Positions 1-64,000 of a DNA stretch of 64,000 nucleotides are shown here, piece after piece. The DNA is from Flectonema sp. DT1601. Taxonomy: Eukaryota > Euglenozoa > Diplonemea > Diplonemida > Diplonemidae. Made by a program: the position numbers and the translations under genes. The notes beneath the pieces are model-generated. The model ran no database searches. It was not told where the DNA came from and saw nothing but the letters and a program-made list of their open reading frames with translations. The stretch is taken from positions 1,240,001 through 1,304,000 of the forward strand of contig OZ025799.1 of the NCBI GenBank assembly GCA_964019425.1. The letters run 5' to 3'. Within the stretch, counting starts at the first letter, position 1; the number at the start of each line of letters is the position of its first letter.

Positions 1-1
1 A

Positions 2-2044
2 CGTCAGATCGCTGCTGCTATTTGGTGTACCTACTTAATAAACGACTCGTTCTCTACTCCTCCTACTCAAAACCTTAATCACATATCAGACCAGTTCACT
101 TTCCTCGCATCTCACTACCGCCATCGATGTCTCTCTTTATCAGATCAATCTAGTGATGTCTCCCCTGTTTTTGATTACTATCGCAGACATGTTCTGAACA
201 TGCTCCAGTTCGATTCTGTCGAAGATCAATTTTCTGAGTATGAGAATATTCTCAGATATCATGTTGAGAGTAATCCCTTGGGAGGATCTTTGAACTGTTT
301 GAGATTGGAGGTGGGGAGTACGGCGGGTATTCGATTTGCTTGTTCGGTGTTGGGATCGTCTTTTGGTTCATTTCACTCTTGTGGGTTGATTACTGTTGAG
401 AATATTTTGAAAAGGTTGTGTGCTAATCCGCTCACCAATGCCAAAATTCTTTGCTTGGAATTGGAGAAGGGAAACCCCGTCTCAGGTCAAGATGCTATTC
501 CAATAGAAATTATAACATCTGTTTTGTGTTCCTCTCTTGGAATGAACTGTCAGATTGTCGACTGCAAACATCAGACGTCAGAATCTCTTGTTCGGTCATT
601 TGTTGCTTGTTCAGCGTCCGGAAGGATGTTAGTTTTGAAAGGAATAAATCTAATACCAACATCACTCTCTCCTTTACTGCAGTCGTGTGTTGTCTCTCTC
701 TCTGAGTCAGAAAGAAAAGGATGGACGACTATTACGAAATGGGCAAGTTGGCCAATTCAAAACATGCCGGCATCTGAAAATGTCGGATACTCAACTCGAC
801 CAGTTGTTGTTGCGACTCTCGAAGAGGACCAAACAAACGGTTTGTACAAAAAAGGATCATTTCCTCTGGACTACGATGACGCAGAGGCTCTCGAAGCAAT
901 AGTCCCCTGGGAGATTGTTGAGTATTTATCTCTGCTGTGGATTCCTGTTGAGAGGGTCGAATCGTTTATTTCATGTCAATTAAATTTAAATGGAATCTCA
1001 TGTAGTGTGACAGACGTTGAGAGTGTTTGGTGTCCATTATTAAAAACTCTTAATTCCCTTCCAAGAGGAGGATTTAGTTTTCAACAAGCGTACCTGTCAA
1101 TTCTTCATCACTTGAACTCATCTACTAAATATACTTTTGAATCACTCATCTCGATGATGAAAGATATTTCTGTTAAGAATCCAAACTGCCTCAGACAATC
1201 TTCAGAAACAGTGAACGGCATTCAAGATACTAGAGATGCTGTGTTTGTTATTATGGGTGTGTTTTTTTTTTTTTTTTTTTTTGTACCCGACACAGTCAGG
1301 GAAAATCCGAATTATTGTAAGCACATGAGACGTTTCCTTTTCATTTCCTTTTTAAGTGGGTTCAGTGTACTAAATAATAAAACAGATCTTCTACTGTCAG
1401 CTATACTTGAACCGCGAGTAGGAGAGAAACTCAGAAATGAAATTTCAACAACTGGACCTCAACTTCCTGATGCGTTTAAAACATTGCGGGAATCGGTTGA
1501 GCGTAAAATGCTTTTGCAAGGATACAATTTTACGTCTCAATTTGCGAATGGATCGATGGCTTTGTTGTTGTTGTCTTATTTCATACCAGTTACGTTAATG
1601 ATTACATATTCACCACAACAACAATTGATTCAAGGATTGTCAGTTTTACTAAATCAGGTTCCACACGCTAAGACGAGTCATTTAATTGTTCTTCATGAGG
1701 GAGCATTATTTGGAGATCACGGATCACTTGTGGCAGCAGTGAGAGAATCAAAAGCAAAGAGTGTGTCTGACAACACTGTGGGATGGATAATAATTCATCT
1801 GACTGAGAAGACTCTTCGAAATAAAACTTTAATTAAAAACATCGCTGCCATCGCTCGAGAAAGAGCCTTGGACGTTCCAACAGAAGAGTGGCGACACACG
1901 GAAGCAACGACAATTCCGAAGCCTCCGGGAATCAGTTTAGGAAACAATACTAAAATAATTTTAGTAGTAAACAGACAATGTTCATCACTCGAACTACTGC
2001 TACCATTTGTTCTGTTAGTCAAATTATCAATTGAAGAAGCGTAG
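2..2044 (+). CDS. 3' part of a large protein, possibly degenerate dynein-like AAA; 5' end outside window
   Basis: The frame is open from the first base and stops at TAG 2042-2044, so the gene begins upstream and about 680 residues are visible. The first ATG in frame (200) is probably internal. I do not recognise the protein with certainty. A stretch near 430-690 reads like a dynein heavy-chain AAA module whose nucleotide-binding motifs have decayed: GNPVSGQ where a P-loop would be, then a CQIVDCK segment, a hydrophobic VLKGINLIP strand like a lost Walker B, and later RGGFSFQQAYLSILHH. These matches were made by eye and are only suggestive. The C-terminal half has several hydrophobic strands and no clear motif. 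An in-frame run of 21 T at 1262-1282 encodes seven Phe. The gene is intronless and co-oriented with the next three. It could equally be a lineage-specific protein of unknown function. Confidence 0.7.
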   Translation, partial: RQIAAAIWCTYLINDSFSTPPTQNLNHISDQFTFLASHYRHRCLSLSDQSSDVSPVFDYYRRHVLNMLQFDSVEDQFSEYENILRYHVESNPLGGSLNCLRLEVGSTAGIRFACSVLGSSFGSFHSCGLITVENILKRLCANPLTNAKILCLELEKGNPVSGQDAIPIEIITSVLCSSLGMNCQIVDCKHQTSESLVRSFVACSASGRMLVLKGINLIPTSLSPLLQSCVVSLSESERKGWTTITKWASWPIQNMPASENVGYSTRPVVVATLEEDQTNGLYKKGSFPLDYDDAEALEAIVPWEIVEYLSLLWIPVERVESFISCQLNLNGISCSVTDVESVWCPLLKTLNSLPRGGFSFQQAYLSILHHLNSSTKYTFESLISMMKDISVKNPNCLRQSSETVNGIQDTRDAVFVIMGVFFFFFFFVPDTVRENPNYCKHMRRFLFISFLSGFSVLNNKTDLLLSAILEPRVGEKLRNEISTTGPQLPDAFKTLRESVERKMLLQGYNFTSQFANGSMALLLLSYFIPVTLMITYSPQQQLIQGLSVLLNQVPHAKTSHLIVLHEGALFGDHGSLVAAVRESKAKSVSDNTVGWIIIHLTEKTLRNKTLIKNIAAIARERALDVPTEEWRHTEATTIPKPPGISLGNNTKIILVVNRQCSSLELLLPFVLLVKLSIEEA

Positions 2045-2318
2045 GAAGTGTTGTCTTGTCTTTGCAATCTGTTACTGTTAACTCGTATCACTTACACGGT
2101 GAAATCACTCACCAGATCCCTTTCGTAATATTATCGAAGGTCTACTAACTAAGTACTTGTTGTGTGTGGTTGTGTTACTTTTTGTATTTCCTCTTCTTAT
2201 TTATTTAGTGATTCGATACACAAAATGTGATCCCCGAGTCCCCAACAGAGATGTCTTGTTGTGTTTGTTGTCTTTAGTAATTAATTCACTTCAGGGTGTT
2301 ACTTCCCTTAACCATAAT
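2045..2318 (+). promoter_or_regulatory. Intergenic mRNA-processing region (polyadenylation / SL trans-splice acceptor)
   Basis: This 274-bp gap between two co-oriented intronless genes holds two pyrimidine-rich tracts ending in AG: one around 2178-2208 (AG 2207-2208) and one around 2254-2277 (AG 2276-2277). The second is the better acceptor for the downstream ATG at 2319, because two ATGs lie between the first AG and that start. No promoter is recognisable, as expected for polycistronic kinetoplastid transcription. The acceptor choice is an inference. Confidence 0.5.
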
Positions 2319-3599
2319 ATGTTGCCTTCTTACTCTCCTCCCATCTCTCTGTCGCCAGTTGCGGTTAAGAAGACTCCGGAGATGGAGCGAATGATAAAAT
2401 TATCAGAATTAGAAGTAGCGGAAACAGAGTGGGTGAACAATGCTATCGCTAAGTTGGAAAGAGGAAGCGATCACCTTAAAGAATACCAGTCACAATTAAT
2501 ATCTGAAGAAGCGTGGAACGTCTACTTAGAGAGAACGAAAAATGCAACGAAAACAGATGTCCGCAAGGATTGGAAAATGGAAGACGACACCTGGTATAGT
2601 CCAAGAGCAAAACGTGTTAAGTCTGACATGCAATCTTTATTATGGGGTGAAGTCACTACTGATTCGGGTATCTTAAAATTGAGAATTAAAAGACCTTTTA
2701 CTGCAACACAACTTCTCGCAGTTGTCGAAAAGGTTTGTGCAGCCAGGGGGACTTCAGAAGTTCGCTACGCATCTACCGCTTTACCAAAAGTATCACTAAG
2801 TAGTTTCTTAAAACAATGGGCAGACAAGGCAGCGTTGCAACTACAAACAAATACAGAAATAATCCTTCAAAGAATCCACGAAGGGATCAGAGTTCATTCT
2901 GCGAATCACAATCAAATAAAAGTCTTCCAAGCGATGCTTCAGAACACGTGTGATGAAGAATTCCAATACGTTCAACATCACCTTTCTACAAATATCAAAG
3001 CGCATATTAGAGGAATTATTGAGGCTGAGAATCCTGGTTCTGAATTACAGAGAGACATCATTCTGAGAGAGAGAATGGAAGGTTTGCTCCACCCTTATGA
3101 ATGGGAAGACACAGTTCGTACTTTATACAGTGATAGGGATATACCTGTAGTGTTGACAGCCTGCAATAAAAAGATATCATCTTATGCTCCCTCAAGAAAG
3201 AGGATCGGTCCAATTAACGTACCTAACCCGGCAGCAAGACCAGGGCTTATCTATTATTCTGATTTCGTGGGTGTTTGTTTGGAGTTTCAGTTCAAGGCGC
3301 ATGTTGAATATTTAAAAAGGTTTTCACAATTATTTAAACACATCGACTCTGATGGTGATGGTATCCTTTCTGATTATCAGTTCAAAGATCTCACTCGAAC
3401 CATTGCTCCGAATGTATCGCCAGCGCTACTCGACACCTACCTGGACTTGATAGATCCTGGACACTCAAAGACTGTCACATTCTCTGATGTTACAAATTGT
3501 CTTCACAAAGAAATTGATATTTGGCTTTCTGAATTCCCTGAGGAAACATCATCAAAAGAAATGCAACGATTCATGTCGTGCTACAGAGCTGGTCGTTGA
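2319..3599 (+). CDS. EF-hand domain protein, otherwise hypothetical (426 aa)
   Basis: The ATG at 2319 is preferred. The frame is open further upstream to a TTG at 2157, but that leader is a hydrophobic translation of the pyrimidine-rich splice region. The N-terminal two thirds is charged and helix-rich, without a recognised domain. Near the C-terminus is one good EF-hand loop, DSDGDGILSDYQ, with acidic residues at loop positions 1, 3 and 5, Gly at 6 and Gln where Glu is usual at 12. A second, degenerate loop follows about 37 residues later (DPGHSKTVTFSD). This is the normal spacing of an EF-hand pair, in which only the first would bind calcium well. No signal peptide or membrane segment is seen with this start. 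Many kinetoplastid proteins of this build are flagellar or cytoskeletal, but nothing here proves that. It lies between the possible AAA protein and an unknown gene on the same strand. Confidence 0.75.
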   Translation: MLPSYSPPISLSPVAVKKTPEMERMIKLSELEVAETEWVNNAIAKLERGSDHLKEYQSQLISEEAWNVYLERTKNATKTDVRKDWKMEDDTWYSPRAKRVKSDMQSLLWGEVTTDSGILKLRIKRPFTATQLLAVVEKVCAARGTSEVRYASTALPKVSLSSFLKQWADKAALQLQTNTEIILQRIHEGIRVHSANHNQIKVFQAMLQNTCDEEFQYVQHHLSTNIKAHIRGIIEAENPGSELQRDIILRERMEGLLHPYEWEDTVRTLYSDRDIPVVLTACNKKISSYAPSRKRIGPINVPNPAARPGLIYYSDFVGVCLEFQFKAHVEYLKRFSQLFKHIDSDGDGILSDYQFKDLTRTIAPNVSPALLDTYLDLIDPGHSKTVTFSDVTNCLHKEIDIWLSEFPEETSSKEMQRFMSCYRAGR

Positions 3600-3867
3600 G
3601 AACGTCTGCTGTAAAAGTTTCCCGAGCAACAGTTCATCTACAGCTCGTTATTACTATTTTATGTTTTATATTTCCCCGTTTCTTTTTTTTTTTTTTTTTT
3701 GACATTCTCTTAACGGTCAGCAATTGACAAGTTGTATTGTATTCAATAACCTTTTCTATTTATAATTAAATAAACAACAACTAATCGTCTTCTCACAACA
3801 GGTACGAGATGTCTGGACAGCTGTTGGTTGAACTTCTTCTTTCCTTCTAAAACTACTCAAAAGTAAG
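3600..3867 (+). promoter_or_regulatory. Intergenic processing region with long T tract and two candidate SL acceptors
   Basis: A pyrimidine run (CCCCGTTTC followed by an uninterrupted T tract) lies near 3674-3701. Candidate acceptors are AG 3800-3801 (after TCTTCTCACAAC) and AG 3862-3863 (after a second tract, 3832-3848). Splicing at the first would leave a 13-codon upstream ORF beginning at ATG 3809. Splicing at the second would leave only four bases before the ATG at 3868. Which site is used cannot be decided from sequence. Confidence 0.5.
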
Positions 3868-5028
3868 ATGTCTCTTAATCCGGAACTTGGAGTTGTAAAT
3901 CCTGCCAACACCAGCTGGGTTAAAGTGATTGACGCAATCCTTGAAGCTGATTTAATGAAAGATATTCAATACGTCAGTGAACAGATTGAACATGACAGCA
4001 GACTAACTCTCAGAGAATTACGTGGATATGTTCATCAATGCGATCACAGAATTGTGAGAGAAAAGTTTGCCGTAGCACTCCAGAAGTGTATTCAAGTAAT
4101 GGTTGAGTGGGCTCGTCTTCAAGGAAGAGATTCAGAAACTCTTTGGACAGAGCGGATTGAAACTGTAGTCGCGAGAGTTGATGAAATAGTAACGAAAGCG
4201 ATAACTGGTCCTGTTCAGGAGTCGAATCATTCGGAGATAAAATTATCTGCTTCGATTAATGATATCAACTGGAGTGATCCAGAGAAACAATCCTGGCTAC
4301 TCTCCCTCACGTCTACTACTGATGATGAAGCCGTCCGTGTTCTAACTGATCTCTCTCAACGACCAGAAGTAGTAGCAGCCTCAGGTAGCTACACATCGTT
4401 AGTAGAATCGATATCGAGTTCTTCTTATTCTGTTGATCAGTTTTATCGTAAACTGTGTCACAGTATCACTTGTTTAAAACAGGTAGCTGCTAAAGAATCC
4501 ATCGCAACGATGGGATCTTTAAACCGTTCACTCAGACCATTAGAAAGATATATTAAATCTATTCATGCCCGTCTCTCACTCACTTCAAAAAAGACAACTG
4601 TACCGAAGGAGTTTCCTCGGCCAGTTAAAAAAATGAGTCAAACAAAAGCAAAGCTACTCCATATTTCTGCAAACTTAAAAGTAGCTGACTTGAGGGTAAC
4701 GAGGAGCAACATGAAGATGGTCAGCTCGTCACTTGCAAAGATCGAATCTGCAAAAGTCAACCGAATGAGAATTAAGAAACGGACGGAAAGGGTGTCGTTG
4801 TCGTCTTTCTGCCCGCACCCTCCCATCGTCGTGTCTGATTCTGGTCAGCTGAACACTGCACTTACTCTTTTAGGAAATGATGAAGAAGTACGAAAAGTTG
4901 TAACTGATAACTTAACAAGTCGAATAAGAATAGACCCCCCGACAGGTGCCGCCAACGTTGCAGTCCAGCTGTCAAAGTTGGTCGCTCTGAGGTGTGGGGG
5001 ATTGAATGAAAATACTGATTGTAACTGA
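3868..5028 (+). CDS. Hypothetical protein (386 aa), helical
   Basis: The ORF runs from ATG 3868 to TGA 5026-5028. I recognise no family. The N-terminal ~250 residues look mostly alpha-helical, with regular charged and hydrophobic spacing. Residues ~230-320 are strongly basic (many Lys and Arg, including KMRIKKR-like clusters), which could suit nucleic-acid, microtubule or acidic-partner binding. The C-terminal ~70 residues are more hydrophobic. No signal peptide, membrane span or catalytic motif was seen. It sits in the same directional cluster as the genes around it, with 268 bp upstream and only 82 bp downstream, typical of a kinetoplastid polycistron. Neighbours in such clusters need not share function. 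Confidence 0.75.
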   Translation: MSLNPELGVVNPANTSWVKVIDAILEADLMKDIQYVSEQIEHDSRLTLRELRGYVHQCDHRIVREKFAVALQKCIQVMVEWARLQGRDSETLWTERIETVVARVDEIVTKAITGPVQESNHSEIKLSASINDINWSDPEKQSWLLSLTSTTDDEAVRVLTDLSQRPEVVAASGSYTSLVESISSSSYSVDQFYRKLCHSITCLKQVAAKESIATMGSLNRSLRPLERYIKSIHARLSLTSKKTTVPKEFPRPVKKMSQTKAKLLHISANLKVADLRVTRSNMKMVSSSLAKIESAKVNRMRIKKRTERVSLSSFCPHPPIVVSDSGQLNTALTLLGNDEEVRKVVTDNLTSRIRIDPPTGAANVAVQLSKLVALRCGGLNENTDCN

Positions 5029-5110
5029 CGATGGCTAATTGTTTTAACTTCGCAATCTACTTACGTTTTATTTTATTTTCCGCCGAAACCGCAGGAATAA
5101 CAATAAAAAG
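5029..5110 (+). promoter_or_regulatory. Short intergenic region with SL trans-splice acceptor
   Basis: A pyrimidine-rich stretch at about 5061-5081 is followed by CCGCAG, with AG at 5093-5094. This places a 16-nt 5' UTR before the ATG at 5111. It is the cleanest acceptor in the cluster and supports that start. Confidence 0.6.
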
Positions 5111-6109
5111 ATGTCATTGTCGGTGTTAATGACTGTGGCAGCGGCGACGACCTGGCCAGACGTTGGGAGCATTGTTGGGATATTAGGCGTACCAGGCAGT
5201 CAGGGATGTGATAGTTTAGAAACAGCAATCCCGGGGCTCAAAGACGATGGTGGGTTTTCATGTTACACAACAGTGTACGCTAAATGGATTGAGCAGTCTG
5301 GTGGTAGAGTCGTTTCACTCCCATACGACATGAGAGATGCTGAACCAGAAAGACTTGATGAACTGATTGATAGTCTTAACGGCTTCTTAGTGACTGGAGG
5401 AGGGCTTGAGATTGGTGTTCAAAACCCACCTGTGCCGGTTAAGAAATACATGAAAACCTTGACATACCTGTACGATGCTGTTGGTAAAAAACATAAAGAG
5501 GGAGTCTACCTCCCACTATGGGGTACTTGTATGGGGTTTCAATCACTTTCGATCGTTGGGGCAGGTGGTAATGTAAGTATTTTGGAACTCGGTGACTTCG
5601 ACAGCGAGGATCTATCTCTCGCTTTAGACCCAACAAGTATTGCGAGGCAATCAAAACTGTTTAGAGATGCCCCTCAAGATATTTATGAGATTCTTACTAC
5701 TCAAAACGTAACGGCTAATCTTCATCACGATGGTGTTCCTCCTTCTAACTTCAACACCAACCCACAGCTGTCAAAATCTTTTAAATTATTATCTACAAAT
5801 GTTGATCGAAAAGGAAAGCCATTCGGATCATCAATGGAACATGTGACTCTTCCTATCTACGCAACTCAGTTCCATCCTGAGCGTCCTCAATACGAATGGA
5901 CAACGGGACACAATTTTAACAGAAGCTACGGGGCGATCAGATCGATGGCTTACTTGTCTCATTTCTTTATATCCGAAACTCACAAAAACGATCAAAAAAT
6001 AAACTCAACGGACCTCCTGGAATGGTCAAACAATCACACAACAGATGGCATGCGACAGATGATCGATGGAAGGTTGGGATGTGATGGAAAGTTTATTTTC
6101 TCGCGTTAA
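5111..6109 (+). CDS. GGH: Gamma-glutamyl hydrolase (peptidase family C26)
   Basis: The 332-residue protein has the class-I glutamine-amidotransferase-like fold signature of folylpoly-gamma-glutamate hydrolases. The nucleophile motif is WGTCMGFQ with Cys at residue 140. The catalytic HPE triplet is in QFHPERPQYEW, with His255 and Glu257. A GGG turn follows a short strand near residue 97 (LVTGGGLEIG), where the family has its oxyanion-side loop. The family removes glutamates from folylpolyglutamates, usually in a lysosome-like compartment or outside the cell. The N-terminus (residues 1-17, small and hydrophobic) could be a short signal peptide, but this is weak. Length matches the family (about 300-320 residues). 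The start ATG 5111 follows a good splice acceptor. The gene is the last convincing protein gene before the RNA array. Confidence 0.9.
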   Translation: MSLSVLMTVAAATTWPDVGSIVGILGVPGSQGCDSLETAIPGLKDDGGFSCYTTVYAKWIEQSGGRVVSLPYDMRDAEPERLDELIDSLNGFLVTGGGLEIGVQNPPVPVKKYMKTLTYLYDAVGKKHKEGVYLPLWGTCMGFQSLSIVGAGGNVSILELGDFDSEDLSLALDPTSIARQSKLFRDAPQDIYEILTTQNVTANLHHDGVPPSNFNTNPQLSKSFKLLSTNVDRKGKPFGSSMEHVTLPIYATQFHPERPQYEWTTGHNFNRSYGAIRSMAYLSHFFISETHKNDQKINSTDLLEWSNNHTTDGMRQMIDGRLGCDGKFIFSR

Positions 6110-8268
6110 AAGGAAAAAAGAAAATCTTCTTTTTTTTTGCATGATGATAAACAGGAATTGTTTTTTCTTCTTCTTTTCCCTCCTCTTTTCTTCTGGAGGG
6201 ATAGATATACCTATTTGAACTAAAGTGAGAGGGGAAAAAGAAAAAAAAGACAACTCGCGTACGTTTTCTTCCTTTCTATTCCAAAAAGGAAATGAGGATT
6301 TGAATCCAACCGTTAATAAAAAAAACAGCAACAGCAACAAAAGAAAGCAATTAAAACGTGTCTACATTAGAGATTTGTGTAGTTTGGGTTTCCTGATTCA
6401 ATCCAAGCAATTGAAAAAGGAACCGCAACAACAACTTATTATCTCAGCATGTGACTACCTGAATGTCGGCACATCAGTGACCGGCGTGGTTGTTGGTGCT
6501 ATTCGTCGTTTTTTTTCTTTTTTCCCACACCCATCCCGATCGACCCGGTTGGACAACAAAACAACGACGGAGTAAAAAAGGAAATTGTGAAGTTGCCCAA
6601 TTCTCTCTAACAACAACCTTGTTACAGAAGAACAAATTATTTTTTGGGGGGCAGCACATTCGTTTCTTAGATCTCACAGTCTAATGCAAACAGGTTGTTC
6701 GGCATAAAAAACGAAGTCTATTTTCTATTACCGTGTGTCTGTATGTCTGCAACCAGCGTGGTTTGTTGTTCCCTTCTTCGTCTTTTGGTTATAGCCCACA
6801 ATGGATTTTAGACTTAAGGAAAGGTCAGTTAGTGTGAGTCACACATACTGTTTCTGGTTCTCTGTTTTGGTTTGTTCTGAGATTTTTATTTATTTTATTT
6901 TGCAGTTTGAAGAGTCTCATGGAAGAGAAGGATCTGATGATTCTTATGTTACTTCATCTCAGCAGTGTTAACGATTGATGCCAGTAAGGAGTTTAAGATC
7001 CGAATTACTTAACATGACCTCAATGACTACTGTTGAGATAGATTCTGGAAAGCGAATTTGGGTTCTTAAGAAAAGTTTAAGAAGCAACAAGTTGCGATGA
7101 ACAGGGGGACGGTAACTGCCTTCTGTATGCCACACAGAATGCGCTCACTGGTATGCGAATGCGGATATCCCTTCCCATCAAGACCTCAGACACTAGATCT
7201 GAGAAGAGGGATGGACCGTGCAGGTAATGACTCCGTGGGTAGAGCAATATGAAAGCAGCCGGTGTTGCATATAAAGATCATCGTATTACAGCAAGACGGG
7301 CTATGAGCTGGAGGGTTCTTCCAGAGACATGTTTCTTTACCGAAGACCAGAAGGAGGTTCACGACCACTTCTCATTTCTGCTAACCCACCACACCAACAG
7401 AACTATTCATTTGGAATCAGCTGGGGGAAATCATCTATGCACTAGGTCTGGTGAAACGAAGAAGGAATGCATAAAGAAATTTGAAAGTGATATCAGGTGG
7501 TGATTCTAAGTGGTCTATGAAGATATGGCAGACAATAAAAGTGAGGAAAAAATGCATAGAAACTGTTGAAAAAATGAAGAACTTGAAGTGTTGAACTATT
7601 TGACCTCGTCTACTGTTTAAATAATGTGTGCAAGGCTCTTTTTATTTCTTTCTCTTTGAATTAATGACTCTTGCCTGCGCTAGAGATACCAGTCTGTTCA
7701 GGCTGCACAAAGCTTGCCTTTTCCTTTTTTGAAGGAATGATTGTCTCTTGATTTATCCTTGCAATGCATAACAATTCTACTCTGGATAGAAATAAGTATT
7801 AATAAGCTTATCGTTCATTCTCACAATAAAATAAAAATGTGAGAAAAAGTACAAGACCTTCATAAATAGAAATGTGAGAATTATTGAAGCTTCCCTGCAC
7901 TAGAAATGTGAACTGGGTAGTAAAAGGGTTAAACATAACCTACTGTGACTTGTGACTGTTGTTTTTCTTTTCTTGTTTCTGCTTCAAGTTACTCAGTTTA
8001 TCTAATGGAAATTGCGTTGGAGAAAAGGATCAAATTTATCTTTTGCGTCTACATTTACTTGTATGCATGGTTTTGCCCTCCATCTTGGAGGACTTCATCA
8101 CTTTTCTCCTGGCTGTTTGGGCTTTTGGCACATTGGCAGGTTAGCGGGTCAGGCAAGGAGGCCAACATTCTTGTGTCAACGAAGAACTGCAGGGTTGTTG
8201 AGCAGCGGCACTAAGGTATGGGGGGAAGGCATACCACTTCCGAAAATTTCGCATTTCGGGGGCGGAGG
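6110..8268. other. Gene-poor region between the last protein gene and the 5S/SL array
   Basis: It begins with pyrimidine- and purine-rich 3' UTR-like sequence (to about 6340). Only short ORFs in scattered frames follow, none with recognisable motifs or consistent coding character. Short imperfect repeats are visible (for example AGAAATGTGA-type words near 7836, 7869 and 7904). I see no tRNA or snRNA that I can support. The far end carries a hairpin that straddles the array edge. Confidence 0.6.
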
Positions 8269-8418
8269 CCCCGAAAGACGTAATTTTCGCCGCCCGTACG
8301 TTAACGTTAAAGCTAAGACCGAGCCCCAGCCCCACTCTGCAAAATCAATAAAATTTTCTAAATTTTTTCCTGGTGGGTTGCCCCATGAAACTCCCAAGAA
8401 ATAAAAAAATCCGCTATT

Positions 8419-8537
8419 GCCTGCGGCCATACTCTGGTGAATGCACCCCATCCCGCCCGATTTGGGAAGTTAAGCACCAGCAGGCCTGGTTAGTACTGCG
8501 GTGAGTGATCACGTGGGAACCCCGGGTGCTTGCAGGC
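8419..8537 (+). rRNA. 5S ribosomal RNA (first of 64 intact copies)
   Basis: The 119-nt gene begins GCCTGCGGCC and ends TTGCAGGC, whose last six bases pair with the first six (helix I). Conserved 5S blocks are present in order: CATCCCG, GATTTGGGAAGTTAAGC and the GGTTAGTACTGCGGTG region, followed by GGGAACCCCGGGTG. The RNA is a structural part of the large ribosomal subunit and is made by RNA polymerase III. Copies in later blocks are listed by start position in the block entries; each is 119 nt. Confidence 0.97.
8467..8515 (+). promoter_or_regulatory. Internal 5S promoter (box A to box C region)
   Basis: AAGTTAAGC at 8467-8475 matches box A. The GGTTAGTACTGCGGTGAG region up to about 8515 corresponds to the intermediate element and box C, where the TFIIIA-type factor binds in other eukaryotes. 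The same elements repeat in every 5S copy. Confidence 0.7.
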
Positions 8538-8542
8538 TTTTT
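8538..8542 (+). terminator. RNA polymerase III terminator of 5S gene
   Basis: A run of five T follows the 5S 3' end directly, as expected for polymerase III termination. It repeats after each 5S copy. Confidence 0.8.
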
Positions 8543-8645
8543 CCCTTACTTCCCTACCCGCAAGCAGGCATTTCTGTTAGTTCTGGCTGGTAGTTCTAAA
8601 AGCCACACAATTTCTAATTACCTGGGGTAACTACTTTTTAAGGTT

Positions 8646-8756
8646 AACCAACGATTCTAAAGCTACAGTTTCTGTACTTTATTGGTACAGTCTCAACATC
8701 CGAGCTTGCTTGGAATATTTAGCTGACCTCTTAGGAAGAATTTTCTTCCTTTGGGG
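8646..8756 (+). ncRNA. Spliced-leader RNA gene (first of 57 intact copies)
   Basis: The exon is 8646-8684, 39 nt, starting AACCAACGATTC and ending CTGTACTTTATTG, the hallmark end of kinetoplastid leaders. The intron begins GTACAG at 8685. A stem-loop CCGAGC-TTG-CTTGG lies just inside the intron, and a GGAAGAATTTTCTTCC palindrome holds an AATTTT Sm-like site near 8739-8744. The RNA is about 111 nt before a T tract, within the usual range. It donates the capped exon to every nuclear mRNA by trans-splicing. Exon nt 4 is C where the well-known leaders have U. The spacer upstream (8543-8645) must hold the polymerase II promoter, but I cannot place its elements. Confidence 0.95.
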
Positions 8757-8763
8757 TTTTTTT
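8757..8763 (+). terminator. T-tract terminator of SL RNA gene
   Basis: Seven T follow GGGG directly downstream of the Sm-like region. Kinetoplastid SL genes end transcription at such T tracts. It repeats in each unit. Confidence 0.75.
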
Positions 8764-11700
8764 ATTGTCCGTGGACTTGTGTTTGCCAAGTAGAAGGAAA
8801 TGTACAAAGACTTACCGTGTTTCCTATTTTTACGTTTTGCGTAAAGAAATTTTAATATATTTCTTTTTTGGCTTTCTTCCCCGAAAGACGTAATTTTCGC
8901 CGCCCGTACGTTAACGTTAAAGCTAAGACCGAGCCCCAGCCCCACTCTGCAAAATCAATAAAATTTTCTAAATTTTTTCCTGGTGGGTTGCCCCATGAAA
9001 CTCCCAAGAAATAAAAAAATCCGCTATTGCCTGCGGCCATACTCTGGTGAATGCACCCCATCCCGCCCGATTTGGGAAGTTAAGCACCAGCAGGCCTGGT
9101 TAGTACTGCGGTGAGTGATCACGTGGGAACCCCGGGTGCTTGCAGGCTTTTTCCCTTACTTCCCTACCCGCAAGCAGGCATTTCTGTTAGTTCTGGCTGG
9201 TAGTTCTAAAAGCCACACAATTTCTAATTACCTGGGGTAACTACTTTTTAAGGTTAACCAACGATTCTAAAGCTACAGTTTCTGTACTTTATTGGTACAG
9301 TCTCAACATCCGAGCTTGCTTGGAATATTTAGCTGACCTCTTAGGAAGAATTTTCTTCCTTTGGGGTTTTTTTATTGTCCGTGGACTTGTGTTTGCCAAG
9401 TAGAAGGAAATGTACAAAGACTTACCGTGTTTCCTATTTTTACGTTTTGCGTAAAGAAATTTTAATATATTTCTTTTTTGGCTTTCTTCCCCGAAAGACG
9501 TAATTTTCGCCGCCCGTACGTTAACGTTAAAGCTAAGACCGAGCCCCAGCCCCACTCTGCAAAATCAATAAAATTTTCTAAATTTTTTCCTGGTGGGTTG
9601 CCCCATGAAACTCCCAAGAAATAAAAAAATCCGCTATTGCCTGCGGCCATACTCTGGTGAATGCACCCCATCCCGCCCGATTTGGGAAGTTAAGCACCAG
9701 CAGGCCTGGTTAGTACTGCGGTGAGTGATCACGTGGGAACCCCGGGTGCTTGCAGGCTTTTTCCCTTACTTCCCTACCCGCAAGCAGGCATTTCTGTTAG
9801 TTCTGGCTGGTAGTTCTAAAAGCCACACAATTTCTAATTACCTGGGGTAACTACTTTTTAAGGTTAACCAACGATTCTAAAGCTACAGTTTCTGTACTTT
9901 ATTGGTACAGTCTCAACATCCGAGCTTGCTTGGAATATTTAGCTGACCTCTTAGGAAGAATTTTCTTCCTTTGGGGTTTTTTTATTGTCCGTGGACTTGT
10001 GTTTGCCAAGTAGAAGGAAATGTACAAAGACTTACCGTGTTTCCTATTTTTACGTTTTGCGTAAAGAAATTTTAATATATTTCTTTTTTGGCTTTCTTCC
10101 CCGAAAGACGTAATTTTCGCCGCCCGTACGTTAACGTTAAAGCTAAGACCGAGCCCCAGCCCCACTCTGCAAAATCAATAAAATTTTCTAAATTTTTTCC
10201 TGGTGGGTTGCCCCATGAAACTCCCAAGAAATAAAAAAATCCGCTATTGCCTGCGGCCATACTCTGGTGAATGCACCCCATCCCGCCCGATTTGGGAAGT
10301 TAAGCACCAGCAGGCCTGGTTAGTACTGCGGTGAGTGATCACGTGGGAACCCCGGGTGCTTGCAGGCTTTTTCCCTTACTTCCCTACCCGCAAGCAGGCA
10401 TTTCTGTTAGTTCTGGCTGGTAGTTCTAAAAGCCACACAATTTCTAATTACCTGGGGTAACTACTTTTTAAGGTTAACCAACGATTCTAAAGCTACAGTT
10501 TCTGTACTTTATTGGTACAGTCTCAACATCCGAGCTTGCTTGGAATATTTAGCTGACCTCTTAGGAAGAATTTTCTTCCTTTGGGGTTTTTTTATTGTCC
10601 GTGGACTTGTGTTTGCCAAGTAGAAGGAAATGTACAAAGACTTACCGTGTTTCCTATTTTTACGTTTTGCGTAAAGAAATTTTAATATATTTCTTTTTTG
10701 GCTTTCTTCCCCGAAAGACGTAATTTTCGCCGCCCGTACGTTAACGTTAAAGCTAAGACCGAGCCCCAGCCCCACTCTGCAAAATCAATAAAATTTTCTA
10801 AATTTTTTCCTGGTGGGTTGCCCCATGAAACTCCCAAGAAATAAAAAAATCCGCTATTGCCTGCGGCCATACTCTGGTGAATGCACCCCATCCCGCCCGA
10901 TTTGGGAAGTTAAGCACCAGCAGGCCTGGTTAGTACTGCGGTGAGTGATCACGTGGGAACCCCGGGTGCTTGCAGGCTTTTTCCCTTACTTCCCTACCCG
11001 CAAGCAGGCATTTCTGTTAGTTCTGGCTGGTAGTTCTAAAAGCCACACAATTTCTAATTACCTGGGGTAACTACTTTTTAAGGTTAACCAACGATTCTAA
11101 AGCTACAGTTTCTGTACTTTATTGGTACAGTCTCAACATCCGAGCTTGCTTGGAATATTTAGCTGACCTCTTAGGAAGAATTTTCTTCCTTTGGGGTTTT
11201 TTTATTGTCCGTGGACTTGTGTTTGCCAAGTAGAAGGAAATGTACAAAGACTTACCGTGTTTCCTATTTTTACGTTTTGCGTAAAGAAATTTTAATATAT
11301 TTCTTTTTTGGCTTTCTTCCCCGAAAGACGTAATTTTCGCCGCCCGTACGTTAACGTTAAAGCTAAGACCGAGCCCCAGCCCCACTCTGCAAAATCAATA
11401 AAATTTTCTAAATTTTTTCCTGGTGGGTTGCCCCATGAAACTCCCAAGAAATAAAAAAATCCGCTATTGCCTGCGGCCATACTCTGGTGAATGCACCCCA
11501 TCCCGCCCGATTTGGGAAGTTAAGCACCAGCAGGCCTGGTTAGTACTGCGGTGAGTGATCACGTGGGAACCCCGGGTGCTTGCAGGCTTTTTCCCTTACT
11601 TCCCTACCCGCAAGCAGGCATTTCTGTTAGTTCTGGCTGGTAGTTCTAAAAGCCACACAATTTCTAATTACCTGGGGTAACTACTTTTTAAGGTTAACCA

Positions 11701-14700
11701 ACGATTCTAAAGCTACAGTTTCTGTACTTTATTGGTACAGTCTCAACATCCGAGCTTGCTTGGAATATTTAGCTGACCTCTTAGGAAGAATTTTCTTCCT
11801 TTGGGGTTTTTTTATTGTCCGTGGACTTGTGTTTGCCAAGTAGAAGGAAATGTACAAAGACTTACCGTGTTTCCTATTTTTACGTTTTGCGTAAAGAAAT
11901 TTTAATATATTTCTTTTTTGGCTTTCTTCCCCGAAAGACGTAATTTTCGCCGCCCGTACGTTAACGTTAAAGCTAAGACCGAGCCCCAGCCCCACTCTGC
12001 AAAATCAATAAAATTTTCTAAATTTTTTCCTGGTGGGTTGCCCCATGAAACTCCCAAGAAATAAAAAAATCCGCTATTGCCTGCGGCCATACTCTGGTGA
12101 ATGCACCCCATCCCGCCCGATTTGGGAAGTTAAGCACCAGCAGGCCTGGTTAGTACTGCGGTGAGTGATCACGTGGGAACCCCGGGTGCTTGCAGGCTTT
12201 TTCCCTTACTTCCCTACCCGCAAGCAGGCATTTCTGTTAGTTCTGGCTGGTAGTTCTAAAAGCCACACAATTTCTAATTACCTGGGGTAACTACTTTTTA
12301 AGGTTAACCAACGATTCTAAAGCTACAGTTTCTGTACTTTATTGGTACAGTCTCAACATCCGAGCTTGCTTGGAATATTTAGCTGACCTCTTAGGAAGAA
12401 TTTTCTTCCTTTGGGGTTTTTTTATTGTCCGTGGACTTGTGTTTGCCAAGTAGAAGGAAATGTACAAAGACTTACCGTGTTTCCTATTTTTACGTTTTGC
12501 GTAAAGAAATTTTAATATATTTCTTTTTTGGCTTTCTTCCCCGAAAGACGTAATTTTCGCCGCCCGTACGTTAACGTTAAAGCTAAGACCGAGCCCCAGC
12601 CCCACTCTGCAAAATCAATAAAATTTTCTAAATTTTTTCCTGGTGGGTTGCCCCATGAAACTCCCAAGAAATAAAAAAATCCGCTATTGCCTGCGGCCAT
12701 ACTCTGGTGAATGCACCCCATCCCGCCCGATTTGGGAAGTTAAGCACCAGCAGGCCTGGTTAGTACTGCGGTGAGTGATCACGTGGGAACCCCGGGTGCT
12801 TGCAGGCTTTTTCCCTTACTTCCCTACCCGCAAGCAGGCATTTCTGTTAGTTCTGGCTGGTAGTTCTAAAAGCCACACAATTTCTAATTACCTGGGGTAA
12901 CTACTTTTTAAGGTTAACCAACGATTCTAAAGCTACAGTTTCTGTACTTTATTGGTACAGTCTCAACATCCGAGCTTGCTTGGAATATTTAGCTGACCTC
13001 TTAGGAAGAATTTTCTTCCTTTGGGGTTTTTTTATTGTCCGTGGACTTGTGTTTGCCAAGTAGAAGGAAATGTACAAAGACTTACCGTGTTTCCTATTTT
13101 TACGTTTTGCGTAAAGAAATTTTAATATATTTCTTTTTTGGCTTTCTTCCCCGAAAGACGTAATTTTCGCCGCCCGTACGTTAACGTTAAAGCTAAGACC
13201 GAGCCCCAGCCCCACTCTGCAAAATCAATAAAATTTTCTAAATTTTTTCCTGGTGGGTTGCCCCATGAAACTCCCAAGAAATAAAAAAATCCGCTATTGC
13301 CTGCGGCCATACTCTGGTGAATGCACCCCATCCCGCCCGATTTGGGAAGTTAAGCACCAGCAGGCCTGGTTAGTACTGCGGTGAGTGATCACGTGGGAAC
13401 CCCGGGTGCTTGCAGGCTTTTTCCCTTACTTCCCTACCCGCAAGCAGGCATTTCTGTTAGTTCTGGCTGGTAGTTCTAAAAGCCACACAATTTCTAATTA
13501 CCTGGGGTAACTACTTTTTAAGGTTAACCAACGATTCTAAAGCTACAGTTTCTGTACTTTATTGGTACAGTCTCAACATCCGAGCTTGCTTGGAATATTT
13601 AGCTGACCTCTTAGGAAGAATTTTCTTCCTTTGGGGTTTTTTTATTGTCCGTGGACTTGTGTTTGCCAAGTAGAAGGAAATGTACAAAGACTTACCGTGT
13701 TTCCTATTTTTACGTTTTGCGTAAAGAAATTTTAATATATTTCTTTTTTGGCTTTCTTCCCCGAAAGACGTAATTTTCGCCGCCCGTACGTTAACGTTAA
13801 AGCTAAGACCGAGCCCCAGCCCCACTCTGCAAAATCAATAAAATTTTCTAAATTTTTTCCTGGTGGGTTGCCCCATGAAACTCCCAAGAAATAAAAAAAT
13901 CCGCTATTGCCTGCGGCCATACTCTGGTGAATGCACCCCATCCCGCCCGATTTGGGAAGTTAAGCACCAGCAGGCCTGGTTAGTACTGCGGTGAGTGATC
14001 ACGTGGGAACCCCGGGTGCTTGCAGGCTTTTTCCCTTACTTCCCTACCCGCAAGCAGGCATTTCTGTTAGTTCTGGCTGGTAGTTCTAAAAGCCACACAA
14101 TTTCTAATTACCTGGGGTAACTACTTTTTAAGGTTAACCAACGATTCTAAAGCTACAGTTTCTGTACTTTATTGGTACAGTCTCAACATCCGAGCTTGCT
14201 TGGAATATTTAGCTGACCTCTTAGGAAGAATTTTCTTCCTTTGGGGTTTTTTTATTGTCCGTGGACTTGTGTTTGCCAAGTAGAAGGAAATGTACAAAGA
14301 CTTACCGTGTTTCCTATTTTTACGTTTTGCGTAAAGAAATTTTAATATATTTCTTTTTTGGCTTTCTTCCCCGAAAGACGTAATTTTCGCCGCCCGTACG
14401 TTAACGTTAAAGCTAAGACCGAGCCCCAGCCCCACTCTGCAAAATCAATAAAATTTTCTAAATTTTTTCCTGGTGGGTTGCCCCATGAAACTCCCAAGAA
14501 ATAAAAAAATCCGCTATTGCCTGCGGCCATACTCTGGTGAATGCACCCCATCCCGCCCGATTTGGGAAGTTAAGCACCAGCAGGCCTGGTTAGTACTGCG
14601 GTGAGTGATCACGTGGGAACCCCGGGTGCTTGCAGGCTTTTTCCCTTACTTCCCTACCCGCAAGCAGGCATTTCTGTTAGTTCTGGCTGGTAGTTCTAAA

Positions 14701-17700
14701 AGCCACACAATTTCTAATTACCTGGGGTAACTACTTTTTAAGGTTAACCAACGATTCTAAAGCTACAGTTTCTGTACTTTATTGGTACAGTCTCAACATC
14801 CGAGCTTGCTTGGAATATTTAGCTGACCTCTTAGGAAGAATTTTCTTCCTTTGGGGTTTTTTTATTGTCCGTGGACTTGTGTTTGCCAAGTAGAAGGAAA
14901 TGTACAAAGACTTACCGTGTTTCCTATTTTTACGTTTTGCGTAAAGAAATTTTAATATATTTCTTTTTTGGCTTTCTTCCCCGAAAGACGTAATTTTCGC
15001 CGCCCGTACGTTAACGTTAAAGCTAAGACCGAGCCCCAGCCCCACTCTGCAAAATCAATAAAATTTTCTAAATTTTTTCCTGGTGGGTTGCCCCATGAAA
15101 CTCCCAAGAAATAAAAAAATCCGCTATTGCCTGCGGCCATACTCTGGTGAATGCACCCCATCCCGCCCGATTTGGGAAGTTAAGCACCAGCAGGCCTGGT
15201 TAGTACTGCGGTGAGTGATCACGTGGGAACCCCGGGTGCTTGCAGGCTTTTTCCCTTACTTCCCTACCCGCAAGCAGGCATTTCTGTTAGTTCTGGCTGG
15301 TAGTTCTAAAAGCCACACAATTTCTAATTACCTGGGGTAACTACTTTTTAAGGTTAACCAACGATTCTAAAGCTACAGTTTCTGTACTTTATTGGTACAG
15401 TCTCAACATCCGAGCTTGCTTGGAATATTTAGCTGACCTCTTAGGAAGAATTTTCTTCCTTTGGGGTTTTTTTATTGTCCGTGGACTTGTGTTTGCCAAG
15501 TAGAAGGAAATGTACAAAGACTTACCGTGTTTCCTATTTTTACGTTTTGCGTAAAGAAATTTTAATATATTTCTTTTTTGGCTTTCTTCCCCGAAAGACG
15601 TAATTTTCGCCGCCCGTACGTTAACGTTAAAGCTAAGACCGAGCCCCAGCCCCACTCTGCAAAATCAATAAAATTTTCTAAATTTTTTCCTGGTGGGTTG
15701 CCCCATGAAACTCCCAAGAAATAAAAAAATCCGCTATTGCCTGCGGCCATACTCTGGTGAATGCACCCCATCCCGCCCGATTTGGGAAGTTAAGCACCAG
15801 CAGGCCTGGTTAGTACTGCGGTGAGTGATCACGTGGGAACCCCGGGTGCTTGCAGGCTTTTTCCCTTACTTCCCTACCCGCAAGCAGGCATTTCTGTTAG
15901 TTCTGGCTGGTAGTTCTAAAAGCCACACAATTTCTAATTACCTGGGGTAACTACTTTTTAAGGTTAACCAACGATTCTAAAGCTACAGTTTCTGTACTTT
16001 ATTGGTACAGTCTCAACATCCGAGCTTGCTTGGAATATTTAGCTGACCTCTTAGGAAGAATTTTCTTCCTTTGGGGTTTTTTTATTGTCCGTGGACTTGT
16101 GTTTGCCAAGTAGAAGGAAATGTACAAAGACTTACCGTGTTTCCTATTTTTACGTTTTGCGTAAAGAAATTTTAATATATTTCTTTTTTGGCTTTCTTCC
16201 CCGAAAGACGTAATTTTCGCCGCCCGTACGTTAACGTTAAAGCTAAGACCGAGCCCCAGCCCCACTCTGCAAAATCAATAAAATTTTCTAAATTTTTTCC
16301 TGGTGGGTTGCCCCATGAAACTCCCAAGAAATAAAAAAATCCGCTATTGCCTGCGGCCATACTCTGGTGAATGCACCCCATCCCGCCCGATTTGGGAAGT
16401 TAAGCACCAGCAGGCCTGGTTAGTACTGCGGTGAGTGATCACGTGGGAACCCCGGGTGCTTGCAGGCTTTTTCCCTTACTTCCCTACCCGCAAGCAGGCA
16501 TTTCTGTTAGTTCTGGCTGGTAGTTCTAAAAGCCACACAATTTCTAATTACCTGGGGTAACTACTTTTTAAGGTTAACCAACGATTCTAAAGCTACAGTT
16601 TCTGTACTTTATTGGTACAGTCTCAACATCCGAGCTTGCTTGGAATATTTAGCTGACCTCTTAGGAAGAATTTTCTTCCTTTGGGGTTTTTTTATTGTCC
16701 GTGGACTTGTGTTTGCCAAGTAGAAGGAAATGTACAAAGACTTACCGTGTTTCCTATTTTTACGTTTTGCGTAAAGAAATTTTAATATATTTCTTTTTTG
16801 GCTTTCTTCCCCGAAAGACGTAATTTTCGCCGCCCGTACGTTAACGTTAAAGCTAAGACCGAGCCCCAGCCCCACTCTGCAAAATCAATAAAATTTTCTA
16901 AATTTTTTCCTGGTGGGTTGCCCCATGAAACTCCCAAGAAATAAAAAAATCCGCTATTGCCTGCGGCCATACTCTGGTGAATGCACCCCATCCCGCCCGA
17001 TTTGGGAAGTTAAGCACCAGCAGGCCTGGTTAGTACTGCGGTGAGTGATCACGTGGGAACCCCGGGTGCTTGCAGGCTTTTTCCCTTACTTCCCTACCCG
17101 CAAGCAGGCATTTCTGTTAGTTCTGGCTGGTAGTTCTAAAAGCCACACAATTTCTAATTACCTGGGGTAACTACTTTTTAAGGTTAACCAACGATTCTAA
17201 AGCTACAGTTTCTGTACTTTATTGGTACAGTCTCAACATCCGAGCTTGCTTGGAATATTTAGCTGACCTCTTAGGAAGAATTTTCTTCCTTTGGGGTTTT
17301 TTTATTGTCCGTGGACTTGTGTTTGCCAAGTAGAAGGAAATGTACAAAGACTTACCGTGTTTCCTATTTTTACGTTTTGCGTAAAGAAATTTTAATATAT
17401 TTCTTTTTTGGCTTTCTTCCCCGAAAGACGTAATTTTCGCCGCCCGTACGTTAACGTTAAAGCTAAGACCGAGCCCCAGCCCCACTCTGCAAAATCAATA
17501 AAATTTTCTAAATTTTTTCCTGGTGGGTTGCCCCATGAAACTCCCAAGAAATAAAAAAATCCGCTATTGCCTGCGGCCATACTCTGGTGAATGCACCCCA
17601 TCCCGCCCGATTTGGGAAGTTAAGCACCAGCAGGCCTGGTTAGTACTGCGGTGAGTGATCACGTGGGAACCCCGGGTGCTTGCAGGCTTTTTCCCTTACT

Positions 17701-17821
17701 TCCCTACCCGCAAGCAGGCATTTCTGTTAGTTCTGGCTGGTAGTTCTAAAAGCCACACAATTTCTAATTACCTGGGGTAACTACTTTTTAAGGTTAACCA
17801 ACGATTCTAAAGCTACAGTTT

Positions 17822-18296
17822 TTGCAAATTTATTTCAGTAATTGCGCAGCCATCCAAAATGCACCAGAATTTAGGCAGAAAACTTTCTTACTAGAAAAGT
17901 AAGAAAGGTTTTTGCCCAAGGAAAAGATGCTGGATTTCTGCGCATAAGCAGGTTTAGGAAAGATAGATAAGGTATAATAGGATGAGAAAGGACTCCTTTT
18001 AGTAGGCAATCTGGTTTTGAAATCTAGGTGTTCGGCTGCTAATTCAGTTAGCAGTAAAAAATCATGGAGTTTTGGTGCTAAGTTGTCTTTTTGTTATAGT
18101 TTAAATAATTTGGATTCTAATAAATTTATCACGCCGAATCGAAACGGGCACCAGCCACTACCCCAACGCAATAAACTGTCTTAGACAGCTTCTCTGTGTT
18201 TGCTAGTTTGATCCATTAGTTTGTTTTATTAGTTTAATTAGTTTCATCTATACATTTCATTCGTCAGGTGCATGATATGGAAGGCAAGCGCAATTA
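17822..18296 (+). mobile_element. SIRE-like 475-bp non-autonomous YR-type element, copy 1, in an SL exon
   Basis: The insertion lies exactly between SL exon nt 26 and 27 with no target duplication. It has two parts shared with the larger element at 40164-42373: part A (17822-18128, 307 bp) and part B (18129-18296, 168 bp). It has no coding capacity. Part A starts TTGCAAATTTATTTCAG and holds two perfect hairpins (10-bp stem 17883-17907, 7-bp stem 18036-18054). Part B ends GCGCAATTA. The relation to its larger relative is like that of SIRE to VIPER in Trypanosoma cruzi (family analogy). It looks whole for its class and, given near identity among copies, young or recently amplified. Confidence 0.85.
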
Positions 18297-19516
18297 CTGT
18301 ACTTTATTGGTACAGTCTCAACATCCGAGCTTGCTTGGAATATTTAGCTGACCTCTTAGGAAGAATTTTCTTCCTTTGGGGTTTTTTTATTGTCGGTGGA
18401 CTTGTGTTTGCCAAGTAGAAGGAAATGTACAAAGACTTACCGTGTTTCCTATTTTTACGTTTTGCGTAAAGAAATTTTAATATATTTCTTTTTTGGCTTT
18501 CTTCCCCGAAAGACGTAATTTTCGCCGCCCGTACGTTAACGTTAAAGCTAAGACCGAGCCCCAGCCCCACTCTGCAAAATCAATAAAATTTTCTAAATTT
18601 TTTCCTGGTGGGTTGCCCCATGAAACTCCCAAGAAATAAAAAAATCCGCTATTGCCTGCGGCCATACTCTGGTGAATGCACCCCATCCCGCCCGATTTGG
18701 GAAGTTAAGCACCAGCAGGCCTGGTTAGTACTGCGGTGAGTGATCACGTGGGAACCCCGGGTGCTTGCAGGCTTTTTCCCTTACTTCCCTACCCGCAAGC
18801 AGGCATTTCTGTTAGTTCTGGCTGGTAGTTCTAAAAGCCACACAATTTCTAATTACCTGGGGTAACTACTTTTTAAGGTTAACCAACGATTCTAAAGCTA
18901 CAGTTTCTGTACTTTATTGGTACAGTCTCAACATCCGAGCTTGCTTGGAATATTTAGCTGACCTCTTAGGAAGAATTTTCTTCCTTTGGGGTTTTTTTAT
19001 TGTCCGTGGACTTGTGTTTGCCAAGTAGAAGGAAATGTACAAAGACTTACCGTGTTTCCTATTTTTACGTTTTGCGTAAAGAAATTTTAATATATTTCTT
19101 TTTTGGCTTTCTTCCCCGAAAGACGTAATTTTCGCCGCCCGTACGTTAACGTTAAAGCTAAGACCGAGCCCCAGCCCCACTCTGCAAAATCAATAAAATT
19201 TTCTAAATTTTTTCCTGGTGGGTTGCCCCATGAAACTCCCAAGAAATAAAAAAATCCGCTATTGCCTGCGGCCATACTCTGGTGAATGCACCCCATCCCG
19301 CCCGATTTGGGAAGTTAAGCACCAGCAGGCCTGGTTAGTACTGCGGTGAGTGATCACGTGGGAACCCCGGGTGCTTGCAGGCTTTTTCCCTTACTTCCCT
19401 ACCCGCAAGCAGGCATTTCTGTTAGTTCTGGCTGGTAGTTCTAAAAGCCACACAATTTCTAATTACCTGGGGTAACTACTTTTTAAGGTTAACCAACGAT
19501 TCTAAAGCTACAGTTT
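18297..19516 (+). repeat. Array block 2: two 5S genes, one intact SL gene
   Basis: The SL 3' part (exon nt 27-39 and intron) begins at 18297. 5S genes start at 18654 and 19264. The intact SL exon starts at 18881. An SL 5' part, 19491-19516, precedes the next insertion. The unit after the insertion carries G instead of C at 18395. Confidence 0.92.
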
Positions 19517-19991
19517 TTGCAAATTTATTTCAGTAATTGCGCAGCCATCCAAAATGCACCAGAATTTAGGCAGAAAACTTTCTTACTAGAAAAGTAAGAA
19601 AGGTTTTTGCCCAAGGAAAAGATGCTGGATTTCTGCGCATAAGCAGGTTTAGGAAAGATAGATAAGGTATAATAGGATGAGAAAGGACTCCTTTTAGTAG
19701 GCAATCTGGTTTTGAAATCTAGGTGTTCGGCTGCTAATTCAGTTAGCAGTAAAAAATCATGGAGTTTTGGTGCTAAGTTGTCTTTTTGTTATAGTTTAAA
19801 TAATTTGGATTCTAATAAATTTATCACGCCGAATCGAAACGGGCACCAGCCACTACCCCAACGCAATAAACTGTCTTAGACAGCTTCTCTGTGTTTGCTA
19901 GTTTGATCCATTAGTTTGTTTTATTAGTTTAATTAGTTTCATCTATACATTTCATTCGTCAGGTGCATGATATGGAAGGCAAGCGCAATTA
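19517..19991 (+). mobile_element. SIRE-like element, copy 2
   Basis: Same 475-bp A+B structure, same orientation and same SL exon bond as copy 1. The downstream unit again carries the G variant (20090). Confidence 0.85.
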
Positions 19992-22900
19992 CTGTACTTT
20001 ATTGGTACAGTCTCAACATCCGAGCTTGCTTGGAATATTTAGCTGACCTCTTAGGAAGAATTTTCTTCCTTTGGGGTTTTTTTATTGTCGGTGGACTTGT
20101 GTTTGCCAAGTAGAAGGAAATGTACAAAGACTTACCGTGTTTCCTATTTTTACGTTTTGCGTAAAGAAATTTTAATATATTTCTTTTTTGGCTTTCTTCC
20201 CCGAAAGACGTAATTTTCGCCGCCCGTACGTTAACGTTAAAGCTAAGACCGAGCCCCAGCCCCACTCTGCAAAATCAATAAAATTTTCTAAATTTTTTCC
20301 TGGTGGGTTGCCCCATGAAACTCCCAAGAAATAAAAAAATCCGCTATTGCCTGCGGCCATACTCTGGTGAATGCACCCCATCCCGCCCGATTTGGGAAGT
20401 TAAGCACCAGCAGGCCTGGTTAGTACTGCGGTGAGTGATCACGTGGGAACCCCGGGTGCTTGCAGGCTTTTTCCCTTACTTCCCTACCCGCAAGCAGGCA
20501 TTTCTGTTAGTTCTGGCTGGTAGTTCTAAAAGCCACACAATTTCTAATTACCTGGGGTAACTACTTTTTAAGGTTAACCAACGATTCTAAAGCTACAGTT
20601 TCTGTACTTTATTGGTACAGTCTCAACATCCGAGCTTGCTTGGAATATTTAGCTGACCTCTTAGGAAGAATTTTCTTCCTTTGGGGTTTTTTTATTGTCC
20701 GTGGACTTGTGTTTGCCAAGTAGAAGGAAATGTACAAAGACTTACCGTGTTTCCTATTTTTACGTTTTGCGTAAAGAAATTTTAATATATTTCTTTTTTG
20801 GCTTTCTTCCCCGAAAGACGTAATTTTCGCCGCCCGTACGTTAACGTTAAAGCTAAGACCGAGCCCCAGCCCCACTCTGCAAAATCAATAAAATTTTCTA
20901 AATTTTTTCCTGGTGGGTTGCCCCATGAAACTCCCAAGAAATAAAAAAATCCGCTATTGCCTGCGGCCATACTCTGGTGAATGCACCCCATCCCGCCCGA
21001 TTTGGGAAGTTAAGCACCAGCAGGCCTGGTTAGTACTGCGGTGAGTGATCACGTGGGAACCCCGGGTGCTTGCAGGCTTTTTCCCTTACTTCCCTACCCG
21101 CAAGCAGGCATTTCTGTTAGTTCTGGCTGGTAGTTCTAAAAGCCACACAATTTCTAATTACCTGGGGTAACTACTTTTTAAGGTTAACCAACGATTCTAA
21201 AGCTACAGTTTCTGTACTTTATTGGTACAGTCTCAACATCCGAGCTTGCTTGGAATATTTAGCTGACCTCTTAGGAAGAATTTTCTTCCTTTGGGGTTTT
21301 TTTATTGTCCGTGGACTTGTGTTTGCCAAGTAGAAGGAAATGTACAAAGACTTACCGTGTTTCCTATTTTTACGTTTTGCGTAAAGAAATTTTAATATAT
21401 TTCTTTTTTGGCTTTCTTCCCCGAAAGACGTAATTTTCGCCGCCCGTACGTTAACGTTAAAGCTAAGACCGAGCCCCAGCCCCACTCTGCAAAATCAATA
21501 AAATTTTCTAAATTTTTTCCTGGTGGGTTGCCCCATGAAACTCCCAAGAAATAAAAAAATCCGCTATTGCCTGCGGCCATACTCTGGTGAATGCACCCCA
21601 TCCCGCCCGATTTGGGAAGTTAAGCACCAGCAGGCCTGGTTAGTACTGCGGTGAGTGATCACGTGGGAACCCCGGGTGCTTGCAGGCTTTTTCCCTTACT
21701 TCCCTACCCGCAAGCAGGCATTTCTGTTAGTTCTGGCTGGTAGTTCTAAAAGCCACACAATTTCTAATTACCTGGGGTAACTACTTTTTAAGGTTAACCA
21801 ACGATTCTAAAGCTACAGTTTCTGTACTTTATTGGTACAGTCTCAACATCCGAGCTTGCTTGGAATATTTAGCTGACCTCTTAGGAAGAATTTTCTTCCT
21901 TTGGGGTTTTTTTATTGTCCGTGGACTTGTGTTTGCCAAGTAGAAGGAAATGTACAAAGACTTACCGTGTTTCCTATTTTTACGTTTTGCGTAAAGAAAT
22001 TTTAATATATTTCTTTTTTGGCTTTCTTCCCCGAAAGACGTAATTTTCGCCGCCCGTACGTTAACGTTAAAGCTAAGACCGAGCCCCAGCCCCACTCTGC
22101 AAAATCAATAAAATTTTCTAAATTTTTTCCTGGTGGGTTGCCCCATGAAACTCCCAAGAAATAAAAAAATCCGCTATTGCCTGCGGCCATACTCTGGTGA
22201 ATGCACCCCATCCCGCCCGATTTGGGAAGTTAAGCACCAGCAGGCCTGGTTAGTACTGCGGTGAGTGATCACGTGGGAACCCCGGGTGCTTGCAGGCTTT
22301 TTCCCTTACTTCCCTACCCGCAAGCAGGCATTTCTGTTAGTTCTGGCTGGTAGTTCTAAAAGCCACACAATTTCTAATTACCTGGGGTAACTACTTTTTA
22401 AGGTTAACCAACGATTCTAAAGCTACAGTTTCTGTACTTTATTGGTACAGTCTCAACATCCGAGCTTGCTTGGAATATTTAGCTGACCTCTTAGGAAGAA
22501 TTTTCTTCCTTTGGGGTTTTTTTATTGTCCGTGGACTTGTGTTTGCCAAGTAGAAGGAAATGTACAAAGACTTACCGTGTTTCCTATTTTTACGTTTTGC
22601 GTAAAGAAATTTTAATATATTTCTTTTTTGGCTTTCTTCCCCGAAAGACGTAATTTTCGCCGCCCGTACGTTAACGTTAAAGCTAAGACCGAGCCCCAGC
22701 CCCACTCTGCAAAATCAATAAAATTTTCTAAATTTTTTCCTGGTGGGTTGCCCCATGAAACTCCCAAGAAATAAAAAAATCCGCTATTGCCTGCGGCCAT
22801 ACTCTGGTGAATGCACCCCATCCCGCCCGATTTGGGAAGTTAAGCACCAGCAGGCCTGGTTAGTACTGCGGTGAGTGATCACGTGGGAACCCCGGGTGCT

Positions 22901-23651
22901 TGCAGGCTTTTTCCCTTACTTCCCTACCCGCAAGCAGGCATTTCTGTTAGTTCTGGCTGGTAGTTCTAAAAGCCACACAATTTCTAATTACCTGGGGTAA
23001 CTACTTTTTAAGGTTAACCAACGATTCTAAAGCTACAGTTTCTGTACTTTATTGGTACAGTCTCAACATCCGAGCTTGCTTGGAATATTTAGCTGACCTC
23101 TTAGGAAGAATTTTCTTCCTTTGGGGTTTTTTTATTGTCCGTGGACTTGTGTTTGCCAAGTAGAAGGAAATGTACAAAGACTTACCGTGTTTCCTATTTT
23201 TACGTTTTGCGTAAAGAAATTTTAATATATTTCTTTTTTGGCTTTCTTCCCCGAAAGACGTAATTTTCGCCGCCCGTACGTTAACGTTAAAGCTAAGACC
23301 GAGCCCCAGCCCCACTCTGCAAAATCAATAAAATTTTCTAAATTTTTTCCTGGTGGGTTGCCCCATGAAACTCCCAAGAAATAAAAAAATCCGCTATTGC
23401 CTGCGGCCATACTCTGGTGAATGCACCCCATCCCGCCCGATTTGGGAAGTTAAGCACCAGCAGGCCTGGTTAGTACTGCGGTGAGTGATCACGTGGGAAC
23501 CCCGGGTGCTTGCAGGCTTTTTCCCTTACTTCCCTACCCGCAAGCAGGCATTTCTGTTAGTTCTGGCTGGTAGTTCTAAAAGCCACACAATTTCTAATTA
23601 CCTGGGGTAACTACTTTTTAAGGTTAACCAACGATTCTAAAGCTACAGTTT
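19992..23651 (+). repeat. Array block 3: six 5S genes, five intact SL genes
   Basis: 5S genes start at 20349 + 610k for k = 0-5. Intact SL exons start at 20576 + 610k for k = 0-4. A split SL 3' part begins at 19992 and a split 5' part ends at 23651. Confidence 0.92.
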
Positions 23652-24126
23652 TTGCAAATTTATTTCAGTAATTGCGCAGCCATCCAAAATGCACCAGAAT
23701 TTAGGCAGAAAACTTTCTTACTAGAAAAGTAAGAAAGGTTTTTGCCCAAGGAAAAGATGCTGGATTTCTGCGCATAAGCAGGTTTAGGAAAGATAGATAA
23801 GGTATAATAGGATGAGAAAGGACTCCTTTTAGTAGGCAATCTGGTTTTGAAATCTAGGTGTTCGGCTGCTAATTCAGTTAGCAGTAAAAAATCATGGAGT
23901 TTTGGTGCTAAGTTGTCTTTTTGTTATAGTTTAAATAATTTGGATTCTAATAAATTTATCACGCCGAATCGAAACGGGCACCAGCCACTACCCCAACGCA
24001 ATAAACTGTCTTAGACAGCTTCTCTGTGTTTGCTAGTTTGATCCATTAGTTTGTTTTATTAGTTTAATTAGTTTCATCTATACATTTCATTCGTCAGGTG
24101 CATGATATGGAAGGCAAGCGCAATTA
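23652..24126 (+). mobile_element. SIRE-like element, copy 3
   Basis: Same 475-bp element, site and orientation. The downstream unit has the common C variant, unlike copies 1 and 2. Confidence 0.85.
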
Positions 24127-25346
24127 CTGTACTTTATTGGTACAGTCTCAACATCCGAGCTTGCTTGGAATATTTAGCTGACCTCTTAGGAAGAATTTTC
24201 TTCCTTTGGGGTTTTTTTATTGTCCGTGGACTTGTGTTTGCCAAGTAGAAGGAAATGTACAAAGACTTACCGTGTTTCCTATTTTTACGTTTTGCGTAAA
24301 GAAATTTTAATATATTTCTTTTTTGGCTTTCTTCCCCGAAAGACGTAATTTTCGCCGCCCGTACGTTAACGTTAAAGCTAAGACCGAGCCCCAGCCCCAC
24401 TCTGCAAAATCAATAAAATTTTCTAAATTTTTTCCTGGTGGGTTGCCCCATGAAACTCCCAAGAAATAAAAAAATCCGCTATTGCCTGCGGCCATACTCT
24501 GGTGAATGCACCCCATCCCGCCCGATTTGGGAAGTTAAGCACCAGCAGGCCTGGTTAGTACTGCGGTGAGTGATCACGTGGGAACCCCGGGTGCTTGCAG
24601 GCTTTTTCCCTTACTTCCCTACCCGCAAGCAGGCATTTCTGTTAGTTCTGGCTGGTAGTTCTAAAAGCCACACAATTTCTAATTACCTGGGGTAACTACT
24701 TTTTAAGGTTAACCAACGATTCTAAAGCTACAGTTTCTGTACTTTATTGGTACAGTCTCAACATCCGAGCTTGCTTGGAATATTTAGCTGACCTCTTAGG
24801 AAGAATTTTCTTCCTTTGGGGTTTTTTTATTGTCCGTGGACTTGTGTTTGCCAAGTAGAAGGAAATGTACAAAGACTTACCGTGTTTCCTATTTTTACGT
24901 TTTGCGTAAAGAAATTTTAATATATTTCTTTTTTGGCTTTCTTCCCCGAAAGACGTAATTTTCGCCGCCCGTACGTTAACGTTAAAGCTAAGACCGAGCC
25001 CCAGCCCCACTCTGCAAAATCAATAAAATTTTCTAAATTTTTTCCTGGTGGGTTGCCCCATGAAACTCCCAAGAAATAAAAAAATCCGCTATTGCCTGCG
25101 GCCATACTCTGGTGAATGCACCCCATCCCGCCCGATTTGGGAAGTTAAGCACCAGCAGGCCTGGTTAGTACTGCGGTGAGTGATCACGTGGGAACCCCGG
25201 GTGCTTGCAGGCTTTTTCCCTTACTTCCCTACCCGCAAGCAGGCATTTCTGTTAGTTCTGGCTGGTAGTTCTAAAAGCCACACAATTTCTAATTACCTGG
25301 GGTAACTACTTTTTAAGGTTAACCAACGATTCTAAAGCTACAGTTT
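24127..25346 (+). repeat. Array block 4: two 5S genes, one intact SL gene
   Basis: 5S genes start at 24484 and 25094; the intact SL exon starts at 24711. The block layout and length (1220 bp) equal those of block 2, suggesting that insertion-bearing segments were duplicated as a unit. Confidence 0.92.
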
Positions 25347-25821
25347 TTGCAAATTTATTTCAGTAATTGCGCAGCCATCCAAAATGCACCAGAATTTAGG
25401 CAGAAAACTTTCTTACTAGAAAAGTAAGAAAGGTTTTTGCCCAAGGAAAAGATGCTGGATTTCTGCGCATAAGCAGGTTTAGGAAAGATAGATAAGGTAT
25501 AATAGGATGAGAAAGGACTCCTTTTAGTAGGCAATCTGGTTTTGAAATCTAGGTGTTCGGCTGCTAATTCAGTTAGCAGTAAAAAATCATGGAGTTTTGG
25601 TGCTAAGTTGTCTTTTTGTTATAGTTTAAATAATTTGGATTCTAATAAATTTATCACGCCGAATCGAAACGGGCACCAGCCACTACCCCAACGCAATAAA
25701 CTGTCTTAGACAGCTTCTCTGTGTTTGCTAGTTTGATCCATTAGTTTGTTTTATTAGTTTAATTAGTTTCATCTATACATTTCATTCGTCAGGTGCATGA
25801 TATGGAAGGCAAGCGCAATTA
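25347..25821 (+). mobile_element. SIRE-like element, copy 4
   Basis: Same element, site and orientation. The downstream unit carries the G variant at 25920. Confidence 0.85.
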
Positions 25822-28800
25822 CTGTACTTTATTGGTACAGTCTCAACATCCGAGCTTGCTTGGAATATTTAGCTGACCTCTTAGGAAGAATTTTCTTCCT
25901 TTGGGGTTTTTTTATTGTCGGTGGACTTGTGTTTGCCAAGTAGAAGGAAATGTACAAAGACTTACCGTGTTTCCTATTTTTACGTTTTGCGTAAAGAAAT
26001 TTTAATATATTTCTTTTTTGGCTTTCTTCCCCGAAAGACGTAATTTTCGCCGCCCGTACGTTAACGTTAAAGCTAAGACCGAGCCCCAGCCCCACTCTGC
26101 AAAATCAATAAAATTTTCTAAATTTTTTCCTGGTGGGTTGCCCCATGAAACTCCCAAGAAATAAAAAAATCCGCTATTGCCTGCGGCCATACTCTGGTGA
26201 ATGCACCCCATCCCGCCCGATTTGGGAAGTTAAGCACCAGCAGGCCTGGTTAGTACTGCGGTGAGTGATCACGTGGGAACCCCGGGTGCTTGCAGGCTTT
26301 TTCCCTTACTTCCCTACCCGCAAGCAGGCATTTCTGTTAGTTCTGGCTGGTAGTTCTAAAAGCCACACAATTTCTAATTACCTGGGGTAACTACTTTTTA
26401 AGGTTAACCAACGATTCTAAAGCTACAGTTTCTGTACTTTATTGGTACAGTCTCAACATCCGAGCTTGCTTGGAATATTTAGCTGACCTCTTAGGAAGAA
26501 TTTTCTTCCTTTGGGGTTTTTTTATTGTCCGTGGACTTGTGTTTGCCAAGTAGAAGGAAATGTACAAAGACTTACCGTGTTTCCTATTTTTACGTTTTGC
26601 GTAAAGAAATTTTAATATATTTCTTTTTTGGCTTTCTTCCCCGAAAGACGTAATTTTCGCCGCCCGTACGTTAACGTTAAAGCTAAGACCGAGCCCCAGC
26701 CCCACTCTGCAAAATCAATAAAATTTTCTAAATTTTTTCCTGGTGGGTTGCCCCATGAAACTCCCAAGAAATAAAAAAATCCGCTATTGCCTGCGGCCAT
26801 ACTCTGGTGAATGCACCCCATCCCGCCCGATTTGGGAAGTTAAGCACCAGCAGGCCTGGTTAGTACTGCGGTGAGTGATCACGTGGGAACCCCGGGTGCT
26901 TGCAGGCTTTTTCCCTTACTTCCCTACCCGCAAGCAGGCATTTCTGTTAGTTCTGGCTGGTAGTTCTAAAAGCCACACAATTTCTAATTACCTGGGGTAA
27001 CTACTTTTTAAGGTTAACCAACGATTCTAAAGCTACAGTTTCTGTACTTTATTGGTACAGTCTCAACATCCGAGCTTGCTTGGAATATTTAGCTGACCTC
27101 TTAGGAAGAATTTTCTTCCTTTGGGGTTTTTTTATTGTCCGTGGACTTGTGTTTGCCAAGTAGAAGGAAATGTACAAAGACTTACCGTGTTTCCTATTTT
27201 TACGTTTTGCGTAAAGAAATTTTAATATATTTCTTTTTTGGCTTTCTTCCCCGAAAGACGTAATTTTCGCCGCCCGTACGTTAACGTTAAAGCTAAGACC
27301 GAGCCCCAGCCCCACTCTGCAAAATCAATAAAATTTTCTAAATTTTTTCCTGGTGGGTTGCCCCATGAAACTCCCAAGAAATAAAAAAATCCGCTATTGC
27401 CTGCGGCCATACTCTGGTGAATGCACCCCATCCCGCCCGATTTGGGAAGTTAAGCACCAGCAGGCCTGGTTAGTACTGCGGTGAGTGATCACGTGGGAAC
27501 CCCGGGTGCTTGCAGGCTTTTTCCCTTACTTCCCTACCCGCAAGCAGGCATTTCTGTTAGTTCTGGCTGGTAGTTCTAAAAGCCACACAATTTCTAATTA
27601 CCTGGGGTAACTACTTTTTAAGGTTAACCAACGATTCTAAAGCTACAGTTTCTGTACTTTATTGGTACAGTCTCAACATCCGAGCTTGCTTGGAATATTT
27701 AGCTGACCTCTTAGGAAGAATTTTCTTCCTTTGGGGTTTTTTTATTGTCCGTGGACTTGTGTTTGCCAAGTAGAAGGAAATGTACAAAGACTTACCGTGT
27801 TTCCTATTTTTACGTTTTGCGTAAAGAAATTTTAATATATTTCTTTTTTGGCTTTCTTCCCCGAAAGACGTAATTTTCGCCGCCCGTACGTTAACGTTAA
27901 AGCTAAGACCGAGCCCCAGCCCCACTCTGCAAAATCAATAAAATTTTCTAAATTTTTTCCTGGTGGGTTGCCCCATGAAACTCCCAAGAAATAAAAAAAT
28001 CCGCTATTGCCTGCGGCCATACTCTGGTGAATGCACCCCATCCCGCCCGATTTGGGAAGTTAAGCACCAGCAGGCCTGGTTAGTACTGCGGTGAGTGATC
28101 ACGTGGGAACCCCGGGTGCTTGCAGGCTTTTTCCCTTACTTCCCTACCCGCAAGCAGGCATTTCTGTTAGTTCTGGCTGGTAGTTCTAAAAGCCACACAA
28201 TTTCTAATTACCTGGGGTAACTACTTTTTAAGGTTAACCAACGATTCTAAAGCTACAGTTTCTGTACTTTATTGGTACAGTCTCAACATCCGAGCTTGCT
28301 TGGAATATTTAGCTGACCTCTTAGGAAGAATTTTCTTCCTTTGGGGTTTTTTTATTGTCCGTGGACTTGTGTTTGCCAAGTAGAAGGAAATGTACAAAGA
28401 CTTACCGTGTTTCCTATTTTTACGTTTTGCGTAAAGAAATTTTAATATATTTCTTTTTTGGCTTTCTTCCCCGAAAGACGTAATTTTCGCCGCCCGTACG
28501 TTAACGTTAAAGCTAAGACCGAGCCCCAGCCCCACTCTGCAAAATCAATAAAATTTTCTAAATTTTTTCCTGGTGGGTTGCCCCATGAAACTCCCAAGAA
28601 ATAAAAAAATCCGCTATTGCCTGCGGCCATACTCTGGTGAATGCACCCCATCCCGCCCGATTTGGGAAGTTAAGCACCAGCAGGCCTGGTTAGTACTGCG
28701 GTGAGTGATCACGTGGGAACCCCGGGTGCTTGCAGGCTTTTTCCCTTACTTCCCTACCCGCAAGCAGGCATTTCTGTTAGTTCTGGCTGGTAGTTCTAAA

Positions 28801-28871
28801 AGCCACACAATTTCTAATTACCTGGGGTAACTACTTTTTAAGGTTAACCAACGATTCTAAAGCTACAGTTT
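25822..28871 (+). repeat. Array block 5: five 5S genes, four intact SL genes
   Basis: 5S genes start at 26179 + 610k for k = 0-4. Intact SL exons start at 26406 + 610k for k = 0-3. A split SL 5' part ends at 28871. Confidence 0.92.
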
Positions 28872-29346
28872 TTGCAAATTTATTTCAGTAATTGCGCAGC
28901 CATCCAAAATGCACCAGAATTTAGGCAGAAAACTTTCTTACTAGAAAAGTAAGAAAGGTTTTTGCCCAAGGAAAAGATGCTGGATTTCTGCGCATAAGCA
29001 GGTTTAGGAAAGATAGATAAGGTATAATAGGATGAGAAAGGACTCCTTTTAGTAGGCAATCTGGTTTTGAAATCTAGGTGTTCGGCTGCTAATTCAGTTA
29101 GCAGTAAAAAATCATGGAGTTTTGGTGCTAAGTTGTCTTTTTGTTATAGTTTAAATAATTTGGATTCTAATAAATTTATCACGCCGAATCGAAACGGGCA
29201 CCAGCCACTACCCCAACGCAATAAACTGTCTTAGACAGCTTCTCTGTGTTTGCTAGTTTGATCCATTAGTTTGTTTTATTAGTTTAATTAGTTTCATCTA
29301 TACATTTCATTCGTCAGGTGCATGATATGGAAGGCAAGCGCAATTA
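28872..29346 (+). mobile_element. SIRE-like element, copy 5
   Basis: Same element, site and orientation. The downstream unit has the C variant. Confidence 0.85.
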
Positions 29347-32300
29347 CTGTACTTTATTGGTACAGTCTCAACATCCGAGCTTGCTTGGAATATTTAGCTG
29401 ACCTCTTAGGAAGAATTTTCTTCCTTTGGGGTTTTTTTATTGTCCGTGGACTTGTGTTTGCCAAGTAGAAGGAAATGTACAAAGACTTACCGTGTTTCCT
29501 ATTTTTACGTTTTGCGTAAAGAAATTTTAATATATTTCTTTTTTGGCTTTCTTCCCCGAAAGACGTAATTTTCGCCGCCCGTACGTTAACGTTAAAGCTA
29601 AGACCGAGCCCCAGCCCCACTCTGCAAAATCAATAAAATTTTCTAAATTTTTTCCTGGTGGGTTGCCCCATGAAACTCCCAAGAAATAAAAAAATCCGCT
29701 ATTGCCTGCGGCCATACTCTGGTGAATGCACCCCATCCCGCCCGATTTGGGAAGTTAAGCACCAGCAGGCCTGGTTAGTACTGCGGTGAGTGATCACGTG
29801 GGAACCCCGGGTGCTTGCAGGCTTTTTCCCTTACTTCCCTACCCGCAAGCAGGCATTTCTGTTAGTTCTGGCTGGTAGTTCTAAAAGCCACACAATTTCT
29901 AATTACCTGGGGTAACTACTTTTTAAGGTTAACCAACGATTCTAAAGCTACAGTTTCTGTACTTTATTGGTACAGTCTCAACATCCGAGCTTGCTTGGAA
30001 TATTTAGCTGACCTCTTAGGAAGAATTTTCTTCCTTTGGGGTTTTTTTATTGTCCGTGGACTTGTGTTTGCCAAGTAGAAGGAAATGTACAAAGACTTAC
30101 CGTGTTTCCTATTTTTACGTTTTGCGTAAAGAAATTTTAATATATTTCTTTTTTGGCTTTCTTCCCCGAAAGACGTAATTTTCGCCGCCCGTACGTTAAC
30201 GTTAAAGCTAAGACCGAGCCCCAGCCCCACTCTGCAAAATCAATAAAATTTTCTAAATTTTTTCCTGGTGGGTTGCCCCATGAAACTCCCAAGAAATAAA
30301 AAAATCCGCTATTGCCTGCGGCCATACTCTGGTGAATGCACCCCATCCCGCCCGATTTGGGAAGTTAAGCACCAGCAGGCCTGGTTAGTACTGCGGTGAG
30401 TGATCACGTGGGAACCCCGGGTGCTTGCAGGCTTTTTCCCTTACTTCCCTACCCGCAAGCAGGCATTTCTGTTAGTTCTGGCTGGTAGTTCTAAAAGCCA
30501 CACAATTTCTAATTACCTGGGGTAACTACTTTTTAAGGTTAACCAACGATTCTAAAGCTACAGTTTCTGTACTTTATTGGTACAGTCTCAACATCCGAGC
30601 TTGCTTGGAATATTTAGCTGACCTCTTAGGAAGAATTTTCTTCCTTTGGGGTTTTTTTATTGTCCGTGGACTTGTGTTTGCCAAGTAGAAGGAAATGTAC
30701 AAAGACTTACCGTGTTTCCTATTTTTACGTTTTGCGTAAAGAAATTTTAATATATTTCTTTTTTGGCTTTCTTCCCCGAAAGACGTAATTTTCGCCGCCC
30801 GTACGTTAACGTTAAAGCTAAGACCGAGCCCCAGCCCCACTCTGCAAAATCAATAAAATTTTCTAAATTTTTTCCTGGTGGGTTGCCCCATGAAACTCCC
30901 AAGAAATAAAAAAATCCGCTATTGCCTGCGGCCATACTCTGGTGAATGCACCCCATCCCGCCCGATTTGGGAAGTTAAGCACCAGCAGGCCTGGTTAGTA
31001 CTGCGGTGAGTGATCACGTGGGAACCCCGGGTGCTTGCAGGCTTTTTCCCTTACTTCCCTACCCGCAAGCAGGCATTTCTGTTAGTTCTGGCTGGTAGTT
31101 CTAAAAGCCACACAATTTCTAATTACCTGGGGTAACTACTTTTTAAGGTTAACCAACGATTCTAAAGCTACAGTTTCTGTACTTTATTGGTACAGTCTCA
31201 ACATCCGAGCTTGCTTGGAATATTTAGCTGACCTCTTAGGAAGAATTTTCTTCCTTTGGGGTTTTTTTATTGTCCGTGGACTTGTGTTTGCCAAGTAGAA
31301 GGAAATGTACAAAGACTTACCGTGTTTCCTATTTTTACGTTTTGCGTAAAGAAATTTTAATATATTTCTTTTTTGGCTTTCTTCCCCGAAAGACGTAATT
31401 TTCGCCGCCCGTACGTTAACGTTAAAGCTAAGACCGAGCCCCAGCCCCACTCTGCAAAATCAATAAAATTTTCTAAATTTTTTCCTGGTGGGTTGCCCCA
31501 TGAAACTCCCAAGAAATAAAAAAATCCGCTATTGCCTGCGGCCATACTCTGGTGAATGCACCCCATCCCGCCCGATTTGGGAAGTTAAGCACCAGCAGGC
31601 CTGGTTAGTACTGCGGTGAGTGATCACGTGGGAACCCCGGGTGCTTGCAGGCTTTTTCCCTTACTTCCCTACCCGCAAGCAGGCATTTCTGTTAGTTCTG
31701 GCTGGTAGTTCTAAAAGCCACACAATTTCTAATTACCTGGGGTAACTACTTTTTAAGGTTAACCAACGATTCTAAAGCTACAGTTTCTGTACTTTATTGG
31801 TACAGTCTCAACATCCGAGCTTGCTTGGAATATTTAGCTGACCTCTTAGGAAGAATTTTCTTCCTTTGGGGTTTTTTTATTGTCCGTGGACTTGTGTTTG
31901 CCAAGTAGAAGGAAATGTACAAAGACTTACCGTGTTTCCTATTTTTACGTTTTGCGTAAAGAAATTTTAATATATTTCTTTTTTGGCTTTCTTCCCCGAA
32001 AGACGTAATTTTCGCCGCCCGTACGTTAACGTTAAAGCTAAGACCGAGCCCCAGCCCCACTCTGCAAAATCAATAAAATTTTCTAAATTTTTTCCTGGTG
32101 GGTTGCCCCATGAAACTCCCAAGAAATAAAAAAATCCGCTATTGCCTGCGGCCATACTCTGGTGAATGCACCCCATCCCGCCCGATTTGGGAAGTTAAGC
32201 ACCAGCAGGCCTGGTTAGTACTGCGGTGAGTGATCACGTGGGAACCCCGGGTGCTTGCAGGCTTTTTCCCTTACTTCCCTACCCGCAAGCAGGCATTTCT

Positions 32301-35300
32301 GTTAGTTCTGGCTGGTAGTTCTAAAAGCCACACAATTTCTAATTACCTGGGGTAACTACTTTTTAAGGTTAACCAACGATTCTAAAGCTACAGTTTCTGT
32401 ACTTTATTGGTACAGTCTCAACATCCGAGCTTGCTTGGAATATTTAGCTGACCTCTTAGGAAGAATTTTCTTCCTTTGGGGTTTTTTTATTGTCCGTGGA
32501 CTTGTGTTTGCCAAGTAGAAGGAAATGTACAAAGACTTACCGTGTTTCCTATTTTTACGTTTTGCGTAAAGAAATTTTAATATATTTCTTTTTTGGCTTT
32601 CTTCCCCGAAAGACGTAATTTTCGCCGCCCGTACGTTAACGTTAAAGCTAAGACCGAGCCCCAGCCCCACTCTGCAAAATCAATAAAATTTTCTAAATTT
32701 TTTCCTGGTGGGTTGCCCCATGAAACTCCCAAGAAATAAAAAAATCCGCTATTGCCTGCGGCCATACTCTGGTGAATGCACCCCATCCCGCCCGATTTGG
32801 GAAGTTAAGCACCAGCAGGCCTGGTTAGTACTGCGGTGAGTGATCACGTGGGAACCCCGGGTGCTTGCAGGCTTTTTCCCTTACTTCCCTACCCGCAAGC
32901 AGGCATTTCTGTTAGTTCTGGCTGGTAGTTCTAAAAGCCACACAATTTCTAATTACCTGGGGTAACTACTTTTTAAGGTTAACCAACGATTCTAAAGCTA
33001 CAGTTTCTGTACTTTATTGGTACAGTCTCAACATCCGAGCTTGCTTGGAATATTTAGCTGACCTCTTAGGAAGAATTTTCTTCCTTTGGGGTTTTTTTAT
33101 TGTCCGTGGACTTGTGTTTGCCAAGTAGAAGGAAATGTACAAAGACTTACCGTGTTTCCTATTTTTACGTTTTGCGTAAAGAAATTTTAATATATTTCTT
33201 TTTTGGCTTTCTTCCCCGAAAGACGTAATTTTCGCCGCCCGTACGTTAACGTTAAAGCTAAGACCGAGCCCCAGCCCCACTCTGCAAAATCAATAAAATT
33301 TTCTAAATTTTTTCCTGGTGGGTTGCCCCATGAAACTCCCAAGAAATAAAAAAATCCGCTATTGCCTGCGGCCATACTCTGGTGAATGCACCCCATCCCG
33401 CCCGATTTGGGAAGTTAAGCACCAGCAGGCCTGGTTAGTACTGCGGTGAGTGATCACGTGGGAACCCCGGGTGCTTGCAGGCTTTTTCCCTTACTTCCCT
33501 ACCCGCAAGCAGGCATTTCTGTTAGTTCTGGCTGGTAGTTCTAAAAGCCACACAATTTCTAATTACCTGGGGTAACTACTTTTTAAGGTTAACCAACGAT
33601 TCTAAAGCTACAGTTTCTGTACTTTATTGGTACAGTCTCAACATCCGAGCTTGCTTGGAATATTTAGCTGACCTCTTAGGAAGAATTTTCTTCCTTTGGG
33701 GTTTTTTTATTGTCCGTGGACTTGTGTTTGCCAAGTAGAAGGAAATGTACAAAGACTTACCGTGTTTCCTATTTTTACGTTTTGCGTAAAGAAATTTTAA
33801 TATATTTCTTTTTTGGCTTTCTTCCCCGAAAGACGTAATTTTCGCCGCCCGTACGTTAACGTTAAAGCTAAGACCGAGCCCCAGCCCCACTCTGCAAAAT
33901 CAATAAAATTTTCTAAATTTTTTCCTGGTGGGTTGCCCCATGAAACTCCCAAGAAATAAAAAAATCCGCTATTGCCTGCGGCCATACTCTGGTGAATGCA
34001 CCCCATCCCGCCCGATTTGGGAAGTTAAGCACCAGCAGGCCTGGTTAGTACTGCGGTGAGTGATCACGTGGGAACCCCGGGTGCTTGCAGGCTTTTTCCC
34101 TTACTTCCCTACCCGCAAGCAGGCATTTCTGTTAGTTCTGGCTGGTAGTTCTAAAAGCCACACAATTTCTAATTACCTGGGGTAACTACTTTTTAAGGTT
34201 AACCAACGATTCTAAAGCTACAGTTTCTGTACTTTATTGGTACAGTCTCAACATCCGAGCTTGCTTGGAATATTTAGCTGACCTCTTAGGAAGAATTTTC
34301 TTCCTTTGGGGTTTTTTTATTGTCCGTGGACTTGTGTTTGCCAAGTAGAAGGAAATGTACAAAGACTTACCGTGTTTCCTATTTTTACGTTTTGCGTAAA
34401 GAAATTTTAATATATTTCTTTTTTGGCTTTCTTCCCCGAAAGACGTAATTTTCGCCGCCCGTACGTTAACGTTAAAGCTAAGACCGAGCCCCAGCCCCAC
34501 TCTGCAAAATCAATAAAATTTTCTAAATTTTTTCCTGGTGGGTTGCCCCATGAAACTCCCAAGAAATAAAAAAATCCGCTATTGCCTGCGGCCATACTCT
34601 GGTGAATGCACCCCATCCCGCCCGATTTGGGAAGTTAAGCACCAGCAGGCCTGGTTAGTACTGCGGTGAGTGATCACGTGGGAACCCCGGGTGCTTGCAG
34701 GCTTTTTCCCTTACTTCCCTACCCGCAAGCAGGCATTTCTGTTAGTTCTGGCTGGTAGTTCTAAAAGCCACACAATTTCTAATTACCTGGGGTAACTACT
34801 TTTTAAGGTTAACCAACGATTCTAAAGCTACAGTTTCTGTACTTTATTGGTACAGTCTCAACATCCGAGCTTGCTTGGAATATTTAGCTGACCTCTTAGG
34901 AAGAATTTTCTTCCTTTGGGGTTTTTTTATTGTCCGTGGACTTGTGTTTGCCAAGTAGAAGGAAATGTACAAAGACTTACCGTGTTTCCTATTTTTACGT
35001 TTTGCGTAAAGAAATTTTAATATATTTCTTTTTTGGCTTTCTTCCCCGAAAGACGTAATTTTCGCCGCCCGTACGTTAACGTTAAAGCTAAGACCGAGCC
35101 CCAGCCCCACTCTGCAAAATCAATAAAATTTTCTAAATTTTTTCCTGGTGGGTTGCCCCATGAAACTCCCAAGAAATAAAAAAATCCGCTATTGCCTGCG
35201 GCCATACTCTGGTGAATGCACCCCATCCCGCCCGATTTGGGAAGTTAAGCACCAGCAGGCCTGGTTAGTACTGCGGTGAGTGATCACGTGGGAACCCCGG

Positions 35301-38300
35301 GTGCTTGCAGGCTTTTTCCCTTACTTCCCTACCCGCAAGCAGGCATTTCTGTTAGTTCTGGCTGGTAGTTCTAAAAGCCACACAATTTCTAATTACCTGG
35401 GGTAACTACTTTTTAAGGTTAACCAACGATTCTAAAGCTACAGTTTCTGTACTTTATTGGTACAGTCTCAACATCCGAGCTTGCTTGGAATATTTAGCTG
35501 ACCTCTTAGGAAGAATTTTCTTCCTTTGGGGTTTTTTTATTGTCCGTGGACTTGTGTTTGCCAAGTAGAAGGAAATGTACAAAGACTTACCGTGTTTCCT
35601 ATTTTTACGTTTTGCGTAAAGAAATTTTAATATATTTCTTTTTTGGCTTTCTTCCCCGAAAGACGTAATTTTCGCCGCCCGTACGTTAACGTTAAAGCTA
35701 AGACCGAGCCCCAGCCCCACTCTGCAAAATCAATAAAATTTTCTAAATTTTTTCCTGGTGGGTTGCCCCATGAAACTCCCAAGAAATAAAAAAATCCGCT
35801 ATTGCCTGCGGCCATACTCTGGTGAATGCACCCCATCCCGCCCGATTTGGGAAGTTAAGCACCAGCAGGCCTGGTTAGTACTGCGGTGAGTGATCACGTG
35901 GGAACCCCGGGTGCTTGCAGGCTTTTTCCCTTACTTCCCTACCCGCAAGCAGGCATTTCTGTTAGTTCTGGCTGGTAGTTCTAAAAGCCACACAATTTCT
36001 AATTACCTGGGGTAACTACTTTTTAAGGTTAACCAACGATTCTAAAGCTACAGTTTCTGTACTTTATTGGTACAGTCTCAACATCCGAGCTTGCTTGGAA
36101 TATTTAGCTGACCTCTTAGGAAGAATTTTCTTCCTTTGGGGTTTTTTTATTGTCCGTGGACTTGTGTTTGCCAAGTAGAAGGAAATGTACAAAGACTTAC
36201 CGTGTTTCCTATTTTTACGTTTTGCGTAAAGAAATTTTAATATATTTCTTTTTTGGCTTTCTTCCCCGAAAGACGTAATTTTCGCCGCCCGTACGTTAAC
36301 GTTAAAGCTAAGACCGAGCCCCAGCCCCACTCTGCAAAATCAATAAAATTTTCTAAATTTTTTCCTGGTGGGTTGCCCCATGAAACTCCCAAGAAATAAA
36401 AAAATCCGCTATTGCCTGCGGCCATACTCTGGTGAATGCACCCCATCCCGCCCGATTTGGGAAGTTAAGCACCAGCAGGCCTGGTTAGTACTGCGGTGAG
36501 TGATCACGTGGGAACCCCGGGTGCTTGCAGGCTTTTTCCCTTACTTCCCTACCCGCAAGCAGGCATTTCTGTTAGTTCTGGCTGGTAGTTCTAAAAGCCA
36601 CACAATTTCTAATTACCTGGGGTAACTACTTTTTAAGGTTAACCAACGATTCTAAAGCTACAGTTTCTGTACTTTATTGGTACAGTCTCAACATCCGAGC
36701 TTGCTTGGAATATTTAGCTGACCTCTTAGGAAGAATTTTCTTCCTTTGGGGTTTTTTTATTGTCCGTGGACTTGTGTTTGCCAAGTAGAAGGAAATGTAC
36801 AAAGACTTACCGTGTTTCCTATTTTTACGTTTTGCGTAAAGAAATTTTAATATATTTCTTTTTTGGCTTTCTTCCCCGAAAGACGTAATTTTCGCCGCCC
36901 GTACGTTAACGTTAAAGCTAAGACCGAGCCCCAGCCCCACTCTGCAAAATCAATAAAATTTTCTAAATTTTTTCCTGGTGGGTTGCCCCATGAAACTCCC
37001 AAGAAATAAAAAAATCCGCTATTGCCTGCGGCCATACTCTGGTGAATGCACCCCATCCCGCCCGATTTGGGAAGTTAAGCACCAGCAGGCCTGGTTAGTA
37101 CTGCGGTGAGTGATCACGTGGGAACCCCGGGTGCTTGCAGGCTTTTTCCCTTACTTCCCTACCCGCAAGCAGGCATTTCTGTTAGTTCTGGCTGGTAGTT
37201 CTAAAAGCCACACAATTTCTAATTACCTGGGGTAACTACTTTTTAAGGTTAACCAACGATTCTAAAGCTACAGTTTCTGTACTTTATTGGTACAGTCTCA
37301 ACATCCGAGCTTGCTTGGAATATTTAGCTGACCTCTTAGGAAGAATTTTCTTCCTTTGGGGTTTTTTTATTGTCCGTGGACTTGTGTTTGCCAAGTAGAA
37401 GGAAATGTACAAAGACTTACCGTGTTTCCTATTTTTACGTTTTGCGTAAAGAAATTTTAATATATTTCTTTTTTGGCTTTCTTCCCCGAAAGACGTAATT
37501 TTCGCCGCCCGTACGTTAACGTTAAAGCTAAGACCGAGCCCCAGCCCCACTCTGCAAAATCAATAAAATTTTCTAAATTTTTTCCTGGTGGGTTGCCCCA
37601 TGAAACTCCCAAGAAATAAAAAAATCCGCTATTGCCTGCGGCCATACTCTGGTGAATGCACCCCATCCCGCCCGATTTGGGAAGTTAAGCACCAGCAGGC
37701 CTGGTTAGTACTGCGGTGAGTGATCACGTGGGAACCCCGGGTGCTTGCAGGCTTTTTCCCTTACTTCCCTACCCGCAAGCAGGCATTTCTGTTAGTTCTG
37801 GCTGGTAGTTCTAAAAGCCACACAATTTCTAATTACCTGGGGTAACTACTTTTTAAGGTTAACCAACGATTCTAAAGCTACAGTTTCTGTACTTTATTGG
37901 TACAGTCTCAACATCCGAGCTTGCTTGGAATATTTAGCTGACCTCTTAGGAAGAATTTTCTTCCTTTGGGGTTTTTTTATTGTCCGTGGACTTGTGTTTG
38001 CCAAGTAGAAGGAAATGTACAAAGACTTACCGTGTTTCCTATTTTTACGTTTTGCGTAAAGAAATTTTAATATATTTCTTTTTTGGCTTTCTTCCCCGAA
38101 AGACGTAATTTTCGCCGCCCGTACGTTAACGTTAAAGCTAAGACCGAGCCCCAGCCCCACTCTGCAAAATCAATAAAATTTTCTAAATTTTTTCCTGGTG
38201 GGTTGCCCCATGAAACTCCCAAGAAATAAAAAAATCCGCTATTGCCTGCGGCCATACTCTGGTGAATGCACCCCATCCCGCCCGATTTGGGAAGTTAAGC

Positions 38301-40163
38301 ACCAGCAGGCCTGGTTAGTACTGCGGTGAGTGATCACGTGGGAACCCCGGGTGCTTGCAGGCTTTTTCCCTTACTTCCCTACCCGCAAGCAGGCATTTCT
38401 GTTAGTTCTGGCTGGTAGTTCTAAAAGCCACACAATTTCTAATTACCTGGGGTAACTACTTTTTAAGGTTAACCAACGATTCTAAAGCTACAGTTTCTGT
38501 ACTTTATTGGTACAGTCTCAACATCCGAGCTTGCTTGGAATATTTAGCTGACCTCTTAGGAAGAATTTTCTTCCTTTGGGGTTTTTTTATTGTCCGTGGA
38601 CTTGTGTTTGCCAAGTAGAAGGAAATGTACAAAGACTTACCGTGTTTCCTATTTTTACGTTTTGCGTAAAGAAATTTTAATATATTTCTTTTTTGGCTTT
38701 CTTCCCCGAAAGACGTAATTTTCGCCGCCCGTACGTTAACGTTAAAGCTAAGACCGAGCCCCAGCCCCACTCTGCAAAATCAATAAAATTTTCTAAATTT
38801 TTTCCTGGTGGGTTGCCCCATGAAACTCCCAAGAAATAAAAAAATCCGCTATTGCCTGCGGCCATACTCTGGTGAATGCACCCCATCCCGCCCGATTTGG
38901 GAAGTTAAGCACCAGCAGGCCTGGTTAGTACTGCGGTGAGTGATCACGTGGGAACCCCGGGTGCTTGCAGGCTTTTTCCCTTACTTCCCTACCCGCAAGC
39001 AGGCATTTCTGTTAGTTCTGGCTGGTAGTTCTAAAAGCCACACAATTTCTAATTACCTGGGGTAACTACTTTTTAAGGTTAACCAACGATTCTAAAGCTA
39101 CAGTTTCTGTACTTTATTGGTACAGTCTCAACATCCGAGCTTGCTTGGAATATTTAGCTGACCTCTTAGGAAGAATTTTCTTCCTTTGGGGTTTTTTTAT
39201 TGTCCGTGGACTTGTGTTTGCCAAGTAGAAGGAAATGTACAAAGACTTACCGTGTTTCCTATTTTTACGTTTTGCGTAAAGAAATTTTAATATATTTCTT
39301 TTTTGGCTTTCTTCCCCGAAAGACGTAATTTTCGCCGCCCGTACGTTAACGTTAAAGCTAAGACCGAGCCCCAGCCCCACTCTGCAAAATCAATAAAATT
39401 TTCTAAATTTTTTCCTGGTGGGTTGCCCCATGAAACTCCCAAGAAATAAAAAAATCCGCTATTGCCTGCGGCCATACTCTGGTGAATGCACCCCATCCCG
39501 CCCGATTTGGGAAGTTAAGCACCAGCAGGCCTGGTTAGTACTGCGGTGAGTGATCACGTGGGAACCCCGGGTGCTTGCAGGCTTTTTCCCTTACTTCCCT
39601 ACCCGCAAGCAGGCATTTCTGTTAGTTCTGGCTGGTAGTTCTAAAAGCCACACAATTTCTAATTACCTGGGGTAACTACTTTTTAAGGTTAACCAACGAT
39701 TCTAAAGCTACAGTTTCTGTACTTTATTGGTACAGTCTCAACATCCGAGCTTGCTTGGAATATTTAGCTGACCTCTTAGGAAGAATTTTCTTCCTTTGGG
39801 GTTTTTTTATTGTCCGTGGACTTGTGTTTGCCAAGTAGAAGGAAATGTACAAAGACTTACCGTGTTTCCTATTTTTACGTTTTGCGTAAAGAAATTTTAA
39901 TATATTTCTTTTTTGGCTTTCTTCCCCGAAAGACGTAATTTTCGCCGCCCGTACGTTAACGTTAAAGCTAAGACCGAGCCCCAGCCCCACTCTGCAAAAT
40001 CAATAAAATTTTCTAAATTTTTTCCTGGTGGGTTGCCCCATGAAACTCCCAAGAAATAAAAAAATCCGCTATTGCCTGCGGCCATACTCTGGTGAATGCA
40101 CCCCATCCCGCCCGATTTGGGAAGTTAAGCACCAGCAGGCCTGGTTAGTACTGCGGTGAGTGA
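29347..40163 (+). repeat. Array block 6: 17 intact 5S genes, 17 intact SL genes, one truncated 5S
   Basis: 5S genes start at 29704 + 610k for k = 0-16. Intact SL exons start at 29931 + 610k for k = 0-16 (last 39691). The eighteenth 5S (40074) is cut off at 40163 where the larger element begins. This is the longest uninterrupted run of the array. Confidence 0.92.
40074..40163 (+). pseudogene. Truncated 5S rRNA gene
   Basis: The first 90 of 119 nt are present, ending within the box C region at GTGAGTGA. The 3' helix strand and terminator are missing because element sequence follows directly. Such an RNA could not close helix I. Confidence 0.9.
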
Positions 40164-41697
40164 CCCTTCGAGACACTCATCCCGTTCTCCCTCCAACCAT
40201 TCCACCACTCCCCACCTGAAAGATAAAAAAACCCAAAGTTCTTTTCAAAAAACAAAGCTTTCCTGTCTTCACTCTAAGGAGTTAGTAAGGTGTAAAATTG
40301 CAGTACCTTTTAAGAAGGAACTTTCTAAGTCCAGGAACGTGCCTTTCACAGTTTTCGAGGAAAGGGAGACAGGAGATAGGCAGCGCTTTATCTTGTGGAC
40401 TAAGGAAGAGAACGAGAAGATTTACGAGACTGGATATGAACCGTTTGTACCTTTACAACATATCTCGAAGTACTTAGGTGCAGTGCACTCAGAAGTAGCT
40501 TCTTTAAGAGACTTTAAAACAGGTTTTTATCAGATACTTATTCCAGAGGCTTCGAGACCTCTTTTTACCTTCGAGGATGCCTCGGGGGACTGGTTCGCGC
40601 TAACCAGATTACCGATGGGGCACGTTTGTGCGCCCGAAATTATGAATACGATTACTGCAGTAGTTTCTGGCGACCCCTTGTTTGTTAGGCCAGAATTTGC
40701 AGAAAAGCTAGTGAAAATTGATTGGTGGATAGATAATATAAGGATTTATGGGGATAAAGAAAGGGTCCGAGAGGCCACGAATAGAATGGACGAGTTTGCC
40801 AGGCTTTGCAACGCAACCTGGAAGGTACAAGATACTGTTAATTTAGGCACTGAATACGAATTTTTAGGTGCATTTTTCTCACATCCTACTAGGGAAGTTT
40901 CTTTAGGTGAAAAGATTACTAAAAGAATAAAAGCTTGCAATTTGAACTGCATAACTGCAGCAGCAGCAGAATCTCTTTCGGGCAGGCTTTTGCATGCTAG
41001 TGCCATATCGGGGGTCCCTCCTGGTAGGTTCTGGTTTGCAATGAAGTTTCTGCGAAGACTTACTAATAAGCTCAGTCGAGGAGCAATTCTTGTTTCAGAA
41101 AAGATTTCTTTACCAAACTCAGTGAAAGCTGAGCTGCGCGCGTGGATGCACCAAGTCCAGAAGGGACGTACTATTTTACCAGATGAGAAGGTCGGTAAAA
41201 CTGCAGAGGTCTTTATCGATGCCTCGCTTAAGGGCTGGGGAGGTGTGATTGTTTGGGACTCTGCAGAGATGGAAATCTTAGGTGGCCAATGGCCTTTAGG
41301 CGAAGAACGCCATATTAACATTCTCGAGGCAGATGCCTTAGGGAAGACTTTGAGCGCTATTACTAGAGCGGACCATTTGTCCATCTGGGTCGATAACACC
41401 ACGGTCTGCGGATCGTTCAGAAAGAAGATGTGTGCTCGCTCACACTCTCTTAATTCATTTATTTTAGTTTCAATAGAAAAATTACTTCGTTTAAAATGTT
41501 CTTTCACACTTCAATGGGTGAGCACAAAGTATAACCCCGCAGACATCCCTTCGAGGGAGCCTATCACCTCGGAAACGAGGGCGAAGGTCGAACTTGCGCT
41601 CGGGGGCTTCTTCAACTCGCGACGGGGTGGCGGAGCCGGTGTCACGCCGAATCGAAACGGGCACCAGCCACTACCCCAACGCAATAAACTGTCTTAG
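40164..41697 (+). mobile_element. Reverse transcriptase-RNase H region of the VIPER-like element
   Basis: The translated region contains RT segments such as RDFKTGFYQI and LPMGHVCAPEIMN. These are followed by an RNase H-like region with VFIDASLKGWGG, NILEADAL and WVSTKYNPADIPSR, the last resembling the DIRS/VIPER RNase H end. In the family this protein copies element RNA into DNA, and a separate recombinase integrates it. The reading frame runs into repeat B at its end. It is a fossil part of the element, with no evidence that it is expressed. Confidence 0.75.
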
Positions 41698-41809
41698 ACA
41701 GCTTCTCTGTGTTTGCTAGTTTGATCCATTAGTTTGTTTTATTAGTTTAATTAGTTTCATCTATACATTTCATTCGTCAGGTGCATGATATGGAAGGCAA
41801 GCGCAATTA
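41642..41809 (+). repeat. Terminal repeat B, first copy
   Basis: This 168-bp sequence starts TCACGCCGAATCG and ends GCGCAATTA. It matches the B part of all seven short elements and is followed at once by repeat A. Confidence 0.85.
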
Positions 41810-42116
41810 TTGCAAATTTATTTCAGTAATTGCGCAGCCATCCAAAATGCACCAGAATTTAGGCAGAAAACTTTCTTACTAGAAAAGTAAGAAAGGTTTT
41901 TGCCCAAGGAAAAGATGCTGGATTTCTGCGCATAAGCAGGTTTAGGAAAGATAGATAAGGTATAATAGGATGAGAAAGGACTCCTTTTAGTAGGCAATCT
42001 GGTTTTGAAATCTAGGTGTTCGGCTGCTAATTCAGTTAGCAGTAAATAATCATGGAGTTTTGGTGCTAAGTTGTCTTTTTGTTATAGTTTAAATAATTTG
42101 GATTCTAATAAATTTA
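41810..42116 (+). repeat. Terminal repeat A
   Basis: This 307-bp sequence starts TTGCAAATTTATTTCAG and ends TAATAAATTTA. It matches the A part of the short elements nearly base for base. Its 10-bp hairpin is retained. Confidence 0.85.
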
Positions 42117-42205
42117 TTCTTTTACTTTTGCAGTTATTTGCCACTTTGTCACATCTCACCACTAAAAGTAAAAGAAAAACCCACCCTCCATCCCTCCGGC
42201 CGGTG
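42117..42205 (+). mobile_element. Internal piece between repeats A and B
   Basis: These 89 bp begin with a pyrimidine tract ending in TTTTGCAG, which looks like a trans-splice acceptor just past repeat A. They end in CCGGCCGGTG, leading into repeat B. The short elements lack this piece. It may be the junction of leader and coding sequence of a fuller element. Confidence 0.5.
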
Positions 42206-42373
42206 TCACGCCGAATCGAAACTGGCACCAGCCACTACCCCAACGCAATAAACTGTCTTAGACAGCTTCTCTGTGTTTGCTAGTTTGATCCATTAGTTTG
42301 TTTTATTAGTTTAATTAGTTTCATCTATACATTTCATTCGTCAGGTGCATGATATGGAAGGCAAGCGCAATTA
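42206..42373 (+). repeat. Terminal repeat B, second copy
   Basis: This second 168-bp B repeat ends GCGCAATTA and joins SL exon nt 27. It differs slightly from the first copy (for example GAAACTGG versus GAAACGGG), so the short elements resemble the first B more. Confidence 0.85.
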
Positions 42374-45300
42374 CTGTACTTTATTGGTACAGTCTCAACA
42401 TCCGAGCTTGCTTGGAATATTTAGCTGACCTCTTAGGAAGAATTTTCTTCCTTTGGGGTTTTTTTATTGTCCGTGGACTTGTGTTTGCCAAGTAGAAGGA
42501 AATGTACAAAGACTTACCGTGTTTCCTATTTTTACGTTTTGCGTAAAGAAATTTTAATATATTTCTTTTTTGGCTTTCTTCCCCGAAAGACGTAATTTTC
42601 GCCGCCCGTACGTTAACGTTAAAGCTAAGACCGAGCCCCAGCCCCACTCTGCAAAATCAATAAAATTTTCTAAATTTTTTCCTGGTGGGTTGCCCCATGA
42701 AACTCCCAAGAAATAAAAAAATCCGCTATTGCCTGCGGCCATACTCTGGTGAATGCACCCCATCCCGCCCGATTTGGGAAGTTAAGCACCAGCAGGCCTG
42801 GTTAGTACTGCGGTGAGTGATCACGTGGGAACCCCGGGTGCTTGCAGGCTTTTTCCCTTACTTCCCTACCCGCAAGCAGGCATTTCTGTTAGTTCTGGCT
42901 GGTAGTTCTAAAAGCCACACAATTTCTAATTACCTGGGGTAACTACTTTTTAAGGTTAACCAACGATTCTAAAGCTACAGTTTCTGTACTTTATTGGTAC
43001 AGTCTCAACATCCGAGCTTGCTTGGAATATTTAGCTGACCTCTTAGGAAGAATTTTCTTCCTTTGGGGTTTTTTTATTGTCCGTGGACTTGTGTTTGCCA
43101 AGTAGAAGGAAATGTACAAAGACTTACCGTGTTTCCTATTTTTACGTTTTGCGTAAAGAAATTTTAATATATTTCTTTTTTGGCTTTCTTCCCCGAAAGA
43201 CGTAATTTTCGCCGCCCGTACGTTAACGTTAAAGCTAAGACCGAGCCCCAGCCCCACTCTGCAAAATCAATAAAATTTTCTAAATTTTTTCCTGGTGGGT
43301 TGCCCCATGAAACTCCCAAGAAATAAAAAAATCCGCTATTGCCTGCGGCCATACTCTGGTGAATGCACCCCATCCCGCCCGATTTGGGAAGTTAAGCACC
43401 AGCAGGCCTGGTTAGTACTGCGGTGAGTGATCACGTGGGAACCCCGGGTGCTTGCAGGCTTTTTCCCTTACTTCCCTACCCGCAAGCAGGCATTTCTGTT
43501 AGTTCTGGCTGGTAGTTCTAAAAGCCACACAATTTCTAATTACCTGGGGTAACTACTTTTTAAGGTTAACCAACGATTCTAAAGCTACAGTTTCTGTACT
43601 TTATTGGTACAGTCTCAACATCCGAGCTTGCTTGGAATATTTAGCTGACCTCTTAGGAAGAATTTTCTTCCTTTGGGGTTTTTTTATTGTCCGTGGACTT
43701 GTGTTTGCCAAGTAGAAGGAAATGTACAAAGACTTACCGTGTTTCCTATTTTTACGTTTTGCGTAAAGAAATTTTAATATATTTCTTTTTTGGCTTTCTT
43801 CCCCGAAAGACGTAATTTTCGCCGCCCGTACGTTAACGTTAAAGCTAAGACCGAGCCCCAGCCCCACTCTGCAAAATCAATAAAATTTTCTAAATTTTTT
43901 CCTGGTGGGTTGCCCCATGAAACTCCCAAGAAATAAAAAAATCCGCTATTGCCTGCGGCCATACTCTGGTGAATGCACCCCATCCCGCCCGATTTGGGAA
44001 GTTAAGCACCAGCAGGCCTGGTTAGTACTGCGGTGAGTGATCACGTGGGAACCCCGGGTGCTTGCAGGCTTTTTCCCTTACTTCCCTACCCGCAAGCAGG
44101 CATTTCTGTTAGTTCTGGCTGGTAGTTCTAAAAGCCACACAATTTCTAATTACCTGGGGTAACTACTTTTTAAGGTTAACCAACGATTCTAAAGCTACAG
44201 TTTCTGTACTTTATTGGTACAGTCTCAACATCCGAGCTTGCTTGGAATATTTAGCTGACCTCTTAGGAAGAATTTTCTTCCTTTGGGGTTTTTTTATTGT
44301 CCGTGGACTTGTGTTTGCCAAGTAGAAGGAAATGTACAAAGACTTACCGTGTTTCCTATTTTTACGTTTTGCGTAAAGAAATTTTAATATATTTCTTTTT
44401 TGGCTTTCTTCCCCGAAAGACGTAATTTTCGCCGCCCGTACGTTAACGTTAAAGCTAAGACCGAGCCCCAGCCCCACTCTGCAAAATCAATAAAATTTTC
44501 TAAATTTTTTCCTGGTGGGTTGCCCCATGAAACTCCCAAGAAATAAAAAAATCCGCTATTGCCTGCGGCCATACTCTGGTGAATGCACCCCATCCCGCCC
44601 GATTTGGGAAGTTAAGCACCAGCAGGCCTGGTTAGTACTGCGGTGAGTGATCACGTGGGAACCCCGGGTGCTTGCAGGCTTTTTCCCTTACTTCCCTACC
44701 CGCAAGCAGGCATTTCTGTTAGTTCTGGCTGGTAGTTCTAAAAGCCACACAATTTCTAATTACCTGGGGTAACTACTTTTTAAGGTTAACCAACGATTCT
44801 AAAGCTACAGTTTCTGTACTTTATTGGTACAGTCTCAACATCCGAGCTTGCTTGGAATATTTAGCTGACCTCTTAGGAAGAATTTTCTTCCTTTGGGGTT
44901 TTTTTATTGTCCGTGGACTTGTGTTTGCCAAGTAGAAGGAAATGTACAAAGACTTACCGTGTTTCCTATTTTTACGTTTTGCGTAAAGAAATTTTAATAT
45001 ATTTCTTTTTTGGCTTTCTTCCCCGAAAGACGTAATTTTCGCCGCCCGTACGTTAACGTTAAAGCTAAGACCGAGCCCCAGCCCCACTCTGCAAAATCAA
45101 TAAAATTTTCTAAATTTTTTCCTGGTGGGTTGCCCCATGAAACTCCCAAGAAATAAAAAAATCCGCTATTGCCTGCGGCCATACTCTGGTGAATGCACCC
45201 CATCCCGCCCGATTTGGGAAGTTAAGCACCAGCAGGCCTGGTTAGTACTGCGGTGAGTGATCACGTGGGAACCCCGGGTGCTTGCAGGCTTTTTCCCTTA

Positions 45301-48300
45301 CTTCCCTACCCGCAAGCAGGCATTTCTGTTAGTTCTGGCTGGTAGTTCTAAAAGCCACACAATTTCTAATTACCTGGGGTAACTACTTTTTAAGGTTAAC
45401 CAACGATTCTAAAGCTACAGTTTCTGTACTTTATTGGTACAGTCTCAACATCCGAGCTTGCTTGGAATATTTAGCTGACCTCTTAGGAAGAATTTTCTTC
45501 CTTTGGGGTTTTTTTATTGTCCGTGGACTTGTGTTTGCCAAGTAGAAGGAAATGTACAAAGACTTACCGTGTTTCCTATTTTTACGTTTTGCGTAAAGAA
45601 ATTTTAATATATTTCTTTTTTGGCTTTCTTCCCCGAAAGACGTAATTTTCGCCGCCCGTACGTTAACGTTAAAGCTAAGACCGAGCCCCAGCCCCACTCT
45701 GCAAAATCAATAAAATTTTCTAAATTTTTTCCTGGTGGGTTGCCCCATGAAACTCCCAAGAAATAAAAAAATCCGCTATTGCCTGCGGCCATACTCTGGT
45801 GAATGCACCCCATCCCGCCCGATTTGGGAAGTTAAGCACCAGCAGGCCTGGTTAGTACTGCGGTGAGTGATCACGTGGGAACCCCGGGTGCTTGCAGGCT
45901 TTTTCCCTTACTTCCCTACCCGCAAGCAGGCATTTCTGTTAGTTCTGGCTGGTAGTTCTAAAAGCCACACAATTTCTAATTACCTGGGGTAACTACTTTT
46001 TAAGGTTAACCAACGATTCTAAAGCTACAGTTTCTGTACTTTATTGGTACAGTCTCAACATCCGAGCTTGCTTGGAATATTTAGCTGACCTCTTAGGAAG
46101 AATTTTCTTCCTTTGGGGTTTTTTTATTGTCCGTGGACTTGTGTTTGCCAAGTAGAAGGAAATGTACAAAGACTTACCGTGTTTCCTATTTTTACGTTTT
46201 GCGTAAAGAAATTTTAATATATTTCTTTTTTGGCTTTCTTCCCCGAAAGACGTAATTTTCGCCGCCCGTACGTTAACGTTAAAGCTAAGACCGAGCCCCA
46301 GCCCCACTCTGCAAAATCAATAAAATTTTCTAAATTTTTTCCTGGTGGGTTGCCCCATGAAACTCCCAAGAAATAAAAAAATCCGCTATTGCCTGCGGCC
46401 ATACTCTGGTGAATGCACCCCATCCCGCCCGATTTGGGAAGTTAAGCACCAGCAGGCCTGGTTAGTACTGCGGTGAGTGATCACGTGGGAACCCCGGGTG
46501 CTTGCAGGCTTTTTCCCTTACTTCCCTACCCGCAAGCAGGCATTTCTGTTAGTTCTGGCTGGTAGTTCTAAAAGCCACACAATTTCTAATTACCTGGGGT
46601 AACTACTTTTTAAGGTTAACCAACGATTCTAAAGCTACAGTTTCTGTACTTTATTGGTACAGTCTCAACATCCGAGCTTGCTTGGAATATTTAGCTGACC
46701 TCTTAGGAAGAATTTTCTTCCTTTGGGGTTTTTTTATTGTCCGTGGACTTGTGTTTGCCAAGTAGAAGGAAATGTACAAAGACTTACCGTGTTTCCTATT
46801 TTTACGTTTTGCGTAAAGAAATTTTAATATATTTCTTTTTTGGCTTTCTTCCCCGAAAGACGTAATTTTCGCCGCCCGTACGTTAACGTTAAAGCTAAGA
46901 CCGAGCCCCAGCCCCACTCTGCAAAATCAATAAAATTTTCTAAATTTTTTCCTGGTGGGTTGCCCCATGAAACTCCCAAGAAATAAAAAAATCCGCTATT
47001 GCCTGCGGCCATACTCTGGTGAATGCACCCCATCCCGCCCGATTTGGGAAGTTAAGCACCAGCAGGCCTGGTTAGTACTGCGGTGAGTGATCACGTGGGA
47101 ACCCCGGGTGCTTGCAGGCTTTTTCCCTTACTTCCCTACCCGCAAGCAGGCATTTCTGTTAGTTCTGGCTGGTAGTTCTAAAAGCCACACAATTTCTAAT
47201 TACCTGGGGTAACTACTTTTTAAGGTTAACCAACGATTCTAAAGCTACAGTTTCTGTACTTTATTGGTACAGTCTCAACATCCGAGCTTGCTTGGAATAT
47301 TTAGCTGACCTCTTAGGAAGAATTTTCTTCCTTTGGGGTTTTTTTATTGTCCGTGGACTTGTGTTTGCCAAGTAGAAGGAAATGTACAAAGACTTACCGT
47401 GTTTCCTATTTTTACGTTTTGCGTAAAGAAATTTTAATATATTTCTTTTTTGGCTTTCTTCCCCGAAAGACGTAATTTTCGCCGCCCGTACGTTAACGTT
47501 AAAGCTAAGACCGAGCCCCAGCCCCACTCTGCAAAATCAATAAAATTTTCTAAATTTTTTCCTGGTGGGTTGCCCCATGAAACTCCCAAGAAATAAAAAA
47601 ATCCGCTATTGCCTGCGGCCATACTCTGGTGAATGCACCCCATCCCGCCCGATTTGGGAAGTTAAGCACCAGCAGGCCTGGTTAGTACTGCGGTGAGTGA
47701 TCACGTGGGAACCCCGGGTGCTTGCAGGCTTTTTCCCTTACTTCCCTACCCGCAAGCAGGCATTTCTGTTAGTTCTGGCTGGTAGTTCTAAAAGCCACAC
47801 AATTTCTAATTACCTGGGGTAACTACTTTTTAAGGTTAACCAACGATTCTAAAGCTACAGTTTCTGTACTTTATTGGTACAGTCTCAACATCCGAGCTTG
47901 CTTGGAATATTTAGCTGACCTCTTAGGAAGAATTTTCTTCCTTTGGGGTTTTTTTATTGTCCGTGGACTTGTGTTTGCCAAGTAGAAGGAAATGTACAAA
48001 GACTTACCGTGTTTCCTATTTTTACGTTTTGCGTAAAGAAATTTTAATATATTTCTTTTTTGGCTTTCTTCCCCGAAAGACGTAATTTTCGCCGCCCGTA
48101 CGTTAACGTTAAAGCTAAGACCGAGCCCCAGCCCCACTCTGCAAAATCAATAAAATTTTCTAAATTTTTTCCTGGTGGGTTGCCCCATGAAACTCCCAAG
48201 AAATAAAAAAATCCGCTATTGCCTGCGGCCATACTCTGGTGAATGCACCCCATCCCGCCCGATTTGGGAAGTTAAGCACCAGCAGGCCTGGTTAGTACTG

Positions 48301-48473
48301 CGGTGAGTGATCACGTGGGAACCCCGGGTGCTTGCAGGCTTTTTCCCTTACTTCCCTACCCGCAAGCAGGCATTTCTGTTAGTTCTGGCTGGTAGTTCTA
48401 AAAGCCACACAATTTCTAATTACCTGGGGTAACTACTTTTTAAGGTTAACCAACGATTCTAAAGCTACAGTTT
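42374..48473 (+). repeat. Array block 7: ten 5S genes, nine intact SL genes
   Basis: The SL 3' part begins at 42374. 5S genes start at 42731 + 610k for k = 0-9. Intact SL exons start at 42958 + 610k for k = 0-8. A split SL 5' part is 48448-48473. Confidence 0.92.
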
Positions 48474-48948
48474 TTGCAAATTTATTTCAGTAATTGCGCA
48501 GCCATCCAAAATGCACCAGAATTTAGGCAGAAAACTTTCTTACTAGAAAAGTAAGAAAGGTTTTTGCCCAAGGAAAAGATGCTGGATTTCTGCGCATAAG
48601 CAGGTTTAGGAAAGATAGATAAGGTATAATAGGATGAGAAAGGACTCCTTTTAGTAGGCAATCTGGTTTTGAAATCTAGGTGTTCGGCTGCTAATTCAGT
48701 TAGCAGTAAAAAATCATGGAGTTTTGGTGCTAAGTTGTCTTTTTGTTATAGTTTAAATAATTTGGATTCTAATAAATTTATCACGCCGAATCGAAACGGG
48801 CACCAGCCACTACCCCAACGCAATAAACTGTCTTAGACAGCTTCTCTGTGTTTGCTAGTTTGATCCATTAGTTTGTTTTATTAGTTTAATTAGTTTCATC
48901 TATACATTTCATTCGTCAGGTGCATGATATGGAAGGCAAGCGCAATTA
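48474..48948 (+). mobile_element. SIRE-like element, copy 6
   Basis: Same 475-bp element, site and orientation. The downstream unit has the C variant. Confidence 0.85.
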
Positions 48949-51900
48949 CTGTACTTTATTGGTACAGTCTCAACATCCGAGCTTGCTTGGAATATTTAGC
49001 TGACCTCTTAGGAAGAATTTTCTTCCTTTGGGGTTTTTTTATTGTCCGTGGACTTGTGTTTGCCAAGTAGAAGGAAATGTACAAAGACTTACCGTGTTTC
49101 CTATTTTTACGTTTTGCGTAAAGAAATTTTAATATATTTCTTTTTTGGCTTTCTTCCCCGAAAGACGTAATTTTCGCCGCCCGTACGTTAACGTTAAAGC
49201 TAAGACCGAGCCCCAGCCCCACTCTGCAAAATCAATAAAATTTTCTAAATTTTTTCCTGGTGGGTTGCCCCATGAAACTCCCAAGAAATAAAAAAATCCG
49301 CTATTGCCTGCGGCCATACTCTGGTGAATGCACCCCATCCCGCCCGATTTGGGAAGTTAAGCACCAGCAGGCCTGGTTAGTACTGCGGTGAGTGATCACG
49401 TGGGAACCCCGGGTGCTTGCAGGCTTTTTCCCTTACTTCCCTACCCGCAAGCAGGCATTTCTGTTAGTTCTGGCTGGTAGTTCTAAAAGCCACACAATTT
49501 CTAATTACCTGGGGTAACTACTTTTTAAGGTTAACCAACGATTCTAAAGCTACAGTTTCTGTACTTTATTGGTACAGTCTCAACATCCGAGCTTGCTTGG
49601 AATATTTAGCTGACCTCTTAGGAAGAATTTTCTTCCTTTGGGGTTTTTTTATTGTCCGTGGACTTGTGTTTGCCAAGTAGAAGGAAATGTACAAAGACTT
49701 ACCGTGTTTCCTATTTTTACGTTTTGCGTAAAGAAATTTTAATATATTTCTTTTTTGGCTTTCTTCCCCGAAAGACGTAATTTTCGCCGCCCGTACGTTA
49801 ACGTTAAAGCTAAGACCGAGCCCCAGCCCCACTCTGCAAAATCAATAAAATTTTCTAAATTTTTTCCTGGTGGGTTGCCCCATGAAACTCCCAAGAAATA
49901 AAAAAATCCGCTATTGCCTGCGGCCATACTCTGGTGAATGCACCCCATCCCGCCCGATTTGGGAAGTTAAGCACCAGCAGGCCTGGTTAGTACTGCGGTG
50001 AGTGATCACGTGGGAACCCCGGGTGCTTGCAGGCTTTTTCCCTTACTTCCCTACCCGCAAGCAGGCATTTCTGTTAGTTCTGGCTGGTAGTTCTAAAAGC
50101 CACACAATTTCTAATTACCTGGGGTAACTACTTTTTAAGGTTAACCAACGATTCTAAAGCTACAGTTTCTGTACTTTATTGGTACAGTCTCAACATCCGA
50201 GCTTGCTTGGAATATTTAGCTGACCTCTTAGGAAGAATTTTCTTCCTTTGGGGTTTTTTTATTGTCCGTGGACTTGTGTTTGCCAAGTAGAAGGAAATGT
50301 ACAAAGACTTACCGTGTTTCCTATTTTTACGTTTTGCGTAAAGAAATTTTAATATATTTCTTTTTTGGCTTTCTTCCCCGAAAGACGTAATTTTCGCCGC
50401 CCGTACGTTAACGTTAAAGCTAAGACCGAGCCCCAGCCCCACTCTGCAAAATCAATAAAATTTTCTAAATTTTTTCCTGGTGGGTTGCCCCATGAAACTC
50501 CCAAGAAATAAAAAAATCCGCTATTGCCTGCGGCCATACTCTGGTGAATGCACCCCATCCCGCCCGATTTGGGAAGTTAAGCACCAGCAGGCCTGGTTAG
50601 TACTGCGGTGAGTGATCACGTGGGAACCCCGGGTGCTTGCAGGCTTTTTCCCTTACTTCCCTACCCGCAAGCAGGCATTTCTGTTAGTTCTGGCTGGTAG
50701 TTCTAAAAGCCACACAATTTCTAATTACCTGGGGTAACTACTTTTTAAGGTTAACCAACGATTCTAAAGCTACAGTTTCTGTACTTTATTGGTACAGTCT
50801 CAACATCCGAGCTTGCTTGGAATATTTAGCTGACCTCTTAGGAAGAATTTTCTTCCTTTGGGGTTTTTTTATTGTCCGTGGACTTGTGTTTGCCAAGTAG
50901 AAGGAAATGTACAAAGACTTACCGTGTTTCCTATTTTTACGTTTTGCGTAAAGAAATTTTAATATATTTCTTTTTTGGCTTTCTTCCCCGAAAGACGTAA
51001 TTTTCGCCGCCCGTACGTTAACGTTAAAGCTAAGACCGAGCCCCAGCCCCACTCTGCAAAATCAATAAAATTTTCTAAATTTTTTCCTGGTGGGTTGCCC
51101 CATGAAACTCCCAAGAAATAAAAAAATCCGCTATTGCCTGCGGCCATACTCTGGTGAATGCACCCCATCCCGCCCGATTTGGGAAGTTAAGCACCAGCAG
51201 GCCTGGTTAGTACTGCGGTGAGTGATCACGTGGGAACCCCGGGTGCTTGCAGGCTTTTTCCCTTACTTCCCTACCCGCAAGCAGGCATTTCTGTTAGTTC
51301 TGGCTGGTAGTTCTAAAAGCCACACAATTTCTAATTACCTGGGGTAACTACTTTTTAAGGTTAACCAACGATTCTAAAGCTACAGTTTCTGTACTTTATT
51401 GGTACAGTCTCAACATCCGAGCTTGCTTGGAATATTTAGCTGACCTCTTAGGAAGAATTTTCTTCCTTTGGGGTTTTTTTATTGTCCGTGGACTTGTGTT
51501 TGCCAAGTAGAAGGAAATGTACAAAGACTTACCGTGTTTCCTATTTTTACGTTTTGCGTAAAGAAATTTTAATATATTTCTTTTTTGGCTTTCTTCCCCG
51601 AAAGACGTAATTTTCGCCGCCCGTACGTTAACGTTAAAGCTAAGACCGAGCCCCAGCCCCACTCTGCAAAATCAATAAAATTTTCTAAATTTTTTCCTGG
51701 TGGGTTGCCCCATGAAACTCCCAAGAAATAAAAAAATCCGCTATTGCCTGCGGCCATACTCTGGTGAATGCACCCCATCCCGCCCGATTTGGGAAGTTAA
51801 GCACCAGCAGGCCTGGTTAGTACTGCGGTGAGTGATCACGTGGGAACCCCGGGTGCTTGCAGGCTTTTTCCCTTACTTCCCTACCCGCAAGCAGGCATTT

Positions 51901-52608
51901 CTGTTAGTTCTGGCTGGTAGTTCTAAAAGCCACACAATTTCTAATTACCTGGGGTAACTACTTTTTAAGGTTAACCAACGATTCTAAAGCTACAGTTTCT
52001 GTACTTTATTGGTACAGTCTCAACATCCGAGCTTGCTTGGAATATTTAGCTGACCTCTTAGGAAGAATTTTCTTCCTTTGGGGTTTTTTTATTGTCCGTG
52101 GACTTGTGTTTGCCAAGTAGAAGGAAATGTACAAAGACTTACCGTGTTTCCTATTTTTACGTTTTGCGTAAAGAAATTTTAATATATTTCTTTTTTGGCT
52201 TTCTTCCCCGAAAGACGTAATTTTCGCCGCCCGTACGTTAACGTTAAAGCTAAGACCGAGCCCCAGCCCCACTCTGCAAAATCAATAAAATTTTCTAAAT
52301 TTTTTCCTGGTGGGTTGCCCCATGAAACTCCCAAGAAATAAAAAAATCCGCTATTGCCTGCGGCCATACTCTGGTGAATGCACCCCATCCCGCCCGATTT
52401 GGGAAGTTAAGCACCAGCAGGCCTGGTTAGTACTGCGGTGAGTGATCACGTGGGAACCCCGGGTGCTTGCAGGCTTTTTCCCTTACTTCCCTACCCGCAA
52501 GCAGGCATTTCTGTTAGTTCTGGCTGGTAGTTCTAAAAGCCACACAATTTCTAATTACCTGGGGTAACTACTTTTTAAGGTTAACCAACGATTCTAAAGC
52601 TACAGTTT
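48949..52608 (+). repeat. Array block 8: six 5S genes, five intact SL genes
   Basis: 5S genes start at 49306 + 610k for k = 0-5. Intact SL exons start at 49533 + 610k for k = 0-4. Length and layout equal those of block 3 (3660 bp). Confidence 0.92.
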
Positions 52609-53083
52609 TTGCAAATTTATTTCAGTAATTGCGCAGCCATCCAAAATGCACCAGAATTTAGGCAGAAAACTTTCTTACTAGAAAAGTAAGAAAGGTTTTT
52701 GCCCAAGGAAAAGATGCTGGATTTCTGCGCATAAGCAGGTTTAGGAAAGATAGATAAGGTATAATAGGATGAGAAAGGACTCCTTTTAGTAGGCAATCTG
52801 GTTTTGAAATCTAGGTGTTCGGCTGCTAATTCAGTTAGCAGTAAAAAATCATGGAGTTTTGGTGCTAAGTTGTCTTTTTGTTATAGTTTAAATAATTTGG
52901 ATTCTAATAAATTTATCACGCCGAATCGAAACGGGCACCAGCCACTACCCCAACGCAATAAACTGTCTTAGACAGCTTCTCTGTGTTTGCTAGTTTGATC
53001 CATTAGTTTGTTTTATTAGTTTAATTAGTTTCATCTATACATTTCATTCGTCAGGTGCATGATATGGAAGGCAAGCGCAATTA
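52609..53083 (+). mobile_element. SIRE-like element, copy 7
   Basis: Same element, site and orientation. The downstream unit carries the G variant at 53182. Confidence 0.85.
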
Positions 53084-53440
53084 CTGTACTTTATTGGTAC
53101 AGTCTCAACATCCGAGCTTGCTTGGAATATTTAGCTGACCTCTTAGGAAGAATTTTCTTCCTTTGGGGTTTTTTTATTGTCGGTGGACTTGTGTTTGCCA
53201 AGTAGAAGGAAATGTACAAAGACTTACCGTGTTTCCTATTTTTACGTTTTGCGTAAAGAAATTTTAATATATTTCTTTTTTGGCTTTCTTCCCCGAAAGA
53301 CGTAATTTTCGCCGCCCGTACGTTAACGTTAAAGCTAAGACCGAGCCCCAGCCCCACTCTGCAAAATCAATAAAATTTTCTAAATTTTTTCCTGGTGGGT
53401 TGCCCCATGAAACTCCCAAGAAATAAAAAAATCCGCTATT
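53084..53440 (+). repeat. Array block 9: last partial unit
   Basis: It contains SL exon nt 27-39, the intron, the terminator and the full spacer up to CCGCTATT, the eight bases before every 5S. The 5S itself is replaced by the poly(T) that starts the LINE. Confidence 0.92.
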
Positions 53441-53461
53441 TTTTTTTTTTTTTTTTTTTTT
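53441..53461 (-). other. Poly(A) tail of the left LINE
   Basis: Twenty-one T on the plus strand (23 counting the two T of the flank) mark the 3' end of a minus-strand LINE made by target-primed reverse transcription. Confidence 0.85.
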
Positions 53462-53941
53462 CATTACTACCTGAAACTGTCTCTTCTTTTTCTACAGCAA
53501 CGGGCTGACGCAAAACACGCGTACATTTAATGTGGGTCCAGGGCAATTGCCCACCTCATAAGAGGCCCATTGTTCATCCTTTCTTTCTCCCCAAGTTAGT
53601 AAGGCAGGTGTAAAATAAAATAATAAAAAGAAATTTATTTATGGGGAGGAATTGTCAATCGTAAGATATGACTTATACTTATCACATATGTAAATATGTG
53701 GAGAAGGTAAGAACAATAACGAAAAACTTCATGTCGAAGTTGCAGCTCGTCGCAATTTGAATTGACATAGCTGTAGCTGCTATGTGCTTTTTGGGGATGG
53801 CCTGAAAGGTGCGGACTTTCATCTAAGATCTCTCAAAAACTCTCGATCTGTGTCCAATCTATATCGGCCCATCAGTCAATCAACAATCAGACCATCCCCA
53901 TGGTGTAGGTGCTACTTTGGTTAATTTGGAAGCTTGAGAAA
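53462..53941 (-). other. LINE 3' UTR with hairpins
   Basis: About 480 bp without an ORF lie between the ORF2 stop and poly(A). A perfect small hairpin CATAGC/GCTATG lies at 53766-53784. A larger inverted repeat pairs 53793-53804 with 53888-53899 with one mismatch. Such 3' structures can serve RT recognition in LINEs, but that role is inference here. Confidence 0.6.
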
Positions 53942-56900
53942 TCAAGTCAGTTGTGAGTTTTGAATCACAGTATTGAAAAGTGTGGGTTGAAGGATAACGT
54001 TTTCTTCATTTTCTTTCTTTGTTTCCTGACTCAAATTTTCTTTTTTCTTTTCTTTTTCTGGAAAAACATATCTTCTTGCAGATGACATAAAAAGAAAAAC
54101 ATTCTCTAGTCCTTGTACAGTGGAAAGACAATCCTTTAACTCTTCTTGTGTTAGAGAGTCTTTCTGGAGATACATCCTCCTCTCTTTTCTGTACTTTGAG
54201 CATTTTGCTAACAGGTGCTCTACAGAGTCTTTTTCTCTGCACCTAGGACATTTCCCTTGTGTTTGTTTACAGTCGCCAATTCTGAGTTGTGAAATCAGAA
54301 TTTCTTCCGCTCTTTCAGTTTCAGATGGGAAAGGACGGGGGTCAAATTTTTCTTTTATTCTGTGTTTTAGTTTAGCTACATGGGTGCTGTAGTCTATGGG
54401 AACTTTTTTTTGTTTTAAAAGGGTTTCTTCATCTTTTTTTAATGAAATGTTTTGGGCTAGTTTGTCTGCTTCTTCGTTTCCGACAATACCACAGTGAGAA
54501 AAGACATGCTGGAAAATAAACTTTGTTTTGAATTTATTGTTGAAAAATTCAATAAACTGCCAGATGCGGCTTCCTAGTCTCGTTTTCTGTTTTGTTCCCC
54601 CTTTTTCCAGTTCCATCAAGGCACTGGAGGAGTCTGACACAAATAAAACTGACGCATTTTCCGGCGGTTTAAATTCCTTAAAAAGTAAAACAAAAGCGTT
54701 TTTGATCGCCATCATTTCAGCCCTAAAAGAGGTGCAGATTATTCCTGCTTCACTTTTGTTTGTGAGAAATTCATTTCCTTCGCTGTCTATGATGTACACA
54801 CCCGCAGCACCGCGTTCTTCAACAACGGCACCATCGGTATATACCTCTAAGACTGGTTCATAATCTTTCCTTATTTCATTAAGAACAGCTTCACAGGCTT
54901 TTTTATTTTTCTTTTTGTCTTTTTTTTTTCTAACATGCATTTCTGGTTTAAAAACATTGAAATCATTTGAAAAACTCCATGGAGGATGAACGTAAATGGG
55001 ATATTTCTCAAAACTGAGTGATAGAAGGTTGTGTTCTTTCAGAACATTCATTCCTAAACGAGTAAAAGAATCAATGGGTGTTGAGGATATTCTTTCAGGT
55101 GGAATAAAGACATTTAATAAAGGGGACGTGATTCGCGCCATTTTGGCGAACCATCTACCAGTTTCAAGTCTCAAATGGGTGTTGATACTTTGTTGTTGTG
55201 CCTCAAAAAAGATCTTATCTCTTGTTTCCCTTGTTGGTGGTAAGGCACCTAAGACATAGCACGCACCCCTAAGGTGTAAAGAGAGAAGCCTGTCCATGTG
55301 AATCTTTTTATACCTAACTTCAGGATAAAAAGCTTCACACGAGTTTGTTATGACAGGTCGAATATACAAATCATACACCTCACGCAAAGTTGCAGTACAC
55401 TGTCCCCATGCTTTTGATGCGACAAGCTTCAGATACCTTAAGCGAAGATTAACTCTTCTACAAATATACGAGATATGCTGTTTCCAATCGAGCTTGTTAT
55501 CAAGGATCACCCCAAGAAGCTTGGCGCTATCAACACATGGAACAATATTTTTTGTTAAATTTGAAGTAAAAGTGAAAGGTGTTTGTAGTGGGGAATTTGG
55601 GGAGTAGGGATAATACACAAGTTTTGTTTTGTCAGGCTCATAACTTACTTTTAATTTTAATTCGTTTAGATCCTTTTCAATCTCATTAAAGAAATATTTC
55701 GTTTTTGCCAAATGATAAGTAAAACCTTTCCCTTCATCATCAACTACAAAAGCAATATCATCCGCATACTTAGCAACCGTAATATCTAGTCTTTCTGCGA
55801 CTTTTTCAATATACAGAGTAAAAAGTAGAGCCGACAAAACTGTTCCTTGTGGAACGCCAGAATAAACATTGTGGTAAGAACCTTTTTCATTATTAACAAC
55901 AACCGCTGCTCTTCGTTTTTTAAGAAAGGCCTGAATCCAGGCTATAAAATGTTTTGGTATTCCAAGATCTACCATCCTTTGAAGGAGAAGATCATGGTTC
56001 ACACTATCAAAAGCTTTTTCGATATCAAGAAGAACAAGGGCCGCTGACTTTTTTTGGTGTTTAAGAAATCTAAGTCTGTCCGTAACATATAGGATGTTTT
56101 CCCGGCAAGAACGCGTTTTCCGATAAGAAGTTTGGTTGAAACCAATACCGTCAGTTTTCTTTTCATTCGGTGATTGCATAAAATACGTAAGACGTTCCTT
56201 CACCATTCTTTCCATCAATTTCGCAATAAAAGGGGTGAGAGAGATCATTCTATATGAAGAGGGGAGGTTTGGGGGTTTTCCTTTTTTTAAAACAGGGATC
56301 CAGTGTGTGTCTTTCCAATCACTCGGGACAACAGAATGTTTCCACGAATTGTTAAAAATCTTAAGTAAAATGTTTAGCATTCTAGGTCCCAAATGGTTAA
56401 GAAGAATACCTTGAACGCCATCTGGTGAATTCTTTTCCAGAGCCATTCCTCTCAATTGGATTCTAAGTTCATGTTGTGTAAATGGTGTAAAATCAGAAGG
56501 GTCTGTTTCTATTTTCTTTGTCTTTGTTTTTTCTTTGATGTTACCAACACGTTGTAAAAATTGATTATTGAAAATTGATGCTTTTTCCACATCATCTGTA
56601 ACAAGTTTATCACCACAGGTGATTTCTCGAATTTCTTTAAGTCTTGATCTTCCATCAAGGCCTCTTATGTCTTCAAAAGCTTCAATAATAGACTTGTCTT
56701 TTTTAAGGCTTTTTTTAAACTGTTGATTCTTGGCATCAACGACTGTTTTTTTGAGTTCTTTTTTTAAAGATGTAAAAATTGACTTTCCCTGTTGCGACAG
56801 ATCTGTAAGATCATCCCGTTGGTCACAATGTGACTCGTTGAACTCATGAAACTTAGATGCAACCGTCGTGTTCCACCACTTCTTTGGTGACTTTCCTTTC

Positions 56901-57694
56901 AAATAAATCCTTGGTACAAAGATCCGTAACGCATTTTTTAATTCTTTTATGAATTCCATTGATAATTTCTGGTTATCTTGAATCTTTTCAAGTCGCTTCG
57001 CCACCCTTTCGAGGTGGGAGCTGTAGTTTGGCCACAGTGCCCTGTTCCAATTATAAGAAAAAACCGTTGCACCGTTCGCTCTGTTTATCGAATCCGAAAA
57101 AAAAGAAAGAGAAAAATACATTGGTACATGATCGCTTGATAGAGATTCGAGCGTCGTCCAGTTGCCAATATCACAGTTTTTTTGGAGAACAACATCAGGA
57201 GAAGTGTTTGATTTTGGTCTTGTGGGGATTTCCTTAACGTTGCAGCATTCAAACTGGTTATTGTTTAGAAAAGTCGAGACTTCATGGCCATTTGTGTTTG
57301 ACTCGTCTCTCGGGTCCCAGAGTGGATGCCTTGCGTTAAGATCCCCCGCGATAACTACTTTATCATTTTTATTAAAAAGAAAAATACTATTCATATCAAA
57401 AGAGGGGGACCTATCAGAGGTTGATTGGCTTACCGGTGGTCTGTACACGTTGTATACCCTTACAGTTTGTTTTGAATTTGACACAAAAATGCCCTGGACT
57501 TCAGTGCAGTCTTGGCTGTGTTGTGCAACAGCGAATGCTGTCACGCTTAGGCTGTTTTTGTAAAAAATTGCCAATCCACCACCTCTGACGGGTGCGTTTT
57601 TTTTTACCGGAATTCTCCGGTCTCTTCTGAGACACTTGTACCCATTAAAATTAATGGTTTCGTCGTTATCCTTTAACAATGTTTCCTGAACCAT
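53942..57694 (-). CDS. LINE ORF2: endonuclease-RT-RNase H-CCHC polyprotein (left copy)
   Basis: The longest frame is 1250 codons. Endonuclease: VQETLL at residues 2-7, YRPP at 84-87, GDLNARHPLW at 117-126, SSDHVPM at 186-192. Reverse transcriptase: DIEKAFD at 557-563, SGVPQG at 612-617 and the YADD active site at 643-646. RNase H: YTDGA (Asp954), Glu993, Asp1021 and Asp1077, the full catalytic set. Zinc finger: Cys1149, Cys1152, His1160, Cys1165. These activities nick target DNA, copy the RNA and remove it from the hybrid. The first endonuclease strand (RIVSFNVCGLKSK) lies upstream in another frame, separated by a run of ten identical bases at 57720-57729. Met 57694 is therefore only the start of the open frame, not the likely true start. 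Confidence 0.93.
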   Translation of the reverse strand: MVQETLLKDNDETINFNGYKCLRRDRRIPVKKNAPVRGGGLAIFYKNSLSVTAFAVAQHSQDCTEVQGIFVSNSKQTVRVYNVYRPPVSQSTSDRSPSFDMNSIFLFNKNDKVVIAGDLNARHPLWDPRDESNTNGHEVSTFLNNNQFECCNVKEIPTRPKSNTSPDVVLQKNCDIGNWTTLESLSSDHVPMYFSLSFFSDSINRANGATVFSYNWNRALWPNYSSHLERVAKRLEKIQDNQKLSMEFIKELKNALRIFVPRIYLKGKSPKKWWNTTVASKFHEFNESHCDQRDDLTDLSQQGKSIFTSLKKELKKTVVDAKNQQFKKSLKKDKSIIEAFEDIRGLDGRSRLKEIREITCGDKLVTDDVEKASIFNNQFLQRVGNIKEKTKTKKIETDPSDFTPFTQHELRIQLRGMALEKNSPDGVQGILLNHLGPRMLNILLKIFNNSWKHSVVPSDWKDTHWIPVLKKGKPPNLPSSYRMISLTPFIAKLMERMVKERLTYFMQSPNEKKTDGIGFNQTSYRKTRSCRENILYVTDRLRFLKHQKKSAALVLLDIEKAFDSVNHDLLLQRMVDLGIPKHFIAWIQAFLKKRRAAVVVNNEKGSYHNVYSGVPQGTVLSALLFTLYIEKVAERLDITVAKYADDIAFVVDDEGKGFTYHLAKTKYFFNEIEKDLNELKLKVSYEPDKTKLVYYPYSPNSPLQTPFTFTSNLTKNIVPCVDSAKLLGVILDNKLDWKQHISYICRRVNLRLRYLKLVASKAWGQCTATLREVYDLYIRPVITNSCEAFYPEVRYKKIHMDRLLSLHLRGACYVLGALPPTRETRDKIFFEAQQQSINTHLRLETGRWFAKMARITSPLLNVFIPPERISSTPIDSFTRLGMNVLKEHNLLSLSFEKYPIYVHPPWSFSNDFNVFKPEMHVRKKKDKKKNKKACEAVLNEIRKDYEPVLEVYTDGAVVEERGAAGVYIIDSEGNEFLTNKSEAGIICTSFRAEMMAIKNAFVLLFKEFKPPENASVLFVSDSSSALMELEKGGTKQKTRLGSRIWQFIEFFNNKFKTKFIFQHVFSHCGIVGNEEADKLAQNISLKKDEETLLKQKKVPIDYSTHVAKLKHRIKEKFDPRPFPSETERAEEILISQLRIGDCKQTQGKCPRCREKDSVEHLLAKCSKYRKERRMYLQKDSLTQEELKDCLSTVQGLENVFLFMSSARRYVFPEKEKKKENLSQETKKENEENVILQPTLFNTVIQNSQLT

Positions 57695-57701
57695 GAATAG
57701 G

Positions 57702-57887
57702 TCAGGTTTTATATTTTGTAAAAAAAAAAGTTATTTCGTCGGATTTCGACTTGAGACCACAAACATTAAAAGATACAATTCTCAGCTCACTGTTTTTTTG
57801 CTTTTTTTGTGGACCGGGGTTCGGGTGGATGTCTCCACACAAAAGAAGGTTCGAGAAATAAAAAAGATATAAATTATAAGGAAACAG
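57702..57887 (-). CDS. 2A motif and endonuclease N-terminus, in frame with ORF1 (left copy)
   Basis: This segment starts right after the ORF1 stop, in the same frame. It encodes the 2A-type motif GDIHPNPGP (57810-57836) followed by the first endonuclease segment. It ends at a stop shortly after the ten-base homopolymer at 57720-57729, beyond which ORF2 continues in a different frame. See the right-copy entry for the reasoning. Confidence 0.75.
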   Translation of the reverse strand: MFPYNLYLFYFSNLLLCGDIHPNPGPQKKQKNSELRIVSFNVCGLKSKSDEITFFFTKYKT

Positions 57888-58849
57888 TCAATTCGGAGGT
57901 TCTTCTTTTTTTCTTTTTGTGTTGTCATCACCATCGTTTTCTTTGTCCAGCTTCTGTTTCACAAGATCGATGTCATCGTCCATCGATCCTTGTAGAAAAC
58001 CTTCTTTTTCTTGCGGGTTTATTTCCGCATCCCAAGCTTCTGCTTGCTTTTTCGGATCATCGGCTAGAAAAGTGCCAATGATCTTTGTTGTTAGATGCTT
58101 TGTTTGTGCATCTAACAATAATTTTAGCTGGTTTAAAATGTCCGTTTGTTCTATTGACGGGGTTACTGAGGTTGACGGTGATGACAAAACAGTTTTTTTT
58201 CCTTTACCGCTCTCTCCCTTAGTTCCTTTCTTTCCTTTTTTCCCTTTCCCTTTTCCTTTTCCTTTTCCTTTTTCGTTAATATCTTTTTTTTCAGTTTGGT
58301 CTGTTTTCGTTTCTATTGAGTTCTTTTCAATTCTTCTTTCATCTTTTGAGGGTTGAGTTATTTTTTTAACGATTACTGATCCGCAAGACTGCAGATTCTC
58401 GTACGAGCTCACAACATGTGACTCTTCCCTTTTTTTTTTATAACAGTATTTAATTTTTTTTTTCATTAAATCAAAAAAAAATTCAACGTCAAATGACGTT
58501 GCGTTCTCTTTGCTTATGCCGCTTATCTCGAAATAAGTCGGACATTTTACTCCAAAATTTGAACGAAAGTTTGTTTCTGATTCTTTTTTAATTCGTATCC
58601 CAAGGCTTCTTCCTTGGTACATTGTGAGCCCGAGGGCTCCTTTGTTTTTTGGGTCTTTATTGAGATCGATTGCTATCTTTTTAAGCTGGGTGTAAGGTGT
58701 GTCAGGGGTCCACACAATTGTGTAGTAGGAGGAGAGGTGTTGAGTGCTTTTGTGTTCGGAAAAGAAAATGCCGTGTTGGCCGGATATTTCTAAGAAATCA
58801 GCTGCACATTCTTTTTTGATTTCCAATAAACAAGAAAAAACGTTTACAA
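57888..58849 (-). pseudogene. LINE ORF1, N-terminally truncated (left copy)
   Basis: It matches the last ~320 residues of ORF1 in the right copy: a conserved-looking central region, a KGKGKGKGKKGKKG tract and an acidic/basic C-terminal helix. The open frame continues to 59039 on this strand, but that part is only the antisense of the Gln-rich start of the other copy (hence its Cys-rich look) and is not real coding. The start of this ORF1 is missing. Confidence 0.8.
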
Positions 58850-60192
58850 TGGTCGTGCAGCAACAAGAGCAAGCACAGCAATCAATGATGCAACAGCAGC
58901 AAGCACAGCAATTAATGGCACAGCAACAGCAGGCACAACACTTAATGATGCAACAACAGCAGCCGCAACAGCCAACACAAAGCCAGCCGGTACAACAACA
59001 AGCGCAGAACAATTCCAACAATTGCTTTTTACATGGCAACTGGACGCTTGAGACTTTAAGTCAGTCGCAAACTCACCTTCCCAACAATGTCCCACCAATC
59101 TCCCCCTTTTCGTTTATGAGCTCACCAATGATAGCGTTTAAACAGTATCTCAGAATAACAAATCTGTATTTTAAAACAATAAACATTTTAAGTTTAAAAG
59201 AAATGCACTTCACAGTTTCAAAAGACAATGTTGTAAACGTTTTTTCTTGTTTATTGGAAATCAAAAAAGAATGTGCAGCTGATTTCTTAGAAATATCCGG
59301 CCAACACGGCATTTTCTTTTCCGAACACAAAAGCACTCAACACCTCTCCTCCTACTACACAATTGTGTGGACCCCTGACACACCTTACACCCAGCTTAAA
59401 AAGATAGCAATCGATCTCAATAAAGACCCAAAAAACAAAGGAGCCCTCGGGCTCACAATGTACCAAGGAAGAAGCCTTGGGATACGAATTAAAAAAGAAT
59501 CAGAAACAAACTTTCGTTCAAATTTTGGAGTAAAATGTCCGACTTATTTCGAGATAAGCGGCATAAGCAAAGAGAACGCAACGTCATTTGACGTTGAATT
59601 TTTTTTTGATTTAATGAAAAAAAAAATTAAATACTGTTATAAAAAAAAAAGGGAAGAGTCACATGTTGTGAGCTCGTACGAGAATCTGCAGTCTTGCGGA
59701 TCAGTAATCGTTAAAAAAATAACTCAACCCTCAAAAGATGAAAGAAGAATTGAAAAGAACTCAATAGAAACGAAAACAGACCAAACTGAAAAAAAAGATA
59801 TTAACGAAAAAGGAAAAGGAAAAGGAAAAGGGAAAGGGAAAAAAGGAAAGAAAGGAACTAAGGGAGAGAGCGGTAAAGGAAAAAAAACTGTTTTGTCATC
59901 ACCGTCAACCTCAGTAACCCCGTCAATAGAACAAACGGACATTTTAAACCAGCTAAAATTATTGTTAGATGCACAAACAAAGCATCTAACAACAAAGATC
60001 ATTGGCACTTTTCTAGCCGATGATCCGAAAAAGCAAGCAGAAGCTTGGGATGCGGAAATAAACCCGCAAGAAAAAGAAGGTTTTCTACAAGGATCGATGG
60101 ACGATGACATCGATCTTGTGAAACAGAAGCTGGACAAAGAAAACGATGGTGATGACAACACAAAAAGAAAAAAAGAAGAACCTCCGAATTGA
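58849..60192 (+). CDS. LINE ORF1 protein (right copy)
   Basis: The frame gives 447 residues if read from ATG 58849. The frame is open further upstream to 58744, but only through inverted left-copy sequence. The A of this ATG lies in the left arm and T and G in the spacer, so the true start is unsure. Residues 1-55 are very Gln-rich (QQQ blocks with Met and Ala). A central ~170-residue region has alternating strands and helices (FTVSKDNVVNVF to YFEISGISK) that I cannot assign to a family. A basic KGKGKGKGKKGKKG tract around residue 325 probably binds nucleic acid. The C-terminus is a charged helix. In LINEs, ORF1 proteins coat the RNA and act as chaperones, which is assumed here from position. 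The stop is TGA followed by CTG. Confidence 0.75.
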   Translation: MVVQQQEQAQQSMMQQQQAQQLMAQQQQAQHLMMQQQQPQQPTQSQPVQQQAQNNSNNCFLHGNWTLETLSQSQTHLPNNVPPISPFSFMSSPMIAFKQYLRITNLYFKTINILSLKEMHFTVSKDNVVNVFSCLLEIKKECAADFLEISGQHGIFFSEHKSTQHLSSYYTIVWTPDTPYTQLKKIAIDLNKDPKNKGALGLTMYQGRSLGIRIKKESETNFRSNFGVKCPTYFEISGISKENATSFDVEFFFDLMKKKIKYCYKKKREESHVVSSYENLQSCGSVIVKKITQPSKDERRIEKNSIETKTDQTEKKDINEKGKGKGKGKGKKGKKGTKGESGKGKKTVLSSPSTSVTPSIEQTDILNQLKLLLDAQTKHLTTKIIGTFLADDPKKQAEAWDAEINPQEKEGFLQGSMDDDIDLVKQKLDKENDGDDNTKRKKEEPPN

Positions 60193-60195
60193 CTG
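60190..60195 (+). promoter_or_regulatory. Candidate readthrough stop between ORF1 and 2A-ORF2
   Basis: TGA followed by CTG resembles the leaky UGA-CUN context known from several viruses and cellular genes. The same frame continues open for 61 codons with meaningful protein sequence (2A motif and endonuclease start), which makes readthrough or reinitiation plausible. Confidence 0.5.
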
Positions 60196-60378
60196 TTTCC
60201 TTATAATTTATATCTTTTTTATTTCTCGAACCTTCTTTTGTGTGGAGACATCCACCCGAACCCCGGTCCACAAAAAAAGCAAAAAAACAGTGAGCTGAGA
60301 ATTGTATCTTTTAATGTTTGTGGTCTCAAGTCGAAATCCGACGAAATAACTTTTTTTTTTACAAAATATAAAACCTGA
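60193..60378 (+). CDS. 2A motif and endonuclease N-terminus, in frame with ORF1 (right copy)
   Basis: After the ORF1 stop, frame 1 reads a hydrophobic segment ending NLLLC, then GDIHPNPGP at 60244-60270. Next come a Lys/Gln-rich linker and ELRIVSFNVCGLKSK, the first strand of an AP-type endonuclease with its Asn. 2A peptides make the ribosome skip the Gly-Pro bond, so the downstream protein would start at Pro. Such motifs sit at the N-terminus of other LINE proteins, including trypanosome L1Tc. This frame closes at 60376-60378, just past ten T (60351-60360); the rest of the endonuclease is in the next frame. One T fewer would make it continuous, so either a homopolymer error, a real lesion or frameshifting is involved. 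Confidence 0.75.
   Translation: MFPYNLYLFYFSNLLLCGDIHPNPGPQKKQKNSELRIVSFNVCGLKSKSDEITFFFTKYKT
60244..60270 (+). promoter_or_regulatory. 2A-type ribosome-skipping motif
   Basis: GDIHPNPGP keeps the invariant NPGP and the upstream Asp-Ile of the D(V/I)ExNPGP consensus, with His in place of Glu. Leu- and Cys-rich residues precede it, as in many LINE 2A sequences. The mirror copy is at 57810-57836 on the minus strand. Confidence 0.8.
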
Positions 60379-60385
60379 CCTATTC

Positions 60386-63300
60386 ATGGTTCAGGAAACA
60401 TTGTTAAAGGATAACGACGAAACCATTAATTTTAATGGGTACAAGTGTCTCAGAAGAGACCGGAGAATTCCGGTAAAAAAAAACGCACCCGTCAGAGGTG
60501 GTGGATTGGCAATTTTTTACAAAAACAGCCTAAGCGTGACAGCATTCGCTGTTGCACAACACAGCCAAGACTGCACTGAAGTCCAGGGCATTTTTGTGTC
60601 AAATTCAAAACAAACTGTAAGGGTATACAACGTGTACAGACCACCGGTAAGCCAATCAACCTCTGATAGGTCCCCCTCTTTTGATATGAATAGTATTTTT
60701 CTTTTTAATAAAAATGATAAAGTAGTTATCGCGGGGGATCTTAACGCAAGGCATCCACTCTGGGACCCGAGAGACGAGTCAAACACAAATGGCCATGAAG
60801 TCTCGACTTTTCTAAACAATAACCAGTTTGAATGCTGCAACGTTAAGGAAATCCCCACAAGACCAAAATCAAACACTTCTCCTGATGTTGTTCTCCAAAA
60901 AAACTGTGATATTGGCAACTGGACGACGCTCGAATCTCTATCAAGCGATCATGTACCAATGTATTTTTCTCTTTCTTTTTTTTCGGATTCGATAAACAGA
61001 GCGAACGGTGCAACGGTTTTTTCTTATAATTGGAACAGGGCACTGTGGCCAAACTACAGCTCCCACCTCGAAAGGGTGGCGAAGCGACTTGAAAAGATTC
61101 AAGATAACCAGAAATTATCAATGGAATTCATAAAAGAATTAAAAAATGCGTTACGGATCTTTGTACCAAGGATTTATTTGAAAGGAAAGTCACCAAAGAA
61201 GTGGTGGAACACGACGGTTGCATCTAAGTTTCATGAGTTCAACGAGTCACATTGTGACCAACGGGATGATCTTACAGATCTGTCGCAACAGGGAAAGTCA
61301 ATTTTTACATCTTTAAAAAAAGAACTCAAAAAAACAGTCGTTGATGCCAAGAATCAACAGTTTAAAAAAAGCCTTAAAAAAGACAAGTCTATTATTGAAG
61401 CTTTTGAAGACATAAGAGGCCTTGATGGAAGATCAAGACTTAAAGAAATTCGAGAAATCACCTGTGGTGATAAACTTGTTACAGATGATGTGGAAAAAGC
61501 ATCAATTTTCAATAATCAATTTTTACAACGTGTTGGTAACATCAAAGAAAAAACAAAGACAAAGAAAATAGAAACAGACCCTTCTGATTTTACACCATTT
61601 ACACAACATGAACTTAGAATCCAATTGAGAGGAATGGCTCTGGAAAAGAATTCACCAGATGGCGTTCAAGGTATTCTTCTTAACCATTTGGGACCTAGAA
61701 TGCTAAACATTTTACTTAAGATTTTTAACAATTCGTGGAAACATTCTGTTGTCCCGAGTGATTGGAAAGACACACACTGGATCCCTGTTTTAAAAAAAGG
61801 AAAACCCCCAAACCTCCCCTCTTCATATAGAATGATCTCTCTCACCCCTTTTATTGCGAAATTGATGGAAAGAATGGTGAAGGAACGTCTTACGTATTTT
61901 ATGCAATCACCGAATGAAAAGAAAACTGACGGTATTGGTTTCAACCAAACTTCTTATCGGAAAACGCGTTCTTGCCGGGAAAACATCCTATATGTTACGG
62001 ACAGACTTAGATTTCTTAAACACCAAAAAAAGTCAGCGGCCCTTGTTCTTCTTGATATCGAAAAAGCTTTTGATAGTGTGAACCATGATCTTCTCCTTCA
62101 AAGGATGGTAGATCTTGGAATACCAAAACATTTTATAGCCTGGATTCAGGCCTTTCTTAAAAAACGAAGAGCAGCGGTTGTTGTTAATAATGAAAAAGGT
62201 TCTTACCACAATGTTTATTCTGGCGTTCCACAAGGAACAGTTTTGTCGGCTCTACTTTTTACTCTGTATATTGAAAAAGTCGCAGAAAGACTAGATATTA
62301 CGGTTGCTAAGTATGCGGATGATATTGCTTTTGTAGTTGATGATGAAGGGAAAGGTTTTACTTATCATTTGGCAAAAACGAAATATTTCTTTAATGAGAT
62401 TGAAAAGGATCTAAACGAATTAAAATTAAAAGTAAGTTATGAGCCTGACAAAACAAAACTTGTGTATTATCCCTACTCCCCAAATTCCCCACTACAAACA
62501 CCTTTCACTTTTACTTCAAATTTAACAAAAAATATTGTTCCATGTGTTGATAGCGCCAAGCTTCTTGGGGTGATCCTTGATAACAAGCTCGATTGGAAAC
62601 AGCATATCTCGTATATTTGTAGAAGAGTTAATCTTCGCTTAAGGTATCTGAAGCTTGTCGCATCAAAAGCATGGGGACAGTGTACTGCAACTTTGCGTGA
62701 GGTGTATGATTTGTATATTCGACCTGTCATAACAAACTCGTGTGAAGCTTTTTATCCTGAAGTTAGGTATAAAAAGATTCACATGGACAGGCTTCTCTCT
62801 TTACACCTTAGGGGTGCGTGCTATGTCTTAGGTGCCTTACCACCAACAAGGGAAACAAGAGATAAGATCTTTTTTGAGGCACAACAACAAAGTATCAACA
62901 CCCATTTGAGACTTGAAACTGGTAGATGGTTCGCCAAAATGGCGCGAATCACGTCCCCTTTATTAAATGTCTTTATTCCACCTGAAAGAATATCCTCAAC
63001 ACCCATTGATTCTTTTACTCGTTTAGGAATGAATGTTCTGAAAGAACACAACCTTCTATCACTCAGTTTTGAGAAATATCCCATTTACGTTCATCCTCCA
63101 TGGAGTTTTTCAAATGATTTCAATGTTTTTAAACCAGAAATGCATGTTAGAAAAAAAAAAGACAAAAAGAAAAATAAAAAAGCCTGTGAAGCTGTTCTTA
63201 ATGAAATAAGGAAAGATTATGAACCAGTCTTAGAGGTATATACCGATGGTGCCGTTGTTGAAGAACGCGGTGCTGCGGGTGTGTACATCATAGACAGCGA

Positions 63301-64000
63301 AGGAAATGAATTTCTCACAAACAAAAGTGAAGCAGGAATAATCTGCACCTCTTTTAGGGCTGAAATGATGGCGATCAAAAACGCTTTTGTTTTACTTTTT
63401 AAGGAATTTAAACCGCCGGAAAATGCGTCAGTTTTATTTGTGTCAGACTCCTCCAGTGCCTTGATGGAACTGGAAAAAGGGGGAACAAAACAGAAAACGA
63501 GACTAGGAAGCCGCATCTGGCAGTTTATTGAATTTTTCAACAATAAATTCAAAACAAAGTTTATTTTCCAGCATGTCTTTTCTCACTGTGGTATTGTCGG
63601 AAACGAAGAAGCAGACAAACTAGCCCAAAACATTTCATTAAAAAAAGATGAAGAAACCCTTTTAAAACAAAAAAAAGTTCCCATAGACTACAGCACCCAT
63701 GTAGCTAAACTAAAACACAGAATAAAAGAAAAATTTGACCCCCGTCCTTTCCCATCTGAAACTGAAAGAGCGGAAGAAATTCTGATTTCACAACTCAGAA
63801 TTGGCGACTGTAAACAAACACAAGGGAAATGTCCTAGGTGCAGAGAAAAAGACTCTGTAGAGCACCTGTTAGCAAAATGCTCAAAGTACAGAAAAGAGAG
63901 GAGGATGTATCTCCAGAAAGACTCTCTAACACAAGAAGAGTTAAAGGATTGTCTTTCCACTGTACAAGGACTAGAGAATGTTTTTCTTTTTATGTCATCT
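60386..64000 (+). CDS. LINE ORF2 (right copy), 3' part outside window
   Basis: This is the same reading as the left-copy ORF2 through residue 1205 of 1250: the endonuclease, YADD reverse transcriptase, all four RNase H acidic residues and the CCHC finger are present. It is cut by the window end, not by a stop. The open frame from Met 60386 lacks the first endonuclease strand, which lies in the upstream frame. Confidence 0.9.
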   Translation, partial: MVQETLLKDNDETINFNGYKCLRRDRRIPVKKNAPVRGGGLAIFYKNSLSVTAFAVAQHSQDCTEVQGIFVSNSKQTVRVYNVYRPPVSQSTSDRSPSFDMNSIFLFNKNDKVVIAGDLNARHPLWDPRDESNTNGHEVSTFLNNNQFECCNVKEIPTRPKSNTSPDVVLQKNCDIGNWTTLESLSSDHVPMYFSLSFFSDSINRANGATVFSYNWNRALWPNYSSHLERVAKRLEKIQDNQKLSMEFIKELKNALRIFVPRIYLKGKSPKKWWNTTVASKFHEFNESHCDQRDDLTDLSQQGKSIFTSLKKELKKTVVDAKNQQFKKSLKKDKSIIEAFEDIRGLDGRSRLKEIREITCGDKLVTDDVEKASIFNNQFLQRVGNIKEKTKTKKIETDPSDFTPFTQHELRIQLRGMALEKNSPDGVQGILLNHLGPRMLNILLKIFNNSWKHSVVPSDWKDTHWIPVLKKGKPPNLPSSYRMISLTPFIAKLMERMVKERLTYFMQSPNEKKTDGIGFNQTSYRKTRSCRENILYVTDRLRFLKHQKKSAALVLLDIEKAFDSVNHDLLLQRMVDLGIPKHFIAWIQAFLKKRRAAVVVNNEKGSYHNVYSGVPQGTVLSALLFTLYIEKVAERLDITVAKYADDIAFVVDDEGKGFTYHLAKTKYFFNEIEKDLNELKLKVSYEPDKTKLVYYPYSPNSPLQTPFTFTSNLTKNIVPCVDSAKLLGVILDNKLDWKQHISYICRRVNLRLRYLKLVASKAWGQCTATLREVYDLYIRPVITNSCEAFYPEVRYKKIHMDRLLSLHLRGACYVLGALPPTRETRDKIFFEAQQQSINTHLRLETGRWFAKMARITSPLLNVFIPPERISSTPIDSFTRLGMNVLKEHNLLSLSFEKYPIYVHPPWSFSNDFNVFKPEMHVRKKKDKKKNKKACEAVLNEIRKDYEPVLEVYTDGAVVEERGAAGVYIIDSEGNEFLTNKSEAGIICTSFRAEMMAIKNAFVLLFKEFKPPENASVLFVSDSSSALMELEKGGTKQKTRLGSRIWQFIEFFNNKFKTKFIFQHVFSHCGIVGNEEADKLAQNISLKKDEETLLKQKKVPIDYSTHVAKLKHRIKEKFDPRPFPSETERAEEILISQLRIGDCKQTQGKCPRCREKDSVEHLLAKCSKYRKERRMYLQKDSLTQEELKDCLSTVQGLENVFLFMSS

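Follow-up and report, generated by a model that had tools for sequence, protein, structure and literature searches.

A probable SL-exon-specific tyrosine-recombinase retrotransposon lineage of VIPER/TATE architecture in a likely diplonemid

Exons of spliced-leader (SL) RNA genes are a niche of LINE-type retroelements, and SLACS, CRE and CZAR insert in them between nt 11 and 12. Among the retrotransposons that carry a tyrosine recombinase (YR), those of VIPER/TATE architecture are described, in the accessible parts of two papers, as having gag-like, YR and reverse transcriptase/RNase H (RT/RH) open reading frames (PMC6681497; PMC12278014), and TATE as always inserting at the same point within the telomeric hexamer, GGG^TTA (PMC6681497, available text). 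For DIRS1-like elements, a 3-bp circle junction is reported to recombine with an identical genomic sequence (PMC3266345, available text). The accessible part of PMC6681497 also refers to repeat annealing as a model for PAT-like elements. In the available text of the genome paper on Diplonema papillatum, ORFs resembling SLACS and TATE are noted, with targets not given there (PMC10161547). The locus described here, an SL array with inserts, is best read, at a probability of about 0.87, as a home of an SL-exon-specific, recently active YR retrotransposon lineage of VIPER/TATE architecture in a probable diplonemid.

The window, a 64,000-nt stretch of contig C20 (C20:1240001-1304000) from an 89.5-Mb assembly to which all genome-wide counts refer, holds an SL RNA-5S rRNA tandem array (Table 1) with a 39-nt SL exon, AACCAACGATTCTAAAGCTACAGTTTCTGTACTTTATTG. 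Of its 64 exon starts, 56 belong to empty 610-bp units and seven to units that carry a 475-bp insert, of which the last (52583) runs off the array end; the remaining one, at 39691, is an intact exon in a unit made longer by a piece of a larger element. Genome-wide, the intact 23-mer of the target site occurs 717 times. SL arrays vary in unit length between contigs: those of C37 and C71 (L021, L024, L025) have units of 408-440 bp, no 5S gene being detected in the stretches of them that were read, and SL-5S arrays with units of 606-650 bp are present elsewhere. In D. papillatum SL and 5S also share one repeat, there with U2 (PMC10161547, available text), and the organism-named protein relatives in the match lists are those of D. 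papillatum. Judged by the SL-5S rRNA arrays and these protein relatives, the host is probably a diplonemid and not a trypanosomatid; the preliminary description had pointed to related kinetoplastid genomes. Dispersed isolated SL exons resemble the 5' ends of retrocopied trans-spliced RNAs, and at C4:888180 (L056 365-405) the SL is joined to a leader of the type of F56, a relative family, followed by repeated partial copies. The window also contains a palindrome centred near 59,039, with 97% of sampled positions matching, which reflects an inverted duplication or else a fold-back in the assembly; the same LINE-like ORF lies on both strands (53942-57730, minus; 60350-64000, plus), and SL-array copies go on past the window on the other strand of the palindrome.

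All seven 475-bp inserts, identical in sequence, have CTACAGTTT joined to TTGCAAAT at their left junctions and, like the right end of the larger piece, GCGCAATTA joined to CTGTACTTTATTG at their right junctions. The junctions can be placed unambiguously, at the bond between nt 26 and 27 of the SL exon, and target-site duplication is absent, left ends stopping at nt 26 and right ends starting at nt 27. These junctions agree with the single bond named in the preliminary description, which had further located the insertion inside the centre of a dyad. The exon does hold a perfect 5-bp inverted repeat around TTT (TACAG-TTT-CTGTA), and the bond is found at the 3' edge of that centre (TTT/CTG), not inside it.

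Genome-wide, the left terminus, searched with up to three mismatches, occurs 80 times (51 external and 29 internal, the latter at the junction of repeats B1 and A2), and the right terminus, searched exactly, 77 times (49 external, 28 internal); 70 of the left ends were read (51 external, 19 internal), and the other ten abut a B end by their coordinates and count as internal. SL exon nt 26/27 is the position of every one of the 51 external left ends, which are spread over ten contigs (C20, C22, C33, C37, C41, C61, C63, C69, C71 and C85), and of every one of the 49 external right ends, found on nine of those contigs. The fixity of the site is therefore not chance, and the strict use of this bond by the element's termini that had been proposed from the window holds for each external end read in the assembly. 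Since all external ends read are in SL exons, the telomeric-repeat position is not used by the SL family. The many copies at unrelated sites that would have spoken against specificity were not found: outside SL genes the search returned one 2.4-kb internal fragment (99%) at C36, without ends and beside a 190-bp satellite. Contig C68 begins inside an element copy. Two of the 51 interrupted exons have an altered left arm (TAAAG, TACGG), and because neither variant is present in the intact exons counted, these are probably later mutations.

A complete copy of the element on C63 (L009) measures 5,148 bp and consists, in order, of A1 (1-370), a gag-like ORF, a 410-aa YR ORF, an overlapping RT-RH frame, B1, A2, 19 bp and B2. 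Repeats A (370 bp) and B (175 bp) are each 100% identical within this copy, which has split direct repeats of the form A1 ... B1-A2-B2 and in whose self-comparison no inverted repeat appeared at the threshold used. The strict site and this repeat structure support the earlier proposal of a YR-type retroelement that targets the SL exon, here one with split direct repeats, distinct from the LINE-type SLACS, CRE and CZAR. The first ORF has no domain match and is called gag-like by its position. In the 410-aa ORF and 11 relatives, R257, K286, H346, K349, R350, H377 and Y390 are invariant (12 of 12), and we take the R, K, H, K/R, H and Y columns to be candidate residues of the tyrosine-recombinase catalytic boxes. 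Such residues are as expected for a tyrosine recombinase, and the ORF probably encodes the enzyme that cuts and joins. PF00589 matches two of these 12 sequences (best 6.6e-06, 26.4 bits, just below the cut-off of 27.1); the SL family's own 410-aa ORF has no Pfam match, and no recombinase came up when a profile of the 12 was compared with solved structures. A profile of the window's RT ORF with 30 of its 81 relatives matches solved RTs (best 6e-17), and among these 31 members RNase H models match up to nine and RVT_1 six, the window's ORF by itself giving no RNase H or RVT_1 match at E <= 0.01. At the left join of the window's truncated copy (40074-40190), a broken 5S rRNA gene is fused to the RT region.

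Table 1. Location of the SL array, its inserts and the element's parts; positions are those of the window unless a locus (L) is named.
Feature	Position	Strand	Remark
SL RNA-5S rRNA tandem array	8419..53096	+	610-bp unit, 64 SL-exon starts
SL exon nt 1-26 of interrupted exon	17796..17821	+	
475-bp A-B solo insert	17822..18296	+	A nt 1-308 + last 167 bp of B
SL exon nt 27-39	18297..18309	+	
475-bp A-B solo insert	19517..19991	+	
475-bp A-B solo insert	23652..24126	+	
475-bp A-B solo insert	25347..25821	+	
475-bp A-B solo insert	28872..29346	+	
475-bp A-B solo insert	48474..48948	+	
475-bp A-B solo insert	52609..53083	+	
5'-truncated element copy	40164..42373	+	element nt 2939-5148, 99.5% to C63 copy
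RT/RNase H part of element's last ORF	40164..41697	+	open frame 40129-41697
Repeat B1	41635..41809	+	
Repeat A2	41810..42179	+	B1/A2 junction GCAATTA/TTGCAAAT
Repeat B2	42199..42373	+	right end ATTA/CTGTACTTTATTG
First ORF, gag-like	L009 2486-3760		basis: position
YR ORF	L009 3761-4993		
RT-RH frame	L009 3715-6798		
SL-element nt 325 fusion	L026 541863-541970		C85 coordinates
SL-element nt 325 fusion	L025 near C71:24330-24298		

Solos of 564 bp, found in the C63, C61, C71 and C33 arrays, correspond to the A2+B2 region of the full element, a SIRE-like feature, and the 475-bp inserts are this A-B end with 89 bp missing. Recombination between A1 and A2 would leave the 564-bp solos, of which the 475-bp form would be a deletion derivative, spread through the window's array by unequal exchange. 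That the short inserts are instead a mobile SIRE-like non-autonomous family, moved by the enzymes of the full-length element, is possible though doubtful: 564-bp solos do sit in four arrays, and for four of seven of them the nearest relative compared sits in another array, yet these seven lie 0, 0, 1, 2, 5, 6 and 9 bases away from the terminal 564 bp of the closest full copy and can arise by A1 x A2 recombination, and ends 475 bp apart are confined to C20, where they occur ten times.

Because the window's seven inserts are identical, have one deletion in common and are partly linked to a unit variant, C125G, seen in four of the seven insert-bearing units and in none of the 56 empty ones, they probably stem from a single insertion that was multiplied together with its array, and the window alone therefore does not show repeated targeting. 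The three 475-bp copies beyond the window, on the minus strand of C20, include an exact mirror of the 52609 copy about the palindrome centre, a second copy one unit off the mirror of another and a third without counterpart; they may be copies on the second palindrome arm. As evidence for targeting, the window's own eight copies are weak and the genome, with its many separate insertions, is strong.

It is very unlikely that, across the genome as within the window, all copies derive from one chance SL-gene insertion spread by array duplication and between-array exchange. Besides the identical window inserts with their shared internal deletion and C125G, and the restriction of the 475-bp form to C20, such descent would accommodate the near-duplicates among full-length copies; against it, flanks are local to each array while element copies do not sort by array. 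The upstream 100 bp of 39 insertions agree to 98-100% with empty units on their own contig, as do the downstream 100 bp of the 35 of these that were read on that side. From array to array the main unit types diverge by 0-16% on each side, and one C37 unit by more. C33 and C20 have one upstream flank type in common, downstream types recur in the pairs C37/C20 and C63/C85, and part of the local look of the flanks could be due to concerted evolution. The 13 whole copies compared (4.7-5.3 kb; a set without two C33 composite copies of 7.8 and 8.9 kb and the C22 and C69 copies) are 0-62 substitutions apart and are not sorted by array, C33_104947 having 22 differences from the C85 copy and 31-41 from other C33 copies. 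Three close pairs (0, 2 and 3 differences) look like duplicates, which leaves ten lineages. Among these, pN/pS is 0.12 for the gag-like ORF, 0.27 for YR (in an overlapping frame) and 0.27 for RT-RH, purifying selection that speaks against descent from a single insertion; variable codons, synonymous to not, number 12/6 in the gag-like ORF, 15/13 in YR and 21/20 in RT-RH, and the near-even split in the latter two counts against the selection evidence. The three ORFs lack stops in 12 of the 13 copies, in the C37 copy the RT frame is broken and gag contains a gap, and 30 stop-free YR frames of 410 aa are present among 102 scored matches. The divergence among copies, this suggests, arose via functional rounds of transposition.

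Also set against a single insertion is a second family, F57, with 57% YR identity, which is listed at six loci among the scored matches and whose right ends were read at five, that of the C25 copy falling outside the stretch read. Four of these five lie at ATTA/CTGTACTTTATTG, one in the C33 array and three in isolated SL exons (one on C24, two on C11) that continue into non-array sequence; the left half of the C11 copy at 1.49 Mb likewise sits in an isolated exon, ACCAACGATTCTAAAGCTACAGTTT/CTGTTAAA, without array upstream sequence. Two diverged families sharing one bond inside and outside arrays are not producible by array duplication. The single-insertion account, contradicted genome-wide by the second family, is the best account of the seven window solos. 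Descent by array duplication, the outcome that the preliminary description had named as damaging to its case, probably applies to the window's seven inserts and fails genome-wide on flanks, lineages, selection and F57.

YR relatives at 43-60% identity are common in the genome (102 of 313 candidates scored). The fifth F57 right end, on C80, is non-SL, ATTAGTTA/CTATTAA, and six more non-SL right ends were classified, with other flanks, from 15 fetched relative loci outside F57; all seven, C80 included, start with CT at +1/+2. At a possible exception, C67 (AAATTA/CCAGTC), outer end and internal junction are not distinguishable. The classified set leaves aside right ends on C4, C8, C67, C22, C15 (two), C26, C6 and C54, and the left ends read leave aside those of C24, C25, C33:407138, C39, C18, C48 and C64. 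A CT start looks general in these sequences, and a preference for the SL looks like a specialisation of some of the families. Of the suggestion that the YR site consists of dyad arms around a core, site specificity survives; the dyad is no more than a candidate for the recognised feature, since relatives use other CT-starting sites. Three YR-family relatives, L057 (C48), L068 (C25) and L075 (C26), adjoin long (AAACCCGC)n repeats, possibly telomeric, and are perhaps TATE-like families. The A repeat of F56-type copies (L058/L059) includes a block that by eye resembles a reversed tRNA, ARAGORN finding no tRNA in L059, and a 214-bp segment is inverted between L058 and L059.

The internal B1/A2 junction has arms GCAA and TTGC around TTA, the target arms TACAG and CTGTA around TTT, and the products read are always CAG-TTT-TTGC (bar the two altered left arms) and GCAA-TTA-CTG. 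Along the lines of the repeat-annealing model, the B1/A2 junction should be the form in which the circle integrates. Element RNA would be transcribed from the upstream SL promoter, reverse transcription templated by the internal B1-A2 junction would yield a circle with the junction GCAATTA/TTGC, and the YR would join this to the SL exon at TTT/CTG. Whereas DIRS1-like elements keep core identity between circle and target, the SL family does not (TTA versus TTT). Random resolution of the TTA/TTT core was rejected as the sole account, all ten element lineages having TTT on the left and TTA on the right; over ten or more events a duplex circle with a mismatched 3-bp core should yield mixed outcomes, and the fixed outcome therefore implies a defined crossover edge or a one-strand exchange.

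In B-A junction stretches picked by eye, the numbers of shuffles among 2000 that align as good an inverted repeat are 1 for the SL family, 14 for F55, 213 for F56 and 297 for F57, support that is strong in the first two and weak in the others. Folded as single-stranded DNA, the same junctions give z values of -5.3 (SL), -4.1 (F57), -2.2 (F56) and -2.8 (F55), with 0, 0, 5 and 2 of 200 shuffles, respectively, folding as well. A hairpin-capable inverted repeat around the B-A junction of the four families may be taken as a lead only. Integron cassettes offer an analogy, their recombination substrate being folded and single-stranded. On that analogy we put forward, as a speculation that is unlikely to be right as it stands, that the YR lineage uses the SL exon as a natural attachment site providing promoter, trans-splice substrate and safe multicopy home, and that the YR would join an imperfect, hairpin-capable circle junction to the SL site by exchanging one defined strand, perhaps of folded single-stranded DNA; this, as opposed to a duplex circle with random core resolution, would account for the target's TTT always ending up on the left and the element's TTA on the right.

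Traces of an RNA stage are found inside copies on C85 and C71, where an SL exon, present with 38 of its 39 nt, runs directly into element nt 325, right after the acceptor TTTTACTTTTGCAG; these joints, at element nt 324/325, precede the gag ATG at nt 370, and in the C85 copy a further, incomplete SL piece of about 25 nt is attached near nt 360. At the left end of the C33 F57 copy, a whole 39-nt SL exon is joined to a splice acceptor inside the A repeat, with the SL promoter region upstream. Most simply, the joints in the C85 and C71 copies would be fossils of trans-spliced element RNA. That targeting itself works through homology between SL genes and the SL carried on trans-spliced element cDNA, and not through site recognition by the YR, could draw on these fossils and on the complete exon of the F57 copy, but is scarcely credible when such cDNA would carry the whole exon, the SL family's left ends join only exon nt 1-26 to the element's first base in 51 of 51 cases, and right ends are equally fixed.

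A family of YR retrotransposons devoted to SL genes would share a niche familiar from LINEs and use a different bond and a different enzyme there. With one short sequence, present more than 700 times, as its target, the integration of YR retrotransposons, whose chemistry has so far been largely inferred, becomes directly testable with short oligonucleotides, and the SL and non-SL sites used by relatives within this genome offer a natural series on which specificity can be mapped. In the literature searched (the matches listed, as titles and abstract openings, with few subscription papers), no YR retrotransposon in SL genes was described. The statement that an SL-specific VIPER/SIRE-like family had not been reported agrees with that search; as regards target specificity in general it needs qualifying by TATE, as target-specific YR elements as such are already known and TATE, from what is available of its description, is the closest precedent.

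Placement among YR elements rests on architecture, with VIPER and TATE compared by description and no named VIPER or TATE protein among the protein matches listed. TATE shares with the SL family the class of YR retrotransposon, the gag-like, YR and RT-RH ORFs and, in at least one copy, the A1/B1-A2-B2 arrangement (PMC6681497, available text), whereas its target, compared by description and not by sequence, is the telomeric repeat and that of the SL family the SL exon. VIPER, of Trypanosoma cruzi and others, has the same ORF order, split direct repeats and lack of target duplication, and SIRE corresponds to its A2+B2 region as the 564-bp solos do to that of the SL element; VIPER differs, again by description, in its host group and in that no fixed target is given for it in the accessible text (PMC6681497; PMC12278014). 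DIRS1-like elements are likewise YR retrotransposons, integrating by way of a 3-bp circle junction and leaving no target duplication (PMC3266345, available text), but have inverted terminal repeats and internal complementary regions where the SL family has direct, split A/B repeats. Dada elements also specialise on multicopy small RNA genes (PMC8869645, available text) but are DNA transposons with target duplications of 6-7 bp, whereas the SL family is a YR retrotransposon with none. SLACS, CRE and CZAR, of the CRE clade, share the specialisation on SL exons and are LINE-type elements with target duplications, whereas the SL family is YR-type, makes no duplication and enters between nt 26 and 27.
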